This document shows positions 1 through 64,000 of a stretch of 64,000 nucleotides of DNA, one piece after another. The translations under genes and the position numbers were made by a program. Source of the stretch: a virus; IMG/VR virus record IMGVR_UViG_3300027759_000046, positions 62,001-126,000 of that record; one strand, given 5' to 3'. Under the pieces are notes generated by a model. That model worked only from the letters and a program-made list of their open reading frames with translations, was not told the origin of the DNA and searched no databases. Positions within the stretch are counted from its first letter, which is position 1; each line of letters opens with the position of its first letter.

Positions 1-233
1 AACGTTGGATGCACGTGTGGTCCTCGTGGGCCCATTGGATCCAGGTCAATATCTTCTGATTCAATATCAGCAGATCCACCCATTCTTTTTATTTGAGCAA
101 GGCCTTCTTCCTGAGAGTTTACTGGAATCAAAGTGTTTTGACCAACTACATAGTAGCCGTCTTCGCGCTCTTCAATTCTCAATGGTCCAGACAGATCGAA
201 TTCCATGCCATCACTAAATTTAAGTTTTGACAT
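1..233 (-). CDS. Hypothetical protein, 5' part (runs off the left edge)
   Basis: Reading the minus strand from the ATG at 233 gives an open frame of 77 codons to the window edge, starting MSKLKFSDGMEFDL and containing a GYYVVGQNTLIPV stretch, then an acidic ESEDIDLD segment. The frame lies directly after the late gene ending at 245 and points the same way, so it probably belongs to the same late transcription unit. No family is recognised. The start is the only ATG after the upstream stop. Confidence 0.6.
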   Translation of the reverse strand, partial: MSKLKFSDGMEFDLSGPLRIEEREDGYYVVGQNTLIPVNSQEEGLAQIKRMGGSADIESEDIDLDPMGPRGPHVHPT

Positions 234-244
234 AGTTAACTGAT

Positions 245-604
245 TTATTTAGGCATCTTTGCCATAGCTGGATCAACTTTCTTGTTGATAGCTTTACCTT
301 TGATAACAAGCTTAGAGATCTTAGGATCAACTTCTTTCTTAGAAGCAGTTCCACGACCCTTAGGCATATCGGCCATTTCAGGTTTCACCATTTTATTAGA
401 AGCAGAACCACGACCCTTAGGCATATCAGCCATTTCAGGTTTTACAGTTTTACTGATTGCTCTACCTTTTCCAACAGGAAGTGCAGACATCTCATCATCA
501 ACTTGTTTTGTAATTCTTTTGCCTTTAGCTGGAGCGCCTTTAGCAAGATCTTGATTCGTTTTCTTTTCAAAAAGATACTCTTCGTAGCTTAAAACTGATT
601 TCAT
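245..604 (-). CDS. Basic repeat protein with capsid-targeting-like N terminus, probable internal head protein
   Basis: The 119-residue protein opens MKSVLSYEEYLFEKK, which resembles the T4 capsid-targeting tag (MKTYQEFIAEA in the T4 internal proteins), with LFE as a possible gp21-type cleavage site. From about residue 27 to the end it is five degenerate copies of a 19-20 residue lysine-rich unit of the form KGRxxSxKxVKPEMADMP. It is very basic and has no predicted fold. It follows the major capsid gene and has its own late promoter at 651-660. A role as a DNA-condensing or core protein in the head, like T4 gp67/gp68 or the internal proteins, is inferred. Confidence 0.7.
   Translation of the reverse strand: MKSVLSYEEYLFEKKTNQDLAKGAPAKGKRITKQVDDEMSALPVGKGRAISKTVKPEMADMPKGRGSASNKMVKPEMADMPKGRGTASKKEVDPKISKLVIKGKAINKKVDPAMAKMPK
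251..526 (-). repeat. In-gene tandem repeat, about 57-60 bp units
   Basis: Five units encode the 19-20 residue repeats. The two central units, near 351-405 and 411-465, are nearly identical at DNA level (ccacgacccttaggcatatc in both). The period is a multiple of three and the frame is kept, so this is a coding repeat. Confidence 0.75.
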
Positions 605-650
605 GTGAATTTTGTTTTTTTGTAATTTCTTTTTTGCTAATCCTAGCTAG

Positions 651-660
651 GTTATTTATT
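651..660 (-). promoter_or_regulatory. T4-type late promoter
   Basis: The minus strand reads AATAAATAAC about 47 bases before the ATG at 604 and directly after the capsid gene terminator. It is one of a series of such sites and differs from the T4 TATAAATA core at the first base. Confidence 0.65.
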
Positions 661-674
661 AGTGAAAGTCGGCT

Positions 675-708
675 AAAAAAGAAAAGGCTCCCTTTTGAGG
701 AGCCTTTT
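675..708 (-). terminator. Rho-independent terminator after the major capsid gene
   Basis: The minus strand has AAAAGGCTCC, a six-base loop, then GGAGCCTTTT and a TCTTTTTT run. It sits between the capsid gene stop and the next late promoter. Confidence 0.85.
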
Positions 709-730
709 ACTATGAATAATCTAGTTAAGA

Positions 731-2410
731 TTAAGCTGCGTATCCAGTTGAAGGAGCAACAGAACCAGTCAATACTCCTAGGCCAGTTACTTCCATAGTG
801 ATGTATTGTGTTTCTGGGTGCCATCCAGCTTCCGTGATAGCATAACGAGATTTCATACCAATTTTCGGAGAGAAAGTACCCTCTGCAATTGTTTGAAGAC
901 TCTCAGCCATGATATATGGAAGGAATTTAACACCTGGCTCTTCGTCAGCGCCTTTACGTCCGATGTGGATGCGGTTGTCGCTGAATTTCAAGTTAGGATC
1001 TACGTATACAGTTAAACCGTGTACTTTACCAGCTGGGTAAAGTTGACCAGGTCCTGAAGGAAGATCGTTATTGAATGGAGCAAAAGAGTAACCAGCAACG
1101 TCAGCAAGAGCTGAAGCTACACGGCCGTTAGTAACGATGTATGTACCAGCACCGAAACGACCTCTGTGATAAATCAAGTTAGCCATTTCAAGGATTTTAG
1201 TAACAACACGACGTTGTAGAGTTGAGATGTTTTCGAAACCTGAACCGATCGTAAGATCTAAGTTAACGATTCCAGCGCCTTCAACTGCTTCTAACGTAGT
1301 TTTATGAGTTTTACCTAAGTTAAATACTCTGTCAACTAATTTTTTGTTGATACCTTGTGCAAGTTCATTAACTGCTACGTTCTCTAACATAGAGATTACG
1401 TCGAAATTCCAAACTCGGTTAAGATCTTGGATTTGCTCAACAGTTGCAGAGATTGCTACTTGGTCTCCTTTTGCCTCAATGAATTTCGTAAACATACGAA
1501 GACCCATTTGACGGAATTTAGAAGCTTCAGCAACTTCACGAGTCATACCGTCGTAGTTAACTTGAGAACCAGTAGAACCTAAGAAAGGACCATCGAAATC
1601 AACGTCAGCTTCAGTTGTAGTTGAAGTGAAACCTGAAATGTGGTTTTCTAAAGCAGATACTAGAGCTGCAGTTTGAGTAGTCAAAGACTTAGTGTAAGCG
1701 TGAGAAGCACCATTAACTGTAATAGTTGTGAAAGTTTCACCGTTAGTTACGAAATCATTGATTGTCTTAGTCTCATCGCCAGTTGTGTTAACTACTTTAA
1801 ACATAGCTACTCCATCAATACGTGAGAATCCGATGAATGATAAGTTCAATACGTCTCCACCACCTAAATCGATCTTAGAAGTATCACCAGCTACGAAAGA
1901 AGCTAGAGTACCTGTAGAAAGAGTAGTAGTTTTAACGAAACCGTTGATTTTGATTACGAAAGGCTCGTATTGTTTGTCAACGTTACCACCTTGGTATACG
2001 TAATCCAAATAAGGTAAGAAACCTACTGGAGAATCCATAGGAACTACACCAACTAGATCGAAACCTACAGTTTTAGCAGCTACTTGAATAGCGATAGGTA
2101 ACAAGCTTGGGAATTTATCACCAGAACCAGCTACGTTATAGCTATTTTTTGCACCATTTGTGAATGGAGTCATTGAAGAAGTTGGAGCAGAGATTGCACC
2201 CATTGCAGATACTGAACCTGGTTGTTGTAAGAACAAACCTGGAGCAGTGCTCTCGTTTAATGAACCTGCGTTATCAAAGATTGCGTGGTTGTGAGCGTAA
2301 TCTACCAACCAAGGGCGAGATTGTACGTTTGCACCATAACCTTCTAATACTGGGGTCCAAGTTTCCGTAACTGAAGCGTCATTCAGTCTTTTGAAAATTT
2401 TTGTTGCCAT
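731..2410 (-). CDS. 23: Major capsid protein, T4 gp23-like
   Basis: This 559-residue protein forms the capsid shell. It is close in size to T4 gp23 (521 residues) and shares family landmarks: PVLEGYG near residue 20, FDLVGVVPMDSPVG, a helical MGLRMFTKFIEAKGDQVA segment, and the C-terminal GVKFLPYIMAES...IGMKSRYAITEAGWHP region matching gp23 APYV...MGFKTRYGI. The N terminus contains SLNES at 50-54, a plausible prohead protease site (cleavage after E53), as gp23 is cut after E65 in T4. It lies right behind the protease-scaffold gene, the T4 order 21-22-23. A perfect late promoter core at 2551-2558 inside the scaffold gene can drive it, and a strong terminator follows it. Confidence 0.95.
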   Translation of the reverse strand: MATKIFKRLNDASVTETWTPVLEGYGANVQSRPWLVDYAHNHAIFDNAGSLNESTAPGLFLQQPGSVSAMGAISAPTSSMTPFTNGAKNSYNVAGSGDKFPSLLPIAIQVAAKTVGFDLVGVVPMDSPVGFLPYLDYVYQGGNVDKQYEPFVIKINGFVKTTTLSTGTLASFVAGDTSKIDLGGGDVLNLSFIGFSRIDGVAMFKVVNTTGDETKTINDFVTNGETFTTITVNGASHAYTKSLTTQTAALVSALENHISGFTSTTTEADVDFDGPFLGSTGSQVNYDGMTREVAEASKFRQMGLRMFTKFIEAKGDQVAISATVEQIQDLNRVWNFDVISMLENVAVNELAQGINKKLVDRVFNLGKTHKTTLEAVEGAGIVNLDLTIGSGFENISTLQRRVVTKILEMANLIYHRGRFGAGTYIVTNGRVASALADVAGYSFAPFNNDLPSGPGQLYPAGKVHGLTVYVDPNLKFSDNRIHIGRKGADEEPGVKFLPYIMAESLQTIAEGTFSPKIGMKSRYAITEAGWHPETQYITMEVTGLGVLTGSVAPSTGYAA

Positions 2411-2428
2411 TTTATTAAAAATGTTTTT

Positions 2429-3706
2429 TTAGTTTTGTGCTCTTCTTTTGAGAGCGTCTAGATAGCTATTTGAATAACCTCTTAGACTTTCGTTTACTTG
2501 TACTAACGATATGTAGCCCTCTTTACCTTGGCTTTCGTTAATTGTTTGATTATTTATATTATTTGCTTGCGCAATTCTTTCATTTACTGTTCTAAGATCG
2601 CGAGAATCCCAGAATGCTTTAGCTTGATAAGGAGTGTTGATCACTTGAGTAGAAGCTTGAGCAGCCATCCAATTACGTTCAGCATCATTCATACTTTCAA
2701 ATACTGTTTTGTATTTTTCTGGCATGAAACGAACGTAAGCTGGAGTGTTTTCCGTTTGTTTATTCATTACTGATTCCATGATATTGATAACTTCACCTTC
2801 AGTAAAGAAGATAGCGCCTCTCATAGTTTCAACGATTGCTGTTTTAGTATCAGCATCCAAAGCATAGAATTTTTGCTTGTTAGATTCACTAAGAAGTTTC
2901 AAGAAAGGATATTTGTTTTCAAGAACTGCATTCGCTGAATTAGATTTGATATGAGATAAGATACCGTCAACTGCGTTAGCTAATTCATCAACTCCTGAAG
3001 CATCTGTAACTTCGTAGCTTGCACTTTCGTTAAGTTTCTTAACGTCAGATAACAATCTGCGAGCTTTGATATTTGTGTTTGGAGTAATCTTTTCATTCAT
3101 TGTTTCAGCGATGTACTCAGAATAAGCAATTCCTTTCTGTACGTTTTCGCCAAGATACTCAGAATATTTGATTGCTGCATCTAGGTTTTCAGCTAAGTAG
3201 TTTGCAAATTTAATACCTTTTTCAGCATTCTCTGCAACGTATTCAGCGTATTGAATTCCTTTGTCAACGTTCTGAGCTAAGTAGTTTGAGTAAGCAATAT
3301 TCTTCTCAACGTTTTCAGCAACATACTCGCCGTAATTGATAGATTGGTTAACTTTCTCTCCTAGATAATCAGAGTATTGAATGTTTTTCTCAACTTTTTC
3401 TGCTAAGTAATCACCGTAATCGATAACGTTGTTAACTTTTTCTGCAACATGCTCAGTATATCCAATACCTTTATTTAGCATGGTTGAAAGGTAGTTTGAA
3501 TACTCAACCATTTTTTCCATTTCACTTGCTAAGTAATTTACATACTCAACTAGTTTTCCAGTTTCTGGTGATTCATTGCTATTTTCATTAAGAGAGCGAA
3601 TTCCAGCGTTGTTTTTCGAAAGGTTTTCTTGAAGAGCATCGAATTTCTTCTTAACCAATTGCGAATACTGGTTCATTTCTTCTCTTGATACAAAGTCATT
3701 AGCCAT
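2429..3706 (-). CDS. 22: Nested scaffold (core) protein from an internal start, T4 gp22-like
   Basis: The internal ATG at 3706 is residue 236 of the long frame and starts MANDFVSREEMNQ, giving a 425-residue protein that is almost all scaffold. It is preceded by an A-rich leader and, 38 bases upstream, by its own late promoter AATAAATAA at 3744-3752. Scaffold is needed in large excess over protease, and phage lambda solves this with the same arrangement (C/Nu3). The nested product is inferred from the start, the promoter and the domain border; it is not proved by sequence. Confidence 0.6.
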   Translation of the reverse strand: MANDFVSREEMNQYSQLVKKKFDALQENLSKNNAGIRSLNENSNESPETGKLVEYVNYLASEMEKMVEYSNYLSTMLNKGIGYTEHVAEKVNNVIDYGDYLAEKVEKNIQYSDYLGEKVNQSINYGEYVAENVEKNIAYSNYLAQNVDKGIQYAEYVAENAEKGIKFANYLAENLDAAIKYSEYLGENVQKGIAYSEYIAETMNEKITPNTNIKARRLLSDVKKLNESASYEVTDASGVDELANAVDGILSHIKSNSANAVLENKYPFLKLLSESNKQKFYALDADTKTAIVETMRGAIFFTEGEVINIMESVMNKQTENTPAYVRFMPEKYKTVFESMNDAERNWMAAQASTQVINTPYQAKAFWDSRDLRTVNERIAQANNINNQTINESQGKEGYISLVQVNESLRGYSNSYLDALKRRAQN

Positions 3707-4411
3707 TTGCTTATTATTATTTTGTTGTTTAGTGATTTCAGAATTATTTATTCTATAGATCTTTACAGAATCTTCAAATGAGAAGCTTTCTGATATATCT
3801 GTTAACTTATTTGTGATGGAAGTTGTCTTAATGCCGTCCAAAGACTCAAAAAGTACAGAAAAATTGTCCCTTAAGCTCTCAGAAACCTGAGTTAGGGAAG
3901 CTTGTGAGAATCCTGGTTCAGCAACGATATCGTAAGTAAAGATTTTTTGAATCTTAACGACTCCGCTCTCGTTTACGTTACCTGCTGCTCTTGATGAAGT
4001 TGAGATTGTACAACCTGACTCAACTAGAGTCTTTGCAATACGACCACATGGAGTATCAAGAACTTTAAGTTTAATACGAACAGTATTTGAAGGTTCGTCA
4101 TAAGTAAGAGCTTCAACCACGTGAGAAACGTTCTTTAGGGAAACGTCAAAACTTTGTGGATGGTCTAACTCTCCGAATAACTGACCCTTTTGGATCTTCT
4201 CATTTAGATATGAAAGATGAGGCAAGTACTCTTGCTTCTCATAGATACGATTGTTCTCGTTCTTTTGTCCAAAGACTGCACAAATACCCTCAAGGATAAT
4301 TGAGCCATCGTTTGATTTTGAAACGTTCAACGCTTCGTTAACTCGCTCGATGATGAATAATTGACTATCATCGAAGCCAGTCTTTAGTAAGTTTGTTTTA
4401 GCGCTAGTCAA
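2429..4411 (-). CDS. 21: Prohead protease fused to scaffold, T4 gp21-gp22 type
   Basis: Residues 1 to about 215 look like the gp21/herpesvirus-type prohead protease. They include ELDHP, with the likely catalytic histidine, and CTISTSSRAAGNV, where the serine motif is expected (T4 has a similar SSRGLG motif). The remaining 425 residues are a helical scaffold with eleven 14-residue repeats at 288-441. In T4 protease and scaffold are separate genes of 212 and 269 residues. The frame is rich in [LIV]NE motifs that the protease could cut during maturation. A late promoter with exact core lies at 4432-4439. An internal start at 3706 probably makes scaffold alone. Confidence 0.88.
   Translation of the reverse strand: MTSAKTNLLKTGFDDSQLFIIERVNEALNVSKSNDGSIILEGICAVFGQKNENNRIYEKQEYLPHLSYLNEKIQKGQLFGELDHPQSFDVSLKNVSHVVEALTYDEPSNTVRIKLKVLDTPCGRIAKTLVESGCTISTSSRAAGNVNESGVVKIQKIFTYDIVAEPGFSQASLTQVSESLRDNFSVLFESLDGIKTTSITNKLTDISESFSFEDSVKIYRINNSEITKQQNNNKQMANDFVSREEMNQYSQLVKKKFDALQENLSKNNAGIRSLNENSNESPETGKLVEYVNYLASEMEKMVEYSNYLSTMLNKGIGYTEHVAEKVNNVIDYGDYLAEKVEKNIQYSDYLGEKVNQSINYGEYVAENVEKNIAYSNYLAQNVDKGIQYAEYVAENAEKGIKFANYLAENLDAAIKYSEYLGENVQKGIAYSEYIAETMNEKITPNTNIKARRLLSDVKKLNESASYEVTDASGVDELANAVDGILSHIKSNSANAVLENKYPFLKLLSESNKQKFYALDADTKTAIVETMRGAIFFTEGEVINIMESVMNKQTENTPAYVRFMPEKYKTVFESMNDAERNWMAAQASTQVINTPYQAKAFWDSRDLRTVNERIAQANNINNQTINESQGKEGYISLVQVNESLRGYSNSYLDALKRRAQN
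2551..2558 (-). promoter_or_regulatory. Late promoter for the major capsid gene, inside the scaffold gene
   Basis: The minus strand reads AATATAAATAATC, containing an exact TATAAATA. It is about 140 bases before the capsid ATG at 2410, within the 3' end of the scaffold reading frame, and would allow extra capsid transcription. Confidence 0.7.
3089..3550 (-). repeat. Eleven tandem 42 bp (14-residue) coding repeats in the scaffold
   Basis: Each unit follows IxYxxYLAExVxKx, for example IQYSDYLGEKVNQS and INYGEYVAENVEKN, with no spacer over 154 residues. Fourteen residues equal two heptads, which fits a long coiled coil or stacked helical rod in the scaffold core. Confidence 0.85.
3744..3752 (-). 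promoter_or_regulatory. Late promoter for nested scaffold
   Basis: The minus strand reads AGAATAAATAATTC inside the protease part of the frame, 38 bases before the internal ATG at 3706. Confidence 0.6.
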
Positions 4412-4431
4412 CTTGTATAAGACTTTTTTGT

Positions 4432-4439
4432 TATTTATA
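4432..4439 (-). promoter_or_regulatory. Late promoter for protease-scaffold
   Basis: The minus strand reads ATATAAATAAC with an exact TATAAATA core, 20 bases before the ATG at 4411. A short 5' leader would result. Confidence 0.8.
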
Positions 4440-4477
4440 TAGCGACCTATCGGTTAAAATAGACAGCTATACTAACA

Positions 4478-5356
4478 TTATTTATCAAAGCCTTTCAGTA
4501 ATTCTTTAAGCGTAGTTAACTCTTCTTCAGATAATTTAGATAGATCAGGTTTATTTACCTTGATCTCAAATATAAAAGAGCCGTTTGTCCCAGCTGGCGT
4601 AAATAATCCATGGTCAGGAATTCTAACTCTAATATCTGATAAACTATTTACAGTTAGTGATTTTATGCGATATTTTTTACCCAGGGGATTTTCCAAGATA
4701 ATTTCGTCTGAAAATAAGACATCTCTGAGCTCAACATTAGTTGTCTGAACAATATCAAAGTCTTTAAGTTGCAGCCCCTGTAGATCTATAATTATTCTAA
4801 CTATTAGATCCCCAGATACGCTATTTTGCCTAGCCTTTCCAAAAAAGTCAGACCGTTCAAAGACCTGGCTAGAACCGGCTCCCTTAATTCTAAGAATAAC
4901 TGCATCAACTGATCCGCCAATCTTTGTGATAGGGTATGCAGTCTTACTCAAGTTAACCTTTATCTTATAAGACTTATTATCAAATGATGATTTATCAAGG
5001 CCAGATTTTGAAATTTGATATTCTACTGTGAATTCAACGCCTGCCATTAGTTCGCTTAGCGAAAACTTACGGTCCCTTACGATATTTAGATGAGACGGAT
5101 CAAATCCATTAAAAGAAAAGTCATGAAATGTTGTGAAATATTCGTTAACTGATCCGCCATTTAACGTCCGATCATAGTCGGCTCTTTTATTTGAATCTCC
5201 GAGTGTTTCGTAAGCTTCAACTATTTTCTTAAAGTGCTCTTCTCCTTCCGGGTTTCGGTCGGGGTGATACTGTTTAGTAAGTTTGCGGTACGCCTTTTTA
5301 ATTTCATCAGAATCAGCATTCTCTTGAATCTCAAGGACTTCATAATAATTTTTCAA
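4478..5356 (-). CDS. DnaJ-like co-chaperone (CbpA type)
   Basis: The 292-residue protein starts with a J domain (residues 1 to about 65) carrying the HPD motif in [15 protein letters not shown], which stimulates Hsp70 ATPase. There is no zinc-finger region. The rest matches the two beta-sandwich client-binding domains of type II J proteins, ending in a short helical tail. It would recruit host DnaK, probably for folding or assembly of head and tail proteins. It lies just upstream of the protease-scaffold gene and has the same direction. Its terminal GATAAATAA resembles the late promoter core. Confidence 0.88.
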
Positions 5357-5371
5357 AATAGATAAATCTGA

Positions 5372-5397
5372 AATAGTATTTCTAGTATAATACTATT
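5372..5397. promoter_or_regulatory. Palindromic promoter or operator region between divergent genes
   Basis: Inverted repeats AATAGTAT and ATACTATT flank a perfect 13-base palindrome TAGTATAATACTA (5383-5395) in the 87-base space between the DnaJ-like gene and the glycosyltransferase. It contains a TATAAT. Related AGTATA[AT]TA strings lie before other non-structural genes, so it may be an early or middle promoter or a binding site. Confidence 0.4.
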
Positions 5398-5443
5398 AAG
5401 TAGATAATGGTTTACCTTAACCTCTGCTAAAAAAATCCGCCAT

Positions 5444-7234
5444 GTGAAACCAGCCATATTTACCTATTACAACAAAGCCGTCGAGTCAGTATTCTTTGAC
5501 AATATTGAATCCTTGATTAGAAATTCAGAACCGAATGCCTATTCAAAAATTATTATCTGTACAGAAGAAGAATTACCAAAGGCAATAATCTCTAAACTTA
5601 GGAGAGTTATGCCAATTGTAAGAACTTATCCAAATAGCCTATCTCAAAATTTATTAGATTTAGCGAAAGGCCCAATGTTTGTAAATCCTCTACTCTTGAG
5701 CGCATTTTCGCAATACGATCAAACTCTTACAGTATTTGATTCTTCAATATACGTAACCTCTGCTGTAACAAATTCAAATTTTCAAAACTGGTTCTATCAA
5801 TCACATCATGGCAAGATAAGTCATCAACTGTTTAAGATAACGCCGACTATCCAATTGTATCAGAGTGCGCGTGCATTTATGAGCTCAATGAAGCCAAGCG
5901 ATCCAGACAGCCTAAACGTATTTAGTTACTTTATTATAAACTGTCAATTACTGGCAACCAAGCATATTGTACCAGAAAAGTTAATTTTTTCAAATCCAAA
6001 ACCGGAAGATGTAATTAAATTGAATAGGCTCGTTGCAATTTCAACAATAAATCCAGTAGCCTCTCCGGAAAGGATTCGCGAAATCATAAAGACCCGTGCG
6101 GACCTATTGAGTTCACAAAAGCCTAGGCTTCTCTCAGCAATAATTTCAAAATTTTATAACTACATTGATCAACTGTCTTCGCCTGACGAGTTTGAAGATG
6201 ATGGCAAAACTTACATGCCTAGCACGCTAATCGTTGAAGTTCCGACAAATGATCCAACTTCTGCTGGCATTTCTCGAATGTTAAGGCTTGCAGTTGAACT
6301 ACCTCATTCAAATACAACAGCAGGCGGAATAACTGAGACTCTAAAACTTGCAAAGAAAATTCCAACTTCACCTCTAATCAGATTTCAAAGAATTACTGGA
6401 AGTTATCCTATCGACCTTGACCTACACTGGACAGTCGGTCTGCCGGATAACACTTTTCCAGAATGTGATGCCTGCATAACATATTCAGATAATCCATACC
6501 TAAATCAGCTAGTTAGTTTACCTCAAGTTGATAAAGTTATTCTGTACATGTTATCATACGGCATGGCAATCGATCGAGAACGCGCAAACGTTTTAAATCC
6601 AGACGTAATAGTCACATGTTCAACCAAAAAACTTGAAGAAGCAATTGCAAAAGAAGGAGTAAAAGTTCATAGAATCGGATTTGGTTTAGATATGGATCAC
6701 ATGTATGTCGACCCAAAAATTAAACGCAATAAGTATTTAGCTCTACTCTATCACCCATCATTGGCTAAACGATATGATTTAGGTGTAAAAATTGCAAACG
6801 CACTCTATTCAAACGGAACGATTGATGGAGTAATAACAGTCGGTTCATCAGTTAATTACGACATGCACAAGCATCCAATTGGACTCGTTAAACATTATCC
6901 GAATGCAAAACCAGCAGAGGTTAGAGCAGTTTTTAATCAAACTCAATGTTTTTTAATGCCATCAATTACTGAGGGTCTAAATCTTACACCAATTGAATCT
7001 ACTCTATGTGGATGCCCAGCAATTATTTGTGACGGCGCAATCAATGAAATATTTTATGAATCTCAAAACTGTAAAATTGCAAGAATTGATAATGAATCAC
7101 AAATGATTAATTTAGCAACTGATATTATTCAAAATTTCGATTTGTACTCTGAAAAATTCATGACCGATATGCAGGCAAGAGTTGCTGAAAATACTTGGGA
7201 AAATGTTGTTAAAAAATTAAATGAACTAATATAA
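5444..7234 (+). CDS. Glycosyltransferase, GT-B fold (group 1/GT4-like)
   Basis: The C-terminal half of this 596-residue protein has the GT-B signature: FLMPSITEGLNLTPIES has the EX7E motif (E510, E518) that binds the sugar nucleotide, followed by LCGCPAIICDG. The N-terminal half is a less conserved acceptor-side domain. The start is GTG at 5444 in catGTGAAACCAGCC; the overlapping ATG at 5442 meets a stop at once. It heads a plus-strand cassette of five genes with tight joints (the next ATG overlaps the stop as TAATG). The acceptor is unknown; host surface sugar, virion protein and modified DNA are all possible. Confidence 0.82.
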   Translation: MKPAIFTYYNKAVESVFFDNIESLIRNSEPNAYSKIIICTEEELPKAIISKLRRVMPIVRTYPNSLSQNLLDLAKGPMFVNPLLLSAFSQYDQTLTVFDSSIYVTSAVTNSNFQNWFYQSHHGKISHQLFKITPTIQLYQSARAFMSSMKPSDPDSLNVFSYFIINCQLLATKHIVPEKLIFSNPKPEDVIKLNRLVAISTINPVASPERIREIIKTRADLLSSQKPRLLSAIISKFYNYIDQLSSPDEFEDDGKTYMPSTLIVEVPTNDPTSAGISRMLRLAVELPHSNTTAGGITETLKLAKKIPTSPLIRFQRITGSYPIDLDLHWTVGLPDNTFPECDACITYSDNPYLNQLVSLPQVDKVILYMLSYGMAIDRERANVLNPDVIVTCSTKKLEEAIAKEGVKVHRIGFGLDMDHMYVDPKIKRNKYLALLYHPSLAKRYDLGVKIANALYSNGTIDGVITVGSSVNYDMHKHPIGLVKHYPNAKPAEVRAVFNQTQCFLMPSITEGLNLTPIESTLCGCPAIICDGAINEIFYESQNCKIARIDNESQMINLATDIIQNFDLYSEKFMTDMQARVAENTWENVVKKLNELI

Positions 7235-7989
7235 TGACCAACGTAATAATTATCCCAGTTCACAATCAAGTATTTCACCTAAAGGCTTGTATTGAAAGTA
7301 TTAAGAAACATACAAAGAATTATTCTCTAATAATAGTCGACGACGGCTCAACTGATTATGAGACGGTTAAATGGATCGATGATTTACCTGATAAGATATT
7401 GATTCGTCATACTAAAGCAATGGGATTCTCTAAAGCATGTAATGACGGAATCGACTATGCTATAAAATATCTAGACTTTAACATTTTATGTTTGCTAAAT
7501 AGCGATACCGTAATTGTTACGCCAGACTGGTTAGATAAAATGGAGACAGAATTCAGTAAATTTGATAAGCCTGGGGTTGCAAGTGTTGTTAGCGATAATG
7601 CAACAACTCAAACAATACACAATCCTGCGAAATATTTAACTCAAATCGATACTAAACCGACCTTTAAGTCCCAACTAATTCATGGATTCTGTTATTTCAT
7701 GAGCCGCGAAGTCATCTTAACTCTCGGCAGATTTGATGGAGACCTATTTCCACATTACGGCAGTGAAGACGATTATTCGTTAAAATGTATAAGAAACGGG
7801 TTCACAAATTTCGTAGTCGGCAGCATCTTTATTAAACACAATGCTTCGACTAGCTATTCAGCGGAACGCCGAGAAGCCTTAATTGCAAAAAGCGTGCCGG
7901 CTCTATTAACCAGATGGACTCGGCAGTACGTTAGCGAATGCATAAACAGAAGTCTTCACATTCAAAAAATGCTAAACGAAAATGTATGA
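7234..7989 (+). CDS. Glycosyltransferase family 2
   Basis: The 251 residues form a GT-A domain: VIIIPVHNQ at the N terminus, IIVDDGSTD near residue 35, LLNSDTVIV as the metal-binding DxD-type site near 90, and GSEDDYSLKCIRNG as the catalytic ED region near 180. This is a complete GT2 enzyme without membrane segments. It starts within the stop of the preceding gene and overlaps the next by 8 bases, so the cassette is translationally coupled. Confidence 0.88.
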   Translation: MTNVIIIPVHNQVFHLKACIESIKKHTKNYSLIIVDDGSTDYETVKWIDDLPDKILIRHTKAMGFSKACNDGIDYAIKYLDFNILCLLNSDTVIVTPDWLDKMETEFSKFDKPGVASVVSDNATTQTIHNPAKYLTQIDTKPTFKSQLIHGFCYFMSREVILTLGRFDGDLFPHYGSEDDYSLKCIRNGFTNFVVGSIFIKHNASTSYSAERREALIAKSVPALLTRWTRQYVSECINRSLHIQKMLNENV

Positions 7990-8635
7990 TATAAATCACA
8001 TATCCATGCAAGAATGGGCAGACCTAGTTAAAGAATATGCCAACTTTGAACCTCAATCAATCATGGATATTGGGGCAATGGATGGAGCGGATACTGAAAC
8101 TCTAGAATCAAATTTTAAAACAGGTAACGTTTACATAATTGAACCTCACCCAGTTCTCTATTCACGAATTTGCAAAAATCGGCCAGAGTTCAAGAGCTTT
8201 AATTTTGCAGCGTCCAACCAAACCTCTGAACTCGAATTCAATACTATCAATATTGAAAATTCAAACTTGGGGATCTCTTCATTATATGAAAGAGTTGACG
8301 ATTTAAGTTGGGCCTTGCCTAGTCAATTTGACAAGACCTCAGTAAAGTCAATGCGAATGGACGAATTTATGGAGTCTCAACAGATTGATACAATTGATCT
8401 ACTTAAAATAGATGTTGAAGGACACAGCTTTGAAGTATTAAAAGGATTTGGCGAACGTCTTAAATCAATCAAATGTATTCACATAGAAAATGAACATACT
8501 GAGGTCTGGAAAAATCAAAAACTATATCCAGAAGTAGAACCTATTCTGGTAAATAATGGATTCGTAATGCTCTCAATTAAAGTCGGATGGCCTCAAACTG
8601 ACTCAATCTGGATTCAAAAAAACTGTTTAAAATAA
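7982..8635 (+). CDS. FkbM-family SAM-dependent methyltransferase
   Basis: The 217-residue protein has a class I methyltransferase fold: SIMDIGAMDGADTE for the SAM loop, YIIEPHP after strand 2 and the FkbM hallmark LLKIDVEGHSFEVLKG near residue 140. FkbM enzymes usually O-methylate sugars or polyketides, which fits the glycosyltransferases on either side. A second FkbM-like gene lies at 40461-41315. Confidence 0.85.
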   Translation: MYDINHISMQEWADLVKEYANFEPQSIMDIGAMDGADTETLESNFKTGNVYIIEPHPVLYSRICKNRPEFKSFNFAASNQTSELEFNTINIENSNLGISSLYERVDDLSWALPSQFDKTSVKSMRMDEFMESQQIDTIDLLKIDVEGHSFEVLKGFGERLKSIKCIHIENEHTEVWKNQKLYPEVEPILVNNGFVMLSIKVGWPQTDSIWIQKNCLK

Positions 8636-8644
8636 TAATTTAAT

Positions 8645-9334
8645 ATGATTAACATGACCTACATTTACGATGAGTTTATGCACAAACTAAAAACTCAAGA
8701 AAATTTTTCTCTTGTGAGATACGGAGACGGCGAATGGGCTGTAGCTTTAAGAAAGGAGCCAACATATTCCATAATTTTAAGAAGGTTTGAAAAGGTAGAC
8801 GGCCTAATCAGATCAGGAGATACAATGCTTGACATTATAAAGTCTGGTCCCAAGTATTATTTTGGTCTTCAAAATCTTGCGCTAAGCCTTTGGCCTGAAG
8901 ATATCGAAAGCGCTATTCCAGATGGGGTCAATGTGATAAATGCAGATATGCTACACAGACTATCTGAAATGGGTTCTCTTGGAGACTTCTTTGATGTTTT
9001 AAAAACTCGAGAGCTTATCCTATTGGGGCCAGAATACCTTAAGAACCTAAATTTCTTAACCTTTGATCACGTTATTTCGCCTGATCCAAATTCTTGGGAT
9101 TATTGCGATGAGCTGCAGGCTCAAATTGAAGAAAAACTTGCAGGTAAAACTAATCCAGTAATTCTCTATTCGGCAAGCATTGCTGCTAAAATAATTATCG
9201 ACCGTATGTACAATAAGTATGGCGAAACGATAACTCAAATTGATACAGGTTCTCTATTGGATCCTTACGCTGGGGTCCATACTCGAGAATACCATAAAAC
9301 TGTATTGGAAAGACTTGCTTCACAGAAAAACTAA
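8645..9334 (+). CDS. GT-D-type glycosyltransferase (DUF1792-like)
   Basis: The 229-residue protein carries FSLVRYGDGEW near residue 20, the (S/V)RxGDGE motif of the GT-D glycosyltransferase fold, and the C-terminal LYSASIAAKIIIDRMY...TQIDTGSLLDPYAG. It is a paralogue of the minus-strand protein at 57664-58410, which shares both blocks (FSLIRLGDGDL, TQIDIGSALDPYAG). Assignment to the GT-D family is from motif memory. An ATG at 8654 is an alternative start. The next gene begins 1 base after the stop. Confidence 0.72.
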   Translation: MINMTYIYDEFMHKLKTQENFSLVRYGDGEWAVALRKEPTYSIILRRFEKVDGLIRSGDTMLDIIKSGPKYYFGLQNLALSLWPEDIESAIPDGVNVINADMLHRLSEMGSLGDFFDVLKTRELILLGPEYLKNLNFLTFDHVISPDPNSWDYCDELQAQIEEKLAGKTNPVILYSASIAAKIIIDRMYNKYGETITQIDTGSLLDPYAGVHTREYHKTVLERLASQKN

Positions 9335-9335
9335 G

Positions 9336-10163
9336 ATGAAATTAGCTGCAGGATATGTCGTATTTGACGGATTGGAGACTCTTAGGGCGTCCCTAGCGTC
9401 AGTCAGAAATCAGGTCAATATAATTATTGTCTCATACCAACGGGTTTCCTGGGGAGGAACTATGGCGAAACCTGAGCTGATCCCAACTCTCAATGAATTA
9501 AAAAAAGAAGGGCTAATTGATCATATTATTGAGTTCACGCAGTTTAGACCAAGTAATCTAAAAACGCCAGACTCTGTAATTCAGGCCAAATCATTTGAGC
9601 TCAATAAGAGACAGAGTTGCCTTGATCTCGCACGTAGTCTTGGAGCAACACATTATCTTTCAATGGATGCTGACGAATGCTATCGAGATTCTGAATTTGC
9701 ATGGGCAAAGGCTGAGATTGAGACTCACTCACTTGATGCAACTGCTCTACACTATATTAACTACGTTACTCCAACTCTGCACAGAGGTCATTCGCGCTGG
9801 AAAATTCCATTCATCTATCGAGTTACTCCAACTTGTAGACATCATACTCTACAGCAAATATTTTCAGGAGTTGATCCAACTCGAGGTATGATAGACGACT
9901 CTTATCGCAAGAGTCGAGTATTTGAAAGGGATATAATCTCAATGCACCACATGGAAATGGTTAGGCACGATATTGAGGCCAAGTACCATGCATCAAGCAG
10001 ATTCTTTCCAAATCGAGAAAACCTAAATATTTTAGCGAATGATGTGGTTGAGGCCCAAAGAACTGGGTCTCTTAAATTTACCGGGCCTCATCTTGGAGAT
10101 GACGATCCCAAAGTAAGTAAATCCTTAATTGAGTGTCCAAACGAATTTGGGATAGACTTTTAG
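9336..10163 (+). CDS. Probable glycosyltransferase, GT-A-like
   Basis: From the ATG at 9336, just after the previous stop, the protein has 275 residues and starts MKLAAGYVVFDGLETLRASL. It keeps the order of a GT-A enzyme: an N-terminal strand, IIIVSYQRVSWGG, then HYLSMDADECY as the DxD site near residue 110, and a histidine-rich SMHHMEMVRHD near the end. The frame is open upstream to 9240, but that lies inside the previous gene. It ends the cassette, and its stop overlaps the convergent spike gene by 4 bases. Confidence 0.7.
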   Translation: MKLAAGYVVFDGLETLRASLASVRNQVNIIIVSYQRVSWGGTMAKPELIPTLNELKKEGLIDHIIEFTQFRPSNLKTPDSVIQAKSFELNKRQSCLDLARSLGATHYLSMDADECYRDSEFAWAKAEIETHSLDATALHYINYVTPTLHRGHSRWKIPFIYRVTPTCRHHTLQQIFSGVDPTRGMIDDSYRKSRVFERDIISMHHMEMVRHDIEAKYHASSRFFPNRENLNILANDVVEAQRTGSLKFTGPHLGDDDPKVSKSLIECPNEFGIDF

Positions 10164-10972
10164 TCTGACGCGATTGTAACGTGTTTTGCTAAGTACAGGG
10201 AGGCAGCATTCTGCACAGTTGCAAGAGTTGCGCCTGGCGTAGCTGGCATTTTAGCATCGATTGCTGCAGCCAAGCCGTTAAGTACTACTTCTAATTGATT
10301 TCCCAATACCGCATTATTGAATACTCCGTCCTTACCGATCTCAACGTTTCCGCCCGTAATCTTAACTGTTCTAGCGTCAACTGTAACTTGAGAACCTGTT
10401 GTTAAATTAATCTGCGAATCCGATACGATCCGAATTACATTATTCTCTAATGAAATTGATGACTGATTGTCCTTGTGTTCAATCAACACGTTTGACGTCT
10501 TTTGATCAATTCGAATGAAAGATTTTTTCATCTCCATTTGCAGACCAATCTCACGATCAAACCAAAATTTAATCTCTTCATCTCCGTCAAACAGGATAAA
10601 ATGAGCTCCTTCGTATTTAGTTGGAGTCTGAGCTCCTTTCTTAAGCTCGTCCTTAATATCTTCTCCGACCTCCTGAACTTGACAGTATTCTGGTGAGTAA
10701 ATATCTCCATTGCTAAATCTGACCTGAACTACTGCACCGACTTTTGGAATCGATAGGGATCCAGCGCGAGCGTCCTGGCCAAAGAATAGGGGCTTATTTG
10801 CTGGAGTTGCCCATGGCAAATCAGCGACTTCAATATCGTCAAACAGCGAAAATACTCTGACACGACAGCGACCTTCATATAGAGGATCCATAATGTCTTC
10901 TACCTTTCCTAGATAGACTTCCGTAAATTCTTCAACCGCTGAGTTGGTTTTAATGCTCGTATTATCAATCAT
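10160..10972 (-). CDS. 5: Baseplate spike protein, gp5/VgrG-like OB fold with beta-helix
   Basis: The 270-residue protein has an N-terminal OB-type domain (VEDIMDPLYEGRCRVRVFSLF...LPWATPANKP...GAVVQVRFSNGD) as in gp5 and VgrG. A repetitive beta region follows (SSISLENNVIRIVSDSQ, VTVDARTVKITGGNVEIG), which should form the trimeric needle. There is no lysozyme domain, unlike T4 gp5, so cell-wall cutting must come from another protein. It is the last gene of the hub operon 16440-10160. Confidence 0.82.
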   Translation of the reverse strand: MIDNTSIKTNSAVEEFTEVYLGKVEDIMDPLYEGRCRVRVFSLFDDIEVADLPWATPANKPLFFGQDARAGSLSIPKVGAVVQVRFSNGDIYSPEYCQVQEVGEDIKDELKKGAQTPTKYEGAHFILFDGDEEIKFWFDREIGLQMEMKKSFIRIDQKTSNVLIEHKDNQSSISLENNVIRIVSDSQINLTTGSQVTVDARTVKITGGNVEIGKDGVFNNAVLGNQLEVVLNGLAAAIDAKMPATPGATLATVQNAASLYLAKHVTIASD

Positions 10973-11003
10973 ATAATAGTTATACTTCTAATTTAGTAAT
11001 AGG

Positions 11004-12326
11004 TTATGGATAAACGTCTCCAAGATCGCCATTGCCAACTACGCTCGGTGGATTCGGGGTTGGGTAAATATCGCTCTTAAGATTGCTCGTAAGCGGCGGG
11101 CCAACTGGGGCTTGACGACCCGTTAGTGAGGCTCCAAACTTATTGATTGCGCCAGCTACTCCATTTAAACCGCCTTCGTCATACACATTACCTAAGGCCT
11201 TGCCTTCTAGGGCAGTTTGTATATCATTCATGAAAGATCCAACGATTGCGCCAGGCAATCTCATTGCTGTGCTAGTAATATTATTTATGCGGTTTGCAAT
11301 TCCTTGAGCCGCTCCACCAAATAGGTTAAATTGACCAAGCCTATTTGAATAAGTATTACCTAAGTCGCTAGCACTACGATCCCCATTGTGAATTGTTTTA
11401 ATATCATTAACATCGCTAATCGGAACAGGCTGGTGTTCAACCCAACCAACATTCACTTTGAAACTTGGTGAAAATGGTTTATCGTCAGTTGATATTTTAT
11501 GTTCAGTTTGGCCGCCTGATCCAGCTATAAAGTCTGAAAAATCAAATTCGCACATTTTAAGTCTAAACTTAACAACCTTTAAACCTGATACAGTATTTTT
11601 TTTAGCATCCTCTTTGAATAATTTATAGTCATTAGTTTTATCGTACGTATTGTAGTCAACCAAATTTCTAATTTCAATTAGGCTTATTTCCATATCAAAC
11701 CATCTTAGATTATCCGGCAGTCTGTATGACAGGCGTTGCTCATCGTATATTGCATAGCGATAATTTTCAGCAATATCGGTTAAGGGCTGAGTAACTGACT
11801 CAAGGCAATTAAAAGTTAAAGTAGCTTTCTTATTACCTTCTTTTACACGACCAATCGTCTTCCATAGGTCCGAAATTCCTTGCACTGATTGGAAATACCA
11901 AGGTGAAGACTGTATGGTGCTTAGTCCTTTGATTGCCTTGCCTAAACAGACCGCTGGGTTATAAGAGTCGCTTCCAGTATTAGGCATAGTCTTGTGATCT
12001 GCCCCGTAATAATCAGTCAGCCAGTCATACGCACAGTATTCAACAAGATTGTGAGCCTTCTCGGAAGTAATCACAGAGTCTCTTGAATATCTAGTTGGAT
12101 CAACTGATGCATTAGTTAAAAACCAATCCATTGGGCCAATCAATAGGTTATCGTTTGAGATTCCATCTGTTGCAAATTGCGCTCTCGATGGAAAAAAATC
12201 AACGACAAAGGTTAGAAAAACTGGGTCTTGAAAGTCAAATATTGACGACTTTACGAACATATCGACCATTGGCGAGCTTGTAGAGATTGAATCTGCAAAC
12301 TTTACGTTATTTGGATTAGTTATCAT
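11004..12326 (-). CDS. Baseplate or tail structural protein
   Basis: No family is recognised with certainty in these 440 residues. The first half is mixed alpha/beta and contains FRLKMCEFDFSDFIAGSGG near residue 265, which resembles tail-tube or tube-like strands. The C-terminal third is rich in Gly, Asn and Pro. It sits between the gp27/gpD-like hub gene and the spike gene, with 2 bases between it and the hub gene. A role as tube-baseplate junction or hub protein is inferred from context. Confidence 0.6.
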   Translation of the reverse strand: MITNPNNVKFADSISTSSPMVDMFVKSSIFDFQDPVFLTFVVDFFPSRAQFATDGISNDNLLIGPMDWFLTNASVDPTRYSRDSVITSEKAHNLVEYCAYDWLTDYYGADHKTMPNTGSDSYNPAVCLGKAIKGLSTIQSSPWYFQSVQGISDLWKTIGRVKEGNKKATLTFNCLESVTQPLTDIAENYRYAIYDEQRLSYRLPDNLRWFDMEISLIEIRNLVDYNTYDKTNDYKLFKEDAKKNTVSGLKVVKFRLKMCEFDFSDFIAGSGGQTEHKISTDDKPFSPSFKVNVGWVEHQPVPISDVNDIKTIHNGDRSASDLGNTYSNRLGQFNLFGGAAQGIANRINNITSTAMRLPGAIVGSFMNDIQTALEGKALGNVYDEGGLNGVAGAINKFGASLTGRQAPVGPPLTSNLKSDIYPTPNPPSVVGNGDLGDVYP

Positions 12327-12328
12327 TA

Positions 12329-13864
12329 TTAAGTAGTAATTTCATTTTTTGGTCGAGGTAATAACCAGTGTCTTCTAGCCAAAAGCATCTCAGTTTCAAA
12401 TTTACCGTCAAGGTACTTGTAATCAATTGATGATACGTAATAGAAACCGCTTAGCCCCTTATCATAAAATTCAGCCGCCATATTTTGATCGTATTCTGGA
12501 TTACCAGTTTCAACGCTAGCCGGGTCAAAGTCTTCTGAATTTTCCTTTCGTGAAACTGCTGCGTTCATTGCAGCTTGTCGTTGTAAAAATATTGCAACTG
12601 CAACTCTAGAACCTCTAATAATATTCGCGTTTAGACCGTCTAGTCTAATTTTCAACATGTTCTTTTGAGTCTCTTTTAGGTTATGATCATTGATTATGTG
12701 TGCAAACTTATATTGATTATGAGCGTTTCCGTAATCGATTCCGCGCCATTCACCAATAATTGAGTCAGCATTTGCGTACTCGTCTAGGATAACTGTTTGC
12801 GGAGCTCGACCGTCTGCTCCAGCTGGTGTAGTAATCGGTTCTGCATAGTGCTCAATGAAGTTAACTGAATCTGCATCAGAATCTTTTGTTTCAGAATTTC
12901 CGCCGTGATCATACCAATAGGCCTGTCTCCTTAATCCATTATTAACTAGGACCTCGCCATGATTACTAACTAACGAAAATTCATGAATGAACGATTCCGA
13001 ACCCTTTGCTGATTTATAATTACTTAACACAATATCAACCGGCGAATTGTCAGCATCAGCGTCTAGAGCCGGATCCACCTGATTTTTATTTAGAGCAGTT
13101 TGAACTAGCGTAGTAAATCCCTTATCTAACTCCTTATCTTGACCAAACATCTTCTCAACATTTATGAAATTAAGCGTGTAATATCGATCAATAAAACAGT
13201 CAAAGAAGTTTGAATCATCGGAGTAAGCCATCTTTTTAATATGTGAAATGAATGATTTGTAAGAGTAATTAGGCATAAGCCAAGTCATTTGGTCTTTCGT
13301 ATCCGCCTCTGCTAAATTATCTGCAAAGCCTAATTGCAATTCATCAGCGACTTTCTGTAAAACCCCCTTTGATGTTAAGTTTGGATAAGATCTTGAAAAC
13401 TGACCGTTTAATTTTGGAATATAGAGATCCCCGCTAATTGTATAGATGGTAGTTGACGTTCCGGGCAAGCTAATTGAACTCACGTTATTAATCAAATAGT
13501 CGCCAGCTAAGCTCTTAAGCTTTTTGTTTGGTGATTGGATAAACACACTTGCGATAATATTCGCAAGTGGATAGCCGCCTGCACCAAATACCGAATGTCC
13601 ATCAATTAATGTGATTGATATTCTTGGAACCAATTCATTTTGCCAAACGTGTATTGACTTGATAGCATCTGCTGGTAATCTGACTTGGCCTATCATAACG
13701 ATTGGCGTCATCAAACCCTTACGTTCAGAATAACCTATAAAATCGGCCTTTTTATCAAAGATCTCATTACCATTAGCATCCTTGAACTGTTTGGTGTCCC
13801 TAACCGCAATCTGAGTTGGCGTAATCTTTGGCGTAGATCTAATTAAAATTTTATCAATTGCCAT
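12329..13864 (-). CDS. 27: Baseplate hub protein, gp27/gpD-like
   Basis: The 511-residue protein fits the phage late-control/hub family: an N-terminal strand-rich domain with RISITLIDGHSVFGAGGYPL near residue 80, a middle region (SYPNLTSKGVLQKVADELQLGF), and a C-terminal part ending in FYYVSSIDYKYLDGKFETEMLLARRHWL, the beta-barrel close typical of these proteins. The hub links tail tube and spike, and the spike gene follows two genes later. Sequence identity to T4 gp27 is not obvious, so the call rests on pattern and order. Confidence 0.65.
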   Translation of the reverse strand: MAIDKILIRSTPKITPTQIAVRDTKQFKDANGNEIFDKKADFIGYSERKGLMTPIVMIGQVRLPADAIKSIHVWQNELVPRISITLIDGHSVFGAGGYPLANIIASVFIQSPNKKLKSLAGDYLINNVSSISLPGTSTTIYTISGDLYIPKLNGQFSRSYPNLTSKGVLQKVADELQLGFADNLAEADTKDQMTWLMPNYSYKSFISHIKKMAYSDDSNFFDCFIDRYYTLNFINVEKMFGQDKELDKGFTTLVQTALNKNQVDPALDADADNSPVDIVLSNYKSAKGSESFIHEFSLVSNHGEVLVNNGLRRQAYWYDHGGNSETKDSDADSVNFIEHYAEPITTPAGADGRAPQTVILDEYANADSIIGEWRGIDYGNAHNQYKFAHIINDHNLKETQKNMLKIRLDGLNANIIRGSRVAVAIFLQRQAAMNAAVSRKENSEDFDPASVETGNPEYDQNMAAEFYDKGLSGFYYVSSIDYKYLDGKFETEMLLARRHWLLPRPKNEITT

Positions 13865-14442
13865 TATTTAATTTTATTTTTAATTAGAGTCTCTTTAAGT
13901 TTTGATCTAGAGATAGGAGTTGGGCAATCTTGTTTACTAATTGAAGTAACGTCCCCACCAAATATAATTTTACCATTTGCCACTTTTACGCTGCTATCGA
14001 GAGCAACGTTAGGCGGAACCAACGGAGCTGCTCCAGCTTTCTTCTGTAAATACTCAGCACGACGCTTATCCTTTTTGGTTTTGGGAGTAAAGACAACGTT
14101 TGATTTCTTTTTTCTAGGCCCAAATTCTGCAAGAGTAGGAGCTGCTCCAAATTTATTCAAGGTAGCTGAATCTGGGATTCGAATAACATCTCCAATATTT
14201 AACGAAAATGGATTAGAGTAGCCATTGTATTTTAATAATAGATCAGCATAGTCAGTTTTTTGATAAAATATGTACGAGATCAAGTCAGGTCTCATGCACG
14301 TCTCATCAGTCACAGCGTATAACTGTCCGCTGTTTATTCTGATTCCAAGATACGATACTGCTCGACGAATCAAGTCAACAACGACATCACCGTTGGGTTT
14401 CGTAAACTCTTTTTTATTGGTAAGTGTTTTTAGTCCTAGCAT
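13864..14442 (-). CDS. LysM-like baseplate/tube protein
   Basis: In this 192-residue protein, residues 40-90 read DLISYIFYQKTDYADLLLKYNG then NPFSLNIGDVIRIPD, a LysM-like or gp53-like fold used in contractile tails to join tube and hub. The rest is basic and low in complexity. It overlaps the hub gene by one base. By order it matches LysM tube adaptors of contractile injection systems as well as T4 gp53; sequence alone does not decide. Confidence 0.65.
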   Translation of the reverse strand: MLGLKTLTNKKEFTKPNGDVVVDLIRRAVSYLGIRINSGQLYAVTDETCMRPDLISYIFYQKTDYADLLLKYNGYSNPFSLNIGDVIRIPDSATLNKFGAAPTLAEFGPRKKKSNVVFTPKTKKDKRRAEYLQKKAGAAPLVPPNVALDSSVKVANGKIIFGGDVTSISKQDCPTPISRSKLKETLIKNKIK

Positions 14443-14451
14443 GTCTCTATA

Positions 14452-16440
14452 TTATTGTTTATCTTGGCGACGATCGTAATACATCCACAAGATTGAATCA
14501 TCAATTTCGTTTTCCGCAACCTTCTTTGGATCGTCTGCTCCTGCATAACCGTACGCTCGTCTAATTCTACTTCTGTAATTTACGTAAGTATTGCCTTTTA
14601 GTTTATCTTGATCACCTGCATCTAGATCATTAAATGATTTCTTGGCTTTCTCGCTCCATTCAGTATTATTTGTCTCTCCGAATGTGTCATTCGCTGATGA
14701 AAACGGTCGCAGCTTAGATGACATCATCTTGGTCTCACCTAAGTTAAAAATTCTCTCAATTGCAACCTTATCTCGAGGTTTACCTTGTTGCAACGCAACC
14801 TTAAATGTTACGCCAGTCGGAAAATCATCTGGTCCCATCTCTTCGTCAAATACCATATCGCAGGCTGAGCACACAAGATCCCCCATTGTCATAATTGGAT
14901 TAAGTGGATTGCCGACAACTAGGTGCCATTCACCAATAGGTCGATCAGATAGAGCTGATCTAACTGATATTAACTTGGGAACTGCTTCGGCTAGTGCACT
15001 AATTGCAACAGTCTGCGCAACATTTGCAGCTTTGTTTTTAATCTTGGTGAAATCTTCATTGCCTGCATCTTGCATCATTGAAATTCCCTGATCTGCTGCT
15101 GCTTTTATACTGTCCATCACCGACGACGCAAGTTTCACCATGTCTGCACCCGAATTGTTCTCAAATGAGGTTGCCCAGTTTGTTAAAATATTGCCAAGCG
15201 CCTCCGTCGTTGTAGGATCAAACTTTACACCAGTTCTTGGAAAATATCTGGCCAATTGGCCTAGAAATTGCGCATCATTATAGGTCAAATTCAAGAAACT
15301 TGAAATAAGATCAAGTGCAACAATTTTTGGACTAAGACCATTAAACGATCTAAATGAATAATGAAACTCTATCGTAAATGGCGAATTCCAGCCGTCTTGC
15401 ATACCCCTTTCCCTTCGAGTACTTTGGTGAATTACATTCACTGGGCCGTACACTCGATTCCAGTATGGACCGTTTGTTTCGTACTGACCCTTTAGAAATG
15501 TCTGCAGCTTTCCCTCCATGCCGCTTAATTGCTGAAGCTGCGCATTGTTGCCCTTTAGCCCAACATACACCTTTTTAAGCTGGTCAGCCTTACCCTTTAG
15601 TTCCTTAACGCCGTCAAACATTTTTACTAAATCGTCGACCGTCACCTCATTTCCTTCAATATCCTGCTGCTGAACTGAAACTGTGGTCCATTTGAGATTC
15701 CACTTCAACATTCCAGTCTTTGCGAGAGAATTATTTGTGCCTTCGCCCCACCAAGTAACCGCTTGTGCAACTGGAATAGGATGCTTCTCGCCAGGTATCG
15801 TGAGCTGATCTTCAACCGGAAATGGATATCGTCTAAGAGTAATCATACGGTTATTTGGAATTTTACCGTAGTTCTTACAAAACATAAAATCAGTCATTGC
15901 GTAAGGCTGGAAGCCAGTAACGCTGAATCCGGACTGTTTTGCTCCCCATAAAATAATTGCCTTTGCTGTAGGGTTTACTAGAGATGGAGAATTTTTTATC
16001 TGAAATTTTGCAATGTCCGCCTTTTTAAGCTCAAGCAATTTAACGTTATCTGCTATCTGTTTTTGAACCGATTCAAGGTCACTAATTTTATTTTCTTTAC
16101 TTAATACTTTGGCCTGCTGTCTTAGCCTTGCCTGTTTATTATTAATTTCGTTAGTTGCTTGAGTATTGGCAGCATCATTTTCGCCAGTATTGGTTCGGCT
16201 TGGCGAAAATCCAATAAAGTGGCCAGCCGGCTCATAAGAGAGACCGTTCCTAAACTTGGAATACTGGAAAATTGAAAATTTATTGAAAATTGACTCTGGT
16301 GCCGAATTAATCACCGAGCCGTTACCTTCTCCGCCTAATACCTTTGATAGATCATAGATGCTACTGCTCGTAGCAAGCTTCTCCATGTAGTTGGTACCGC
16401 TAAATATCTGTTCAACCTTTAATGCCCAATCATTCGCCAT
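14452..16440 (-). CDS. Large baseplate or tail structural protein
   Basis: This 662-residue protein is the first gene of the hub operon, with a late promoter 21 bases upstream. It has a coiled-coil stretch at about 90-145 and an aromatic-rich central block (RVYGPVNVIHQSTRRERGMQ, TIEFHYSFRSFNGLSPKIVA). No enzyme motif is visible. I do not recognise the family; position and size suggest a baseplate or inner tail component. Confidence 0.55.
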   Translation of the reverse strand: MANDWALKVEQIFSGTNYMEKLATSSSIYDLSKVLGGEGNGSVINSAPESIFNKFSIFQYSKFRNGLSYEPAGHFIGFSPSRTNTGENDAANTQATNEINNKQARLRQQAKVLSKENKISDLESVQKQIADNVKLLELKKADIAKFQIKNSPSLVNPTAKAIILWGAKQSGFSVTGFQPYAMTDFMFCKNYGKIPNNRMITLRRYPFPVEDQLTIPGEKHPIPVAQAVTWWGEGTNNSLAKTGMLKWNLKWTTVSVQQQDIEGNEVTVDDLVKMFDGVKELKGKADQLKKVYVGLKGNNAQLQQLSGMEGKLQTFLKGQYETNGPYWNRVYGPVNVIHQSTRRERGMQDGWNSPFTIEFHYSFRSFNGLSPKIVALDLISSFLNLTYNDAQFLGQLARYFPRTGVKFDPTTTEALGNILTNWATSFENNSGADMVKLASSVMDSIKAAADQGISMMQDAGNEDFTKIKNKAANVAQTVAISALAEAVPKLISVRSALSDRPIGEWHLVVGNPLNPIMTMGDLVCSACDMVFDEEMGPDDFPTGVTFKVALQQGKPRDKVAIERIFNLGETKMMSSKLRPFSSANDTFGETNNTEWSEKAKKSFNDLDAGDQDKLKGNTYVNYRSRIRRAYGYAGADDPKKVAENEIDDSILWMYYDRRQDKQ

Positions 16441-16460
16441 TAATACTACGTTATTTGATA

Positions 16461-16469
16461 TTATTTATC
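16461..16469 (-). promoter_or_regulatory. Late promoter for the hub/baseplate operon
   Basis: The minus strand reads GATAAATAA 21 bases before the ATG at 16440. Confidence 0.65.
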
Positions 16470-16507
16470 AATGGAGTCTAAAGTTACGAGAAATGGCAGA
16501 CTTCAGA

Positions 16508-16954
16508 TTAAGAGTATGGATCTAGGTCCGGGTTTGGAATTTTATGCCAGCGCCTTTCGCTGCCGCTTCCAGCCAATTGAACCTCTTCGGCTGTGTCCTT
16601 GATGAATCGTAGAGCCTCTTCGTAATCACCGTCTGTTAACAGGTCGTCCACCATTTGAGCAGCAGAGTCTGATAACTTAACTCGATAGACTACTGGGTGA
16701 CGTTGATCATTGGCTCTGCATCGCAGCGTCATCAGGCTTAGGTTTCCGCCAAATGCTTTTTTCTCTGGATCGTCCTTGCCGCTAATATCGCTAAGACCTA
16801 GCCCATGTAATCTGTCCAAGTTTTGTGATCTAGCTAGGGAAGGTTCCTTAACAAAAGATTCGATTCCTTTGCAGTCAGCAATGCCGTAATACCAATGGGA
16901 TTCTCCAGTACCGCGTGACTCGTTAAATGATTTAAATGAATTTGCGTATTTCAT
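16508..16954 (-). CDS. Late protein with capsid-targeting-like N terminus and RLHGLGLS motif
   Basis: The 148-residue protein starts MKYANSFKSFNESRG; FNE at 10-12 is a possible protease site. Residues 48-55 are RLHGLGLS, a motif shared with four other proteins in the window. The remainder is a mixed fold with no known domain. It has its own late promoter at 16977-16984. Delivery into the head is inferred from the tag. Confidence 0.65.
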   Translation of the reverse strand: MKYANSFKSFNESRGTGESHWYYGIADCKGIESFVKEPSLARSQNLDRLHGLGLSDISGKDDPEKKAFGGNLSLMTLRCRANDQRHPVVYRVKLSDSAAQMVDDLLTDGDYEEALRFIKDTAEEVQLAGSGSERRWHKIPNPDLDPYS

Positions 16955-16976
16955 AGGCTTAAAATTATTATACCTT

Positions 16977-16984
16977 TATTTATC
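16977..16984 (-). promoter_or_regulatory. Late promoter
   Basis: The minus strand reads GGATAAATAAAG 23 bases before the ATG at 16954. Confidence 0.6.
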
Positions 16985-17044
16985 CTGGACAGGATTCACA
17001 GTTTATAAGTATATTAGTTCTATAAACCACCTAAAACCCGTGTT

Positions 17045-17449
17045 ATGAAAAAGTTAGTAGTTGTATTAGGAGTTGCATTAATCACGTCCTTCAATGCCTT
17101 TAGTCAAAAAATCGATATTCACGTTACTCAAGTATCTGTACGCGAATCAGCAGACGGTCTGCCAGACACAGAGTACTCACTAAATGTTAATTCTTACTAT
17201 TTTATTAACCTGGATGCAGGCACCGTTGTGTATCAAAGCCCTAAATACGATATCGATGTAAGTCGACGCATCATAAGTAAAGACTTAACCGGCAGTATTA
17301 TTACGATCGTTTACGAAGACGATGGCTTTACTCCAACTCTAGTCATTGATAAAAGTACGAATTCGGTTAACTGGATCAATCAAGACTCATCTGCTAAATT
17401 AACGTATGAATTCAGAAAGTTTAGCATGGAAATCAAGGAAAAATCTTAA
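17045..17449 (+). CDS. Small secreted protein
   Basis: The 134-residue protein has a clear signal peptide (MKKLVVVLGVALITSFNAFS, cut likely before QK), with no lipobox. The mature part is beta-rich. It lies on the plus strand, convergent to a tagged late gene, and ends in a shared terminator. The signal peptide style suggests export to the periplasm of a Bacteroidota host. Function unknown; an effect on the host envelope or superinfection is only a guess. Confidence 0.7.
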   Translation: MKKLVVVLGVALITSFNAFSQKIDIHVTQVSVRESADGLPDTEYSLNVNSYYFINLDAGTVVYQSPKYDIDVSRRIISKDLTGSIITIVYEDDGFTPTLVIDKSTNSVNWINQDSSAKLTYEFRKFSMEIKEKS

Positions 17450-17464
17450 CTCAATCAATTCACA

Positions 17465-17505
17465 ATAAAAAAGCCCTTCCAGACAGAAGGGCTTTCGTTG
17501 TTTAA
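17465..17505. terminator. Bidirectional terminator
   Basis: AAAGCCCTTC and GAAGGGCTTT pair across a six-base loop, flanked by A and T runs on both sides, between convergent genes ending at 17449 and 17519. Confidence 0.85.
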
Positions 17506-17518
17506 TATAGTTTGACTA

Positions 17519-18157
17519 TTATTTAGGAGCAGTAGTGGGTGCAACAACTAGTGCCTGCTTAGCCGCAACTGTTGGAACTATGAAAGTTCTAACGAAGTAC
17601 GCCCAATATGTAATTTGAGTTTTACCAGTTGTGTCAGCTGGATCAGCGATCATTGTATTCCATTTTGCATTTTCCAATGATTCTTTGGCATACGGTAAAA
17701 AAATTTCCTGAACTGGTGAATTGCTTGCGCCATTATAGATTGGAGTCAATTGAGAACTTGCTTGATTAATGAAGGCTAGCGCATTCTCTTTTGGAAAAGC
17801 ATTATTGATTGATCTAGGCTGTCTTCCTAGATACGCCATTGCCAAGAAAATTGATTGAACAATGTTAGCACGCTCTTTGAACCAAGCAACTTGAGAGTTG
17901 GCAACCCTTGTATTATCAGGATCAGACGCAGTTTCCGCTTTCACCCACGGTGCAGGCTTTGCAGCGTTTGCGAATTGTGGTACTGAGATATAGCTATCAA
18001 AGTCAGCTTGACTCTTAAATGATAATTTATAGGTAAGCCCGTCTGTTGCTTTAAATCCTGTGCCAGGCGCAGCAACTGCTGCATCAGCCTCTTCTGCTAA
18101 ATTCAGGTCAGTCAAATTCTCATTTAACCACTGTTTGTATCCTTTAATTAGTTGCAT
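17519..18157 (-). CDS. Late protein with capsid-targeting-like N terminus (WLNE type)
   Basis: The 212-residue protein opens MQLIKGYKQWLNENL, with LNE as the likely cleavage site. It resembles the product of 18763-19377 in layout: a similar tag, a Gly/Ala/Pro linker, a related TDGLTYKLSF block, a DPDNTRVA block and a helical C-terminal half. The two are probably paralogues. It has a late promoter 27 bases upstream. No enzyme motif is seen. Confidence 0.65.
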   Translation of the reverse strand: MQLIKGYKQWLNENLTDLNLAEEADAAVAAPGTGFKATDGLTYKLSFKSQADFDSYISVPQFANAAKPAPWVKAETASDPDNTRVANSQVAWFKERANIVQSIFLAMAYLGRQPRSINNAFPKENALAFINQASSQLTPIYNGASNSPVQEIFLPYAKESLENAKWNTMIADPADTTGKTQITYWAYFVRTFIVPTVAAKQALVVAPTTAPK

Positions 18158-18183
18158 GTGATATATTAATTCTTTTTGTAAAG

Positions 18184-18192
18184 TTATTTATC
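18184..18192 (-). promoter_or_regulatory. Late promoter
   Basis: The minus strand reads GATAAATAAC 27 bases before the ATG at 18157. Confidence 0.65.
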
Positions 18193-18250
18193 TTGGCTAA
18201 CCTATAGATTTTGTAGTATATTATAACTAACCAACTAACTAACATACAAT

Positions 18251-18694
18251 ATGAAAAAGTTAATCCTAATCGCTCTAAGTTTAATAAGTTTAAGCGCAGG
18301 CGCACAAAATCTTAAAAAGTTTTACCGTGTTGAATTAGATACAATTCAGCATATTAACTGGAATGCAGATTTAACCCTTAGTCAAGCCCTATCTTCAGGT
18401 TCAGTAAAGTATCCGTATTACTGGGCAGATCATATTGTTTGGGAATACGATTTAAGTAACATGACTGCTACTTGGATCAGTGGATCAACTCGAAAAGTCT
18501 ATAAGATTCGTCGAGTTTCAAATCTAAACGGAGTATTACGATTTGAGGTTGGAAATGAGGCTGAAACTGGTTGGATTGATAGCATTAAGGCTACTAGCAG
18601 CGGTCTCTTCTTATTAACTAGCGAAAACGTTGATTTAGTAAATGGACAAAAAGACGGATCTTTTACTCGAAATGCAAAAATGACAAGTCATTAA
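18251..18694 (+). CDS. Small secreted protein
   Basis: The 147-residue protein has a signal peptide (MKKLILIALSLISLSAGAQ) whose end is typical of Bacteroidota. The mature part is beta-rich with several Trp. Its upstream region has TTTTGTAGTATATTATAAC about 20-40 bases before the ATG, a possible promoter of a non-late type. With its convergent neighbour it repeats the arrangement of the previous secreted/tagged pair. Confidence 0.7.
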   Translation: MKKLILIALSLISLSAGAQNLKKFYRVELDTIQHINWNADLTLSQALSSGSVKYPYYWADHIVWEYDLSNMTATWISGSTRKVYKIRRVSNLNGVLRFEVGNEAETGWIDSIKATSSGLFLLTSENVDLVNGQKDGSFTRNAKMTSH

Positions 18695-18713
18695 TTTAAA
18701 CTTCACTATAATA

Positions 18714-18741
18714 AAAAAGGAGGACATTAGTCCTCCTTTTT
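18714..18741. terminator. Bidirectional terminator
   Basis: AAAAAGGAGGAC and GTCCTCCTTTTT form a perfect 12-base stem between convergent genes. Confidence 0.9.
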
Positions 18742-18762
18742 CTTTTTATAAAGTATTTACAG

Positions 18763-19377
18763 CTATCCCTGAGCAGGTGGAGTAACTGGAGGTGTAGTAG
18801 AAACCCAAGGCATACCTGCCTTAACGCACTGTTCTCTCCAAATCTTTGGCCAATTAGTATCCCATTCAGCTACCCATTTCTTACCGCTTTGGCGATCAGA
18901 CGAATCTAGCATGCTGTACATGTTTTTAACAATCGTAACATCTACGTTATCCGATCCGCCAGTTGCTAACGCATTCATTTGAGCAAGTTTCATTGGACTC
19001 TTTAATCCACGTAGGGCATGTATCTCCAATGCAGCAGTTACTGAATCTACGATACTCCCGCCAAACGTTTTTTTAGTAGGATTGTTCGGATCTCTCGTAA
19101 GAGATATTGATCCTTGACTAGGCATAATCTTTTTAAGAGCAACTCGATTTGAGTTCTCATCGTTACTGGAGCCAGCGTCAGTAATTGAACCATCAGTTGC
19201 ATTCCAATATTGATATTTTGAATGAGCTAAATCGTCAGCGAATGGATATTGGTAAGCAACTCCATTTGATTTTAGAGTATAGCCTTCAGGCTTTGCACCT
19301 GGACCAGAAGTTCCAGCCACCGGAGCCGCTTGTGCATCCTCATTGAGCCATTGTGTGTATCTTTTAATAATTGCCAT
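18763..19377 (-). CDS. Late protein with capsid-targeting-like N terminus (WLNE type)
   Basis: The 204-residue protein starts MAIIKRYTQWLNEDAQ and has a Pro/Ala/Gly linker, then GVAYQYPF and DENSNRVALKK blocks that parallel the paralogue at 17519-18157. A KKTFGGS segment recalls KKAFGGN in the protein at 16508-16954. The C terminus is Pro/Thr-rich. A late promoter lies 22 bases upstream. Confidence 0.65.
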   Translation of the reverse strand: MAIIKRYTQWLNEDAQAAPVAGTSGPGAKPEGYTLKSNGVAYQYPFADDLAHSKYQYWNATDGSITDAGSSNDENSNRVALKKIMPSQGSISLTRDPNNPTKKTFGGSIVDSVTAALEIHALRGLKSPMKLAQMNALATGGSDNVDVTIVKNMYSMLDSSDRQSGKKWVAEWDTNWPKIWREQCVKAGMPWVSTTPPVTPPAQG

Positions 19378-19398
19378 TTAGATTTATTTTTTGTAGAG

Positions 19399-19407
19399 TT
19401 ATTTATT
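19399..19407 (-). promoter_or_regulatory. Late promoter
   Basis: The minus strand reads AATAAATAAC 22 bases before the ATG at 19377. Confidence 0.65.
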
Positions 19408-19746
19408 CTAGTACTGAACTGATTTACGTTCCTGAAGTCGATTCCAGCGATTGAACCGGTTAACTGCAAATCCTGAAAACCAACCCTTATGAGATCTTGA
19501 CTCAGTTGTACGATTAACTCTCTCAATATTATCCATGTACAGCCCAGGCACAGTTCGGATCATCTCGCCGTGAACATTAACTGGCTCATCCAATTCTACT
19601 TCAATTCTGAAAACATCAGGTTCATACGAGTTATGGTAGACTTCACTGACCGTTGCCGATGCTCCGTCTATTTCTTGGAATAATGCATTCTGCATCTCTT
19701 CTGCTTCCGCTCTGACAATAACCTTGTCTCCGATTTTGAATTTCAT
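19408..19746 (-). CDS. Hypothetical protein, SH3/KOW-like
   Basis: The 112 residues begin FKIGDKVIVRAEAEEMQ and run into VFRIEVELDEPV, a strand pattern like small SH3-type barrels. The C terminus is basic and aromatic. It overlaps the preceding gene by 4 bases (ATGA), so the two are coupled. Function unknown. Confidence 0.6.
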   Translation of the reverse strand: MKFKIGDKVIVRAEAEEMQNALFQEIDGASATVSEVYHNSYEPDVFRIEVELDEPVNVHGEMIRTVPGLYMDNIERVNRTTESRSHKGWFSGFAVNRFNRWNRLQERKSVQY

Positions 19747-20009
19747 ACTGGTAGTTTTATGATTTTTAGGGTTAACTCGCCTGACCCCTTAATTAGTCGG
19801 TGCCATTCATGTCTATTAATATTTATTGCGTGATCGAGTGAAAAAGGCAAGCGGTCCTCTAATTGAATTTGCCAATCAGTTTTTTCAACTGATTCGACTA
19901 TTCTGGACTCATCGTCTCGGTGCCACATGAGCTCAATTGGGTCAATGTCTGCACCAAATTTGCGAGTTACAATATTACCGTTAATTTCAAGATCAGTATA
20001 AGGTTTCAT
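19743..20009 (-). CDS. Hypothetical protein
   Basis: The 88-residue protein (MKPYTDLEINGNIVTRKFGA...) is predicted mostly strands with His/Trp pairs. It is joined to both neighbours by overlapping stop and start codons. Family not recognised. Confidence 0.55.
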   Translation of the reverse strand: MKPYTDLEINGNIVTRKFGADIDPIELMWHRDDESRIVESVEKTDWQIQLEDRLPFSLDHAININRHEWHRLIKGSGELTLKIIKLPV

Positions 20010-20557
20010 TACCAGAATCCAGGATAAGTTTTACCACCCCATAGATGCGCGTATCGGTTGATACGGCAGGCCCAGTAACCTGCTTTTGTTTTATCTTTCT
20101 TAAGATGACATTGATGGCGAGCGGCAAAGGATGCGCGGGCTTTAGGATTGCTAACCTTTGCAGTTAGGCCTCCATGAACATCGCCGAATGAAATCTTTTT
20201 AATATTACCAGTGTGAGGATTCTTTACGAATACGTGATACTTCTTGGCTCCTCCACGTTGAGGATAATTTAATTTTACTGACTTTCCGTGATATTCAGAT
20301 TCGTTAATCTCTTCAATTGGAAAATCTAACGGAACGATTCGACCCTCAAAAACGGCAGTTTTACCAAGATCAGTTTCAATAAAGAGAATCTTATCGACTC
20401 CCGTAAAATTCATTTCGCCCGCATCAAATCGATTACGCGCCTCCACTAATAACTGAATATGCGCATTGCTACCGGGTCTAAAAATAGACTCAGCAACCGA
20501 CATTCCACGATCAAGATGATACTGTAGATTTTCAGAAATTAGAGTAGGGTTTACCAT
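20009..20557 (-). CDS. Conserved virus-type protein with RASFAARHxC...YWACR motif
   Basis: From the ATG at 20557, which overlaps the upstream stop (ATGGTAA), the protein has 182 residues. Its C-terminal part has ISFGDVHGG, KARASFAARHQCH and KTKAGYWACRINRYAHLWG. This Cys/His-containing block is known from many large phages and giant viruses, where it is often annotated as a structural or prohead core protein. A longer frame from 20596 would lie inside the upstream gene and is less likely. Confidence 0.62.
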   Translation of the reverse strand: MVNPTLISENLQYHLDRGMSVAESIFRPGSNAHIQLLVEARNRFDAGEMNFTGVDKILFIETDLGKTAVFEGRIVPLDFPIEEINESEYHGKSVKLNYPQRGGAKKYHVFVKNPHTGNIKKISFGDVHGGLTAKVSNPKARASFAARHQCHLKKDKTKAGYWACRINRYAHLWGGKTYPGFW

Positions 20558-21003
20558 GCTTCGTTCATTGGAGTAATTTGGCCACCACATTCGCAAGTCA
20601 TGTCTTCATTACATTCTTGTGATTCGTAAGTCATATTACACTCATTGCAAGAGTATAAACCTTCAGCCATTTCGTCGATTTCCTCTCCGAATTTTTTAAT
20701 TGGGCCTTCTGCTTCAGCTTCCGGTGCTCCATTTAATTCATTCATAAGAAAATCAGCAACCTCTTCGATATCGTCTTTCGATGTTGCAATATGATCGGCT
20801 GCCCAATCATGGCCGTTGTGAAGTAGTTGATTAACTTGAGTCTCGTCCATTTCCAACATTATATCAATTAGTCTCTTAATTGTTTTAAGATTACCAAAGA
20901 ACATGTAATGATCAACCTCTTCAGAACCAGCTTGCGCCATTTCAGGATTAGTCATTTTAGGATCTTGTTCAAATGCTTCAAACGTTTTTACTAAATTTTT
21001 CAT
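20551..21003 (-). CDS. Capsid-targeting-like protein with C-terminal zinc ribbon
   Basis: The 150 residues open MKNLVKTFEAFEQDP. The middle is acidic and helical. The end has a CNEC...CNEDMTCECGG cysteine set that should bind one zinc. The next gene downstream starts inside its last codons, and it starts at the stop of the long coiled-coil gene. Role unknown. Confidence 0.62.
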   Translation of the reverse strand: MKNLVKTFEAFEQDPKMTNPEMAQAGSEEVDHYMFFGNLKTIKRLIDIMLEMDETQVNQLLHNGHDWAADHIATSKDDIEEVADFLMNELNGAPEAEAEGPIKKFGEEIDEMAEGLYSCNECNMTYESQECNEDMTCECGGQITPMNEAW

Positions 21004-22535
21004 TATTGATTATTATTTTGTTTTAGAAAATCTGAAAACTCAAGAATATGAGTTGCTTTCTTTTTCTTCTTTTTTATTGGGCTGAAATTATCGCCTGAAC
21101 CTAGAGAGGTTGGTGTAGGCGGTGTGATTGGTCCCATTGAACCAATTGAGCCGGGTACCTGTGCCGAAACTCCAGGCGCTCCAGCCTCTTCAAACGCAGC
21201 TTCTTTTTTAACATCGAGTACTGATGGTCCGGGAATGAACATGCGGCTTATTGCATCGCCTTTCATTTCGCCTTCTCGACCCTTCAGCGCTTTACCAACA
21301 ACCATAGCTGTTTTATTTAGGGTCTTAGCGTAAATATTGTGAACCAATGATCCAAAATTGGCAAATGCTTGCCCTGCCGGAGTCATTGGCTTGTTGTCTG
21401 GGCCAAGTAAAAGATCCATTAAAGAAGATAATCCTCTACGGAACTTCATGATCCTAGAATCATCCGCAATCTGCTTGCCAGTCACAGGTAGAGCAACTCG
21501 CTCATATAATTTAAGTTTCTTATTAAAATCAAAATGAATTCCCTTGGTTCTATCAAGTTGAATACTTTTGCTTCTAGCCTTTTCGCGTAATGCTATTTTA
21601 GCTTGAGTTAATAGGTCTTCCAGATACTTGATTGTTTCAGGATGACTTGCTTTACGCAATTTAGTCTGGCCCTTTAGTCCGTTAATCTTAATATCAATAT
21701 TGTTTAGTTCTGTTTCTAATTCTTTCTCTGTCTGAAAATTACCAATATTTAATTCTAAGATTCGACGCAAGATTGTTGCCTCTTCTCTGGTAAAACCTGA
21801 TGATTGGCCTGAAAGTGTTTCAAATCGCTCTTCTCCAATCTCTTCTTTAATCTTATCTTCAGTATATCGTTTAGCTCTCTCAAACTCTACTTTATCTTCC
21901 TCTGGGAAATCTTCAATTATTTCTTCAACTACCGTCCAATCACTTATAATCTCGTCAGCAATCTCTTCCTTTTCTTCAACGGTTTCAGCAGTTTGGATTT
22001 TATCTAAGTTAAGTTGATTTGCTTTACCAGCGCCAGTAATAATCACCAAATAAGAGCTCTCTAACGAGCGTTGAACATCTTCAATTTTTCTTGAAATTTC
22101 TTCAGCAACTTGTTTTACTTGAGCATCTTCTCTGGCTTTGAGTTTGTCGTACATGTCGTCGAGCACGCTAATCCTCTTTGCTATTTGTGCCTGCTGCTTA
22201 GCTAATGACTTAAGTAAATCATTGTGTGCAGTACCGCCCTTTGCAAATTCGTCCTTAATTAATCGGCTGATTCTATCAAGTCTATTTTTGCAGTATTTTA
22301 GGTAATTTTCAACATTGTGTTTGGATTTAATAATATCCTCCTCTTTCCACGCTTCGACCTTAATTGCCTGATCTATTAAGTTATCAAGAAATTCGTCCAT
22401 CTTTTTTAGCGCATCAAGCTGTTCTGTTGTGTACTCAGAAGAGTCCACATCAGGTTCACCAGAGCCGATTTGAATTAAATTGGCCTCTGCGAGTAAATCC
22501 TCTAGGTGTTTAAATCTTTTTACTTTTAGAAACAT
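21003..22535 (-). CDS. Long coiled-coil protein, probable internal head or core protein
   Basis: The 510-residue protein is highly charged and helical over about residues 30-330, with long coiled-coil segments. The N terminus (MFLKVKRFKHLEDLLAEAN) holds LAE-A, a site like those cut by T4 gp21. The C terminus is a K6 run followed by ATHILEFSDFLKQNNNQ, which looks like the same targeting tag placed at the other end. A Gly/Pro-rich stretch precedes it. Family not recognised. Confidence 0.55.
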   Translation of the reverse strand: MFLKVKRFKHLEDLLAEANLIQIGSGEPDVDSSEYTTEQLDALKKMDEFLDNLIDQAIKVEAWKEEDIIKSKHNVENYLKYCKNRLDRISRLIKDEFAKGGTAHNDLLKSLAKQQAQIAKRISVLDDMYDKLKAREDAQVKQVAEEISRKIEDVQRSLESSYLVIITGAGKANQLNLDKIQTAETVEEKEEIADEIISDWTVVEEIIEDFPEEDKVEFERAKRYTEDKIKEEIGEERFETLSGQSSGFTREEATILRRILELNIGNFQTEKELETELNNIDIKINGLKGQTKLRKASHPETIKYLEDLLTQAKIALREKARSKSIQLDRTKGIHFDFNKKLKLYERVALPVTGKQIADDSRIMKFRRGLSSLMDLLLGPDNKPMTPAGQAFANFGSLVHNIYAKTLNKTAMVVGKALKGREGEMKGDAISRMFIPGPSVLDVKKEAAFEEAGAPGVSAQVPGSIGSMGPITPPTPTSLGSGDNFSPIKKKKKKATHILEFSDFLKQNNNQ

Positions 22536-22536
22536 A

Positions 22537-22959
22537 TTACTTTTGTTGCAATAAGTATTGCGTTTTGTTAGTTAAGTCTAAGATTTCATCTGCTAAGTTG
22601 TAAAGCTCTGAATCCTCATCTCGGTCAAACAGGTTTCTAAAGGTTCCGCGTAATGCATCGTTCACCAATTCAAAGAATACTGGCAATGCCATCTCGTAAT
22701 CGTAGATCATTACAGCAGCCTCTCCGAATTTAAGGTTTTGTGAACCGTATTTACCAGCAATTGCCTCAACGATCGTGTCCATTTGATCGATGAACTCTTC
22801 GTAGAACATACCGAAATGGCGATGTTCTGTATCTAGACCAGTTTGCCAGTGAATTATTTTAGCCTGATCAGCAATTTGCATTAGTGAAAGCATGAAATAG
22901 CCGATTGTAGCCTTGTCCTGCATTTCTTGTGGTTCTGTTAAATCTTCCATTCCGAACAT
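22537..22959 (-). CDS. Dps/ferritin-like protein
   Basis: The 140-residue all-helical protein has IIHWQTG (H37), EHRHFGMFYEEFIDQMDTIVEAI (H48, D58, D61, E65) in the order of the Dps ferroxidase ligands, and a shape of four helices. Dps proteins bind or oxidise iron and protect DNA. The spacing between the two helices is shorter than in standard Dps, so it may bind without oxidising. It lies between putative head proteins, so packaging in the virion is possible. Confidence 0.6.
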   Translation of the reverse strand: MFGMEDLTEPQEMQDKATIGYFMLSLMQIADQAKIIHWQTGLDTEHRHFGMFYEEFIDQMDTIVEAIAGKYGSQNLKFGEAAVMIYDYEMALPVFFELVNDALRGTFRNLFDRDEDSELYNLADEILDLTNKTQYLLQQK

Positions 22960-23141
22960 TATGATTTATGTAATTTTTGTCGCTTTTCCCAAGATTTAAA
23001 AGGTGTCACCCAGAAATTACGTTCAATATTCTTTTGTAAGTAATCGTATACGTCATTTCCTTCAGGATGCTGCATGACAGCATTCTTTAGAGGTTCTTTG
23101 CCCTTTCTCCAGTTTTCAACGTTTTTATGAGTCTTCTCCAT
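22959..23141 (-). CDS. Hypothetical small basic protein
   Basis: Sixty residues, rich in Lys, Asn and Trp, with no known domain. The promoter core at 23148-23156 ends only 6 bases before the ATG, so its mRNA would be almost leaderless. It overlaps the Dps-like gene by one base. Confidence 0.55.
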   Translation of the reverse strand: MEKTHKNVENWRKGKEPLKNAVMQHPEGNDVYDYLQKNIERNFWVTPFKSWEKRQKLHKS

Positions 23142-23147
23142 ACTAGG

Positions 23148-23156
23148 TTATTTATT
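23148..23156 (-). promoter_or_regulatory. Late promoter, very close to the start codon
   Basis: The minus strand reads AATAAATAAC just after a terminator and 6 bases before the ATG at 23141. Confidence 0.6.
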
Positions 23157-23186
23157 AAACAAAGAAGGGCCGCTTTTGGCGACCCT
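23157..23186 (-). terminator. Terminator after the ligase/NMNAT-like gene
   Basis: AGGGTCGC and GCGGCCCT pair with one mismatch across a short loop, followed on the minus strand by TTCTTTGTTT. Confidence 0.7.
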
Positions 23187-23208
23187 ATTCAGTGTATGTA
23201 TAATTTGA

Positions 23209-26160
23209 TTACTTTGTAAATATGTTGAATATATTATGATTCTGTGGGTCCTGCCACATTGGTCCACTGCGGCATTCAAGATGCTTTTTAAATTCTTTAA
23301 AGCCTGCATCGACTTTACAATAGACAATCTCAGATGAGTTTACGACTGCTAGTACTGAAAACTCATCAACTTTAGCGTAATATAAAATATGATGCCATCC
23401 TAAAAAGTTTATGAATTCCTGTTCGTTTCGGCTATTCTCAAAAAAGTCTTTAATTCCAGCAAGCAAGTCATCTTCATGGCCGCAACCCGTTTCCCAAATT
23501 CCTCCAGAAAAAATAGAGGCAAACCATCTCTCAAAGTCTTCAATAACTTGAGGTTCATTTGAAAATTCCTCTGAGATAAGATCAAAAAGAGGTAACCATG
23601 TTTGGTTGAGCCATATTCTATTAATTGTGAATAACCTAGCTCTTGGATCATTTTTTAAAATATCTTCACAAAACTCAACAATCTTTAAATTTTCGCCAAC
23701 GATTAACTTAAGTTCTTCAAGCTTTTTAATTATTACTGAGCGACCGTTGACAAAACCTGCTCTTGATGATATTAATCTGCCGCTGTTCCCCTTAACCTCA
23801 ATATTAACCGGGCCTGCAGCAATATCACCTTCGCCTGCTTTCTTTTTACCATCTTTAAACAATATTGAAATTAGCTCGCCCTTTCCCTTTCCTTGAGTAT
23901 TTCCAATTTTATTAGTTATCTGAAACCTTAGAATGGTCTTAAATATTTCGGGATTAACTCCAAAGTCCTGAGCCGTTAATTCTCCAGAAGACGATATGTT
24001 TGAAATATCGTAGCCTTTACCGCCCGCTATTGTTTCGTAGAAACTTTCAAGGTCAGCGGCTGATTCATTTAGAATATCACCACACTCTTGAGCAAAAGAT
24101 TCTGCATCGGTGCTTAAATATCCACGGTTAATCAATTCTTCCGCAATTTTCCCTAATGTGTCAGAAGATTCGTGCATAGACATCTCCTTTTTAAGTTTAG
24201 CTAAGATGCTAGAATATTTATCGGGTGAAGATTTTCTTAGTTTTTTTAAACTATCAAATTCTCTTTCTGACTCGTGATCATCGTCTGTCCGTGGAACTTC
24301 ATTTGCAAAATTTGCCTCAACTGCTTCGTTTAACTTAGGCTGTGCCAATTCGTTAATATCGCGATTCATATTGAAAAATTCTGAGTGAATTGCTTGAGGT
24401 GCAGCTGATTTAAAATTTTGATAATCTTCAGATCTTAACGAGTTCATAATCGAATCTTTAACTCCAGCAATTGGTAATTCAACTAGAGAAACGTCATTTC
24501 TAAAATTAAGATTTCGTGATCTCTTTTTAGCTAATTCCATTTGTAAAGCCAAGTCCTTGATTCGACTCTTTGTTCCAGATATAATAACTGGTTCAAAATC
24601 AGGTTTGATTGCTCTCAATAAGTTCTCAACCTCTCCGTCCTGTACCATTCGGTGGCCGGTGATAAAGCTTGGGTGTTGCGAAGTAACTTTGTCTAAACAG
24701 CCTTTAACGGTTTCTTGTTTAAAAGGTTTAGTCTTATTTACTGAACCGTCATGAATGCATACCATTAAACACGGATAGCCATTCATATCAAACAATTTCT
24801 GTGCAGATTTAAGATGACCTGGGTGAAAGGGTTGAAAATCTGAGATGATTAAGTTAACTCTTTTGGATTTACGTTCGTTATCTGGAACTTCTGCAAAGGT
24901 TTCAAAATAACCAAGATCTCGCTCTTCTCCAACAAATTCGCTGAATGTTGGAAAGTAATTCTCGTAAACAGCATCACCTAATAGGACATTACTAATCTTC
25001 TCAATTTGAGAAACCAGATTAGCTCGCATTGGCTTGGTGAAGAATGTTGAACTAACTCGAACCGTTTTCTTTCTAAACATATTTAAGAAGACTCGATAAA
25101 TCTCCTTGTAGTTAGGATTCGACTCAATAATCTGAGTAACCTTTTTGTCGTGAATAAGGTCGAAATTTACGTTAAAGTCTTCTCTTCTCAGGAATTCTGG
25201 AATTTGAATATCTAAGTCAATGTATTTTTCGCCGAACTCAGAAATGAATTCTAAATAGATGTGATTGACTAGCGAAATATATTTTTGCTCGTATGAATCT
25301 CCTTTAAGTGGAATTTCTCGCAATTCGCTAAGTGAATATCTCTCAATAAAATTCATTAAGTCGATAACAATAATCCAAATATAGTCGTCCGATTTCTTTT
25401 GAACTCGGTCTTGTGCTTTTTGTTTTGCATTCGCCTGAAATACTGGATCTACTAATTTAGCCAAGAAGACTGAATCTTCTGAGTTATTGTTGGGATCGTA
25501 AAAACGAAATACCAAACCTTCAATATCTTTGTCTAGAGTATCCCTTAGGAACGTTGTTCCAAGCTCAGGATTTAGAACTGACACAATATACTTCGTGAAT
25601 GATGTTGTCTTAAATTTATCAACCAATTCTTCGAAAGGCGTGTAGATGAATTCATGCATTTTCTCTTTTTGATCTGGAGAAAGCTTGCCTTGAAATACGA
25701 TCGGTGGACGTTCAATATTTAAAATATCAGCCCATTTGTCAAGAGTATCTTTATCTTGAATAGTCTCCGACATCTCGCCCTTTTCATCAAGGATATGAAT
25801 GTAGCTTAAGATTAAGCCATTTTTAGGAAGTCTATCGTATGCAATAGTTTGTGCTTTTGGGCTAGTAAACCACTCCATTCCGAAATGGTAGTTATCTGGT
25901 ACTTTGCTTACGGTATCAGGCCCAAGGCTCTCAAAGTGTCTAATAGCCGGCTCAAAGTAACGGCTGAGTACTCTATCGATGTACGTAATCTCTGCGTTCC
26001 TCTTAAAGAAGCGGAACTTACCCGTGCTAGGGTCTTTTTGGGCGCCAAAGAAGGCCCCATCCATTTTCTCATTTACAATTACTGTTTTGTTTAAAAGGCC
26101 TTCTAAGAATTCCTTTCCGCGTTTATCATAAACGTCTCTTAAGTGTGATAGTCCTGGCAT
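23209..26160 (-). CDS. Three-domain protein: RNA/DNA ligase-like, NMNAT-like and PD-(D/E)XK-like
   Basis: In this 983-residue protein, residues 1-240 match the covalent nucleotidyltransferase fold of RNA ligases: EKMDG with K32 as adenylated lysine (motif I), HFGMEWF (motif III), EGLVFRF (motif IV, E214) and FLAKLVD (motif V). Residues 435-580 form an HxGH nucleotidylyltransferase: SDFQPFHPGH (446-449) and IISGTKSR, as in NMNAT/cytidylyltransferases. Residues 750-800 have GEGDI...NIEVKGNSGR, the D-ExK order of a PD-(D/E)XK nuclease (D779, E788, K790). The last 180 residues are unassigned. Genes upstream encode a kinase and a HAD phosphatase, so repair of cut RNA/DNA or NAD-linked chemistry is plausible. 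Confidence 0.75.
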   Translation of the reverse strand: MPGLSHLRDVYDKRGKEFLEGLLNKTVIVNEKMDGAFFGAQKDPSTGKFRFFKRNAEITYIDRVLSRYFEPAIRHFESLGPDTVSKVPDNYHFGMEWFTSPKAQTIAYDRLPKNGLILSYIHILDEKGEMSETIQDKDTLDKWADILNIERPPIVFQGKLSPDQKEKMHEFIYTPFEELVDKFKTTSFTKYIVSVLNPELGTTFLRDTLDKDIEGLVFRFYDPNNNSEDSVFLAKLVDPVFQANAKQKAQDRVQKKSDDYIWIIVIDLMNFIERYSLSELREIPLKGDSYEQKYISLVNHIYLEFISEFGEKYIDLDIQIPEFLRREDFNVNFDLIHDKKVTQIIESNPNYKEIYRVFLNMFRKKTVRVSSTFFTKPMRANLVSQIEKISNVLLGDAVYENYFPTFSEFVGEERDLGYFETFAEVPDNERKSKRVNLIISDFQPFHPGHLKSAQKLFDMNGYPCLMVCIHDGSVNKTKPFKQETVKGCLDKVTSQHPSFITGHRMVQDGEVENLLRAIKPDFEPVIISGTKSRIKDLALQMELAKKRSRNLNFRNDVSLVELPIAGVKDSIMNSLRSEDYQNFKSAAPQAIHSEFFNMNRDINELAQPKLNEAVEANFANEVPRTDDDHESEREFDSLKKLRKSSPDKYSSILAKLKKEMSMHESSDTLGKIAEELINRGYLSTDAESFAQECGDILNESAADLESFYETIAGGKGYDISNISSSGELTAQDFGVNPEIFKTILRFQITNKIGNTQGKGKGELISILFKDGKKKAGEGDIAAGPVNIEVKGNSGRLISSRAGFVNGRSVIIKKLEELKLIVGENLKIVEFCEDILKNDPRARLFTINRIWLNQTWLPLFDLISEEFSNEPQVIEDFERWFASIFSGGIWETGCGHEDDLLAGIKDFFENSRNEQEFINFLGWHHILYYAKVDEFSVLAVVNSSEIVYCKVDAGFKEFKKHLECRSGPMWQDPQNHNIFNIFTK

Positions 26161-26165
26161 AGTAT

Positions 26166-26744
26166 TTAGTCTAATGAACCGTAATCGCCTCTACTCATTG
26201 CTGCTGCAAATTCTCTGTCGGAGTGTGAATCCTTAGTGATATTGAAGCGAACGGCATCGGCTGCGAGTTCTTGATTTTGTTTTAAAAATTGAATAAGTGC
26301 AAGTGTATCGATATCTTGGTATTCGCCAGATCCTCCAAATTCTACAAGTTGTTTCTCTAATCCTCTTACTTCTGGAATTTCAAAAAGCCAAATTCTGAAA
26401 GTGACGATTTCTCCATGAGACGCTGATCTTTCTGACATCTCGGTTAGATGGTTTACTATTTGCTCGAGTGCATCAGCTTGGTCAAGAGGTCTTTCCCAAA
26501 CTTTCCATTCTTTACCTTCACGATTTATATTTACTGAAGTAGACGTGCCTGACCCAGTCGGTACTGAAATTGACATTAGATTTGGGCATAATTCCATTAT
26601 CTCAGCTAGATCACCTGCAAAATGTTCAATCGTTTCGCCACGTAATCCGTGATCAGTTGCCAGGCCCTTGTTCTTTAGCCAGTTCAGGCGCTCTCGTCTA
26701 GCGGATTCAGATATGAAATCGGTAAAGCCTTTAAGATTTTTCAT
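26166..26744 (-). CDS. Late protein with strong T4-like capsid-targeting N terminus
   Basis: The 192-residue protein starts MKNLKGFTDFISESARRERL; ISE matches the gp21 site type. Residues 19-29 are RLNWLKNKGLA, related to the RLKxLGLA motif. The rest is acidic alpha/beta, without a known domain. It is placed between the kinase and ligase-like genes but has its own late promoter at 26761-26769. Confidence 0.68.
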   Translation of the reverse strand: MKNLKGFTDFISESARRERLNWLKNKGLATDHGLRGETIEHFAGDLAEIMELCPNLMSISVPTGSGTSTSVNINREGKEWKVWERPLDQADALEQIVNHLTEMSERSASHGEIVTFRIWLFEIPEVRGLEKQLVEFGGSGEYQDIDTLALIQFLKQNQELAADAVRFNITKDSHSDREFAAAMSRGDYGSLD

Positions 26745-26760
26745 GCAAGATACTTTCTTG

Positions 26761-26769
26761 TTATTTATT
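26761..26769 (-). promoter_or_regulatory. Late promoter overlapping the upstream stop codon
   Basis: AATAAATAAC on the minus strand includes the last codons (AAT AAA TAA) of the kinase gene and lies 17 bases before the ATG at 26744. Confidence 0.65.
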
Positions 26770-27369
26770 AGGCTCGATGCCTAAAAGTCGATAGCATTCA
26801 TTATTAAATAGGGTCGCAGATAATTCATCAAAATGATTAAACACAAGGCTTAGACCATTTTCGGACTCAGAATTTGAAAGCCATGATCTTCCGATATCTA
26901 ATAGATGTGCCATTTGAGACTGTTCTTCTTGCGTTGAATGAGCTCCGTCCCAAGTATCTTTAGTACGACCAGAATCTCCAGTTTGACCTGCGACTGATAC
27001 GACTAGAGTTTTGCAGTTTTTAAATAGATCAGAACTTAGCAGCGAGAAATATTCTAACTCAGCTTTAGTTTTAGTTAATCGACCACGTAGAATTGCCCAA
27101 GTGTATGCTGAAACAATTGCTCTGTCAAATACCCAGATTTTATCCTTGTATTCTGGACGCTGATTCATTTCCATAATGGTCATGATGTTGCCAAGACTAA
27201 AATAGTGTAGGCTTGGACTCTTTTCGTCTGACACCATGTCAAGAGTCTTAACGTGATTTGCGAAATAGAATTTATAATACTCTAATCTTGGATCATTACA
27301 GGTCTCTAGGAAATTGTTAATTAAGAATGTTTTGCCCGAATGTCTTGGGCCTTCGATGAATAATATCAT
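26761..27369 (-). CDS. P-loop kinase, thymidylate/nucleotide kinase-like
   Basis: The 202-residue protein has a Walker A loop GPRHSGKT at residues 7-14, FDRAIVSAYTWAI as the DR-type base-binding segment near 83, and a lid-like region GRTKDTWDG. This is the layout of dNMP kinases and also of polynucleotide-kinase-like proteins. It is coupled to the HAD phosphatase by overlap. Substrate unknown. Confidence 0.65.
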   Translation of the reverse strand: MILFIEGPRHSGKTFLINNFLETCNDPRLEYYKFYFANHVKTLDMVSDEKSPSLHYFSLGNIMTIMEMNQRPEYKDKIWVFDRAIVSAYTWAILRGRLTKTKAELEYFSLLSSDLFKNCKTLVVSVAGQTGDSGRTKDTWDGAHSTQEEQSQMAHLLDIGRSWLSNSESENGLSLVFNHFDELSATLFNNECYRLLGIEPNK

Positions 27370-27896
27370 ATTAGTTTTAATCTTTCTGAGTTACCAAATT
27401 CTTCAAGGGACCGTGCTGTATCCCAATCGATTGTAATTATTTTACTCTTATCTACGAAAATAAAGTCAATATCAATATTAATCCCTGCATCTAGGAACCA
27501 TGCCGTGTATTTAATGATCTCCCAAAGAGAGTCTTCGTATATCGTAATTGAGGTTGCTTCGTGCTCGCGAATTAAGTCTATCGCAATTTCAGCCTTATCT
27601 CCTTCTCTGCCGAGGAAAAAGGTCTTTTCAAATCGAATTTGATGATCTGCCAATAATTCAATAACTCTAGGCTGACATGCCTTAACTCTATGGGTTATTA
27701 GATAGTTTAGACAGTCGTCCTTGGTTCGATCTATCGTATTTTTAATACCCCGAATGTTGAATTTTTGATCTAGTGATTCTGGCGAATCAAACCATTCGTA
27801 GGGCTCTTTACCTTTAGCTTCACTGCATGTGTAACCGGGTACCCTAAATAGGGTTTCGTCAAAATCAAAGATATTAATGTGAGTGCTATTTTTCAT
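27366..27896 (-). CDS. HAD-superfamily phosphatase
   Basis: The 176-residue protein has INIFDFDETLFR (catalytic DxD), LITHR (motif II threonine) and IYEDSLWEI (acidic motif IV). Together with the kinase downstream it could act as a split polynucleotide kinase-phosphatase, with the ligase-like protein further on. Small HAD proteins of this kind also act on nucleotides, so the role remains open. Confidence 0.72.
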   Translation of the reverse strand: MKNSTHINIFDFDETLFRVPGYTCSEAKGKEPYEWFDSPESLDQKFNIRGIKNTIDRTKDDCLNYLITHRVKACQPRVIELLADHQIRFEKTFFLGREGDKAEIAIDLIREHEATSITIYEDSLWEIIKYTAWFLDAGINIDIDFIFVDKSKIITIDWDTARSLEEFGNSERLKLI

Positions 27897-27910
27897 GAAG
27901 ATCTTTTACT

Positions 27911-27920
27911 GATAAATAAA
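27911..27920 (+). promoter_or_regulatory. Possible late promoter on the plus strand
   Basis: GATAAATAAA lies 35 bases before the ATG at 27955 in a divergent gap. Confidence 0.45.
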
Positions 27921-27954
27921 CTAGTAGTTTTAACCATAATGTACCAAATTTAGC

Positions 27955-28425
27955 ATGACACGAACCCTTAGACATACCAGAGAATATAACGGCAACCGAT
28001 ATCACTTGGTTAGAGACTGCGTGCAGCATCAAAAGCCGTTCGCAATCTATAATTTCACATCTTCCAAGCAATACGATCAGTTTTTAGGTGATCTAGACTC
28101 ATTCGGTAAGCTTAATTATTGCATTCAGACGATAACTTCGCTAGCCGAAGTTCATAGAAACATGAGAATGGTTTATCCAAGCATCTTTGTGACAAACGAA
28201 GGCACTGATGTTAAATTAGACGACTTTAAAAAGATTATCAAGGGATCATTACCTCATTATAAGCTAGATTCAGTCGTTTGTCTATACGATGGCACAGTTT
28301 CAGTATTCTATAAGAACGGTCAACATCACTCAATCGGTAATACGATTTACTCAAGTAATCAAATTAACGAATTCAACAGCGATTTTTATCAAATCGAGAG
28401 TACTTATTATACTTTCATTATGTAA
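27955..28425 (+). CDS. Hypothetical protein
   Basis: No known domain is seen in these 156 residues. The sequence is mixed, with many Tyr and His. It is the first gene of the plus-strand block ending in UvsW. Confidence 0.55.
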   Translation: MTRTLRHTREYNGNRYHLVRDCVQHQKPFAIYNFTSSKQYDQFLGDLDSFGKLNYCIQTITSLAEVHRNMRMVYPSIFVTNEGTDVKLDDFKKIIKGSLPHYKLDSVVCLYDGTVSVFYKNGQHHSIGNTIYSSNQINEFNSDFYQIESTYYTFIM

Positions 28426-28458
28426 AACTTTACCGGTTTTTTAGGTAAAATAATACTA

Positions 28459-28905
28459 ATGGAAGAACTTACACCCCAACCCAAAAGAACGATCGCGGAG
28501 GTCTTTCGTAGTAAACGAGAAGACTATTCTGGTGAAATTTACACAGGTATTAAATTACTGGAGAACGTACGTAAAATCCCAGAGGCGCAAGTTACTTTTT
28601 TAAGTCTTAGACAGCGAGTTTTAGAGGAAAATCACACTCTAATCGAGCATTTCACCAACTTAAAAAAGAACTATCGTGAAAAGAAGGGCGAGGAATGGAT
28701 AGAAGCTTCAAAAAGTAGTCAATTACGTTTTAATTCCAACGAAAAGACAACAATTGTGGATGGCCGAACTGCAACGATTAAAGAGAAATTAGAACAAATT
28801 GAGAATCAAATTGGATTCTACTCAGAATCAATCAAAACGATCGACTCTGTCTTATTTGGGATAAAAACACGTATCGATGTTCAAAAACTATTGGACGGGC
28901 ATTAA
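28459..28905 (+). CDS. uvsY: Probable recombination mediator, UvsY-like
   Basis: The 148-residue helical protein ends IGFYSESIKTIDSVLFGIKTRID, which aligns by pattern with the C-terminal helix of T4 UvsY (137 residues). Like T4 uvsY it lies close upstream of uvsW. UvsY loads UvsX recombinase onto single-stranded DNA coated with gp32. Similarity is weak and the call leans on size and neighbourhood. Confidence 0.55.
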   Translation: MEELTPQPKRTIAEVFRSKREDYSGEIYTGIKLLENVRKIPEAQVTFLSLRQRVLEENHTLIEHFTNLKKNYREKKGEEWIEASKSSQLRFNSNEKTTIVDGRTATIKEKLEQIENQIGFYSESIKTIDSVLFGIKTRIDVQKLLDGH

Positions 28906-28920
28906 AATTATCCGACATGA

Positions 28921-30450
28921 TTGTTAACTTTTAAACTTGCTTCAGACAAACAACATTTACAGCTAATAAGTCACGACACCAAAGGTGAATTAAAGGATCT
29001 GCAACTCTATTTTAGAAAGAGACAAAAAGGCTATCACTTCAATAAATTATATCAGCGTAAACTGTGGGACGGTTACGATAAATTCATCGATAAGGACCTT
29101 AAAATCGGTGTGGGTCTGTGGAAAGAGATCCTAAATTTCGGAAAGAAATACGATTACGAAATTACAATTGAAGGCCTCGACGATCTTCTAAATCTATCAT
29201 TTACAAAGGATCAATTGGAAAAATTTGCGTCAGTTTTACTTGACGGAACTGGTATTGACGTTCGTGATTATCAGTTGGAAGCAGCTCATCGAGCTCTAAA
29301 ATACAAGTTCTGTTCCCAAGAGCTTGCAACCTCAGCGGGTAAGACCCTAATCCTATTTTTATATCTTTCTTTTCTTAAACGTAAGGGCGTAATTTCCAAA
29401 GAAAAAAAGGCCTTAATTGTTGTTCCGAATATCTCGTTAGTAGGTCAAACTGCTGAGAAATTTGAGAAAGATTATAAAACTGGACTGCTTGATTGGACTG
29501 TTCTGCAAATAGGCGGATCAAACAAGTATTCAGATAAACTATTCGAGAGCTCAGATCTAGTTATCTCAACCTACCAGAGTCTAAAGAACAAAGATGCCTC
29601 ATTCTTTGAGAAATTTAGCTGCCTATGTATTGACGAGGCTCACACAAGCCGAGGTAATTCAATTCGTGATATTCTACTTGGCTGCAAGAACGTTGAGTAC
29701 AAATTAGGACTGTCTGGTACCATTAAAATTGAGGAAGAGTACTCAGATTTCTTTAAGATTCAGGAGTTCTTAGGCCCATTAAGCATGGTGCTTAAGTCAA
29801 ACTTCCTGATTGAACAACAGCATTCGCCAAACGTCTACATTAAAATGCTATCTCTTAAGTATCCCGAGTCCGAGCCATTCGTTAAGAAATATTTGGAGCT
29901 TAGGGAACGTGGCCAAGCTGGCAAAGAGATGTTTACTGCTGAACGCGAGTTCATTGTGTCATATCAACCTAGAATTAACTTTATTGCAAGCATGTGCAAG
30001 AAACTAGAAGGCAACAAGCTCATTCTGTTCATTAACGTTAAGGATCAGTACGGTCAACGCATTTGCGATAAGATTCTTGAGGAGAATCCCAAGGCATATT
30101 ACATCGACGGTGGCGTTGGTGATAAGGATCGTAGCGATTACAAAGAGAACATGGAAAAGGGTCAGGGTGTTGTGCTCATTGCCTCTTATGGAACCTTCTC
30201 AACCGGTATTGACCTTAAGAACGTAAATCATATTATCTTTGCAGAGAGTTATAAATCCGAAATTACAATTCGTCAATCTATTGGTCGAGGAATGCGTAAG
30301 TTAGCTGGAAAACATCAAGTCGTTGTTTACGATCTAGTTGACGATCTAGCCGGTTATATCGTGAAACACGGTCAAGCCAGAGAAAAGATCTACAAGAAAG
30401 AGCAATTCATTCTTTCAAAACACTCATTTGATTTAGGCAAGTTCCTATAA
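28921..30450 (+). CDS. uvsW: UvsW-like SF2 helicase
   Basis: The 509-residue protein has the small N-terminal domain of UvsW (LQLYFRKRQKGYHFN...LWDGYDKF), then helicase motifs: RDYQLEAA (Q-like), ATSAGKT (Walker A), CIDEAH (Walker B), LGLSGT, IASYGTFSTGID and RQSIGRGMRK (motif VI). T4 UvsW unwinds branched DNA and R-loops and promotes the switch to recombination-dependent replication. The start appears to be TTG at 28921; the ATG three bases earlier is out of frame and soon stops. Confidence 0.92.
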   Translation: MLTFKLASDKQHLQLISHDTKGELKDLQLYFRKRQKGYHFNKLYQRKLWDGYDKFIDKDLKIGVGLWKEILNFGKKYDYEITIEGLDDLLNLSFTKDQLEKFASVLLDGTGIDVRDYQLEAAHRALKYKFCSQELATSAGKTLILFLYLSFLKRKGVISKEKKALIVVPNISLVGQTAEKFEKDYKTGLLDWTVLQIGGSNKYSDKLFESSDLVISTYQSLKNKDASFFEKFSCLCIDEAHTSRGNSIRDILLGCKNVEYKLGLSGTIKIEEEYSDFFKIQEFLGPLSMVLKSNFLIEQQHSPNVYIKMLSLKYPESEPFVKKYLELRERGQAGKEMFTAEREFIVSYQPRINFIASMCKKLEGNKLILFINVKDQYGQRICDKILEENPKAYYIDGGVGDKDRSDYKENMEKGQGVVLIASYGTFSTGIDLKNVNHIIFAESYKSEITIRQSIGRGMRKLAGKHQVVVYDLVDDLAGYIVKHGQAREKIYKKEQFILSKHSFDLGKFL

Positions 30451-30455
30451 AAAGC

Positions 30456-30523
30456 GAAAACCTCCCGGATAGCGATATCGAGAGGTTTTCAATAGCCGAG
30501 GCTATTACGGTCCTAAGTCCGTA
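30456..30523. terminator. Three consecutive hairpins between convergent genes
   Basis: GAAAACCTC pairs with GAGGTTTTC (30456-30490) and is bidirectional. It is followed directly by AATAGCC/GGCTATT (30491-30506) and TACGG/CCGTA (30506-30523). The first can serve as terminator for uvsW and for the minus-strand gene ending at 30524. Confidence 0.65.
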
Positions 30524-31309
30524 TTATCTTTCTTGAATTTCTTCGACTGCCCATTCTGTAAAAAGCTTTTGTGCAGTCTGTGCAAATTTATTAGGCCTTT
30601 TGCTAATCTCGTTTAAATCATTCCAAATTTGTTCAGCTTTAATCTTTTCTTTTTGTAATTCTTCGCGAATGTTGTCTGCGTCAGTCTTAAACTGTGCAAG
30701 CTCATCAGGGACGTCCGCTAGGCCCAACTTAACAAGTCTTAAAAATCTTGGATCATGTGCAATTCTAATTAATTCCGCCCATTCCTCTTCATCGTCTCTT
30801 GCCTCAGTTTTAGTATCATGATATGTCATTAGTTCGTCTTCGATCGAATTAACAAAATCTTCGCCGGTTGTATCTGGTACAATAATTAACCAGCCACCGC
30901 TATTGCCGCCCCAACCGGTATTGTCAATCCACGAATAGTACTCTTGAATATCTTCTTGAAAAAATTCTCTCTGGTCTTGAATCCAACTCCACCACATGCT
31001 ATCAAGCTCATCATCACTTAATTCGTCTTCAGTCATTCCAACTGCCTGTCTAATTGTCTCAAAGTCTGGCCACGTATGAATTTTTGCATCGATTGCAAAA
31101 TGACCTTCTCGAATATTGCGGCTCTCTCTATTCCACCAATACTCGTTTTCAAGTTCTCCCCACATGCGTTCAACGTCGTCCATTAGTTCAGGAATCCCTT
31201 CTTCGAAATAAAAGTCTCCATAGTCTCGGCCATAGTCTCTTGATAGAGTCGTCAGAACCTCATTCCATCTGCGTGCTTCAGTAATAAATTGTGAGAATGT
31301 TTTTACCAT
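30524..31309 (-). CDS. Late protein with strong T4-like capsid-targeting N terminus
   Basis: The 261-residue protein starts MVKTFSQFITEARRW, close to the T4 internal protein tag; ITE-A is the expected cut. It is acidic and very rich in Trp and Tyr. RLVKLGLA at 191-198 matches the shared motif. The C-terminal 60 residues are a coiled coil. It overlaps its upstream neighbour by one base. No known domain. Confidence 0.7.
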   Translation of the reverse strand: MVKTFSQFITEARRWNEVLTTLSRDYGRDYGDFYFEEGIPELMDDVERMWGELENEYWWNRESRNIREGHFAIDAKIHTWPDFETIRQAVGMTEDELSDDELDSMWWSWIQDQREFFQEDIQEYYSWIDNTGWGGNSGGWLIIVPDTTGEDFVNSIEDELMTYHDTKTEARDDEEEWAELIRIAHDPRFLRLVKLGLADVPDELAQFKTDADNIREELQKEKIKAEQIWNDLNEISKRPNKFAQTAQKLFTEWAVEEIQER

Positions 31310-31674
31310 TATCTGCCGGCTTTGCTTATTTCAATTGCCTGTAATTGTTTAATTGCCTTTTCTCGGCTGGGATGAGTTCCCAATACTTTCTTGCCGCTCT
31401 TGTCAGTTACGACCCATTTGTTACCGCGTTTAAGTACCTTTTCATTTAGCGCTTGGTACTCGGAAAATCTTGCAACTCGATTCTCTGCTAAAGCCGGCTC
31501 CATGATCGGTTGCGAAGCTAGTTGGTTTACCGAAATCGATTCGACTTTATTTACTAATTCAGTTACTTTAGCTTTAATCATTTCAAGTTTTTCAATTTGA
31601 TCTTGAGTTAAAGATTCATTTGCTTCTTCTACGATAAACAAATATTCAATAAACGAGTCGATTTGATTTTCCAT
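31309..31674 (-). CDS. Late protein with possible targeting tag and SGKxxGTHxS motif
   Basis: I choose the ATG at 31674, one base after the upstream stop, over the frame start at 31698. The 121-residue protein starts MENQIDSFIEYLFIVEEANES. The C-terminal part, KWVVTDKSGKKVLGTHPSRE then KAIKQLQAIE, is a small motif found in many phage and virus structural proteins, from memory. Confidence 0.62.
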   Translation of the reverse strand: MENQIDSFIEYLFIVEEANESLTQDQIEKLEMIKAKVTELVNKVESISVNQLASQPIMEPALAENRVARFSEYQALNEKVLKRGNKWVVTDKSGKKVLGTHPSREKAIKQLQAIEISKAGR

Positions 31675-31675
31675 T

Positions 31676-32287
31676 TTAAATTGATATTTTTGAGGCAATC
31701 ACGAGGCCAAGTATAAGTTTAGTATACACAAGTTGAAAGTGATAATAGGTCAAAATGATTTGGTGTTCGTCTTTTGCCAGGCTAACTAATCCCTTTTTCA
31801 GAGTAAGTTGGCCTAACTGATTTAGCACTCTAACCATTTGAACTCGGTCTCTGATCATGCTAGATAAAATCTCAGCCATCGTTGAGTAACTTAAGCTAGT
31901 TCGGTTGTCCTGAATTAGAGCACACCAATCTTCAGCAGCTTCAACTGCATTACGTTTTACCAAAAGATCTTTTGATTTTAGACCCTTATCTAATATTTTT
32001 AAAATTTTGTCTAAGTCTTTTACCTTATCGGCAATTTCGTTGATCCAATACAATTCTTGTTCAAAAATTACTATTGCTATCTTGGTTTTATCCTTGCCAT
32101 AACCAAATTTAACCAGTTTTGGGTCTATTGGTCTTGCCTGAAAAAAGTCAGAGTCCTCATCGAATAAAAACGTTGGAGACTTAGGCATTTCACCAATCTC
32201 TATCTCGAACTCACCAAATGGGAAGTTCTGGAGAAACGGGTACTTTCGAGTAACCAGCTGAGATTGTTTACTGGGTGAAATTATCAT
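31676..32287 (-). CDS. Hypothetical protein
   Basis: The 203-residue protein is helical in its second half, with no recognised domain. It has a possible late promoter (AATAAATAAAC on the minus strand, 32301-32311) 14 bases upstream and is the first gene of a three-gene late unit. Confidence 0.55.
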   Translation of the reverse strand: MIISPSKQSQLVTRKYPFLQNFPFGEFEIEIGEMPKSPTFLFDEDSDFFQARPIDPKLVKFGYGKDKTKIAIVIFEQELYWINEIADKVKDLDKILKILDKGLKSKDLLVKRNAVEAAEDWCALIQDNRTSLSYSTMAEILSSMIRDRVQMVRVLNQLGQLTLKKGLVSLAKDEHQIILTYYHFQLVYTKLILGLVIASKISI

Positions 32288-32300
32288 CCTTTTGATTTTT

Positions 32301-32311
32301 GTTTATTTATT
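32301..32311 (-). promoter_or_regulatory. Late promoter
   Basis: AATAAATAAAC on the minus strand, 14 bases before the ATG at 32287. Confidence 0.55.
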
Positions 32312-32353
32312 TGGTACATTAAACCAAAATACTCTTTACTGATACAAGACAAT

Positions 32354-33811
32354 ATGACTCACAGCTTAGACCATCAAATTAAATCACTAGATCTTAAACA
32401 GAATGCAATTAAGATCCTAATTAACTCATTCTACGGTGCCTTCGGTAACCGATACTTCTACTTCCATAATAACGATATTGCCCAGTCAATCACTCTACAG
32501 GGCCAAGATCTTATTAAATTCTCAATTCGAGCAGTCAATCACTATTTTATTAACAAGTGGCATCTTGATACTGAGTTGCATGAAAAGCTTGGAATTGCCG
32601 GTAAAACGATTACGCCGATTACTAAAGAAGCTGCGATTTACACAGATACTGACTCAGTCTACGTATGTTTCGATTACGCAATTCGATCAGTCGACGGCCT
32701 AAAGCTATCAAATAAAGAATCGCTAGAGTTCTGTTTATCAATCAATCGTAATCGATTAAAAGATTATTTCGAGCAAGCATTTGAGAAGTACTCATCTCAT
32801 TTTAATACAGACAATCGTCAAAACTTTGAGCTTGAGAATCTATCTAAGTCCGGTATCTGGCTTGCCAAAAAGAAATACATTCTTAAAGTTTCCTATAAAG
32901 ATAACAAGCACGAGCAGCTGCTCGACAAAGAATCACTAATCATTAAAGGGCTTGAAGCAATTCAGGCATCATATCCAATCTGGGCAAGAAATCACCTGCA
33001 AGCTCTTTACACGTATCTATTAGATGTTGGCTACGACCTAGATCTAGAAGGTGACCTCATTCCAAAATTAACTGAGTTGAAATCCGAATGCGAAGCCTTA
33101 CCGGTTGAAGATATTGCTTTTAACTTCTCGGTTAGAGTTTATGAAAACTATCTAAAGAGTCTGGTGCCTCTTGTCTTAGAAACAGGTATGCCGATTTACG
33201 GCCGTGCCGTTTCATATCACAATCACCTAGTTAAAAAGAATAACAGTCAAAAATACGCTCTGATTAGAAGTGGTTCCAAGATTAAATTCTATTATGCTGC
33301 GCCTAACGAACATGAATTTGATATTTTCGCCTATGCGCCAGGTTCTTATCCAGAAGAGTTCGCAGTTCCATTAGATAGAGAGCAACAGTTCTTCCGACTA
33401 ATCGTTGAACCCATCAATAAATTATTGGTTGCAATGGGTTATCCTGAGCTTACTCCAAGCCTTACTCGTAAAGTCGAGATTATTAAGTCAAGAAGCCGCA
33501 AGGCCGAATTTACACCAGAAGAGATTTATCCACTATACTCAGTTAACTCTGAGACCCTAGACTTCGCTGAGATTCCTGAGAGCTGTCAAGAGTACGTTAG
33601 CGATCCAGATAAAAAGGTCCCAGCCGAAATATTCACTGTCTATATTTCAGCAATTTCCAAATTCGGTTTAAACACAGTAATTGTTCCTAAACACGAATTA
33701 CATAAGTATCGAGAACGTATTGCCAAGAAAAAAGGTCTTGAGATTGAAGTTCCAAAGCCTGAACCTAAACCTAAAAAAGCGAAAGCTGTAAAAGAAGTAA
33801 ATGAAGCGTGA
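32354..33811 (+). CDS. 43: DNA polymerase, family B, C-terminal half only (gp43-like, split gene)
   Basis: The 485-residue protein begins just before motif B, KILINSFYGAFGN (residues 20-32), and has motif C YTDTDS at 96-101, then KKKYILKV and a thumb region. It therefore covers about the last 40 percent of T4 gp43. The 3'-5' exonuclease, N-terminal domain and motif A are missing, and the sequence before it is a minus-strand gene. The N-terminal half must be encoded outside this window if the enzyme works. The C-terminal 40 residues are Lys/Pro/Glu-rich and may include a clamp-binding tail. It overlaps the primase gene by 11 bases. Confidence 0.9.
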   Translation: MTHSLDHQIKSLDLKQNAIKILINSFYGAFGNRYFYFHNNDIAQSITLQGQDLIKFSIRAVNHYFINKWHLDTELHEKLGIAGKTITPITKEAAIYTDTDSVYVCFDYAIRSVDGLKLSNKESLEFCLSINRNRLKDYFEQAFEKYSSHFNTDNRQNFELENLSKSGIWLAKKKYILKVSYKDNKHEQLLDKESLIIKGLEAIQASYPIWARNHLQALYTYLLDVGYDLDLEGDLIPKLTELKSECEALPVEDIAFNFSVRVYENYLKSLVPLVLETGMPIYGRAVSYHNHLVKKNNSQKYALIRSGSKIKFYYAAPNEHEFDIFAYAPGSYPEEFAVPLDREQQFFRLIVEPINKLLVAMGYPELTPSLTRKVEIIKSRSRKAEFTPEEIYPLYSVNSETLDFAEIPESCQEYVSDPDKKVPAEIFTVYISAISKFGLNTVIVPKHELHKYRERIAKKKGLEIEVPKPEPKPKKAKAVKEVNEA

Positions 33812-34922
33812 AGAAGTAATTTATTTCGTAGAGACTCTGCTCAGAAAGAGATTTCACGATAATCTCGAGAAGCAAAAGATCGAAGACGATACTGACCGTA
33901 AGATTAATTTTGCGTGTCCAATCTGTGGAGACTCTGAGAAAAAATCTTCAAAGAAACGTGGCAATCTCTATCTAGATACTGGCGCATACAAATGTTTTAA
34001 CGACGGCTGTATGGCGTACATGACTCTTGGCGAATTTGTTGCAAAGATGAGTCGCGAACACGGCATTATGTTGCCAAGTTTCGTGATGGATATTGAGTAC
34101 AAACCAACCAAGGTAAAGCGTGACGATAATCAATTAATTAGATTCTTAACGTCAGATACTGGTGAGCTTGTTAAAATCACCGATATCATAAATCGATTCG
34201 GCTTAAAGAGGTTAGATCAATTAGAAGGTCCATCTAGAGCGCTAGACTATCTTAAAGGCCGAGACCTTAACCTAATTGAAGATTTCGGAGATTGCCTCTA
34301 CACTGATTCGTCAGACAGTAGAGTCTATATTTTTAATTTCGATAAGAGATCCGGTCGTGTGTTGGGGTTCTCAATGCGTAGTCTAAATCCGGATGCCGAA
34401 CGTAAGTACATCATTAAGTCTTATACTGATCTCGCAAACGTATTTGTTCAAAAGAATATCTCAAAGCAATTGGTTGAGGATGCAAATTTCCTAAATAACT
34501 ATTTCAATATCTTAAACATTGATTTCGCAAAGCCTATCTTAATGGCTGAAGGCCAGTTTGACTCTCTGTTATTAGAGAATTGCATCGCAACCTCTGGTGT
34601 TAGTAAAGCCCGGAGCATTATGTCAAACCTTGGTGCAAAAAGCGGAGTCCGAATAATATTTGATAGGGACAAGGCAGGTCGTACCCAGATGATGCAGTTT
34701 ATTAAGCAAGGCTACTCAATCTTTCTCTGGAATAAAGCACTAAGCGAAATTAAATCAATGTGCGAGAGCGCATCAGAGTACATCAGTCTATCACATGTGA
34801 AAGATATTAATGATCTATTCTCATTTATCCGAAAAAAGAAACCTGATTATACTCTTGAAAAATTTAACTCTTGGATCAATTGTAATTTTAGTGAGACTGT
34901 CTATGATCTAGTCTACCTATAA
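33801..34922 (+). CDS. 61: DNA primase, gp61-like
   Basis: The 373-residue protein has an N-terminal zinc-binding domain with CPIC (39, 42) and KCFNDGC (65, 70). A TOPRIM region follows with ILMAEGQFDSLLL near 250 and IFDRDKAGRT near 287. T4 gp61 has 342 residues and the same layout and makes RNA primers with helicase gp41. It is coupled to the polymerase half upstream. Confidence 0.9.
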   Translation: MKREEVIYFVETLLRKRFHDNLEKQKIEDDTDRKINFACPICGDSEKKSSKKRGNLYLDTGAYKCFNDGCMAYMTLGEFVAKMSREHGIMLPSFVMDIEYKPTKVKRDDNQLIRFLTSDTGELVKITDIINRFGLKRLDQLEGPSRALDYLKGRDLNLIEDFGDCLYTDSSDSRVYIFNFDKRSGRVLGFSMRSLNPDAERKYIIKSYTDLANVFVQKNISKQLVEDANFLNNYFNILNIDFAKPILMAEGQFDSLLLENCIATSGVSKARSIMSNLGAKSGVRIIFDRDKAGRTQMMQFIKQGYSIFLWNKALSEIKSMCESASEYISLSHVKDINDLFSFIRKKKPDYTLEKFNSWINCNFSETVYDLVYL

Positions 34923-34925
34923 ATA
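34918..34925 (+). promoter_or_regulatory. Late promoter built on the primase stop codon
   Basis: CCTATAAATAACC holds an exact TATAAATA in which TAA (34920-34922) is the primase stop. It ends 6 bases before the ATG at 34931, so the leader is minimal. Confidence 0.75.
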
Positions 34926-34930
34926 ACCTT

Positions 34931-35437
34931 ATGAAACCAAAAGAGCAAAAGAGCATCAAGACCTTCTTAAAACCTAGAGCGGGCGCGATTCGTCAAGGAT
35001 ATTTTAAGCCTGCAAATCCAGATAAGTACATTGGTGATCCAAATCAAATCATTTTTAGATCAAGCTGGGAATTCAAATTTCTAAAGTGGTGCGATTCAAG
35101 TCCAACTATCCTAGCCTATTCATCTGAGCCGGTTGGGATCCTGTACTACAGTCCATTAGATAAACGTGGCCATACGTATTATGTGGATTTCTATATCGTT
35201 ACTAAAGATGCTGAAGGAAACGAACAAAAATGGCTCATTGAGGTAAAACCTAACAAGTATGTCAAACCGCCCACTGCTCCTGACCGTATGACCAATAAGC
35301 AGACCGCTAATTATGTTTATGCTGCTAAGCAATACATTGTGAATCAGGCTAAATTTGAAGCGGCCAAGGACTTTGCAGCACAGAGAGGTCTTAAATTCGG
35401 AATAATAACCGAAAACTTTCTGTTCAAATCGATATAA
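34931..35437 (+). CDS. 4: Head completion protein, gp4/gp50-like
   Basis: The 168-residue protein has the family signature: NPDKYIGDPNQIIFRSSWEF, FLKWCD, SEPVGILYYSPLDKRGHTYYVDFYI and WLIEVKPNKY. The D and ExK residues of a nuclease-like core are visible. In T4 gp4 (gp50) completes the packaged head before tail joining. It has its own late promoter and leads into a virion protein and the portal. Confidence 0.92.
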   Translation: MKPKEQKSIKTFLKPRAGAIRQGYFKPANPDKYIGDPNQIIFRSSWEFKFLKWCDSSPTILAYSSEPVGILYYSPLDKRGHTYYVDFYIVTKDAEGNEQKWLIEVKPNKYVKPPTAPDRMTNKQTANYVYAAKQYIVNQAKFEAAKDFAAQRGLKFGIITENFLFKSI

Positions 35438-35446
35438 AAGAAGATA

Positions 35447-36097
35447 ATGGCAATTAAACTCCTAGAAGACTACGTTCAAACTGGAATAGTTAAAGATTTT
35501 CAGTCACCTGTTCCAAATTACCGATTTGACTCAGAGGGAGTTCCCTATAATTTTAGGGCTCTTGCTCCAGGCCACATTTACACGTTCGTTTCACTAAGAG
35601 AGCGCGGGTCAGACAGCTTACCAAGCCTAGACGAATACCAAACAAATCCGACTCCGGGTAAAAAGCCGTATTTTGATAACCGGCCAATCTTTTTATCACT
35701 AGGTCAAGAAGGTCCAATGGAAATTGGGCTAAACTTAAAAATGATGCCTGATCAGCTCAGGAAAAATTTCATTCGAGTTTACTTAAAGAACAATGTGTTG
35801 CCAGTTATTGAAAACTTAACTGACGATAAGGGAAACTTGATTGAAATTACCCAAAGGTTAAGATCTCCAGAAATTAAAAAATTACTCCAAATGGACCGAC
35901 GTTACGTTAGATTGGCTGGCGACCTATCAAGCTTTAATTTTGAGTTCCTGGTTGATAAATATAACAGAGAAGAGATGAGATTCTTAAAAATGATTGACTG
36001 GCCGGACGTTCCAAAACTTGGTGAATCCAATTACGTCCAGGACAAGACAATTGTTTCAAAGACTCCAATTTCGTACTTTTTAACAAAATTTACATAA
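35447..36097 (+). CDS. Conserved T4-like virion protein, function uncertain
   Basis: The 216-residue protein contains NRPIFLSLG and MEIGLNLKMMPDQLRKNFI, a pattern found in a conserved structural protein of marine T4-like phages. It lies between gp4 and the portal. No enzyme motif. It may be a neck, tail or baseplate part. Confidence 0.6.
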   Translation: MAIKLLEDYVQTGIVKDFQSPVPNYRFDSEGVPYNFRALAPGHIYTFVSLRERGSDSLPSLDEYQTNPTPGKKPYFDNRPIFLSLGQEGPMEIGLNLKMMPDQLRKNFIRVYLKNNVLPVIENLTDDKGNLIEITQRLRSPEIKKLLQMDRRYVRLAGDLSSFNFEFLVDKYNREEMRFLKMIDWPDVPKLGESNYVQDKTIVSKTPISYFLTKFT

Positions 36098-36104
36098 CAT
36101 ATAA

Positions 36105-37793
36105 ATGGCAGGATTCTTAGACAGTAACCCAATGAGATCATTAAGATCTAGACTCACTGAATTGAGCAAATTTGGGCAGAAATATGACGATCTACTCGTT
36201 AAAAACTCACAAGCAATCGGTTTTATTGAGGGTCAAATGCAACAAGCCGGTTCAGGATTAGGTAGCGATCTAATGAGAGCTACTCTGGCCTTATCTGATA
36301 CAACATCAGCTCTAAAGACCAAATCTATTGCATTCTTTCAAATGGATTACGTGTCCAAACGAGAAAGACTTCGTGATATTGCATCAAACGGCGAAATTGA
36401 ATTTGTACTTGAGACTATTACTGACGACAGTATCGTATTTGATGATGATAACCGCTTTTGTTACGCAAATGACCTAGTCGGAGAAATTCAGTACATGGGT
36501 CAAAACAAGAAACAACGACTTGAATTTCAAGAAAAGGTTCTAAACAAATATCAAGATACTTTTCAAAATATCTACAGTAAATGGGGCTTTGATCAAGGAA
36601 TTTCAGCATGGCAGTACTTCTATCAATGGTTAATTGAAGGTCACTTGGCCTTTGAGATAATTTACGATGACTTGTTAAAACCTACTCAGATTATCGGCTT
36701 TAAAGAATTGGATCCAGCGACTCTCTATCCAGAGATGAAGAAAGATGCAGGTGGATCATTAGTTCTACAATGGCAACAAAAAGATCCTCTGTCTAAAACA
36801 ACTAGAACTTTATCAGATTCTCAAATCATCTATATTTCATACTCAAATCACATGAGAACCAAACGAGTTAGTTTCGTTGAGAGACTTGTTCGTTCATTTA
36901 ATATGTTGAGAATCATTGAACACTCTAAAGTTATTTGGCACACAATGCACGCACCAATTCGTCTTGTTACAACTGTACCAATCGGAACCAAGTCAATGCA
37001 AAAGGCAAAGGAAGACGTTAGGGAATTTACCAATACTCTTAAGGAAGATATTTCATTTGATGGAGACTCTGGTGAATTAAAAGTTGACGGAAAGCCAAAT
37101 ATCTTGTTCTATAAGAATTATGTTGTTCCAGTAAATGATCAACAGCAACAGGTTAAAATTGAGCCATTGGAATACTCTGGACCAAACTTAGCCGGTTCAG
37201 AATTATTGAAATACTTCCATGAGAAGTTAAAAATGGACTCTAAAATTCCTGGGACCAGATTTGGTGAAGGTGGTGGAGCATTCACACTTAACGCAGAAGG
37301 TATTTCAAGAGAAGAGATTCGATATAATAAATTCATTCAACGTTTACGTTCAGCATTCAAAGAGTTAATCACAAAGCCTCTTTACTTGCAAATGTGCTTA
37401 GACATGAAAGAATTACAAAACGATCCTAAATTCGCAAACGCAGTCGGTCTTAACTGGTACGATGATAACGTATTTGAAGAACTTAAAGATCAAGATCTTA
37501 TTAACAAACGTCTTGCTACAGTTAACGCTCTTAAAGCAGTTGTTGATGATGCAAATAAACCATACTTCTCAACAGAATTCTTGATTCGTGAGTACTTAAA
37601 AATGAGCGATGAAGATATCCAAAAGAATAAGGATTATCAAGCGGTTCAGATGGGAGAAGCTGAAGAGGCTAAGGGCGGAGCCGGTGGAGCCGGTGCTCCT
37701 GGCGGAGGTGGTGGAGCTGCTGCTCCTGGCGCGCCCGGTGAGGAAGGCGGCGGAGAATTTAAGACAGAATTAGGAGCCAAAGGCCAACTTTAA
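36105..37793 (+). CDS. 20: Portal protein, gp20-like
   Basis: The 562-residue protein (T4 gp20: 524) has the gp20 core: FYQWLIEGHLAFEIIYDD, IGFKELDPATLYPE, QIIYISYSNHM, IWHTMHAPIRLVTTVPIGT, and GISREEIRYNKFIQRLRSAF near residue 405. It forms the dodecameric DNA gate at the capsid vertex. The last 45 residues are a Gly/Ala/Pro-rich tail not typical of T4. The ATG lies in CATATAAATGG, which resembles the late core but leaves no room for a leader, so expression from the promoter before gp4 is more likely. Confidence 0.93.
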   Translation: MAGFLDSNPMRSLRSRLTELSKFGQKYDDLLVKNSQAIGFIEGQMQQAGSGLGSDLMRATLALSDTTSALKTKSIAFFQMDYVSKRERLRDIASNGEIEFVLETITDDSIVFDDDNRFCYANDLVGEIQYMGQNKKQRLEFQEKVLNKYQDTFQNIYSKWGFDQGISAWQYFYQWLIEGHLAFEIIYDDLLKPTQIIGFKELDPATLYPEMKKDAGGSLVLQWQQKDPLSKTTRTLSDSQIIYISYSNHMRTKRVSFVERLVRSFNMLRIIEHSKVIWHTMHAPIRLVTTVPIGTKSMQKAKEDVREFTNTLKEDISFDGDSGELKVDGKPNILFYKNYVVPVNDQQQQVKIEPLEYSGPNLAGSELLKYFHEKLKMDSKIPGTRFGEGGGAFTLNAEGISREEIRYNKFIQRLRSAFKELITKPLYLQMCLDMKELQNDPKFANAVGLNWYDDNVFEELKDQDLINKRLATVNALKAVVDDANKPYFSTEFLIREYLKMSDEDIQKNKDYQAVQMGEAEEAKGGAGGAGAPGGGGGAAAPGAPGEEGGGEFKTELGAKGQL

Positions 37794-37819
37794 TAGTATA
37801 AGATCTAAAAACCTATTGC

Positions 37820-38920
37820 ATGGAGTCAACAATCTTTACGATTGACGCATACTTATCAAATCAAGAAAGAGCCGATGTTTGTCAGAATTTAATTCAACAA
37901 ATTCGTAAGCTCTACCCAACACATAAGATCCTACTTATAAACAAGTATCACAGTGCTTGGGGTCTTGATGCACAAGTTGATCATTATTACTATTACGGTG
38001 AAGGCTTCATGGTAGGCTATCCACCTGAGCGTATCTTATCCTCTGGTAAATATGAGATGCCGTATACTTATGTCAAGACTCATTACGGCACCTTTGAAAA
38101 TTGGTTTCCACTAGTTAATGTAACTGACCACGTCGCCGGTATATTTAATAGTTTTATTATCTCAGCCAGACTTGCTAAAATGTTGGGCTTTGATAAAATT
38201 GTCAAAATTGAATATGATACTATTTTTGACGAAACCGAATTCATAAATCTACAATCAGACATTGCTTGTTTCGAAGATTACTTGTTCTACGGAACTCGCA
38301 AAGAAGGCGAATGGGCCCAACCTCATCAATACTTAGTAGACGTTCACATTATTGGATATTCAGCAAAGCTCTTTGATTCTTATGGGCTTGTTAAAAACGA
38401 TGATGATTATTGGAATCTATGCGAGCGTATCAATTACTATGGCAAATGGATTGAATACATCATACCTGCCGTAGTTGAAGAGCGAAAGGCCTTAACTCCA
38501 GTAATTGGTACTGCAATTCCAGGTAAATTTAATACTCTATTTGAACACACTCAGTTTGATGTAATTAATTCTCCAAGTGAGTGGTCTAATGTTTGGAAGC
38601 ACGTTCCAAAATTATGTAAAGCGGCAAACTCAATCGGCCCTATTGAAAATTTACTTGTAATATTCTATTGGAACAATAATGAATCTGGTGTAATCAAGAC
38701 AAGATGTGTAGTGCAAGACGTAGATACTGACAAGGTAATCTATGAAAAGGAAATTGACCTATTAGCTAAGGCAAATTGGCTATTTGATTCAATTAATCTA
38801 ATTAGACCAGTTAAGGTTACTACATGGACTACGACCGGCGACGAAACTTTTACGCAAACTCAAGTAATAGAGCTAAGCGACTTGCAAAATCTCGCACCAA
38901 GATTTTTATTCAATGACTAG
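37820..38920 (+). CDS. Probable glycosyltransferase
   Basis: The 366-residue protein shows a GT-A-like N-terminal half with KILLINKY and FDKIVKIEYDTIFDE, a DxD-type site near residue 135. The C-terminal quarter is a beta domain (VIFYWNNNESGVIKTRCVVQ). It starts a second sugar cassette placed between portal and gp25. Exact family not recognised. Confidence 0.6.
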   Translation: MESTIFTIDAYLSNQERADVCQNLIQQIRKLYPTHKILLINKYHSAWGLDAQVDHYYYYGEGFMVGYPPERILSSGKYEMPYTYVKTHYGTFENWFPLVNVTDHVAGIFNSFIISARLAKMLGFDKIVKIEYDTIFDETEFINLQSDIACFEDYLFYGTRKEGEWAQPHQYLVDVHIIGYSAKLFDSYGLVKNDDDYWNLCERINYYGKWIEYIIPAVVEERKALTPVIGTAIPGKFNTLFEHTQFDVINSPSEWSNVWKHVPKLCKAANSIGPIENLLVIFYWNNNESGVIKTRCVVQDVDTDKVIYEKEIDLLAKANWLFDSINLIRPVKVTTWTTTGDETFTQTQVIELSDLQNLAPRFLFND

Positions 38921-39368
38921 ACCATACATAATATCACATAGAGGTAATCTAAGCGGCCGAATTCCAGAAAGAGAAAACACGCTAGACTATATTGACGAAG
39001 CGATCGCAGAAGGTTTCGATGTTGAAATCGACCTATGGTTCCATGATAGTAAATTCTTCTTGGGTCATGATGGCCCTGAAACAGAAGTTCAGATGCAGCA
39101 ATTGATTGATAGATCCTTTAATTTATGGGTTCACGCAAAAAATCTAGATGTCGTAACTTATCTGCTTCAAACTGAACTTCATTGGTTCTGGCATGATAAG
39201 GACACCATGACTCTAACTAGCGAAGGAATTCCATGGGCTCAACCTGGTCAATTTGTACCAAACGGAATAACCGTTGAGTTTGAAATCATAAATATTCCAT
39301 CATACGCACTAGGGGTATGTACTGATAATCCAATTGACTACAAAAATACTATAAAACATGAAGATTAA
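38913..39368 (+). CDS. Glycerophosphodiester phosphodiesterase-like protein
   Basis: The 151 residues begin IISHRGN...ENTLDYIDEAIAEGFDVEIDLWFHDSKFFLGHD, split here by dots, which is the HRG, ExD and HD arrangement of GDPD metal and catalytic residues. It is shorter than usual GDPD enzymes (about 240), so part of the barrel is missing. A small phage branch of the family with lipid or teichoic-type phosphodiester substrates is possible. It overlaps both neighbours. Confidence 0.7.
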   Translation: MTRPYIISHRGNLSGRIPERENTLDYIDEAIAEGFDVEIDLWFHDSKFFLGHDGPETEVQMQQLIDRSFNLWVHAKNLDVVTYLLQTELHWFWHDKDTMTLTSEGIPWAQPGQFVPNGITVEFEIINIPSYALGVCTDNPIDYKNTIKHED

Positions 39369-40464
39369 TATCCTAATTCCAATGGCAGGTCTTGGTACCA
39401 GATTTAAAAACGAGGGATTCGACCTACCCAAGCCTCTAATCGAAGTCAATGGCAAAACTCTAATTGAACATTCAGTTAGCACACTAGGCATTGAAGGCCA
39501 ATACATATTCATTACTCGTCAATACGATGACCAGACTCACAATGCGCTATTATCGGCTAAGCTAAAACAACTGTATCCGACATCAGTTGAAATTACCTTA
39601 TCTGAACCGACTAGGGGATCAGTTGAGACCTGTTTAGCCGCTGCTAAATTGATCAATACAACAGATCCATTAATCATCACTAACTGTGATCAGATCACAG
39701 ACTGGGACGCAGCAGAGTTTTTGGAATTCGTTTCTCAAAGGTCAATCGCAGGAGCAATCGTTACCTACACTTCAAGCAATCCAAAGAATAGTTTTGCAGT
39801 AGTTGAATCCGGTCGAGTCGTTGAAGTTGTTGAGAAAAATCCAGTAACTGATATTGCTCTAATTGGTCTACACTATTGGAAACATGGAGAAGACTTTGTC
39901 AGAACCGCAAATGAACTAATGAAATCATTTGAAGATAACGGTCGACCTGAGTGCTACATTTCCGAGACATATAATTACCTTATTCAAGAGGGTCGATTAA
40001 TCAAGAACTTTCATATTGATGAAAACCAGTATATTTCATTGGGTACTCCATACGATCTAACAATTTACCAAGGAAAGGTTAAGGAATTTTATACGGATAA
40101 ACCTAAAACACTCTTTTGCGATATTGACGGTACTCTACTAAAGCATGTACATAAATTTAGCGAGCTTATTGACACTGTTCCTAAATTGCTCGATGGAGTT
40201 AGAGAAAAAATTAATCAATGGGATTCTCAAGGCCACAAGATAATCTTGGTTACTGCACGTAAGGAATCAGCTCGTGAAATGACGGAAAAACATCTTAAAG
40301 ATTTGGGACTCTGTTGGGATCATCTAATCATGGGCGTAACAAGCGGTAATCGAATTCTAATAAACGATAAACTAAATAAAACAAATCCGGATCGAGCACA
40401 AGCAGTTAATGTTATAACTAACTCAGGCTTTGGCACAATCGACTGGGAAACATACGGACTATGA
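39358..40464 (+). CDS. Sugar nucleotidyltransferase fused to HAD phosphatase
   Basis: In this 368-residue protein, residues 1-230 form a nucleotidyltransferase with IPMAGLGTRF...PKPLIEVNGKTLI (signature GxGxRF and PKPL) and NCDQITDWD. Residues 240-368 form a HAD domain with TLFCDIDGTLL and VTARKESA. Such fusions activate a sugar phosphate and trim a phosphate in capsule synthesis. It is coupled to its neighbours by short overlaps. Confidence 0.82.
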   Translation: MKINILIPMAGLGTRFKNEGFDLPKPLIEVNGKTLIEHSVSTLGIEGQYIFITRQYDDQTHNALLSAKLKQLYPTSVEITLSEPTRGSVETCLAAAKLINTTDPLIITNCDQITDWDAAEFLEFVSQRSIAGAIVTYTSSNPKNSFAVVESGRVVEVVEKNPVTDIALIGLHYWKHGEDFVRTANELMKSFEDNGRPECYISETYNYLIQEGRLIKNFHIDENQYISLGTPYDLTIYQGKVKEFYTDKPKTLFCDIDGTLLKHVHKFSELIDTVPKLLDGVREKINQWDSQGHKIILVTARKESAREMTEKHLKDLGLCWDHLIMGVTSGNRILINDKLNKTNPDRAQAVNVITNSGFGTIDWETYGL

Positions 40465-41315
40465 AATTACCATTTATATTTACAGAAGACAAACATTTTT
40501 GGGAGGTTAAAAGCACACTTCGCGGAAAAATTGGTGAACTACTTAACATATTTCCAGAAAAAGAGTTACCTTTAAGAATAGACGTAGCTAGTTCAATCAC
40601 TGGCGAAGTTATGTATACCATGCAAGCTACCGAACACAGTTGGTTTGAAAAATACGACTTTTATTTTCAAGATATATTTGTCTATACTGCAAGCGACCAG
40701 CTTGTGTGGGAACAACGCTGGGATATACTTAAAGATCCAGCATATAGTCTCTTTTATCTCTTAAACTGTTTCAAAGATACTCGCGGTATTGTTATAGGAG
40801 CACATGACGGAAGATACGGAGAGTGGGTAACTTTAATAAAAGACAAAAGGCATAAAATTTTACTAGTTGAAGCTTCACAAGAGCAATTTGATTCATTGCA
40901 AAAGGGATATAATAAAAATACAAGCGTCACTCTTATGAAAAAATTGGTCACTACTGACGGTAAAACGGTGCCATTTTTTGAAGGCGGCAATGGATATGGT
41001 AATAGTGTCTATCGAGTGCATCTTGAAAATTATCTAAACGGCCAAGAAATCAGAGAAACTTTGACGGACTCAATTAGTATAGTAGACTTAATTGAAAACT
41101 TTTCAACTGAATTAGATTGGATTCATATTGATACTGAGGGATATGATGCAAAATTAATTCTTGCTCTTAAGGAAAGACGTGATCTACTACCTCGCCTAAT
41201 TGTTTTTGAAGACATTCACATACCTCTCGAAGAAAAACACGAATTGGAAAATTTCCTAGTTATTGAAGGCTACTCAATGCATTCATACGACGGTAATACT
41301 TTTTGCATAAGATGA
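40461..41315 (+). CDS. FkbM-like methyltransferase
   Basis: The 284-residue protein has an N-terminal beta extension of about 100 residues, then GIVIGAHDGRYGEWV (SAM loop), LLVEAS, and LDWIHIDTEGYDAKLI, the FkbM DxEG motif. It overlaps the preceding gene by 4 bases. Sugar O-methylation is likely. Confidence 0.78.
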   Translation: MKLPFIFTEDKHFWEVKSTLRGKIGELLNIFPEKELPLRIDVASSITGEVMYTMQATEHSWFEKYDFYFQDIFVYTASDQLVWEQRWDILKDPAYSLFYLLNCFKDTRGIVIGAHDGRYGEWVTLIKDKRHKILLVEASQEQFDSLQKGYNKNTSVTLMKKLVTTDGKTVPFFEGGNGYGNSVYRVHLENYLNGQEIRETLTDSISIVDLIENFSTELDWIHIDTEGYDAKLILALKERRDLLPRLIVFEDIHIPLEEKHELENFLVIEGYSMHSYDGNTFCIR

Positions 41316-41641
41316 TAGTAAATAGAATTGAAAACATGAAAGGCGGTTGGTTCGTTGGAAACTTTGAACCTAGTTGCCATAAGACTCCAAATTTTGAAGT
41401 CTCTTATAAAGTCCACGCTCAGAACGAGAACTGGCCAACTCACTATCATACTGAGATAACTGAAATAAATTTACTTGTTAGAGGAACCATGATTTTACAG
41501 GGCAAGACTCTGATTGCTGGTGATATTTTTACTCTGGAACCCTATGAGATTGCAGATCCAATTTTTACAACTGAATGCGAAATCGTCTGTGTCAAAACTG
41601 GATCAGTAAATGATAAAATATGCGTAATCAATGCAAACTAA
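41312..41641 (+). CDS. Cupin-fold protein
   Basis: The ATG at 41312 overlaps the upstream stop (ATGA), giving 109 residues; an in-frame TTG at 41303 is less likely. WPTHYHTEITEINLLVRGTM carries the HxH...E cupin metal motif 1. Members act as sugar isomerases or epimerases or as sensors. It sits inside the sugar cassette. Confidence 0.72.
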   Translation: MIVNRIENMKGGWFVGNFEPSCHKTPNFEVSYKVHAQNENWPTHYHTEITEINLLVRGTMILQGKTLIAGDIFTLEPYEIADPIFTTECEIVCVKTGSVNDKICVINAN

Positions 41642-42527
41642 AATAACCGTAATAGGCGGAGCTGGATTCATCGGATCACATCTTGTATCACTTCTGCTAG
41701 CAAATAATTATCAAGTAATAGTAATAGATGATCTTTCTACAGGATCACTGAGCAATCTTAAAAATGATCTAGCTAACCCTAACCTTTCGTGCTATAAACT
41801 TGATGTTAGTAAATCCGCTATTGCTCTAGCCTCTTTGATCGAAGGCTCATCTCACGTCTTTCACCTTGCTGCCAAGACCTCAGTTGAGGAATCCATGGCC
41901 AGCCCAGTGGAGTACTATACCTCAAATCTAATAAGCACAGCGGTTGTACTTGAGGCAATGAAGCGAGCTGATATCAAACACCTAATCTTTAGTTCAACCA
42001 GTGCAGTGTATGGAGATACTCAAACATTTCCAACTCACGAATACTGCGAACCGTATCCAATGTCTCCGTATGCCCTAAGTAAATTAATGGCCGAGAAATT
42101 ATGCGAACACTATACAACAATTTCAACCGTTTGTCTACGGTACTTTAACGTATATGGAGATCGACCAAACTTAACCGGTTCATATAAACCAGTGATGTCT
42201 GTGTTTCTAGAAAAGGCTAGATCTGGTGAACCGTTGCCCATCATAAATGGAGGTGCTCAGTCTAGAGACTTTATTGCAGTAGAAGACGTTGCTTTAGCAA
42301 ACTTTGCGGCCATGAAAATAGAGAAAGGCCATCATATCTTTAATGTCGGTACAGGCTTAGACATAAGCGTTAAGGAGATTGCTGATAAAATCTCAGAGAA
42401 TCAAATTGATGCAGGCAGTAGGATTGAACCGGCTAGATCTCTTGCAGATATCACTAAAATACAGGTAGAGTTAGGATGGAATCCTGTGCACAAATTCGAT
42501 GAGTGGATTAGTCCTCGTATATCGTAG
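41631..42527 (+). CDS. NAD-dependent nucleotide-sugar epimerase/dehydratase (GalE-like)
   Basis: The 298-residue SDR protein has the NAD loop GGAGFIGSH, DDLSTGS, the active-site pair in YPMSPYALSKLMAE (YxxxK) and RYFNVYGDRP. It fits UDP-glucose 4-epimerase and relatives. It ends the cassette and overlaps the convergent gp25 gene by 20 bases. Confidence 0.9.
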   Translation: MQTKITVIGGAGFIGSHLVSLLLANNYQVIVIDDLSTGSLSNLKNDLANPNLSCYKLDVSKSAIALASLIEGSSHVFHLAAKTSVEESMASPVEYYTSNLISTAVVLEAMKRADIKHLIFSSTSAVYGDTQTFPTHEYCEPYPMSPYALSKLMAEKLCEHYTTISTVCLRYFNVYGDRPNLTGSYKPVMSVFLEKARSGEPLPIINGGAQSRDFIAVEDVALANFAAMKIEKGHHIFNVGTGLDISVKEIADKISENQIDAGSRIEPARSLADITKIQVELGWNPVHKFDEWISPRIS

Positions 42528-42882
42528 CGAACGAACGACGCCCGTCAATTGAAATATCTAGACCCAATGCAGTTTTGTGAATGTCACCAATATCGTCTAG
42601 TGTAAACGCATTAGCCTTAACATTGTAAAGTTTAGACATCATTACGTAATTTTGAATTTGTAAATTTGCTTCAGCCTCAAGGTTTTCAAGAGGACCTCCT
42701 TCAAATTCAAATAGGTATTTTGTAACATCAAGCCCATATTCTGGCTCACCCAGTACTTCTCCCTTTTTGGTTAACAGTGTCATTCTGATCTGTTCAATAG
42801 TATTCTCAATATTGCCAGATTCGGAAATCTTTTCCGGAATGTAATTCGGATCGCCTGGTGCTCTGAAATAGAAATCTATCAT
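42508..42882 (-). CDS. 25: Baseplate wedge protein, gp25-like
   Basis: The 124-residue protein has the GPW/gp25 signature: NIENTIEQIRMTLLTKKGEVLGEPEYGLDVTKYLFE, split here as IRMTLLT, GEVLGEPEYG and KYLFE. Length matches T4 gp25 (132). It triggers sheath assembly in the wedge. The EPxYG motif is intact. Confidence 0.92.
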   Translation of the reverse strand: MIDFYFRAPGDPNYIPEKISESGNIENTIEQIRMTLLTKKGEVLGEPEYGLDVTKYLFEFEGGPLENLEAEANLQIQNYVMMSKLYNVKANAFTLDDIGDIHKTALGLDISIDGRRSFATIYED

Positions 42883-42884
42883 AA

Positions 42885-43619
42885 TTAGAAATTGACTAGG
42901 AACATCCAGTCAGCTGAATTTTCGCCTTTCATCATTTCCATTACGGTAGTAAGCTCTGCTTCTGCTTTCGTAACTAATGACGTGTAGTTTGGTTTTACTC
43001 CACCCGGTAGGTTAAAATCAAATGAAGTTAATAAATCACCCAATCTGATTTTTGCTTTAGCTCTGACGTATCTTTGAAATAATTCGTCCTCGTAAAGATC
43101 TTCAGCTGGTATTTTCTTTGCAACTTGTGCAACGACTGGAGTAGAAGGATTTCTACCCATTATTGTAAGCTTATGAGTATTCTTATTGTAATCGTACGCT
43201 AGAGTATCAATCGTAAAATTCTTTGCAATATCCAGGAATGAGAATAGGACGGTTCGGTACATAAGAGATTCTCCAATAAACGGAGTCAAGAAAATCTCAG
43301 ATCCAATAAACTTGTTATCTGCAAAATCTTTATCAATTGTTCCAAACATTGATCCGCCCTTTGCCTCTTTTACTTGATGAACGAATTGAACGCAATCTGG
43401 CATTTGAATCGTTCTCTCCTTTTTGAATAGTGGATTCGAAAATATTGTAAGAGGTAATAGCAAGTACCTAGGCTCAATCGCATGTCTCCAGTTATCGTAG
43501 AAATATCTTTCCGCAATAGTAATGATACGTACGATTTCCTGTTCCGGAATTGAATACGGTAAGGCCTTTGCAAAAGTTAGTTCGTTTTGAATATCAAGTA
43601 TTAGTTCAGCTTGAGTCAT
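42885..43619 (-). CDS. Virion structural protein, neck or baseplate
   Basis: The 244-residue protein is mixed alpha/beta, with no known motif. It lies 2 bases before gp25 in the same unit. Size is near T4 gp14 (256) but I see no convincing match. The C terminus is helical and acidic. Confidence 0.55.
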   Translation of the reverse strand: MTQAELILDIQNELTFAKALPYSIPEQEIVRIITIAERYFYDNWRHAIEPRYLLLPLTIFSNPLFKKERTIQMPDCVQFVHQVKEAKGGSMFGTIDKDFADNKFIGSEIFLTPFIGESLMYRTVLFSFLDIAKNFTIDTLAYDYNKNTHKLTIMGRNPSTPVVAQVAKKIPAEDLYEDELFQRYVRAKAKIRLGDLLTSFDFNLPGGVKPNYTSLVTKAEAELTTVMEMMKGENSADWMFLVNF

Positions 43620-43634
43620 TTAATTTTGCTAATT

Positions 43635-44015
43635 TTAAACTGCTTTTTGTGCAGTCTGTGCATCAGTTGTTTTCTGAGCATCCATTTTCTTAGATAGGTC
43701 TAATAATTTACTATCTAAATCTAGTTTCTTAGCATCGTAGTCAACCGCTTTTGGGTCCAGTTTCTTAAGTTCAGCATTAAGCTTATCAACTTCAACTTGT
43801 ATAGCTAAAGAGGCTGTAGATTCATCAACTTTCACAGTTTTTGAATAATCAGGCTCATTTGTATCTAACGGAGTTAAATCAGCTTTCTTTACTTGATCAA
43901 TTGTTTTCTCCTTTTTTACTGGATCTGCTGGTTTTACTGCTAATGCATGCTTCTTAGGCTCAACTAGAGTATTGCCATTTTTAAATTCGTCGAACTTTAA
44001 AAGTCTATTCTTCAT
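43635..44015 (-). CDS. Lys/Asp-rich protein with capsid-targeting-like N terminus
   Basis: The 126-residue protein opens MKNRLLKFDEFKNGN and continues as a low-complexity, charged chain with a coiled-coil second half. It has no known domain. A late promoter lies 21 bases upstream (44036-44044). The tag fits the set of head-directed proteins, though no [IL]xE site is evident near it. Confidence 0.6.
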   Translation of the reverse strand: MKNRLLKFDEFKNGNTLVEPKKHALAVKPADPVKKEKTIDQVKKADLTPLDTNEPDYSKTVKVDESTASLAIQVEVDKLNAELKKLDPKAVDYDAKKLDLDSKLLDLSKKMDAQKTTDAQTAQKAV

Positions 44016-44034
44016 TTAGTGTAATATCTTTTTA

Positions 44035-45438
44035 TTATTTATTAAGCTTATTGTTTTCCGCCGATTGATTGAACTTCGCGGTCTCAGGTTCTTCTTTACA
44101 AAAGTCGTCAAACGTTTTAACGGCACGACCTCCAGGATTAGAACCATATCGATCAGCCATAGGATTAGTCTTTAAATCTAATCTCGAATACGGTTGACTT
44201 GTTGTCCATTGAGCAGGTAGACCTCCAACTGGCACATTTACGTCAGTTGGCATTATGTTCTGATCAATTGATTGGTTAAATGAATCAGCCGGCACAGCGA
44301 ATGTACCGTTTTCTTCAACTTGACCGCTTTTAACAATGGCCCATATCTTTTCTTTATCTACTCCATCCGGTAATCCCTTAGCAAAGCTTTCAAAATCATC
44401 TTCTGCGATGAATTGTCGCATTAGCGTACCGGAAACTCCATCAGAATCTCCTTCTTCTTGACCAGCTCCTTTAATAAATTCCGGTCGAACTGTTTCAATT
44501 CGTTGTAATTGCTTTATTCCACCCAACCATTTTTCCATAGCCGCAAATCGCTTCATGTCAGCTGGTAAAGCGTATAAATTTATCTTATTATTCGGTGCAT
44601 CTTGTGTTTTACCAAGGTCTTCAACCCATTCGTATGCGGATCTTACTGGTGTAACCTCAGATAGGTGAATTTGAATATTTGAGTCTTTGCCAAAATATAA
44701 TTCCAAGATAGAGACGGCCATTTCGCCAGTAACTCCGCCTTCTGGTTTTGGCGAAACGAATACATGAAATTCGTCGTTCTCTGCCGCATACTGTTTAATC
44801 ATATCGTAATGACCTGTATGAGGCGGTTTAAATTTACCAGTAAATATCCCAATCTCTTTTAATTCAAGTTTAGGTAAGTGATCTGCTGTAACTCTGTGAG
44901 TGTTTACCGTAATAGGTAATTCTTTTTCAAGCTCTTTTGCAAGAGTCAAATTATTAATATCATCATCGAAGAATTTAAAATCAGTGTAACCCATTTCGTA
45001 AAGTCTTCTAAAAGCTTGCTGTTTCTTTTCGGCAACCGATCCGTGAAATCCTTCAGCTGGATCGTTTACTGCAATTACGAATTTAGGATGAATATCGATT
45101 CCGTTATCTAGAAAGAATTCTCTAATCATTGCCCCTTTATTTCTTGCAGTAACAATACCGACCGCCGTTGAATTTTCGTAAGTATCTTTAAGAATCGTTA
45201 AGATATCCTCAACTAGTTTACCTGCTTTCAAGATCTGAGGATCTTCGAATTGACTATAATTAACTTCGTGATGTGGCTTATGCTCATATTCATTGAACTC
45301 TTGTGGAGTCAGGTGAAATACTTCGCCAGTCTTAGAATCTTTCACAGCGATCCTTGCATTAGTTACAACTAATGTATCGTCTAGGTCAAATATTGTAATT
45401 GATTCGCCACTAAAGGCCATTTCATTAAGTCTTTTCAC
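44035..45438 (-). CDS. HAD phosphatase fused to NMNAT-like nucleotidyltransferase
   Basis: I choose GTG at 45438, 5 bases after the upstream stop, over an ATG at 45501 inside the previous gene. The 467-residue protein begins VKRLNEMAF, with a possible LNE processing site. Residues 14-170 are a HAD domain (ITIFDLDDTLVV, VTARN, FFDDDINN). From about 195 there is a nucleotidyltransferase: GIFTGKFKPPHTGH (HTGH 207-210), FVSPKPEGG and the later SGTLMR, as in NMNAT. The last 90 residues are unassigned. NAD salvage, nucleotide or cofactor editing is possible. Confidence 0.78.
   Translation of the reverse strand: MKRLNEMAFSGESITIFDLDDTLVVTNARIAVKDSKTGEVFHLTPQEFNEYEHKPHHEVNYSQFEDPQILKAGKLVEDILTILKDTYENSTAVGIVTARNKGAMIREFFLDNGIDIHPKFVIAVNDPAEGFHGSVAEKKQQAFRRLYEMGYTDFKFFDDDINNLTLAKELEKELPITVNTHRVTADHLPKLELKEIGIFTGKFKPPHTGHYDMIKQYAAENDEFHVFVSPKPEGGVTGEMAVSILELYFGKDSNIQIHLSEVTPVRSAYEWVEDLGKTQDAPNNKINLYALPADMKRFAAMEKWLGGIKQLQRIETVRPEFIKGAGQEEGDSDGVSGTLMRQFIAEDDFESFAKGLPDGVDKEKIWAIVKSGQVEENGTFAVPADSFNQSIDQNIMPTDVNVPVGGLPAQWTTSQPYSRLDLKTNPMADRYGSNPGGRAVKTFDDFCKEEPETAKFNQSAENNKLNK
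44036..44044 (-). promoter_or_regulatory. Late promoter overlapping the upstream stop codon
   Basis: AATAAATAATAA on the minus strand contains the TAA stop (44035-44037) of the HAD/NMNAT-like gene and precedes the ATG at 44015. Confidence 0.6.
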
Positions 45439-45443
45439 TAATA

Positions 45444-46508
45444 TTATACCTTTATTTTTTGAGAAGCGGTCATCATGCACTCCATTAAGTACTGGTGACA
45501 TTCATTTAAGTAAGATTCGTAGTTCTGAGTCTCGTCTGGTGTCATATCGTGTTTGTGAGCTTCATGAATAAGAACTTCTTCACAAATTCTCTTGATCGCC
45601 TGTTTTGCGCTATCTGATAAGCCTGGCACGTAACTTTCTGGCATTGCTGACCAACACTCATTTAAGAATTGATCGAATGAACCGGATACTCGACCTTCTG
45701 CGAGTTTTTGGTCGTATGCATGAAACGGCACTGATGCGCCTGGATGTATAGTATTGATTGTGTAGCCATGCTCTCTGCTAGTGTATCTGTCCCAGCTAAT
45801 ACCTGTAACATCGTCTAGTGGAATAATTTCACCATTGTCTGCGGTAATTTCTCCAGTCCTTAGATCTAACTGATTAGTTGGATTTGATACCTTATATTGT
45901 TCGCGATACGCATTGAACGTAATCGGTTTCTTTGGACCGTCTTCCCAGTCCTTAATTAGATGAGAGAACACACGGTTATAGTAATTAGGGTCATTACGTT
46001 TCTCTCGGTCAGTCTGCATTGGCGTTTTATTGTAAATTGAATGACTTGGTGCACCGCTTGCTGAGTCAACTTCAGTTGCCTCAATTGAATTGTCCTCAAT
46101 GCTCTCAATCTCCTCGTCTCCACCGAATTTGCTAACTTCTACCTGAATTCGGTATTCAACTCCTTCATGTTCGCCAACTAACTCCGCGTAACCCATACCT
46201 TCGTCCCATTCAGTATACTCAGTGTCTAAATCAAAATCAACAATAGCCTCTTCTCCCCAAACTGTTAGAATTTTTATGAAAGTTTCGCTGTCCGTGATTC
46301 TACGCACTTTGTAACCAGCTGCTTGAATTTCAGCCAGGTCCTCTGGCTTATTACCCATGATTTTGATAACACCAGGTTTACCGGGTTCAGCTAAACCTAG
46401 TCCTTTAAGCCTTTTAAAATTGTCTTGATGTGATTTTGGATTGGCTCCCATGGAGGTAGCCTCTTTATCCATGAATTGAGGAAGTCTTCTTTTGCCGAAT
46501 TTGCCCAT
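45444..46508 (-). CDS. Late protein with RLKGLGLA motif
   Basis: The 354-residue protein has RLKGLGLA at 33-40, then a small alpha/beta domain, an acidic middle, and near the C terminus two tag-like strings, FDQFLNEC and YESYLNEC. No known domain. It has a perfect late promoter core 26 bases upstream. It may be packed with or process together with the tagged proteins. Confidence 0.6.
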   Translation of the reverse strand: MGKFGKRRLPQFMDKEATSMGANPKSHQDNFKRLKGLGLAEPGKPGVIKIMGNKPEDLAEIQAAGYKVRRITDSETFIKILTVWGEEAIVDFDLDTEYTEWDEGMGYAELVGEHEGVEYRIQVEVSKFGGDEEIESIEDNSIEATEVDSASGAPSHSIYNKTPMQTDREKRNDPNYYNRVFSHLIKDWEDGPKKPITFNAYREQYKVSNPTNQLDLRTGEITADNGEIIPLDDVTGISWDRYTSREHGYTINTIHPGASVPFHAYDQKLAEGRVSGSFDQFLNECWSAMPESYVPGLSDSAKQAIKRICEEVLIHEAHKHDMTPDETQNYESYLNECHQYLMECMMTASQKIKV

Positions 46509-46533
46509 TAGTATAACCCTTTTTTTGTAGGGT

Positions 46534-46541
46534 TATTTATA
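46534..46541 (-). promoter_or_regulatory. Late promoter built on the upstream stop codon
   Basis: The minus strand reads ATATAAATAAC; the TAA at 46537-46539 is the stop of the sugar-kinase gene. The ATG at 46508 follows after 26 bases. Confidence 0.75.
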
Positions 46542-47301
46542 TGGCGGTGTCGAGGCTAGAAACGACTCCACGTTTAGAAACCGCTAACCCAGCGCAATGG
46601 TTTGCAAATCTAATTGCTGTATCCAGGTTTCGAGTTTTAGCATACGACGCAGCAAGGCCAGCCAGAAATGAATCTCCTGCGCCCGATACGTCTTTAACCT
46701 CAACTCTCTTTTCTGGTGAAACAATGACTTGGCCAACTCGGGCGCCCTTATCTCCGAGCGTAACAATGATCTTAAAGCCAAAATCCTTTATGAATTCTGA
46801 ATCGTGATTTGGATTCTCCCACTCCTTTGAATTAATTTTGATCCATGAGAAGTTTCTGGCCCAATAACCAAGAGGCTTCTTTGTATCTAGGAAACTTACC
46901 TTTGCCACTTTAGCAATTTCTTCAAGAGTTTGAGTACTTAAGAAGCCCTTGCAATAGTCAGAGACAATAACGATATCAGCTTCATAGATTCGGTCAATGA
47001 TTCTGCTGTCAAGCTCTAGGGGATCAACTGGCCCATCATGATCCACTCTTAATAAGATATAGTTAGAAGCTTGATCGACATACCTGTGTTTAACGATATC
47101 ACCACCTGGCTGTTTTATAAATTTAATCTCAGCATCAGGCAATAGCTCGCTAACGTTTGCATAGACGTTTGCCGCCATGCCTCCATTTGTTACCTTTTGT
47201 CCACTCACAAATACTGGAGTTGGGGCCTCAGGGTTAAGTCGTGTGCAGGTGCCGTATTCAAATACGTCTAGGCATTCTTCGCCAATTACTAAAATTCTCA
47301 T
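46537..47301 (-). CDS. PfkB-family heptose-phosphate kinase-like protein (HldE N-domain-like)
   Basis: From the ATG at 47301 the protein has 254 residues and starts MRILVIGEECLDVFEYG. It has NPEAPTPVF and NGGMAANVY, close to RfaE/HldE kinase, and the PfkB anion-hole signature DVSGAGDSFLAG near residue 205. HldE kinase makes heptose 1,7-bisphosphate. The adjacent gene encodes the matching nucleotidyltransferase, fused in most bacteria but split here. Confidence 0.82.
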   Translation of the reverse strand: MRILVIGEECLDVFEYGTCTRLNPEAPTPVFVSGQKVTNGGMAANVYANVSELLPDAEIKFIKQPGGDIVKHRYVDQASNYILLRVDHDGPVDPLELDSRIIDRIYEADIVIVSDYCKGFLSTQTLEEIAKVAKVSFLDTKKPLGYWARNFSWIKINSKEWENPNHDSEFIKDFGFKIIVTLGDKGARVGQVIVSPEKRVEVKDVSGAGDSFLAGLAASYAKTRNLDTAIRFANHCAGLAVSKRGVVSSLDTAI

Positions 47302-47311
47302 GTAAAATAAA

Positions 47312-47701
47312 TTATTTGTTATTGATAATCCTAGTAGTTGAATAGTCTCCAACTCTACTAAAATATATTACTTCGTCCGCCCATTCGGATCCGATTACCT
47401 TTTTATTTTTATATTCTTCGCCGACTACCATCACGGTCGGTCTAACTGACTTAACTAATGAGGACAACACTTCATCACTGTCAAAATTAACAACCTCATC
47501 GACCCATTTTATCGATCTCATAAATTCTATACGAGAGGCTAGTGAATTAACTGGTCGATCTTGACCCTTTAACTCTTTAATGCGATCGTCTGTGTCAAGC
47601 CCAACAATTAAAAAATCGCCTAAACTCTTTGCAAATTCCAAGAGCCTGATATGACCGACATGCATTACATCAAATGTTCCATTAACCCAAATTAGTTTCA
47701 T
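47312..47701 (-). CDS. HldE C-domain-like sugar-phosphate nucleotidyltransferase
   Basis: The 129-residue protein has VNGTFDVMHVGHIRLLEFAK (HxGH), GLDTDDRIKELKGQDRPVN and STTRII. The LKG-RPVN stretch is typical of HldE/RfaE2, which makes ADP-heptose, though glycerol-phosphate cytidylyltransferase is related. Together with the kinase it could make ADP-heptose or a related activated sugar. Confidence 0.8.
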   Translation of the reverse strand: MKLIWVNGTFDVMHVGHIRLLEFAKSLGDFLIVGLDTDDRIKELKGQDRPVNSLASRIEFMRSIKWVDEVVNFDSDEVLSSLVKSVRPTVMVVGEEYKNKKVIGSEWADEVIYFSRVGDYSTTRIINNK

Positions 47702-48638
47702 AGTCTTTAATTTTTTTGGTAAGCGACCTAAAAAAAGGTTCGCTGTCTAGTATATGATTATCTCCAGGATTTAGAAATTCGGCCCTTACGAAACCGCCAT
47801 CGTCCAAATAGTCATGATAGCAGTCAATTAGCCTTGAACCCAGCGAGTATTGCAACATAGACTTAAGAGTCTTATATGCCAACATTCTCTCATCCTCTGA
47901 TCCACTAACGAGCCCTTCGTCTAATTTAACTGAGTCTCTAAATGGAGGCGGAGGCATCAATACTGCAACGCCAAGACCCGGGTACAATTCAGTAAATTCA
48001 GTTACTCTCTCTATAAATCTGTCAAATACGCGACATACTGTATCTTCAATTGATTGTTTTTTTAATCCGGAATTACGTATGATGCTTGTTCTAATATCAA
48101 TTTCACCAAGTAGAAAGAGAGCAAAGTCATTTTCAATAAATGGAATTGATCTATAGAAATCTGTCGTTACCTGCTTACTAAAGCGATTCATCGACAGAGA
48201 AAGATGAGATACTCCTGTGAATTGGCCAAACTCAGCCTTCTTATTCTTAAACAGGTAAGCAACATTTGAATCTCCGATTATCCATACATTTGGAAAACCT
48301 GGTTTTCTGATCTTTATGTCAGTTATTAAAAATGGAACATCAATCACTTGAAGATCGCCTGAGTCCATGTTAATTACTCTTAGCTCTACGCCAAAATTAA
48401 ATTTAGTAGTTAGTTGATTCTCTTGATTTACGATATGCGAATCCGACCTAAACTCTGCCCAATAATTACCACGCGGATCCGTGTTAAGCTCAACTCTTGA
48501 ATATTCGGTTGTTTTGAAAACTCTATCCCATACCTCAATCTTGATTCTGGACTTGGCAGACCCAACGTATTGGAAAAATATCTTAAACAGATCAGCGGTT
48601 CCGTGATTGGAAACCTCGTAGCTGGTTAAGCGAATCAT
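47682..48638 (-). CDS. SGNH/GDSL-like hydrolase
   Basis: Taking the ATG at 48638, which overlaps the cupin stop (ATGA), gives 318 residues. An N-terminal beta domain of 110 residues is followed by VWIIGDSNV (nucleophile S124), LLGEID (in place of GxND) and NPGDNH near 295. This is the block order of SGNH esterases and O-acetyl transferases. The final DxxH spacing is not standard, so activity is uncertain. Confidence 0.62.
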   Translation of the reverse strand: MIRLTSYEVSNHGTADLFKIFFQYVGSAKSRIKIEVWDRVFKTTEYSRVELNTDPRGNYWAEFRSDSHIVNQENQLTTKFNFGVELRVINMDSGDLQVIDVPFLITDIKIRKPGFPNVWIIGDSNVAYLFKNKKAEFGQFTGVSHLSLSMNRFSKQVTTDFYRSIPFIENDFALFLLGEIDIRTSIIRNSGLKKQSIEDTVCRVFDRFIERVTEFTELYPGLGVAVLMPPPPFRDSVKLDEGLVSGSEDERMLAYKTLKSMLQYSLGSRLIDCYHDYLDDGGFVRAEFLNPGDNHILDSEPFFRSLTKKIKDYETNLG

Positions 48639-49018
48639 TTGACTTGAGAATCGCCCGCCCATACACGATAAGAATCTTGGTCAAAGTGTTCGGTTGAGAC
48701 CTCAAAAATCTCTCCATCAAATAGAGCCTCTAGTTGATGCGGCTGCCCTGGTCGTTGTCGAACAACATCACCTTCGACTAGACGCTGTTCATGCACTTCA
48801 GCAGTTTCAGTATCAATCCAACGATAAAGGAACTCCCCGAAGTTTACATACCAGGTCTCATCCTTAATTAGGTGATAGTGCATTGAGAACTTACAACCCT
48901 TTTTGAACTGTAAGATCTTGCCACAGTAATTTTCATTATTTTCAATAATAATTTCTTTACCCCAGCCTTTGGGTACTTCGCATCCTTTACAGACGCTTGG
49001 CTTGATTTGATGTCCCAT
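48635..49018 (-). CDS. Cupin, sugar-phosphate isomerase-like
   Basis: The 127-residue protein has GKILQFKKGCKFSMHYH then DETWYVNFGE, the cupin motif 1 with HxH and E, and RPGQPHQLEAL as motif 2 with the last His. It looks like the C-terminal domain of mannose-6-phosphate isomerase/GDP-mannose enzymes. It is the first gene after the Clp gene and joined to it by one base. Confidence 0.8.
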   Translation of the reverse strand: MGHQIKPSVCKGCEVPKGWGKEIIIENNENYCGKILQFKKGCKFSMHYHLIKDETWYVNFGEFLYRWIDTETAEVHEQRLVEGDVVRQRPGQPHQLEALFDGEIFEVSTEHFDQDSYRVWAGDSQVK

Positions 49019-50994
49019 TATTTAATAGATAATTTTTCGTCTTTCGCCTTATACGTGATCACCAGATGATCTCCTTCCTTGATCTTATTGTCAATATAGG
49101 CTTCAGCAATGAGGTCTTCTACGTGTGACTGGATCACTCTCTTTAACGGCCTAGCTCCAAACTTAGGATCATATCCTTTTTCAATCAAGAAGTCCTTTGC
49201 CTGTTTAGTAACTTCAATTGTATACCCGTTTTCTTTAACTCGAGCAGCTAGATCAGCAATATCAATCTCAATGATTTTACGAATATCGTCTTTCTCAAGT
49301 GAATTAAAAATGATAATATCGTCTATTCGATTTATGAATTCTGGCGCAAACTGTTTGCTAATTGCCTTTTGTAAAACTTGATGAGCCAGATCTTTCTGCT
49401 TTTCAATTGAGTCAGCTGTTGCAAAGCCAATGCCTGCACCAAACTCTTGTAGACCCTTAACTCCAACGTTTGAAGTCATGATGATCACAGTATTTTTAAA
49501 ATCAATCTTACGCCCTAATCCATCAGTCATGTGGCCTTCGTCCAATACTTGCAATAGGGTATTAAAAATATCCGGGTGAGCTTTTTCAATCTCATCAAGT
49601 AGAATCACAGAATAGGGTTTACGTTTTACCTTCTCAGTCAACTGACCGCCATTCTCGTATCCAACGTATCCTGGAGGAGCTCCCAACATTTTACTTGCGG
49701 TAAACTTCTCTCCGTACTCTGACATGTCTATTCTGATCAAGGCATCTTCTGATGAGAACATGAATTTTGCTAACTGCTTAGCCAATTCAGTTTTACCAAC
49801 ACCGGTGGGGCCTAGGAACATGAATGTACCGATTGGTTTCTTTTTGGACTTTAGACCTGCTCGAGAACGTTGAATTGCTCGGGTTAATTTTCGGACCGCA
49901 TCGCCTTGGCCAATAACGCTCTGAGCTAACGTAGTTTCCATGTTAGCAACTTTCTCAAGTTCAGAACCTTGTAAACGAGTAACTGGAATACCTGTGATTG
50001 ATGCAACAACTGCTGCAATATCAGCCTCATTTACTTCAAGCCTATTAACTTTCAGAGACTCTTCCCAAAGTTTCTTCTCATCGGAAATTTCGTCAATTAC
50101 TTTTAGAGCTTCGTCTCTAAGCTTAGCAGCTAATTCGTATTGCTGTGATTTAACTGCTTTATCTTTTTTCTCAGTAACTTCGCCTAATTTTTCTTCAAGT
50201 TTCTTAATTGAATCCGGTACAACTACTCCATTAATGTGGACGTTTGACCCAGCTTCATCCATTAAGTCGATTGCTTTGTCTGGTAAAAACCTGTCCTGAA
50301 TGTATCGATCACTATAGGAAACGCATGCATCTAGTGCATCATCGCTATAGTGAACAGAGTGGTGATCCTCGTATTTGGATCTGATATTTTCCATGATTTG
50401 ACGAGTTTCGGCTGAGCTAGATGGATTTACCAAGATTTGTTGAAATCTACGATTAAGTGCTCCATCTTTTTCAAATGATCCACGGTACTCATCGACTGTT
50501 GTTGCACCAATGCATTGAATCTCTCCACGGCTAAGTGCTGGCTTCAAGATATTAGCCGCATCTAATGAACCGCTCGCAGAGCCAGCTCCAATTAGTGTAT
50601 GAATTTCGTCAATGAATAGAATAATATTTGGGTTCTGTTGAACCTCTTGAATGATTTGTTCCATGCGCTCTTCAAACTGACCTCGGTATTTTGTACCAGC
50701 GACCAAGTTTGCAAGCTCAAGAGAGATAATCTTCTTATCGAACAGGACTCTTGGACAAGTTCGGTCAATAATCATTTCAGCAAGACCTTCGACTATTGCA
50801 GTTTTACCAACACCAGGTTCACCAATTAAAAGCGGATTATTTTTCTTTCTACGTGCCAAGATTTGGCTGCATCTCTTTATCTCAGCAGATCGGCCAACGA
50901 CCGGATCAAGCTTGCCTTCGAACGCTAATTGCGTTAAGTCCTTACCGAAGGAATCCAACATTGGAGTTTTACTGTTTTGCGATTGTTTTGCCAT
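49018..50994 (-). CDS. ClpC/ClpA-type AAA+ unfoldase without N-domain
   Basis: The 658-residue protein has two AAA+ modules: GEPGVGKT (58-65) with LFIDEIH, and GPTGVGKT near 395 with LLDEIEKAHPD. A middle segment YELAAKLRDEAL is a UVR motif as in ClpC. The loop FGAGIGFATAD near residue 520 carries a [IL]GF tripeptide that binds ClpP. The N-terminal repeat domain that takes adaptors is missing (typical ClpC is about 820). No ClpP gene is seen here, so it may use host ClpP to redirect protein turnover. Confidence 0.92.
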   Translation of the reverse strand: MAKQSQNSKTPMLDSFGKDLTQLAFEGKLDPVVGRSAEIKRCSQILARRKKNNPLLIGEPGVGKTAIVEGLAEMIIDRTCPRVLFDKKIISLELANLVAGTKYRGQFEERMEQIIQEVQQNPNIILFIDEIHTLIGAGSASGSLDAANILKPALSRGEIQCIGATTVDEYRGSFEKDGALNRRFQQILVNPSSSAETRQIMENIRSKYEDHHSVHYSDDALDACVSYSDRYIQDRFLPDKAIDLMDEAGSNVHINGVVVPDSIKKLEEKLGEVTEKKDKAVKSQQYELAAKLRDEALKVIDEISDEKKLWEESLKVNRLEVNEADIAAVVASITGIPVTRLQGSELEKVANMETTLAQSVIGQGDAVRKLTRAIQRSRAGLKSKKKPIGTFMFLGPTGVGKTELAKQLAKFMFSSEDALIRIDMSEYGEKFTASKMLGAPPGYVGYENGGQLTEKVKRKPYSVILLDEIEKAHPDIFNTLLQVLDEGHMTDGLGRKIDFKNTVIIMTSNVGVKGLQEFGAGIGFATADSIEKQKDLAHQVLQKAISKQFAPEFINRIDDIIIFNSLEKDDIRKIIEIDIADLAARVKENGYTIEVTKQAKDFLIEKGYDPKFGARPLKRVIQSHVEDLIAEAYIDNKIKEGDHLVITYKAKDEKLSIK

Positions 50995-51017
50995 GTATAT
51001 GTATTGTAGTTATTTTA

Positions 51018-51647
51018 TTAATCCCACCAGCCTCTTAAGCCGCTGCCGTCAAATTGATTTTGCCAGTGATCCCAACTTTCATTGTGATCCAGGTCTTCAG
51101 GAGCATTCTCGAATTTTGAATAGTCTTGACCTTTCATTAAGTGCCATAACTCATCCCATAATTGTTCTTCGATTTCACGAGCTCTTGCAAATACCTTGCT
51201 ATTGTGTTCTTTTTCTTCTGGTGTATCCTGATCTTTGATCTGCACATAACCTTCTTGTTCAGCAGGTTCAAACTCCCATGGGTGATGTATAATCTCTCCC
51301 AATTCAGCTTCAGCTAATTCAATAAAATCATCATCAACGAAGTGTTGCATAAGATCTGCAGCTCGCTTCATTGCTCTAATCTTCTTAGAAGAGCTAGACT
51401 CAACTTCATGACCTCGTCTTTCAATATTTACAGCCATGTCCTCAAGCGCAGCTTGCATTAGTGGCAATACTGCATGTTGACCGCTCCACCATCTGTAATT
51501 CCAGACAGCTTTACGAAAATGCCAAAAGTTTTTTAGGCCACGAGGCAAATCATATCTAATGAAATCCCAGGTTTTCCAGTACCATTTTTCTCTATCAATC
51601 ATTCTCTTGAAACTTTCAAAGAATGTGTCTGCGAAATTTACTTCCAT
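51018..51647 (-). CDS. Hypothetical phage protein, Trp-rich
   Basis: The 209-residue helical protein has many Trp, His and Glu residues (WYWKTWDFIRYDLPRG near the start). It resembles a protein seen in many large phages but has no assigned function. It begins the small-gene block's end next to the Clp gene. Confidence 0.55.
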   Translation of the reverse strand: MEVNFADTFFESFKRMIDREKWYWKTWDFIRYDLPRGLKNFWHFRKAVWNYRWWSGQHAVLPLMQAALEDMAVNIERRGHEVESSSSKKIRAMKRAADLMQHFVDDDFIELAEAELGEIIHHPWEFEPAEQEGYVQIKDQDTPEEKEHNSKVFARAREIEEQLWDELWHLMKGQDYSKFENAPEDLDHNESWDHWQNQFDGSGLRGWWD

Positions 51648-51648
51648 A

Positions 51649-51936
51649 TTATTGAGGTGTTGTTTGATTAATTATTATACTATCGTCTACTGGTTTCGGT
51701 TTAGGTTTTAGACCGGAATCGCAGTGAAATTTTTTGCACGGTACAGGTATTCTAACCGTGTCAGGTTTAAGATAAACTGGTTTTTCAACAATTACGGTGT
51801 CCCTATGTTGAACAGTTGAAGACTCAACCACTTTTGTTCGGTTTGAAGCCGCAGCAACGATACCAGTTACGATAAATCCAGCAGTTATTAATATAGTACT
51901 AGCGCCCATTAGGGCAAGTTTTGTAAATTTAGTCAT
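51649..51936 (-). CDS. Small membrane-anchored protein
   Basis: The 95 residues have one N-terminal membrane segment (LALMGASTILITAGFIVTGI) and a polar, Lys/Pro-rich outside part with two Cys. Possible spanin-like or envelope protein; no lysis genes are recognised nearby. Confidence 0.55.
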   Translation of the reverse strand: MTKFTKLALMGASTILITAGFIVTGIVAAASNRTKVVESSTVQHRDTVIVEKPVYLKPDTVRIPVPCKKFHCDSGLKPKPKPVDDSIIINQTTPQ

Positions 51937-52375
51937 TAATGTGAGAGATTATAGATTGCAGCGAATGCTTTACATTTTGTCTAAATGCATTTTCCATAGC
52001 TGTGCGACGTTGTTCAACTTCGTTAACGAATGCTTGGTACAGAGACCTTTGTAATTTTTGGGAAATTTTGATATTGTAGCCAAACACGTGATTGATCACA
52101 ACCAACTCATATTCAGTTAAGATAATAAGTATTTGCTTGCGATCGTTCTTTAGGAAATATCGACCACTGAGTGGGCTAATTAGCAATTCACTATCCGCCT
52201 TAACTAGCATCTTCTTGAAGAGTAGAGCAGCGTCTAATTCGGAACTATTTTTTTCTGGTCTTTCTCGGTCGAGTGGGTTAAATGCTCTCAGCAATTTAAT
52301 TGAGAGTGTTTGAGAAAGACGTCTAAACCTGTGAACTGTCGGTTTAATTGACGCTAATATTTGATCAGTTGTCAT
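51929..52375 (-). CDS. Hypothetical protein
   Basis: The 148-residue protein is basic and helical at both ends with a central strand pattern. It overlaps the downstream gene by 8 bases. No family recognised. Confidence 0.5.
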   Translation of the reverse strand: MTTDQILASIKPTVHRFRRLSQTLSIKLLRAFNPLDRERPEKNSSELDAALLFKKMLVKADSELLISPLSGRYFLKNDRKQILIILTEYELVVINHVFGYNIKISQKLQRSLYQAFVNEVEQRRTAMENAFRQNVKHSLQSIISHIND

Positions 52376-52388
52376 AAGTTAAATGTAC

Positions 52389-52778
52389 TTAAAATTTAAA
52401 GAATTTTCCTATTAATTTTTCAAAGTCAATTAAACCACCCTCACTCATTCTCTTTGGTAATTCGTACTCTTTAAAGTCCGTACTAACTCTGATCTCCTCA
52501 ACTTCTTTCCATAGACTTGGAATATCGTAACATATTGGAGCACCGTCCTTGTCCCAAGCTTGATTAATCTCACCACTAAGAGAATCCCTTTCATATAAGT
52601 ACCAATCAATCCAGTCTCGACCAACTTCACCGTAATACGCGCTCAATAAGAGATGAATTACCTCAGAATACTCTTCTTCGTACGTCATTAGGTCAATGCC
52701 TAGTTTATTAGCGGCGAAACTACGTTCCTGCTGATTTTGAATCTGCGTAATGATTCTCTCAAATACCTCAAGCTTCAT
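52389..52778 (-). CDS. Hypothetical protein
   Basis: With the ATG at 52778, chosen because it overlaps the upstream gene least, the protein has 129 residues and opens MKLEVFERIITQIQNQ. It is acidic with many Tyr/Trp. Similar proteins occur in large phages, function unknown. Confidence 0.5.
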   Translation of the reverse strand: MKLEVFERIITQIQNQQERSFAANKLGIDLMTYEEEYSEVIHLLLSAYYGEVGRDWIDWYLYERDSLSGEINQAWDKDGAPICYDIPSLWKEVEEIRVSTDFKEYELPKRMSEGGLIDFEKLIGKFFKF

Positions 52779-52974
52779 GTGATTCGGGTTTTGGTGGATC
52801 AAGAATTATCATAAAATCTTCAATTGCAGTTTCAATGCCAGCTGAGATCAGATTAGTTAAGTCTTCTTCAGTCGATACCATATTCATGCTCTGTGCAACT
52901 GCTAAAGTTTTCACCAAGCTAACTGCGTGTTCTTTTGCGAAGTCCGCAATATTTAGGTTATTTAGATTCTGCAT
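52768..52974 (-). CDS. Hypothetical small protein
   Basis: Sixty-eight residues, helical and acidic. It overlaps both neighbours slightly, in a run of small coupled genes. No domain seen. Confidence 0.5.
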   Translation of the reverse strand: MQNLNNLNIADFAKEHAVSLVKTLAVAQSMNMVSTEEDLTNLISAGIETAIEDFMIILDPPKPESHEA

Positions 52975-53329
52975 CTGTTTCGGAAATTTTAAATAGTTCG
53001 TAATTACTATTTCGGGTTTTAAATTTAAGGTAGTCTTCGCGCTGCTCTACTATTTCAGTAACAGCAGTCGTTTGCCAAGTAAAGAATTGGTTAAAAGGAG
53101 ACATGATAAGTGAATAACCAATAGCAGGTTTATCGTGCTCAGCTTTAAAACGACCTTCGTCATTCCACTCTAACCACTTTATTGCTTTAGACTGGTTAGT
53201 TAACCCATCACGTTCACGAACCAGTTTCCAATTAAACTCGTTTTCAACTACTCCTTGCTCAACCGCAATTCTTAATACATTATCCTTATCGAGAACTGCT
53301 GGGATTTTAATTTGATTTAACCTACTCAT
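52958..53329 (-). CDS. Hypothetical protein
   Basis: The 123 residues are mainly strands, with WNDEGRFKAEHDKPAIGYS in the middle. No domain seen. Coupled to neighbours by overlaps. Confidence 0.5.
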   Translation of the reverse strand: MSRLNQIKIPAVLDKDNVLRIAVEQGVVENEFNWKLVRERDGLTNQSKAIKWLEWNDEGRFKAEHDKPAIGYSLIMSPFNQFFTWQTTAVTEIVEQREDYLKFKTRNSNYELFKISETDAESK

Positions 53330-53562
53330 GATTGTGTACTAAATTTTTTATCTAATCTACCAAACGTCTTATCGTCCAGTCTATGGTTAAGACTTCGAGA
53401 TACTTCAAAGAAGGTTGGAGTGTCCAATTTATCGAAATACTGCTTTTCAAAAAGACGAATCAGTTTTCTAGCAGCTGACTCTTGAAGCGGATGCTCACAT
53501 GAGTCAATTACTTTCTCTATCCAATTGGCAACATCGCCGTAGTGTTTACTTATTGCTGCCAT
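53326..53562 (-). CDS. Hypothetical small protein
   Basis: Seventy-eight residues, helical, with a SCEHPLQESAARKLIRLFE segment. Overlaps both neighbours. No family recognised. Confidence 0.5.
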   Translation of the reverse strand: MAAISKHYGDVANWIEKVIDSCEHPLQESAARKLIRLFEKQYFDKLDTPTFFEVSRSLNHRLDDKTFGRLDKKFSTQS

Positions 53563-53752
53563 CGTAAATATCGTTTAATTGTTTCTCAAGTTTATTGGCT
53601 CTAAGATCTGTCATCCAGGCAGTTGCAACCCATATTGCGCAGTTGTACTTCCAAATGTCAAATTTTCCAGCGGCTGCGTCAACTCCTAGTGATATTGCAA
53701 GAGTAATTGTCATTATAATATAGATGACTTTCATAAATGTATTCATATTCAT
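53546..53752 (-). CDS. Small membrane protein
   Basis: The 68-residue protein has one or two membrane segments (VIYIIMTITLAISLGVDAA; CAIWVATAW) and a charged C terminus. Role unknown. Confidence 0.5.
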   Translation of the reverse strand: MNMNTFMKVIYIIMTITLAISLGVDAAAGKFDIWKYNCAIWVATAWMTDLRANKLEKQLNDIYDGSNK

Positions 53753-53754
53753 TA

Positions 53755-53970
53755 TTATTTTAGTTCTTCGTTTATTCTGTGTTCAATATCGCGAGCAACC
53801 TTAATTGCTCCAAATTCGGAGATCCAATTCGCTAATAGCGGCCCACCATTAAATTCAATGTACTCAATTAAATTCTGGTGCTGGCAATTCTTTAGCCAAT
53901 TAAGAGCATGTACGTCAACCGTTTCTTTATAGAACCGCTCGTCGCTTTCAATTATCTTATTTTCTTCCAT
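53755..53970 (-). CDS. Hypothetical small protein
   Basis: Seventy-one residues, acidic, no domain seen. It overlaps the lipoprotein gene by 14 bases. Confidence 0.48.
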   Translation of the reverse strand: MEENKIIESDERFYKETVDVHALNWLKNCQHQNLIEYIEFNGGPLLANWISEFGAIKVARDIEHRINEELK

Positions 53971-54208
53971 ACTTTATAAATTTATAAGTTATTGAATCAC
54001 CTACTTGAGTATGTCCAGTGCAAGGAACCGTATCCGCATTTGACAGTACAGCTTTCCATCGAGGAGACATTTCGTCATGAATTGAAACTGGCTGAACTCG
54101 GTAGGTCTTAACTACTGCAAATTTTTTGATTACAATAGACTCAGGTTTTCTGGTTTCGCAAGCGGTAAACATAATTGCTCCAGCTAATATGATTAGTATA
54201 GCTTTCAT
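53957..54208 (-). CDS. Small lipoprotein
   Basis: The 83-residue protein has a type II signal (MKAILIILAGAIMFTAC) with the lipobox Cys at 17. The mature part is short and strand-rich. It would sit in the host envelope, perhaps in lysis or exclusion. Confidence 0.62.
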   Translation of the reverse strand: MKAILIILAGAIMFTACETRKPESIVIKKFAVVKTYRVQPVSIHDEMSPRWKAVLSNADTVPCTGHTQVGDSITYKFIKYGRK

Positions 54209-54396
54209 TGTTCTACGAATGATTCAGTTGTGATAGCAATAATTCGTTCACGTTGACTCTTGGTCAGCATAGAGCGATCTTGCCAAATTTGATTTAGTGC
54301 CTTACCTAATTCTTGTTCAGTATAGGTAGAGCCGTCTGAGAAACCGCCTGATGAGTTAAGCTCAAACTCTTCTTTAGTAACAGTAATATAGTTCAT
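54205..54396 (-). CDS. Hypothetical small protein
   Basis: Sixty-three residues, with SSGGFSDGSTYTEQELGKAL in the middle. Upstream is TTGTAGTATAATATT on the minus strand (near 54418-54432), a possible non-late promoter of the type seen at 18217. Coupled to the lipoprotein gene by a 4-base overlap. Confidence 0.5.
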   Translation of the reverse strand: MNYITVTKEEFELNSSGGFSDGSTYTEQELGKALNQIWQDRSMLTKSQRERIIAITTESFVEQ

Positions 54397-54448
54397 ATCT
54401 AAGATTATTTAGTCTTAAATATTATACTACAATTACAGTACTTTAGTT

Positions 54449-54715
54449 TTAGGTATTGGATTTTTTGCTCTTTTTGGGATTAGCGCCAAACCAATATGGG
54501 TTTCCGCTTTGAGCAACTTGAGCCTGTTGCATAAATTGAGTGTAGCCTTGGGATTCTTTAGTTGATGCAGCTTTCCACGCTTTTTCTTTAGGATAGCCTT
54601 TGCTTCCAGGCTTTGCAGGAGATTCGCCGCGCTTTCTTTTAGCCTGAACATTATCCCAAAGTCCAGGCTTTTTCTTTTCAGTAATAAATGTTGTAAATGA
54701 TTTAACGTGATTCAT
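54449..54715 (-). CDS. Capsid-targeting-like protein with GLWxNxxAKRKRGE motif
   Basis: The ATG at 54715, one base after the upstream stop, gives 88 residues starting MNHVKSFTTFITEKKKPG. ITE is the likely processing site. It then has GLWDNVQAKRKRGESPAKPG, a block known from small proteins of phages and giant viruses (DUF5872-like, from memory). The rest is basic. A DNA-binding internal head protein is likely. Confidence 0.68.
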   Translation of the reverse strand: MNHVKSFTTFITEKKKPGLWDNVQAKRKRGESPAKPGSKGYPKEKAWKAASTKESQGYTQFMQQAQVAQSGNPYWFGANPKKSKKSNT

Positions 54716-54716
54716 C

Positions 54717-55121
54717 TTACTTTGCAGTATTGCCAAACAACATTGCAACAATAATACCTGCAATTGAGCTGATGATGATCCATAAAAATTTAGTCACAGT
54801 GCCTTTAAATGACATTAGTTCTTTATGCTCATCAATTATTTTAGAGTAATCGCGTTCAGCCTCTTCTTTCTTTTTACGGAATTCAGTATTCTTGTTAACA
54901 CGAACAACAATTCCATCTTCTGGATCAAGTAATTGTTTCTTAATTAGGCGCAGGTCTTCGTGCATATCTTCTTGCGAAGATTCAATACCTGAAATCTTTT
55001 CTTGAATTACTTTAATTTCACCATTGGGCATCTTTGCCTTGATTAGTTCAAGTGCTTCAAGGATTTCATTCATCATGTTATCAACATCGCCATCCTGCGA
55101 TCTGCTAGTGCGTCCACTCAT
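54717..55121 (-). CDS. Tail-anchored coiled-coil membrane protein
   Basis: The 134-residue protein has a coiled coil over about residues 20-105 and one C-terminal membrane segment (FLWIIISSIAGIIVAMLFG). The layout resembles XhlA-like phage proteins linked to lysis; this is layout only. Confidence 0.58.
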   Translation of the reverse strand: MSGRTSRSQDGDVDNMMNEILEALELIKAKMPNGEIKVIQEKISGIESSQEDMHEDLRLIKKQLLDPEDGIVVRVNKNTEFRKKKEEAERDYSKIIDEHKELMSFKGTVTKFLWIIISSIAGIIVAMLFGNTAK

Positions 55122-55141
55122 GGTGTATTCGGAAAATATTT

Positions 55142-55441
55142 TTACATTAATTCTGCGTTATCGGAGTCAGTAGGTTCTTCTTCGATAGCTGGTTGTTCTT
55201 GATTGTCTGCCGGCTCTTCTGGGTTGTCCGCAGGTTCGTCCATCATCATAAGATTAGGTTCTTCGCCCTGTGGCATTTCGTTGCCCATTGGCTCTTGTGC
55301 TGGTGCAGGCAATTCCAATTGACCTTGACCCATGTCAGGTCCGTCCATGTGAATGTTAGCATCAACCTCAGGTTGATTGTCCAATCCTTGTGTTACGAAA
55401 TCTTCAAAGCTAAGAATTCTACTTTTGTTTAGATTATCCAT
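55142..55441 (-). CDS. Acidic protein with capsid-targeting-like N terminus
   Basis: The 99-residue protein begins MDNLNKSRILSFEDFVTQGL, and the rest is a Pro/Glu/Asp/Met-rich disordered chain. It has its own late promoter 23 bases upstream. Such acidic proteins could balance basic internal proteins or act in the prohead core. Confidence 0.62.
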   Translation of the reverse strand: MDNLNKSRILSFEDFVTQGLDNQPEVDANIHMDGPDMGQGQLELPAPAQEPMGNEMPQGEEPNLMMMDEPADNPEEPADNQEQPAIEEEPTDSDNAELM

Positions 55442-55463
55442 TTTTAAGTAGGTAATTTTGGTT

Positions 55464-55471
55464 TATTTATC
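55464..55471 (-). promoter_or_regulatory. Late promoter
   Basis: The minus strand reads GATAAATAAAC 23 bases before the ATG at 55441. Confidence 0.6.
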
Positions 55472-55511
55472 TTTATTGGTGGAACAATTTGAGCCTCGCT
55501 CTGGTCAAATG

Positions 55512-56309
55512 TTAATTAGCAAGTGGTGTTCCGCAGCTAGGGCAGAACTGCCAATTACTCTTTTTTATTCTGGTGCCGCAACCTGTGCAATAAGATCGGA
55601 TTTCACCAATTTCTACAGGTTTTTGACTCTCAGGTAGGATCTTGTATTGATACACTGAGCAGGTCCATGAATTGAACGTGCCGTAGCTATTAGTAAATCC
55701 TTGATCTGATTTAGCGCCCTTTTCAACACGGCCAGTTTCTAAAGATCCAGCAACCGGTGCTGATGCACTACTGGTCAAAGTTAGATTTCCGACAGCAGAG
55801 TTGGTTGAGCAGTACAAAGTATTGACAGTAGACCCACCATACACAGGGTTAGCTGTCCAGGATGGAGTAGAATACGGCATGTACTGTATCTGTGAGTCTA
55901 TTTCAGAATAGAAGTCAACTTTAATGTTGCCATTAAAGAAAACAGCACTCTTAGCTGCCTCAGAGTCTTCAACTTCATACGTTGAGAATTTAAACTTACG
56001 ATCCTCATCAATGAATCTCTCTAAGTAAACTCTTTGGCCAGGATTCACAATGATTCCGCCGCCTGAGATGACGCGGCCGTTGACACTGATCTTAGCTAGG
56101 ACTCTTACTGTTTTTGGGTTGAATAATTCTATCTCAAAATGAGATTCGTCCTTTAGATAGACAGTTGTTCCGCTATATAATCTTAGACGATTTTTGCTCT
56201 TTGTAATGTGAGCTTCAGGTTTGGGGTCATAGTTCGAATACGAGATTGAACTGCCCACGTTTAGGGTGTTTGTTTGTTGGTACATAGTAGTTATGTTTTT
56301 TTTGCTCAT
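55512..56309 (-). CDS. Zinc-ribbon protein with beta-sandwich N-terminal domain
   Basis: The 265-residue protein has a strand-rich domain with GRVISGGGIIVNPGQRVYLERFID near residue 80, a Ser/Thr/Gly-rich middle, and a C-terminal zinc ribbon CTGCGTRIKK...FCPSCGTPL. Proteins with this pairing occur in large phages and giant viruses. Role unknown, possibly virion surface. An ATG at 56285 is an alternative start. Confidence 0.6.
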   Translation of the reverse strand: MSKKNITTMYQQTNTLNVGSSISYSNYDPKPEAHITKSKNRLRLYSGTTVYLKDESHFEIELFNPKTVRVLAKISVNGRVISGGGIIVNPGQRVYLERFIDEDRKFKFSTYEVEDSEAAKSAVFFNGNIKVDFYSEIDSQIQYMPYSTPSWTANPVYGGSTVNTLYCSTNSAVGNLTLTSSASAPVAGSLETGRVEKGAKSDQGFTNSYGTFNSWTCSVYQYKILPESQKPVEIGEIRSYCTGCGTRIKKSNWQFCPSCGTPLAN

Positions 56310-56395
56310 CTCTTTGTAACCCTATTGATTACTCAAAGGCCCGCGGACCCGAGACGAACAGAGCGAGGCTCTATGTTCCATCTTTATTATACTTG

Positions 56396-56405
56396 ATTAT
56401 TTATT
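56396..56405 (-). promoter_or_regulatory. Possible late promoter between tRNAs and the zinc-ribbon gene
   Basis: The minus strand reads AATAAATAATC about 90 bases before the ATG at 56309. Confidence 0.45.
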
Positions 56406-56412
56406 CAAGTTT

Positions 56413-56489
56413 TGGTACTCTCGGAGAGACTCGAACTCCCAACCCCTTCGTCCGTAGCGAAGTGCTCTATTCCATTGAGCTACGAGAGC
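56413..56489 (-). tRNA. tRNA-Arg (ACG)
   Basis: A full cloverleaf of 77 bases: acceptor GCTCTCG/CGAGAGT, D arm GCTC/GAGC, anticodon arm CTTCG-CTACGGA-CGAAG, T arm with TTCGAGT, discriminator A and encoded CCA. Confidence 0.95.
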
Positions 56490-56495
56490 ATTTAG

Positions 56496-56569
56496 TGACC
56501 CCGACAGGATTCGAACCTGTGACCTACTGCTTAGAAGGCAGTTGCTCTATTCCGCTGAGCTACGGGGCC
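56496..56569 (-). tRNA. tRNA-Arg (TCT)
   Basis: A cloverleaf of 74 bases: acceptor GGCCCCG/CGGGGTC, anticodon loop CTTCTAA, T loop TTCGAAT. CCA is not encoded. It reads AGA, a codon favoured by AT-rich genomes. Confidence 0.95.
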
Positions 56570-56574
56570 ATTTG

Positions 56575-56655
56575 TACCTCGGGTGGGAATCGAACCCACA
56601 AGCATTTTGCACTCGATCTTAAGCCGAGCGTGTTTACCAATTTCACCACCGAGGC
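56575..56655 (-). tRNA. tRNA-Leu (TAA)
   Basis: An 81-base type II cloverleaf: acceptor GCCTCGG/CCGAGGT, anticodon loop CTTAAGA, long variable arm, T arm GTGGG/CCCAC. Confidence 0.93.
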
Positions 56656-56659
56656 GTGG

Positions 56660-56733
56660 GGTGACAGAGGGGAATCGAACCCCCGATCTTCTGAACCACA
56701 ATCAGACGCTTTAACCAACTAAGCTACCGCCAC
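56660..56733 (-). tRNA. tRNA-His (GTG)
   Basis: Acceptor GTGGCGG pairs with CTGTCAC with two G-T pairs; anticodon arm TCTGA-TTGTGGT-TCAGA; T loop TTCGATT; discriminator C, as expected for His. Confidence 0.93.
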
Positions 56734-56735
56734 AG

Positions 56736-56805
56736 AGGTCAGTGTTGGAATCGAACCAACTCCGTGGGATTTGCAGTCCCACCGGCCTCCACGACCGAAC
56801 TGACC
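56736..56805 (-). tRNA. tRNA-Cys (GCA)
   Basis: Acceptor GGTCAGT/ACTGACC with discriminator T, anticodon loop CTGCAAA, T arm GTTGG/CCAAC. At 70 bases it is short but complete. Confidence 0.9.
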
Positions 56806-56810
56806 TAATA

Positions 56811-56846
56811 AAAAATGGGGCTTAAACTTGCGCTTAAGCCCCATGT
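56811..56846 (-). terminator. Strong terminator upstream of the tRNA cluster
   Basis: TGGGGCTTAA pairs perfectly with TTAAGCCCCA over an eight-base loop, followed on the minus strand by TTTTTTATTA. It ends the small unit described next. Confidence 0.88.
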
Positions 56847-56868
56847 AAGGTTTTAGTTTTCCATCACA

Positions 56869-56940
56869 TCACGGCCTAAGTCTCTCAGATCTAGATCTGC
56901 GAGTACATAAACTTAATCGATGTAATGATAGTGTTTTCAT
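56869..56940 (-). CDS. Tiny ORF (23 residues) in a promoter-terminator unit, or a small RNA
   Basis: Minus-strand ATG at 56940 encodes a 23-residue Arg/Leu/Ser-rich peptide (MKTLSLHRLSLCTRRSRSER...). A perfect late promoter core lies 35 bases upstream and a strong hairpin terminator 23 bases downstream, so the region is probably transcribed as a separate RNA of about 150 bases. Whether the peptide is made or the RNA itself acts cannot be decided. Confidence 0.35.
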   Translation of the reverse strand: MKTLSLHRLSLCTRRSRSERLRP

Positions 56941-56974
56941 GTTAATAATATACTATAAAATTCCTTTTCGGTTT

Positions 56975-56982
56975 TATTTATA
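56975..56982 (-). promoter_or_regulatory. Late promoter for the small unit
   Basis: The minus strand reads AATATAAATAAAACC with an exact TATAAATA, in the gap after the gene ending at 57027. Confidence 0.65.
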
Positions 56983-57026
56983 TTAAACTTATTTCTTATC
57001 AGAGTTTTGAATCATAATATATGTAG

Positions 57027-57671
57027 TTAAATTTTTTGTAGCATTAAATATGCGTCATCCGTAAATTGGCCCTTTCGTACAACCGCATTATACCAGCTAA
57101 AATCAATCACTCGATATTTAGCATGGTTACCGGCCCGTCGGATTCGTTGAGTTCCATGAATCTCATTATTCCATGGACTCTCATTCGTAATCAGTAAATC
57201 CAATAAATCAAGTCTATTCCAGATACCAAATTGATGATTCAATAAATACGGAGACTCTTCAGCAAATTCTAGAATCTGATGACCTTCAAACAAACTGTGA
57301 TCTTTAAATATTCCGAATTCTGGTTTATTTGGAGGGCGAGACGTGATATAGAAAGCGGAGAGATTTTCATCTTTTAAATCAGTAAAACACTTATTAAAAA
57401 TGTCTAATTCTAATTTACGATATGGCCAAAAATCTTCTTGCATGTATGCGATATACGGAGTATCAATCGCGTTTAAGATAGTAATTAGTCGATTGCTCCA
57501 CTCGCCTGATCCAGTTTTTAAATTGATCCAGCCATTCTGCTCTACTGATAATTCTTCAGTACAAAAATATTTGCGACAGTCAATTAAGTTTCCATCAGTA
57601 AATTTAAAAAATGGATCCCAACAGAAACTGTATTTATCGCAAGTGTGTAATATTAGACTAATTTCAGTCAT
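57027..57671 (-). CDS. Probable glycosyltransferase-like protein
   Basis: From the ATG at 57671 the protein has 214 residues and starts MTEISLILHTCDKYSF. GEWSNRLITILNAIDTPYIA then YMQEDFWP gives a GT-A-like layout with an EDF acidic site near residue 95. It overlaps the GT-D gene by 8 bases. Exact family not recognised; an ATG at 57683 is also possible. Confidence 0.6.
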   Translation of the reverse strand: MTEISLILHTCDKYSFCWDPFFKFTDGNLIDCRKYFCTEELSVEQNGWINLKTGSGEWSNRLITILNAIDTPYIAYMQEDFWPYRKLELDIFNKCFTDLKDENLSAFYITSRPPNKPEFGIFKDHSLFEGHQILEFAEESPYLLNHQFGIWNRLDLLDLLITNESPWNNEIHGTQRIRRAGNHAKYRVIDFSWYNAVVRKGQFTDDAYLMLQKI

Positions 57672-58410
57672 GCAATAATTCATTTTTTTGCCAAGGTCTA
57701 GTTATGTAACCTGCATAAGGATCTAACGCAGATCCGATATCAATTTGAGTTATATCTGAATACCTAAAATACAAATTACTTATTAGCATCTTTCCGGCAA
57801 TCGTACATGCATATAAAATAACTGGGTCCTCAGTATTTTCAATCAAGTCTATCACTTGATTCTCTAAAGTATCGTAGCTTTCCCAAACATTCTCAGGTTC
57901 AGTACTCACATATTTACAGCTCTTTGAAACTATTGATAATTTGCCTAAATATATTGGACCAACGATAATTAAATTTCGGTTTTTAAATGATTCAAATAGA
58001 TCAAGTAGTCCATAATTAGCATATATATGCATAAAAATTACAGAGTTATTCTTCAAGAATTCTGGAGAAATTTCATCATAGAAATTTTGTAATTCTAATG
58101 GAAAATTATTTGAAATTAGCTCGCAGCATGGAGTATTATTCTCAATGCCTACAATTAGATTAGAATCACTTATCTTTAATATTGGGAGAATCGATTTCTT
58201 AAAAAGTTCTTCGTATTTCGGTAGAACTGGTGTTCCTCCTAATCCCAACAAGACTTTTAAGTCACCGTCTCCTAACCGAATCAACGAAAAGTGTTTATTC
58301 GTTTGAATATTTTCAACTATTCTATTGTAAATTAATTCGCTGGAATGATTCTCTATAGATGGGGCCCAATAATTCCAAGCTTTTATTTTATCTTGGTGAA
58401 ATCTCTGCAT
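57664..58410 (-). CDS. GT-D-type glycosyltransferase (DUF1792-like), paralogue of 8645-9334
   Basis: The 248-residue protein has FSLIRLGDGDL near residue 45 and the C-terminal LYACTIAGKMLISNLY and TQIDIGSALDPYAG blocks, all shared with the plus-strand paralogue. The active-site E of GDGE is D here. It is joined to a second glycosyltransferase-like gene and starts at the stop of a tagged late gene. Confidence 0.72.
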   Translation of the reverse strand: MQRFHQDKIKAWNYWAPSIENHSSELIYNRIVENIQTNKHFSLIRLGDGDLKVLLGLGGTPVLPKYEELFKKSILPILKISDSNLIVGIENNTPCCELISNNFPLELQNFYDEISPEFLKNNSVIFMHIYANYGLLDLFESFKNRNLIIVGPIYLGKLSIVSKSCKYVSTEPENVWESYDTLENQVIDLIENTEDPVILYACTIAGKMLISNLYFRYSDITQIDIGSALDPYAGYITRPWQKNELLHD

Positions 58411-59612
58411 TAATCGTTGGATTTTCCCAATTTTCGCTTTACTGCTTCTCTTGTTTTTTCCATCTTTGCCGCGTAACTAGGATTTTTCTTTTTATTGAAT
58501 GCAATTTGCTGATTTAGTGAACCTGATATTTTTTGCAGGTTCTTGCCTCTAGTCTTAATTAACCAATCAGCTAGCGCATTTACTCCAAGTTCTTTGAATT
58601 TACCGTTTGCGTCCGGTGCATTAGAATCGTGCCATTCAAGGCGTTTCTTTTCAGATACTGTTGCATTGTCAGCGATTGCTGCATCTATCATTTGTTCAAG
58701 TTGAGCATCTGTGAAACCTAGCTTTAACATCGGCTCCCTAAAAGAGTACCGTAATTTGCTAGTAAGTCTCTGCTTAATTTGCTCTGGAGTAGTTGCGTAA
58801 TATCGAGTGTCTCTGTGGTTTACGAAAACTTGACATACGGCCTTAACTCGACGAACCATCTTCATTGGCTCTTTAATTAACTGTGCCATTCTTGAAGCTT
58901 TACCCTCATCGAATCCATAGCTATTAAATAGACCAGCGGCTCGCATAATATCCTTTTCTTCAGGTTGAACGTTTTCAACATCAATAAAATTGTTGCTCGC
59001 AAGACCTAGGGCCTTTAGCCGATTATAATTACGTTGCTGATTTTCACGAACTCCTTCCAGACTCTGGAATTTATCTAAGATTGAGTCGATTTGCTCGTCA
59101 TTTTGACCGGTTCTAGCTGAGTGAGCTAGTGCTGATATACCTGCACCCATTTCTCTATATTCTGGACTTAACGTAGCATCCGGATCTTTTCGGCTTATTG
59201 AAATAATATCAATTAGAATGTCCTGTAGGAAATTTACAACTGCATCCGGGTTAACACTAGACATTTCAGAATCAAGATCATCATCACCGTCTAGAATATT
59301 AACGTATTGAGCAACTTGATCCGCGATTTGTCTTAATTCGCCTTGTGTATCTGGCATTTCAGCATTAACCGAAGACCTCTTGATTTTCTTTAGCGCAAAG
59401 ACTGGAACCTTTGCAATAGTTTCACGGCTACCTGTTAATTTAACTCTTGCGAATTCACCATCAATTGATAGTAGTTGGCCAGGACCGCGATACGATTCAA
59501 CCCAATCTCCGGGTTCTAATTCTGGATTGTCCTCGTTCTTTGCGAACTCTGCATCTGGATCCTGTAAGAATTTATCAAGATCAAAATCTTCAAATAATTT
59601 AACGTGTTTCAT
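58410..59612 (-). CDS. Large late protein with capsid-targeting-like N terminus and RLKALGLA motif
   Basis: The 400-residue protein starts MKHVKLFEDFDLDKFLQ. Residues 35-70 look like a small SH3 barrel (PGDWVESYRGPGQLLSIDGE). RLKALGLA lies at 198-205. The C-terminal 100 residues are basic and helical, with KKNPSYAAKM near the end. No known enzyme motif. It overlaps the gene upstream by 14 bases. Confidence 0.65.
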   Translation of the reverse strand: MKHVKLFEDFDLDKFLQDPDAEFAKNEDNPELEPGDWVESYRGPGQLLSIDGEFARVKLTGSRETIAKVPVFALKKIKRSSVNAEMPDTQGELRQIADQVAQYVNILDGDDDLDSEMSSVNPDAVVNFLQDILIDIISISRKDPDATLSPEYREMGAGISALAHSARTGQNDEQIDSILDKFQSLEGVRENQQRNYNRLKALGLASNNFIDVENVQPEEKDIMRAAGLFNSYGFDEGKASRMAQLIKEPMKMVRRVKAVCQVFVNHRDTRYYATTPEQIKQRLTSKLRYSFREPMLKLGFTDAQLEQMIDAAIADNATVSEKKRLEWHDSNAPDANGKFKELGVNALADWLIKTRGKNLQKISGSLNQQIAFNKKKNPSYAAKMEKTREAVKRKLGKSND

Positions 59613-60006
59613 TGTATTTGATAATCAGTTCGCCTAGAACCTCAATTTTTCCAACGATTCTTTGAAAGTCCATCTGTTTTAGTGAAATTGCTTTAGTAGA
59701 GCCGTCAATTGATTTTAGGTGTTCCGATAATTCTTTTTTGGCCTCAGCTAGGTTAAATTTGCCGGCTGCTGCTTTTTGATAGTATGGAAGTTTAACTTTA
59801 AAATGCTGATAGGTTAGGAGAGCATCTCCACCCTTTTCCTTGGCATTCTGTGCAATCTTTGAGGCTCCGCCCAAACGATTCTTAGCGAATTCTTCAAGAG
59901 TCTCAACCTTCTTGGCTTCATGCAGAGCATTGAAATCCATGAATGTCGTGGCAAGCTTGGTCTTCGGTAAAGTTTTTTGGTGTAGTTCCCAGTTTATGAT
60001 TGACAT
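59599..60006 (-). CDS. Hypothetical helical late protein
   Basis: The 135 residues are basic and helical. A second ATG at 59940 gives a start MDFNALHEAKKVETLEEFA that also resembles the tag, but the promoter at 60026-60033 favours the first ATG. Function unknown. Confidence 0.55.
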   Translation of the reverse strand: MSIINWELHQKTLPKTKLATTFMDFNALHEAKKVETLEEFAKNRLGGASKIAQNAKEKGGDALLTYQHFKVKLPYYQKAAAGKFNLAEAKKELSEHLKSIDGSTKAISLKQMDFQRIVGKIEVLGELIIKYNETR

Positions 60007-60024
60007 CAGTCAGAGTATTTTAGG

Positions 60025-61761
60025 TTATTTATATTCAACCTTGACTCTAGACCTGAACTCTGGTGGGAATTGAGTACCTGCGCTCTTAAATAGATCTGCA
60101 AAACACCCATCTATTAAGTAGGTCACAGCCCAATCTTCTGGGGTTCGGATTGACCGACCGACTCCTTGTAGGACCGAAACCGAGGTCTTCCAGTTATACC
60201 ATTGCTGTGAATAGTTTAATTTGGCCGCAACGTACTTGTCACCTAGGTAAGGGTACGGAACCTTTAGAAATATTTGAAATCTTGATAAGTCGTCAACTAG
60301 GTTTAGGCCTTCAAGTAGAGAAGGCCCCATTGCAACTGTGCCACGATTCTTCTTCATCTTCTTCAGCATCTTCTCCTTTTCCTCAGAGCCTTTGTACAGC
60401 AGAACTCTCTTTCTGACATCCTTAGGTAGAGCCTTCCAAATCTTTTGGCCCAACTCATAGGATCCAGTGTGAATGATTCCTGATTCTGTCTTATGCGTGT
60501 TTAGGATCTCAGTTACTCGAGCAACCGCCCAATCCAGATTGTCAGCTAGGAATCGGGTCGACAGTTTCTTGCCAGGATAAAATATGATTGGCGATCTGTC
60601 CCACTTGAAATGACTCTCAATCTTAAAGTATTTTGCATCTTTGATTCCATGATTTCGCATAAAGTCCTGAGTACCTCCCATCGTCGCTGTCATTAGCAAT
60701 TTGAATCCAAATTTATTGAAGAAGTGCTTGTGTAATAAGTAGTACTCATCGATACAATTGAACGTGATTGACGTTTCTCCAGGATTCTTAACCATCTTAT
60801 GGACTCCAGTCTTTTCAATGATATCACTATAGTCTTCTAATTTGCAGTGCACGTCTTTTAACCAGTCAGTCAAGTTAAAGGTTGCTAACCAGTCTTGTGG
60901 AACCGAGTCTTCTCCGAATTCTTTACCTGCAACTTCTCGAATATCAGCAGTCTCTTTAACCAGACCTCCAAGTATTTTAGTGATCTCCTTTAGATGAGCT
61001 AAGATAACGGCTGGTGCCTCTTCTGCATAGACCTCCTCAATGTTCTTCTTAAGACCCATTAGATTTACGTTAGGGATCTTAAGTCCAAGATCGCCAATGT
61101 TCTCAAGAATCTTTTCAACCTTCTTGTGAATTTCATGTGATACGATTGGGCTAAAGTGGCTCTGTACAATATCCAATAGTTTGTGAGCCTCATCACAGAC
61201 AACAAAATCTCTCTGTGGAAAAGGTGAACCTTTACCTTTACCTTGCTGTTGCTGCTCAACGTAATTTCTTTGAATGAGAGCGTAAGGATATGTGAGTAGT
61301 GCAATTGGCGATTTGATCGCCTTTTTACGAGAGGTTAAGTAACCGCATTGCTTAAAACACGGAAGAGCCTCAGCTGATTCGTATGAGACTCCTTTGCTCT
61401 TGCACTCTCCGACTGAAAATCTTTCTCCATTGACTGCACACGTGTAATTGTCAACTCCTTTAATATTACCCCAATTCCAGAGTTGCATGCTACGAAAGTC
61501 CTTGACGTATTGATCGTGTAGAGCCAAGTCAGATGCAAGGATATAGCCACGATTTCCTTTAAAAGCCAAAAAATCCGCAAACAACATTGCGATCACAGAC
61601 TTACCTGAACCAGTCGGGGCGTCCAATAGGAATACTCCATTTGAATCTTCATCGTATGCTTCTATGATTGCAAGGATAGCCTCTTTTTGTTGAGGTCTAA
61701 ACTCGAACATTGGATGCTTACCCTTAACAAACTGTTCAAATTCGGCCTTTAGTTTACTCAT
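60025..61761 (-). CDS. DinG/XPD-like DNA helicase with iron-sulphur cluster
   Basis: The 578-residue SF2 helicase has APTGSGKS (48-55), DEAH at 190-193, GSYELGQKIW, and the motif VI line QGVGRSIRTPED. Four Cys (108, 120, 135, 139) lie between motifs Ia and II, where Rad3/XPD/DinG enzymes hold a 4Fe-4S cluster. It should unwind 5'-3'. T4 Dda and gp41 are not related to it, so it is an addition to the standard set. A possible AATATAGTACTATAAC promoter lies upstream. Confidence 0.9.
   Translation of the reverse strand: MSKLKAEFEQFVKGKHPMFEFRPQQKEAILAIIEAYDEDSNGVFLLDAPTGSGKSVIAMLFADFLAFKGNRGYILASDLALHDQYVKDFRSMQLWNWGNIKGVDNYTCAVNGERFSVGECKSKGVSYESAEALPCFKQCGYLTSRKKAIKSPIALLTYPYALIQRNYVEQQQQGKGKGSPFPQRDFVVCDEAHKLLDIVQSHFSPIVSHEIHKKVEKILENIGDLGLKIPNVNLMGLKKNIEEVYAEEAPAVILAHLKEITKILGGLVKETADIREVAGKEFGEDSVPQDWLATFNLTDWLKDVHCKLEDYSDIIEKTGVHKMVKNPGETSITFNCIDEYYLLHKHFFNKFGFKLLMTATMGGTQDFMRNHGIKDAKYFKIESHFKWDRSPIIFYPGKKLSTRFLADNLDWAVARVTEILNTHKTESGIIHTGSYELGQKIWKALPKDVRKRVLLYKGSEEKEKMLKKMKKNRGTVAMGPSLLEGLNLVDDLSRFQIFLKVPYPYLGDKYVAAKLNYSQQWYNWKTSVSVLQGVGRSIRTPEDWAVTYLIDGCFADLFKSAGTQFPPEFRSRVKVEYK
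60026..60033 (-). promoter_or_regulatory. Late promoter built on the helicase stop codon
   Basis: The minus strand reads GAATATAAATAACC; the stop of the helicase (TAA, 60025-60027) lies in the exact TATAAATA-A region. The ATG at 60006 follows after 20 bases. Confidence 0.75.
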
Positions 61762-61792
61762 GTATTTGTTTGTTTGTTATAGTACTATATTC

Positions 61793-62506
61793 TCACTTCC
61801 AATAGTTTTGGTCTTTATAGAAATAGGATTCGTTGTTGCGGTTTAGCCAGTTTCTAAAGACTAGCTGTACCATTTTAGAATAACCATATCTCTTGAATCG
61901 ACGATTGTCTTGTGTAATTAATTCAGGAACTAATTTGAAGTTCGCAGGCTTAATCTTTCTGCTCAGTAACCAATCTTCGCTTTGATGAGCCCTTTCGTCG
62001 AATCCGCCAAGCTCGTTAAATATAGCTCTTCGCATTAGCATAAATCCGCCAATTGCGAATGGTCTGGTCTTGGACAGGTACCATGTAACAATTTCATTTA
62101 GTAAAAATATTAGCACAGCGCGAATGTCTAGCTCACCTTTATACTTTGGATAAGTACCAAGCATTGCGTAATTGCCAGTATACAAAGAGGCAATTGACTC
62201 TCTAATAACATCTCGGTGAGTGAATGTGACATCTGCATCCAAGAATAATAAGTATGGAGTATCTGCTAACTTCGCACCAGCATTTCGACCGACAGCTGGC
62301 AAGCCACCTTTAATTACTTCAACGTTAAGGTCCAGCTGTTCTGATAACTCTTTAATTATGTTGAGAGTTGAATCAGTAGATCCAGCGTCTGCGATAATTA
62401 CTCTAACTCCGTCTATTCCATTTTGTCGTTTAATATGTCTAAGAGTTCGGCCAATATAGGCTTCCTCATTGAGGCATGGAATTACAATAGTTAAAGATTC
62501 TTTCAT
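61793..62506 (-). CDS. Glycosyltransferase family 2
   Basis: The 237-residue protein has TIVIPCLNEEAYIGRTL, IIADAGSTDST, LLFLDADVTF (DxD) and GGFDERAHQSEDWLLSRK (ED), a full GT2 core, and a possible membrane-near hydrophobic stretch at 150-165. One base overlap with the phosphoesterase gene. Confidence 0.9.
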   Translation of the reverse strand: MKESLTIVIPCLNEEAYIGRTLRHIKRQNGIDGVRVIIADAGSTDSTLNIIKELSEQLDLNVEVIKGGLPAVGRNAGAKLADTPYLLFLDADVTFTHRDVIRESIASLYTGNYAMLGTYPKYKGELDIRAVLIFLLNEIVTWYLSKTRPFAIGGFMLMRRAIFNELGGFDERAHQSEDWLLSRKIKPANFKLVPELITQDNRRFKRYGYSKMVQLVFRNWLNRNNESYFYKDQNYWK

Positions 62507-63201
62507 TACTTAATTAAAGTTAATTTTTGAGAGCTTAGATCAAAGCCAGTAGTCTCGTACACCACGTACGAAGTATTTTCAATCCAATCGCCAGTATTTA
62601 AGTATCGGACACCGTCCACTTCCTTATCAGCTGGCGTATGAATGTGACCGCAGACAACAGTATGACAATTTCTTTTCTTTGCCTGTCGAACCATTTCATT
62701 TTCAAAATCAGTTACGAAAGAGATCGCAGCCTTCACATTATCCTTTAGGTATTTCGATAAGCTTGTTTTCTTGTTGAACTTCTTTAGGAATCGGTCAATC
62801 ACAATTGCCATATCATAACCAACTGATCCCAGGACTCCAAGCCAATGCATCTTTACAATACCGTCGTACTTATCTCCGTGGCAAAACCAAATACCTGCCT
62901 CAGTGAATTCATCGACAACTCTAATTCCGCCAATCTCAACTGGCAAATATTCTCTAAGAAACTCATCATGATTTCCAGCAATCCAGATAACCTCGTGTTT
63001 CTTTGAAACTTTCAATAACTTTCGGATAAGTCGAGTATGTTCAACTGAGAATTTCTTGTATTTCTTAAAGAGCCAGCCGTCAATGATATCGCCGACCAAG
63101 ATCAAGCGATCGAATTCAGTATTCTTAAGTAGTTCAATTACCCCTTCAGTATTGCAGCCCTTTGAGCCAATATGAACGTCTGATATTACTAGAGTTTTCA
63201 T
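62506..63201 (-). CDS. Metallophosphoesterase, LpxH-like
   Basis: From the ATG at 63201 the protein has 231 residues and begins MKTLVISDVHIGSKG. It shows all calcineurin-type metal motifs: DVH, GDIIDGW, GNHDEF, CHGDKYD and GHIHTP. The C-terminal insert is like UDP-diacylglucosamine pyrophosphatase LpxH relatives. Substrate could be a lipid-linked nucleotide or other phosphodiester. Confidence 0.85.
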   Translation of the reverse strand: MKTLVISDVHIGSKGCNTEGVIELLKNTEFDRLILVGDIIDGWLFKKYKKFSVEHTRLIRKLLKVSKKHEVIWIAGNHDEFLREYLPVEIGGIRVVDEFTEAGIWFCHGDKYDGIVKMHWLGVLGSVGYDMAIVIDRFLKKFNKKTSLSKYLKDNVKAAISFVTDFENEMVRQAKKRNCHTVVCGHIHTPADKEVDGVRYLNTGDWIENTSYVVYETTGFDLSSQKLTLIK

Positions 63202-63203
63202 AA

Positions 63204-63515
63204 TTAATCTTTTTCCCATCCGTCTACTTCATGATCGTATTCGCAACATGGGAACTGACGGCCCTGTTCGTCGACGTGAGTCCATACTTTGCCATCTTCA
63301 ATCCATACCCAAGGTTCATCCGCTTTTCCTGGAAGTTCAGGTCTTTCTAACGGCGGATGATACGCATTTACATCAGTGTGTCTGTGATTACAGTCGCATC
63401 CTCTTGGAACGCAATCATCGCACGAGTAAGAGTTCTCTTTACTCGAGTATCCGGGCATGTATACCCATGTTGCGATCTTGCCGCAATCACATAATTCTTT
63501 ACCAGCTATCAACAT
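63204..63515 (-). CDS. Small Cys-rich protein
   Basis: The 103 residues have CDCGKIATWVYMPGYSS, CDDCVPRGCDCNHR and CCEYD, likely two zinc sites. Similar small proteins are frequent in large phages; function unknown. It overlaps the upstream gene by 17 bases. Confidence 0.62.
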   Translation of the reverse strand: MLIAGKELCDCGKIATWVYMPGYSSKENSYSCDDCVPRGCDCNHRHTDVNAYHPPLERPELPGKADEPWVWIEDGKVWTHVDEQGRQFPCCEYDHEVDGWEKD

Positions 63516-63702
63516 CAGTTAAATCTATTTCAGTTCGGGTTAAATGACTAAAGACGCGTAATTCACTACCAATTCCGTTTGGTGTACATTTCCAAGTAAG
63601 CAGCCCAACCTCACCGTATATAGCCTTAATATGAGAAAGCCATTTATCAAACTTCTTCTGCTGTTTGTCATCTAGTTCTATTGTTATTTGTTTATTCGCC
63701 AT
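63499..63702 (-). CDS. Hypothetical small protein
   Basis: Sixty-seven residues starting MANKQITIELDDKQQKKFDKW, a helix-strand pattern with no known domain. Probably the first gene of the unit after the tRNAs. Confidence 0.52.
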   Translation of the reverse strand: MANKQITIELDDKQQKKFDKWLSHIKAIYGEVGLLTWKCTPNGIGSELRVFSHLTRTEIDLTDVDSW

Positions 63703-63720
63703 TTGATCTAATTAAAAATT

Positions 63721-63794
63721 GAAGAGGGAGGAATCCAACCCACAGTCACGGCCGTTAAGGCTTGCTCTCATTAATGTCACTGAGCTACTCTTCC
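63721..63794 (-). tRNA. tRNA-like sequence, probably degenerate
   Basis: The minus strand has a six-pair acceptor (GAAGAG/CTCTTC), TAGCTCAGTG...GAGC as D arm and GGGTTGGATTCC in place of a T arm. The T loop lacks the invariant C of TTCG, and no clean anticodon stem can be drawn. It may be a decayed tRNA or one with an unusual insert. Confidence 0.4.
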
Positions 63795-63798
63795 TTTG

Positions 63799-63876
63799 TA
63801 CCCTCTGAGAGACTCGAACTCTCACCCTAAGACTAGATCCTAAGTCTAGCGCGTCTACCAATTCCGCCAAGAGGGC
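63799..63876 (-). tRNA. tRNA-Leu (TAG)
   Basis: Acceptor GCCCTCT/AGAGGGT, D arm GCGG...GACGC, anticodon arm CTAGA-CTTAGGA-TCTAG, long variable region, T loop TTCGAGT, discriminator A. Confidence 0.92.
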
Positions 63877-63933
63877 AAATTGTGGATGATTCAGTCTAAC
63901 TGTACCTTGTTGGCTATCCACCTAGCCCATTTC

Positions 63934-64000
63934 TTATCTGATCTTCTTCAGCATCACTTTGATGTTTGAACCTGGCTGATAGTGATCGCCAATTATTTGC
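63934..64000 (-). CDS. C-terminal end of a gene (runs off the right edge)
   Basis: One minus-strand frame reads IIGDHYQPGSNIKVMLKKIR to a TAA at 63936-63934. The composition is protein-like and it ends before the tRNAs. A second frame is open to a TAG a little further, so the frame choice is uncertain. Confidence 0.4.
   Translation of the reverse strand, partial: QIIGDHYQPGSNIKVMLKKIR

Follow-up and report, generated by a model that had tools for sequence, protein, structure and literature searches.

A fusion of RNA-ligase-like and NMNAT-like domains with a divergent C-terminal module in T4-related jumbo phages: a possible conflict protein

Introduction

What might a phage gain from one long protein in which an RNA-ligase-like domain, an NMNAT-like domain and a part with nuclease-like residues follow one another? 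The question is raised by the ORF at 23209..26160 of the window, by which we mean the whole stretch of 64,000 nucleotides analysed here (positions 62,001 to 126,000 of IMG/VR virus record IMGVR_UViG_3300027759_000046). An earlier note, made from the letters alone, had read this ORF as three enzyme folds in one protein and suggested that it could serve counter-defence by rebuilding NAD or by repairing cut tRNA or DNA. The analysis presented here led us to the reading, to which we give about an even chance, that T4-related jumbo phages use the fusion as a conflict protein of several domains, in which an RNA-repair platform carries an exchangeable, probably nucleolytic tip.

Architecture and distribution of the fusion gene

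The virus record measures 253 kb. The ORF lies on its minus strand, starts with ATG, and is complete, encoding 983 aa. Its span was exactly as first described, and all the residues quoted there were present (EKMDG with K32, HPGH at 446-449, ISGTKSR at 527-533, D779, E788 and K790). The plus-strand frame at 23209-26160 was rejected, as it contains many stops. The observation is genuine, and an artefact is excluded. An AlphaFold2 model (44 sequences, mean pLDDT 79.8) was used together with alignments and fold searches to divide the protein into the following parts.

23209..26160, minus strand: whole ORF, with ligase-like domain, helical domain, NMNAT-like domain and C-terminal module (ORF call, AlphaFold2 model)
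25411..26160, minus strand: RNA-ligase-like nucleotidyltransferase domain, aa 1-250 (PF09414; Foldseek, T4 Rnl2)
24976..25389, minus strand: conserved all-helical domain, aa 258-395 (alignment, AlphaFold2 model)
24343..24870, minus strand: NMNAT-like (HIGH superfamily) domain, aa 431-606 (Foldseek; family profile)
23212..24342, minus strand: C-terminal module, aa 607-983 (start approximate), a divergence island between near-identical flanks (pairwise identity, dS)

Of the three enzyme folds originally claimed, the ligase-like and NMNAT-like ones were confirmed, and the fold searches led to T4 Rnl2 and to archaeal NMNAT, respectively; the PD-(D/E)XK fold found no support in Pfam, PHROG or PDB, and the model of the C-terminal module matched no solved structure. 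The domain order is indeed unusual, as it matches no Pfam or PHROG family, and relatives in the phage collections occur only in uncultured huge phages. We did not find the domain combination or its jumbo-phage family described in the literature; the search, with subscription papers outside its coverage, returned no paper on a ligase-like/NMNAT-like/C-terminal-module combination.

A profile scan revealed 413 relatives in IMG/VR, of which 80 were examined; the motif alignment holds 63 family members. Most relatives are 600-680 aa long and consist of the ligase-like and NMNAT-like domains without the C-terminal module. No relative was detected among cultivated phages at the sensitivity used, and the only match in prokaryote genomes was a contig of 254 kb, probably itself phage, from a Bacteroidetes MAG, on account of which the hosts of these T4-related jumbo phages are probably Bacteroidota. 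T4-type head genes are present in the window, namely a prohead protease matching PF03420 and a capsid-like ORF (731-2410, named by reading).

The RNA-ligase-like domain and its neighbourhood

26056..26070, minus strand: motif I, EKMDG (K32), with the lysine kept in 52/63 family members (alignment)

The assignment of a ligase-like fold around EKMDG was upheld by three lines of evidence. PF09414 (RNA_ligase) matched aa 26-236 in the Pfam scan of the query (29.6 bits, E 9.1e-7, cut-off 27) and scored 33.6 bits for the fusion protein in a genome-wide search; PHROG_548 RNA ligase matched the query at 4.9e-7; and Foldseek aligned the model with T4 Rnl2 (2hvq, E 3.5e-7, prob 1.00), with fungal Trl1 ligases as further matches. 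When the ligase profile was run against PDB sequences it gave 0 matches, and the likeness to T4 Rnl2 came from the fold search.

The active site of T4 Rnl2 is lined by K35, R55, E99, F119, K225 and K227, and adenylyl transfer, whether forward or reverse, requires K227 (PMC3149579). The query contains K32, D34, G35, R54, E96, E214 and K235, and its motif I/Ia aligns with a canonical ligase of the same genome. At the position of the second motif-V lysine, assigned by sequence and strand position, stands V237, and this position is aliphatic in 63/63 aligned members. We did not take the loss of one motif-V lysine to mean that the ligase is dead, because another ligase of this genome, canonical in appearance (FKAISNKF), likewise has a single lysine in the K-x-K positions; the loss is a caution only. 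From its residues, the predicted ligase site appears nearly complete, and ligation by the fusion protein is possible but uncertain. The motif I lysine itself was lost in 11/63 family members. Several lineages lack the nucleophile: LR756500 has ENLDG, three phage genomes of 635-735 kb have EDVQG or EDIQG, and there are others. The ligase fold therefore outlives the reaction in part of the family, and the helical domain persists even in megaphage relatives with a dead ligase site. Two more RNA ligases above the Pfam cut-off, both canonical-looking, are found in the same genome (G000 127693-128772 and 131326-132835); one adjoins a PNK-like ORF, and they make up a separate RNA-repair set.

The fusion gene of the query clade is the last of a close run with these genes upstream.

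27366..27896, minus strand: HAD phosphatase; orthologues match HAD_SAK_1 (Swiss Army Knife RNA repair) (Pfam)
26761..27369, minus strand: P-loop kinase-like ORF, with weak thymidylate-kinase resemblance in an orthologue (profile scan)
26166..26744, minus strand: upstream ORF, 192 aa, with N-terminal capsid-targeting-like tag MKNLKGFTDFISES, ending 5 bases before the fusion-gene start (ORF call, motif)

HAD_SAK_1 was matched by 4/8 HAD orthologues (best 1.4e-9). In other clades, the ORF directly upstream carries a Pol-beta-like GS...GDIDLG motif or is a second KxDG ligase-like ORF; both were called by motif only, and neither had a library match. In L053, L060, L069 and L081, the Pol-beta-like motif GS..K...SGD(I/L)D(L/I)G occurs in a tagged ORF positioned at the ligase/NMNAT gene or immediately upstream of it. 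In a distant clade, a relative adjoins replication genes. We saw no immunity gene beside the fusion gene; what follows it is a conserved ferritin-like ORF, which is present also where the module is absent. Taken as a whole, the neighbourhood fits RNA repair more than NAD metabolism, and jumbo phages are known to counter defences that cut RNA by means of RNA ligases, HAD phosphatases and nucleotidyltransferases (PMC7824862). Elsewhere in the window, clusters of glycosyltransferase, sugar-nucleotide and methyltransferase-like ORFs were recognised by reading at 5444-10163 and 38913-42527.

These data could be explained by a working RNA-repair enzyme, in which the ligase domain would seal RNA (tRNA) cut by host nucleases, the HAD phosphatase and the kinase would feed in, and the NMNAT-like and C-terminal parts would merely aid binding or end trimming. 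The retention of K32, R54, E96, E214 and K235 and the alignment of motif I/Ia with the canonical ligase speak for it, but the valine at the second motif-V position and the need for the corresponding K227 in T4 Rnl2 (PMC3149579) count against it, as do the several relatives that keep the domain with a dead site. The HAD_SAK_1 neighbour and the RNA-repair-like neighbours of other clades also fit, yet two other RNA ligases already serve this genome, and the polymorphic module would be left unexplained. We regard this explanation as unlikely, if still a serious candidate.

The NMNAT-like domain

24814..24825, minus strand: HPGH (aa 446-449), retained across the query clade (alignment)
24562..24582, minus strand: ISGTKSR (aa 527-533), at the G-x-D-R element of relatives, not an NMNAT signature (alignment)
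24445..24462, minus strand: VKDSIM (aa 567-572), the real SGTxVR column, with the arginine lost (alignment)

The NMNAT-like model resembled MthNMNAT (1m8f; TM 0.72, rmsd 3.4, Foldseek), and the family profile matched the solved NMNAT 1f9a (MJ0541) at 4.4e-7; the query's own Pfam NMNAT match was sub-threshold, and relatives exceeded the cut-off. The fold and HPGH were thus correctly recognised from the letters, but ISGTKSR had been misplaced. It was rejected as an NMNAT signature, for the aligned relatives show a clear SGTEVR further along: L053, L060 and L069 have the series GRFQPFHxGH ... GAGxDR ... SGTxVR, and the query reads SDFQPFHPGH ... SGTKSR ... VKDSIM. ISGTKSR also varies among close relatives (IAASKNR, IAANKSR). 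SKEH replaces HxGH in the other clade that carries the module (964 aa; L014 is among its members). Among sequences with letters in the alignment, the first histidine of HxGH was kept in 32/58 and lost in 26/58, and the SGTxVR arginine was kept in only 23/57.

NAMPT/NadV (PF04095) had no match in the 253-kb record, which may be incomplete; a NadV partner is not strictly required for an NMN adenylyltransferase. Based on the motif losses and the absence of PF04095, NAD synthesis by the query protein is unlikely. The NAD-rebuilding role proposed in the earlier note is therefore not sustained, given the loss of the ISSTxxR-type arginine in the query clade, SKEH in the sister clade and no PF04095 match in the record. 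A NAD-restoring counter-defence enzyme would agree with the supported NMNAT fold, with HPGH in the query clade and with the rebuilding of NAD by other phages (PMC9503650, PMC12774641); with the SGTxVR arginine absent, a sister clade lacking HxGH and no NadV/NAMPT detected in the record, we consider it highly improbable. The site appears partly decayed, and the domain would most likely bind an adenine nucleotide or be structural rather than make NAD. A second NMNAT-like protein is encoded at 44035-45501 of the window (minus strand), with an HAD domain, an HTGH nucleotidyltransferase, an intact VSGTLMR and a tag-like motif, VKTFDDFCKEE, close to its C-terminus.

The C-terminal module

23779..23886, minus strand: module core, GxGE (E762), GD (D779) and IExK (E788, K790) (alignment)

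In the AlphaFold2 model, the module is joined to the rest of the protein through a disordered linker. E762, D779, E788 and K790 are invariant in 13/13 sequences that retain the module, at ~20% identity between clades, and the few positions fixed across the two clades include G759, G761, E762, G778, D779, I787, E788 and K790. The conserved-site check in relatives thus gave two outcomes, with the ligase and NMNAT sites often decayed and the module quartet fully conserved. A separate model of the module (12 sequences, pLDDT 83.7, pTM 0.78) placed D779 and ExK on consecutive strands, in a strand order compatible with a PD-(D/E)XK core. Foldseek found no match among solved structures at E<1 (best E 4), and Pfam, PHROG and PDB sequence searches gave none; the viral BFVD models matched at E<0.001 were uncharacterised phage proteins only (1e-6 and 7.6e-6). 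In the proposed PD-(D/E)XK assignment, the residues D779/E788/K790 were confirmed, joined by E762, and the fold lacks a Pfam, PHROG or PDB match, so that the label is a motif call. The module is probably a nuclease of unproven fold family; with no solved-structure, Pfam or PHROG match, it may not be a nuclease.

Comparison of near-identical phages showed where the gene diverges. Between the window and L001, DNA identity was 0.87-0.98 as far as aa 606, fell to 0.51-0.73 between aa 617 and ~960, and was back at 0.97 just past the stop, and the same pattern was obtained for L003 and L005. Protein identity in both close pairs was 0.98 for the N-part and 0.55 for the module. Among the window, L001 and L002, the three modules are equally far apart (0.52-0.55), although the N-parts, at 0.98, 0.91 and 0.91, are not. 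Synonymous divergence was also raised, dS being higher in the module (0.45-0.73 versus 0.17-0.20, L003/L005), which implies that faster amino-acid change alone is insufficient and that exchange with a divergent pool explains the module. The junction of L005 (NEAVEASFANE) resembles that of the window clade (NEAVEANFANE), unlike that of its sister L003, as expected if recombination had occurred there. Sequences with the module formed one group (100/99) among the labelled rows of a tree built on aa 1-390, and the module-less L004 and L013 were nested beside the window clade. This pattern fits allele exchange of the kind known for effector tips; the divergence with raised dS could also reflect exchange without conflict. 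In L050 (6001-8854), the fusion gene of one 964-type relative is split into three frames, by assembly error or decay.

The presence or absence of the module among sisters (L004, L013) and the exchange at one junction might also arise if the module were a selfish nuclease of the homing type, carried in frame by a conserved gene. We think this very unlikely, however, as no homing family was matched, no orphan copies were seen, and the module alleles are more diverged than their flanks, where recent homing would bring alleles closer. Searches of phage records (tblastn) and IMG/VR for the module elsewhere returned only members of the same gene, no orphan cassettes were found in the record, and its profile did not match that of the nuclease-like ORF at 34931. 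A UvsW-like helicase gene occurs in two pieces in L004 (35-2857), and also in L026, L029, L041, L051 and L063, possibly owing to introns; in L004, the pieces surround an ORF resembling a homing endonuclease.

Capsid-targeting-like tags

24925..24948, minus strand: FSEFVGEE (aa 405-412) in a disordered linker, with a speculative resemblance to the genome's N-terminal tag-like motif (alignment, model)

Across the whole record, 23 ORFs open with the motif F/Y-x-x-F/Y/W-[ILV]-x-E (for example at 17519, 18763, 26166 and 30524 of the window), and in the window 7 such starts were observed against 0.27 expected. The motif resembles the T4 capsid-targeting sequence, and the 23 tagged ORFs form a candidate set of internal head proteins. 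The internal proteins of T4 are diverse defence proteins with only the targeting sequence in common (PMC3012670). The PF03420 prohead-protease ORF (window 2429-4411, minus strand) contains eight 14-residue repeats of the type YxxYLAENVxKxI, which share the pattern [FY]xx[FYW][ILV]xE with the tagged ORF starts; the scaffold repeats may have a protease or binding site in common with the cargo tags.

In the linker of the fusion protein, F406 and F409 are nearly invariant; the full motif with E is confined to the query clade, and other clades retain just FxxF. The fusion protein might accordingly be packaged in the capsid and injected like the T4 internal proteins, with the linker FxxF as an internal capsid-targeting or protease site. 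The enrichment of the motif at ORF starts, the T4-type prohead protease and the near-invariant phenylalanines would suit this explanation, but no N-terminal tag occurs in the family, the strict motif is limited to one clade, and a distant clade adjoins replication genes; we consider packaging quite unlikely. It is not exclusive of the conflict-protein explanation.

Discussion

We return to the preferred explanation, a conflict protein with an exchangeable tip. We observed directly the ligase-like and NMNAT-like folds, the state of their motifs, a cassette-like pattern of divergence and neighbours of the RNA-repair type; every biochemical activity and the conflict role are what we infer from them. 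The conserved platform would comprise the RNA-ligase-like, helical and NMNAT-like domains; it would bind RNA ends or adenine nucleotides and bring the protein to damaged RNA or nucleotide-marked ends. On its disordered linker, the tip with the E...D...ExK set, most likely a nuclease, would cut host, defence or competitor nucleic acid, with a variable target. The module diverges and swaps among otherwise near-identical phages, as one would expect if an effector tip had to follow a changing target. A counter-defence role is plausible in view of the polymorphic C-terminus and the RNA-repair neighbourhood. A more specific proposal, which we make tentatively and with some doubt, is that the fusion is a phage counterpart of polymorphic toxins, in which jumbo phages swap a nuclease tip of an undescribed family on an RNA-repair-derived platform (ligase-like domain and decayed NMNAT-like sensor) against changing host defences or competing phages.

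The family is a widespread one in jumbo phages, in which RNA-repair and NAD-synthesis folds are retained while active sites decay, and it warns that an NMNAT-like fold alone is no basis for inferring NAD rebuilding. Divergence islands often mark contact points of conflict, and the C-terminal module is therefore a concrete target in the search for a new phage nuclease or anti-defence activity.

Several known systems invite comparison. With T4 RNA ligase 2 (Rnl2; PF09414), the query shares the N-terminal fold, motifs I, Ia, III and IV and one motif-V lysine; it differs in the valine for the second lysine, in a IIIa of YIHI, in its fusion to NMNAT-like and C-terminal modules, and in its many relatives with dead predicted sites. 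The archaeal NMNATs of the HIGH superfamily (1f9a, 1m8f) and phage NadM and NadR share the Rossmann-type fold and the HxGH position with the query, which lacks a Nudix or kinase partner domain, the ISSTxxR arginine and a detected NadV partner. As with the Swiss Army Knife RNA-repair proteins (HAD_SAK_1, PF10307), an HAD phosphatase gene lies in the same operon-like run, but here HAD is a separate gene and the kinase assignment is weak. The module shares with PD-(D/E)XK nucleases the E...D...ExK pattern before and within predicted strands, whereas it has a large helical part and no family or fold match. Its predicted fold recurs in A0A6J5L5I7 and A0A6J7WGY6 (E 1e-6 and 7.6e-6), uncharacterised proteins of uncultured Caudovirales phages which, at 388 and 556 aa, are too short for the whole fusion. 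Polyvalent phage proteins (PMC5512222) and polymorphic-toxin-like effectors differ from the query, which has no portal or MuF link and no immunity gene; what they share with it is the joining of several enzyme-like domains and a variable C-terminal tip on a conserved N-part.

What the first reader, a model, noticed from the sequence alone, without database searches (positions are those of the whole stretch)
32354..33811. DNA polymerase split, with only the C-terminal half here
The ORF starts about 20 residues before motif B and has motif C, but no exonuclease or motif A region exists anywhere in this window; upstream genes are on the other strand. Split gp43 is known from some Aeromonas T4-like phages, where the halves are close together. 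Here the missing half is at least 32 kb away on the left or 30 kb on the right, or the polymerase is joined by an unusual route.
Basis: partly seen in the sequence, partly recalled or inferred. Interest (0 to 1): 0.72.

Follow-up and report, generated by a model that had tools for sequence, protein, structure and literature searches.

The report
Phage DNA polymerase in two genes
A large freshwater phage makes its DNA-copying enzyme as two separate proteins from genes about 45,000 bases apart, and its relatives do the same, so an essential enzyme appears to have been permanently divided into two subunits in a whole branch of large phages.

Summary
Window 32354-33811 (+) encodes only the C-terminal part of a T4-type family B DNA polymerase (motif B, motif C, thumb; 485 aa). 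The missing half is in the same 253-kb virus record, 44.9 kb upstream on the same strand (G000:48046-49437, 463 aa: exonuclease, motif A, first fingers helix). No full-length PolB and no PolA were found, and no Pol III alpha over cut-off. All 10 records that hold both halves show the same order and strand, 38-49 kb apart, so this is not an assembly break. Catalytic residues are invariant (46/46 N-halves, 19/19 C-halves). The break is the turn between the two fingers helices; laid end to end, the halves have the helix spacing of intact enzymes. Neither end carries intein sequence and Rfam shows no intron, so the halves most likely assemble non-covalently, as reported for Aeromonas phage gp43A/43B. 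The split marks a well-supported branch that includes Lak and other huge phages, where pieces can lie hundreds of kb apart; Lak and LR756500 add a split intein at motif C. Split gp43 is known; an old, lineage-wide, dispersed form was not found in the papers searched. New variant of a known kind.

The parts
32354..33811 (+). C-half of the family B DNA polymerase (485 aa). Its partner, the N-half, is outside the window at G000:48046-49437 (+), 44.9 kb upstream.
   Evidence: PF00136 145-450; N-half PF03104 + PF00136 17-145
32357..32446 (+). First helix of the C-half (residues 2-31), second helix of the fingers hairpin
   Evidence: AlphaFold2 model, pLDDT 50-70 in this stretch; sequence conserved in 19 of 19 homologs
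32411..32449 (+). Motif B, K20 to N32 (KILINSFYGAFGN)
   Evidence: alignments; equivalent Lys is T4 residue 557
32639..32656 (+). Motif C, YTDTDS (residues 96-101), catalytic aspartates D98 and D100
   Evidence: invariant in 19 of 19 homologs
33473..33808 (+). Clade-specific C-terminal extension (residues 374-485) beyond the end of RB69/T4-like polymerases
   Evidence: PHROGs matches stop at residue 362-363; extension present in near relatives, longer in some (485-542 aa in all)
32310..32328 (+). Conserved intergenic palindrome TTTGGT-ACATTAA-ACCAAA just upstream of the C-half, possible control element
   Evidence: present, one copy as a variant, in 8 of 10 homologs in which the stretch was covered; the 11th was given too short
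33801..34922 (+). Primase-like gene overlapping the end of the C-half, probably co-transcribed
   Evidence: phrog_47 DNA primase E 6.4e-32; neighbour conserved in G001, G002, G007

Best explanation
This is the second subunit of a replicative family B DNA polymerase that exists as two polypeptides. The N-half (463 aa) carries the proofreading exonuclease, motif A and the first fingers helix. The C-half (485 aa) carries the second fingers helix with motif B, motif C and the thumb. Both are translated from their own start codons at loci 45 kb apart and assemble non-covalently: the palm is completed across the two chains and the fingers hairpin is formed by one helix from each chain. The active site is therefore composite, and neither half should polymerise DNA alone. 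Shown: both genes, their conservation, the split point, and the absence of a full-length polymerase in the record. Inferred: that they assemble, that the complex is the replicase, and that assembly is non-covalent.
For: Both halves in one record and in 10 of 10 records that hold both, same order and strand. Invariant catalytic residues, 46/46 and 19/19. Low dN/dS. Halves abut with spacing 43 against 37-44 in 21 intact enzymes other than T4. N-half model aligns to RB69 gp43 4-503 (Z 30.2, rmsd 3.9, 413 aligned) and the C-half model to the remainder up to 903 (Z 24.1, rmsd 4.3, 326 aligned). N-half ends and C-half begins in a long helix. No PolA in 12 records and no Pol III alpha over cut-off. 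N- and C-part trees both set the same split phages apart. N-half lies in a replisome gene cluster, C-half next to primase. Precedent: split gp43A/43B of phage 25 co-purify and are active (passage in PMC2988022).
Against: Nothing here shows assembly or activity. The C-half model is of middling confidence (pLDDT 78) and low (50-70) over its first 40 residues. Alignments of the C-half that include its first helix have rmsd 12-14, so its docking onto the N-half is not shown. The record has no end repeats and may be incomplete, so a further polymerase outside it is not strictly excluded.
Confidence: 0.88

Rival explanations
1. The halves are joined after all, by a split intein (protein trans-splicing) or by RNA trans-splicing through a fragmented intron.
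For: Split inteins do join the two pieces of the C-part in Lak and LR756500, by inference from intein sequence at motif C. Nanoarchaeum equitans PolB is non-adjacent and trans-spliced (passage in PMC4104785).
Against: Neither half has an intein match in Pfam and end to end they already have the normal length. No Rfam intron near either half. Codon-like conservation in the C-half begins at its own ATG.
Confidence: 0.05
2. The C-half is a remnant, or a horizontally acquired fragment, and the virus uses another polymerase.
For: It looks like a truncated gene, and there are no biochemical data.
Against: Motifs invariant in 19 of 19 homologs, low dN/dS, complementary N-half in the same record, no other polymerase found.
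Confidence: 0.02
3. Assembly break or chimera at 32.3 kb.
For: Metagenomic record without end repeats.
Against: 10 of 10 records with both halves agree (roughly seven lineages), with conserved gene order on both sides of each half.
Confidence: 0.01
4. The split also serves regulation: separate transcription of the halves lets the virus time or dose its replicase (this can hold together with the best explanation).
For: The N-half sits in a replisome cluster and the C-half follows a conserved palindromic intergenic block and precedes primase and virion genes such as gp20.
Against: No expression data. Primase is itself a replication gene, so co-expression is as likely. In MA9V-2, henriette and L124 the halves are near each other. 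Neutral dispersal needs no such benefit.
Confidence: 0.12

Closest known systems
Split gp43A/gp43B of Aeromonas phages 44RR2.8t and 25
   Same: T4-type PolB in two genes, cut in the fingers before motif B, no intein at the cut; N parts of 498 aa in both, C part 391 aa in 44RR. Phage 25 halves co-purify and are active (passage in PMC2988022).
   Different: Their halves are adjacent (49 bp, or a homing endonuclease gene, between them). Here they are 44.9 kb apart. In both trees the Aeromonas splits lie with T4 and the intact enzymes, away from this branch.
Split PolB of Methanobacteriales and Nanoarchaeum equitans
   Same: Family B polymerase in two genes; in N. equitans the two parts are non-adjacent (passage in PMC4104785).
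   Different: Archaeal; the N. equitans parts carry intein sequence for trans-splicing, these do not. Split sites were not compared here.
Split Pol III alpha of group 2.2 jumbo phages (Iyer et al. 2021, PMC7824862, passages read)
   Same: A replicative-type polymerase divided into two proteins from distant genes in a group that includes Lak.
   Different: Unrelated polymerase fold. In the passages shown the PolB of these phages is called classic and its split is not mentioned.
Moraphages (Perez-Hernandez et al. 2025, PMC12619734; outline, passages and sections 11-12 read)
   Same: Freshwater jumbo phages of 200-307 kb whose shared VOGs include uvsW, ClpA, capsid, prohead protease, primase, portal and two separate 'DNA-directed DNA polymerase' VOGs. 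The window has gp23-, S77-protease-, uvsW- and ClpA-like, primase and portal genes.
   Different: Their sequences were not at hand, so membership is untested. The paper uses PolB as a single marker and 'split' occurs 0 times in it.

Membership tests
Family B DNA polymerase of T4 gp43 type | Exonuclease motifs and polymerase motifs A, B, C present (over the two chains) | tested here: met
   D98, E100, D199, Y289, D293, motif A D379 in 46/46 N-halves; motif B K20 and motif C D98, D100 in 19/19 C-halves; Pfam
Family B DNA polymerase of T4 gp43 type | Fold of RB69/T4 gp43 | tested here: met
   N model Z 30.2, rmsd 3.9, 413 aligned; C model Z 24.1, rmsd 4.3, 326 aligned
Family B DNA polymerase of T4 gp43 type | C-terminal clamp-binding tail (recalled for RB69) and a gp45-type clamp in the genome | tested here: inconclusive
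   The C-half runs on in a clade-specific extension; PF02916 found no clamp outside T4 among 8 records, which may be lack of sensitivity
Split gp43 (43A/43B kind) | Two ORFs that together make one complete polymerase, cut between fingers helices before motif B, without intein | tested here: met
Split gp43 (43A/43B kind) | Halves adjacent, parted by a mobile element or a short untranslated stretch | tested here: not met
   44.9 kb apart; 38-49 kb in relatives
Split gp43 (43A/43B kind) | Halves co-purify and are active | not testable with these tools
   needs the bench
Intein-joined split polymerase (N. equitans kind) | Intein N- and C-parts at the broken ends | tested here: not met
   No intein match in Pfam on either half and no extra residues at the junction; the same library detects it in Lak and LR756500
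Moraphages | Clusters with the 25 published genomes in MCP, TerL or PolB trees | not tested
   Their sequences are not in the collections searched; only gene content was compared

The most novel reading that the evidence does not exclude
A whole deep branch of large phages, including the window lineage, Lak and other huge phages, has an obligately multi-chain replicative PolB. One ancestral cut at the fingertip turned a single enzyme into two independent subunits, whose genes then dispersed around the genome, were re-shuffled and inverted and, in some members, were cut a second time by a split intein at motif C. The fingers hairpin, the part that closes on each incoming nucleotide, is in these phages a two-chain structure.
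Probability: 0.75. Interest if true: 0.6.

Novelty: new variant of a known kind. Interest (0 to 1): 0.47.

Why it matters
The fingers of a family B polymerase open and close with every nucleotide (recalled), and here the two helices that do so belong to different proteins made from distant genes. That makes it directly testable how much covalent continuity a high-fidelity replicase needs. It also suggests that a gene-in-pieces state can become permanent and ancestral in a major phage lineage instead of staying a local by-product of a homing endonuclease. Practically, pipelines that take 'PolB' as one marker gene use half an enzyme in these phages, and each half can be mistaken for a truncated gene or an assembly fault.

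Tried and rejected
Full-length polymerase elsewhere: not found. PolA: 0 of 12 records. Pol III alpha: one sub-threshold match in 12 records. Assembly break: rejected. Intron: no Rfam match in L021, L022, L114, L116, L117. T4-type clamp by PF02916: no match outside T4 among 8 records, uninformative. Sigma-70 promoter scan around the C-half: 8 sites against 14.5 expected, uninformative. The 15-base core of the upstream palindrome is not a repeated genome signal: 2 window matches with up to 2 mismatches, 1.25 expected. DNA-level match of 17 kb to phage records: none. I considered whether the split of this lineage is the same event as in Aeromonas phages; the N tree needs at least 2 changes of the split label and the C tree 3. 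MA9V-2, henriette, L182 and L138 are on long branches, so their exact places are unsure.

Rows dropped before counts: near-clade N-halves counted are G000 plus 45 of the 46 loci (L063, truncated, left out). C-halves counted are G000, 14 of the 18 loci (L016, L018, L019, L020, truncated, left out) and 4 from G006-G009 (L120-L123). Several are near-copies (L003, L004 and L015 of the window; L009-L014 and L017; G002-G005), so independent lineages are fewer, roughly seven among the ten records with both halves. The N tree used 9 near-clade rows, 9 of the 14 distant split loci, 20 of the 49 loci not called split, and 12 named phages. Spacing was measured in 22 of 23 intact references (L182 did not fit the motif pattern). 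In the C tree the intron-interrupted 43B of phage 25 entered as its last exon only, LR756501 entered with its insertion, and G013 was left out.

Full report
OBSERVATION. The ORF at window 32354..33811 (+) is real: 485 codons from ATG to stop, with the first 20 residues leading straight into motif B (KILINSFYG) and motif C (YTDTDS) at residues 96-101. Pfam places it on DNA_pol_B positions 145-450 of 453 (E 1.1e-16). The neighbouring upstream genes are on the minus strand.

THE MISSING HALF. The window is bases 62001-126000 of a 253,137-base virus record. That record has exactly two DNA_pol_B matches: one in this ORF and one at 49042-49407. The second is a 463-aa ORF at G000:48046-49437, same strand, 44.9 kb upstream. 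It carries the exonuclease domain (PF03104, E 8.2e-10) and the first part of the polymerase domain (PF00136 17-145), with motif A (DFASMYPNIQ, D379) and the fingers residues Arg440 and Lys444. Family A polymerase is absent from all 12 records searched, G000 among them, and Pol III alpha reaches no cut-off in any of them.

NOT AN ASSEMBLY BREAK. Ten of ten IMG/VR records that hold both halves (G000-G009) have them on one strand, N upstream of C, 38-49 kb apart by the positions of the profile matches. Four of them (270-271 kb) come from different metagenomes with different end points and give the same 43.2 kb, in two cases across the record ends if these are taken as circular; they are near-copies of one another, so I count roughly seven lineages. 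Four further contigs show only the N-half; in each, the contig left downstream of it (about 44, 44, 21 and 2 kb) is shorter than the largest distance seen. Gene order is conserved around the N-half (SSB, RNase H, gp31-like, sheath, polN, UvsX, gp41, gp47, gp46) and around the C-half (uvsW, two minus-strand genes, polC, primase, gp4-like, gp20 in G001 and G002; the shorter stretch of G007 shows polC with primase, gp4-like and the minus-strand genes). Several of these gene names are my reading of the translations.

BOTH HALVES ARE UNDER SELECTION. Ten catalytic or fingers residues are invariant in 46 of 46 near-clade N-halves, and the motif B and C residues checked in 19 of 19 C-halves. N-half ORFs all end within 457-466 aa. 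Pairwise dN/dS is well under 1, e.g. N 0.142/1.61 and C 0.146/1.83 for G000 against G002; the dS values are near saturation, so only indicative.

WHERE IT IS CUT. In 21 intact phage polymerases (T4 apart) the distance from the fingers Arg (G000 R440, T4 R479) to the motif-B Lys (C-half K20, T4 K557) is 37-44 residues; T4 has 78. With the two halves laid end to end it is 43, so nothing is missing and nothing has been added. Predicted structures agree: the N-half model (L064 protein, 95% identical to G000; pLDDT 82.9) ends in one long helix, 428-460, and the C-half model (pLDDT 78.1, low over its first 40 residues) starts with a helix, 2-31. The N-half model aligns to RB69 gp43 residues 4-503 (Z 30.2, rmsd 3.9, 413 aligned) and the C-half to the remainder, up to residue 903 (best Z 24.1, rmsd 4.3, 326 aligned). 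C-half rows that include its first helix start at RB69 543-547 and have rmsd 12-14, so that helix is not placed relative to the palm without its partner. In family B polymerases the Arg and Lys of the first fingers helix and the Lys of motif B contact the incoming nucleotide, and the aspartates of motifs A and C bind the metals (recalled from the RB69 literature, not tested here). The active site would therefore be shared between the chains.

HOW IT MOST LIKELY WORKS. Two proteins are made separately and fold together. Intein joining is not supported: neither half has intein sequence and no residues are left over at the junction. RNA splicing is not supported: Rfam finds nothing near either half and codon-like conservation at the C-half begins at its ATG. 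The precedent is gp43A and gp43B of Aeromonas phage 25, which co-purify and have polymerase activity according to the review passage I read (PMC2988022; the primary paper, J Mol Biol 2010, was not read).

HISTORY. A search with an alignment of N-halves brought 63 further viral loci. Sorted by profile, the 14 nearest (26-33% identical, L124-L137) all have an N-half that stops at the fingertip; of the other 49, 47 have both parts in one ORF and two run off their contig. In a maximum-likelihood tree of the N part (50 rows) 24 split rows stand on one side of a 100/99 branch: the window clade, LR756500, LR756501, LR756504, two Lak phages, nine of the new loci and Chryseobacterium phage MA9V-2. The intact enzymes stand on the other side, together with the split polymerases of Aeromonas 44RR and 25 and of Vibrio phage henriette 12B8. 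The C-part tree (41 rows) gives the same division, 100/100 for its 15 split rows. MA9V-2 and henriette are on long branches. The same cut has thus probably been made more than once, and once at the base of a large branch. An arrangement that looks intermediate is L124: polN, ribonucleotide reductase genes, small ORFs, then polC followed by UvsX and gp41. Cyanophage ACG-2014b has an intact gp43 shortly before UvsX and gp41. In the window virus the N-half has stayed near UvsX and gp41 and the C-half stands beside primase. My inference is that the C-half moved.

FURTHER DISPERSAL AND A SECOND CUT. In LR756504 the halves are 281 kb apart on opposite strands; in G016 and G013 about 86 and 99 kb, on opposite strands. 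In LR756500 and Lak the C-part is cut again exactly at motif C (after DTD; resuming with HN-S), with intein-splicing domain matches on both pieces (PF14890: 8e-11 and 1.3e-4 in Lak-B6; 5e-10 and 5.4e-4 in LR756500; the weaker ones are below Pfam's cut-off) and other ORFs between the pieces. G013 carries the N-part of what looks like the same intein, while its relative G016 has an uninterrupted C-half.

WHAT IS KNOWN. Split gp43 is known in Aeromonas phages, split PolB in two groups of archaea, and a split Pol III alpha with distant genes in jumbo phages. PHROGs holds a 502-aa family that matches the N-half along nearly its whole length and a 382-aa family that matches most of the C-half, both named DNA polymerase (phrog_2062, phrog_1918), so the halves are in databases as separate families. 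The moraphage paper, probably about this kind of virus, lists two DNA-directed DNA polymerase VOGs among its shared genes and does not use the word split. Searches of open-access papers returned nothing that I could recognise as a report of dispersed PolB halves in large phages or of an intein in Lak PolB. I read passages of six papers, and two sections of the moraphage paper; most subscription journals are outside that library. The Jug phage preprint mentions polymerase genes split by endonuclease sequences (passage), which is the local kind.

VERDICT. The kind is known; the dispersal, the lineage-wide and evidently old state, and the link to Lak and other huge phages make it a new variant.

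Noticed in passing
L116 (Lak-B6 513500-522500), L117 (Lak-A2 343500-349500), L114 (LR756500 249000-265000), L193 (G013): The PolB C-part of Lak phages, LR756500 and, by its N-part, G013 is broken at motif C (DTD^S) by a split intein with other ORFs between the pieces, so the Lak polymerase comes in three genes.
   Followed up: partly
Lak-B6 508124-519534 against Lak-A2 122986-347206: In Lak-B6 the N and C pieces lie within about 11 kb on one strand, with the C pieces upstream; in Lak-A2 they are about 221 kb apart on opposite strands. A large rearrangement, or an assembly difference.
   Followed up: no
window 33473-33808 (+); L120-L123: The C-half of the window clade has a C-terminal extension of about 110-165 aa where other polymerases end; no Pfam or PHROGs match covers it.
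   Followed up: partly
window 32310-32328: Conserved intergenic palindrome TTTGGTACATTAAACCAAA upstream of the C-half in 8 of 10 testable homologs (one a variant); its 15-base core occurs once exactly in the window.
   Followed up: partly
L079 (Chryseobacterium phage MA9V-2): A cultured phage with split PolB, halves 3.5 kb apart with a TnpB-like gene among the genes between them; annotated as 'DNA polymerase II' and 'DNA polymerase family B'.
   Followed up: partly
L077 (Vibrio phage henriette 12B8): PolB split into 502 and 380 aa genes with one hypothetical gene between, both annotated simply as DNA polymerase.
   Followed up: partly
L118 (LR756501 706500-713500): The C-part of this 735-kb phage has a large insertion between motifs B and C, about where the Lak/LR756500 C-part is cut by its intein.
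   Followed up: no
window 31312-31698 (-): A 129-aa gene with a sub-threshold match to a ribosome recycling factor family (PF12614, E 4e-5, 24.1 bits against a cut-off of 26.8).
   Followed up: no
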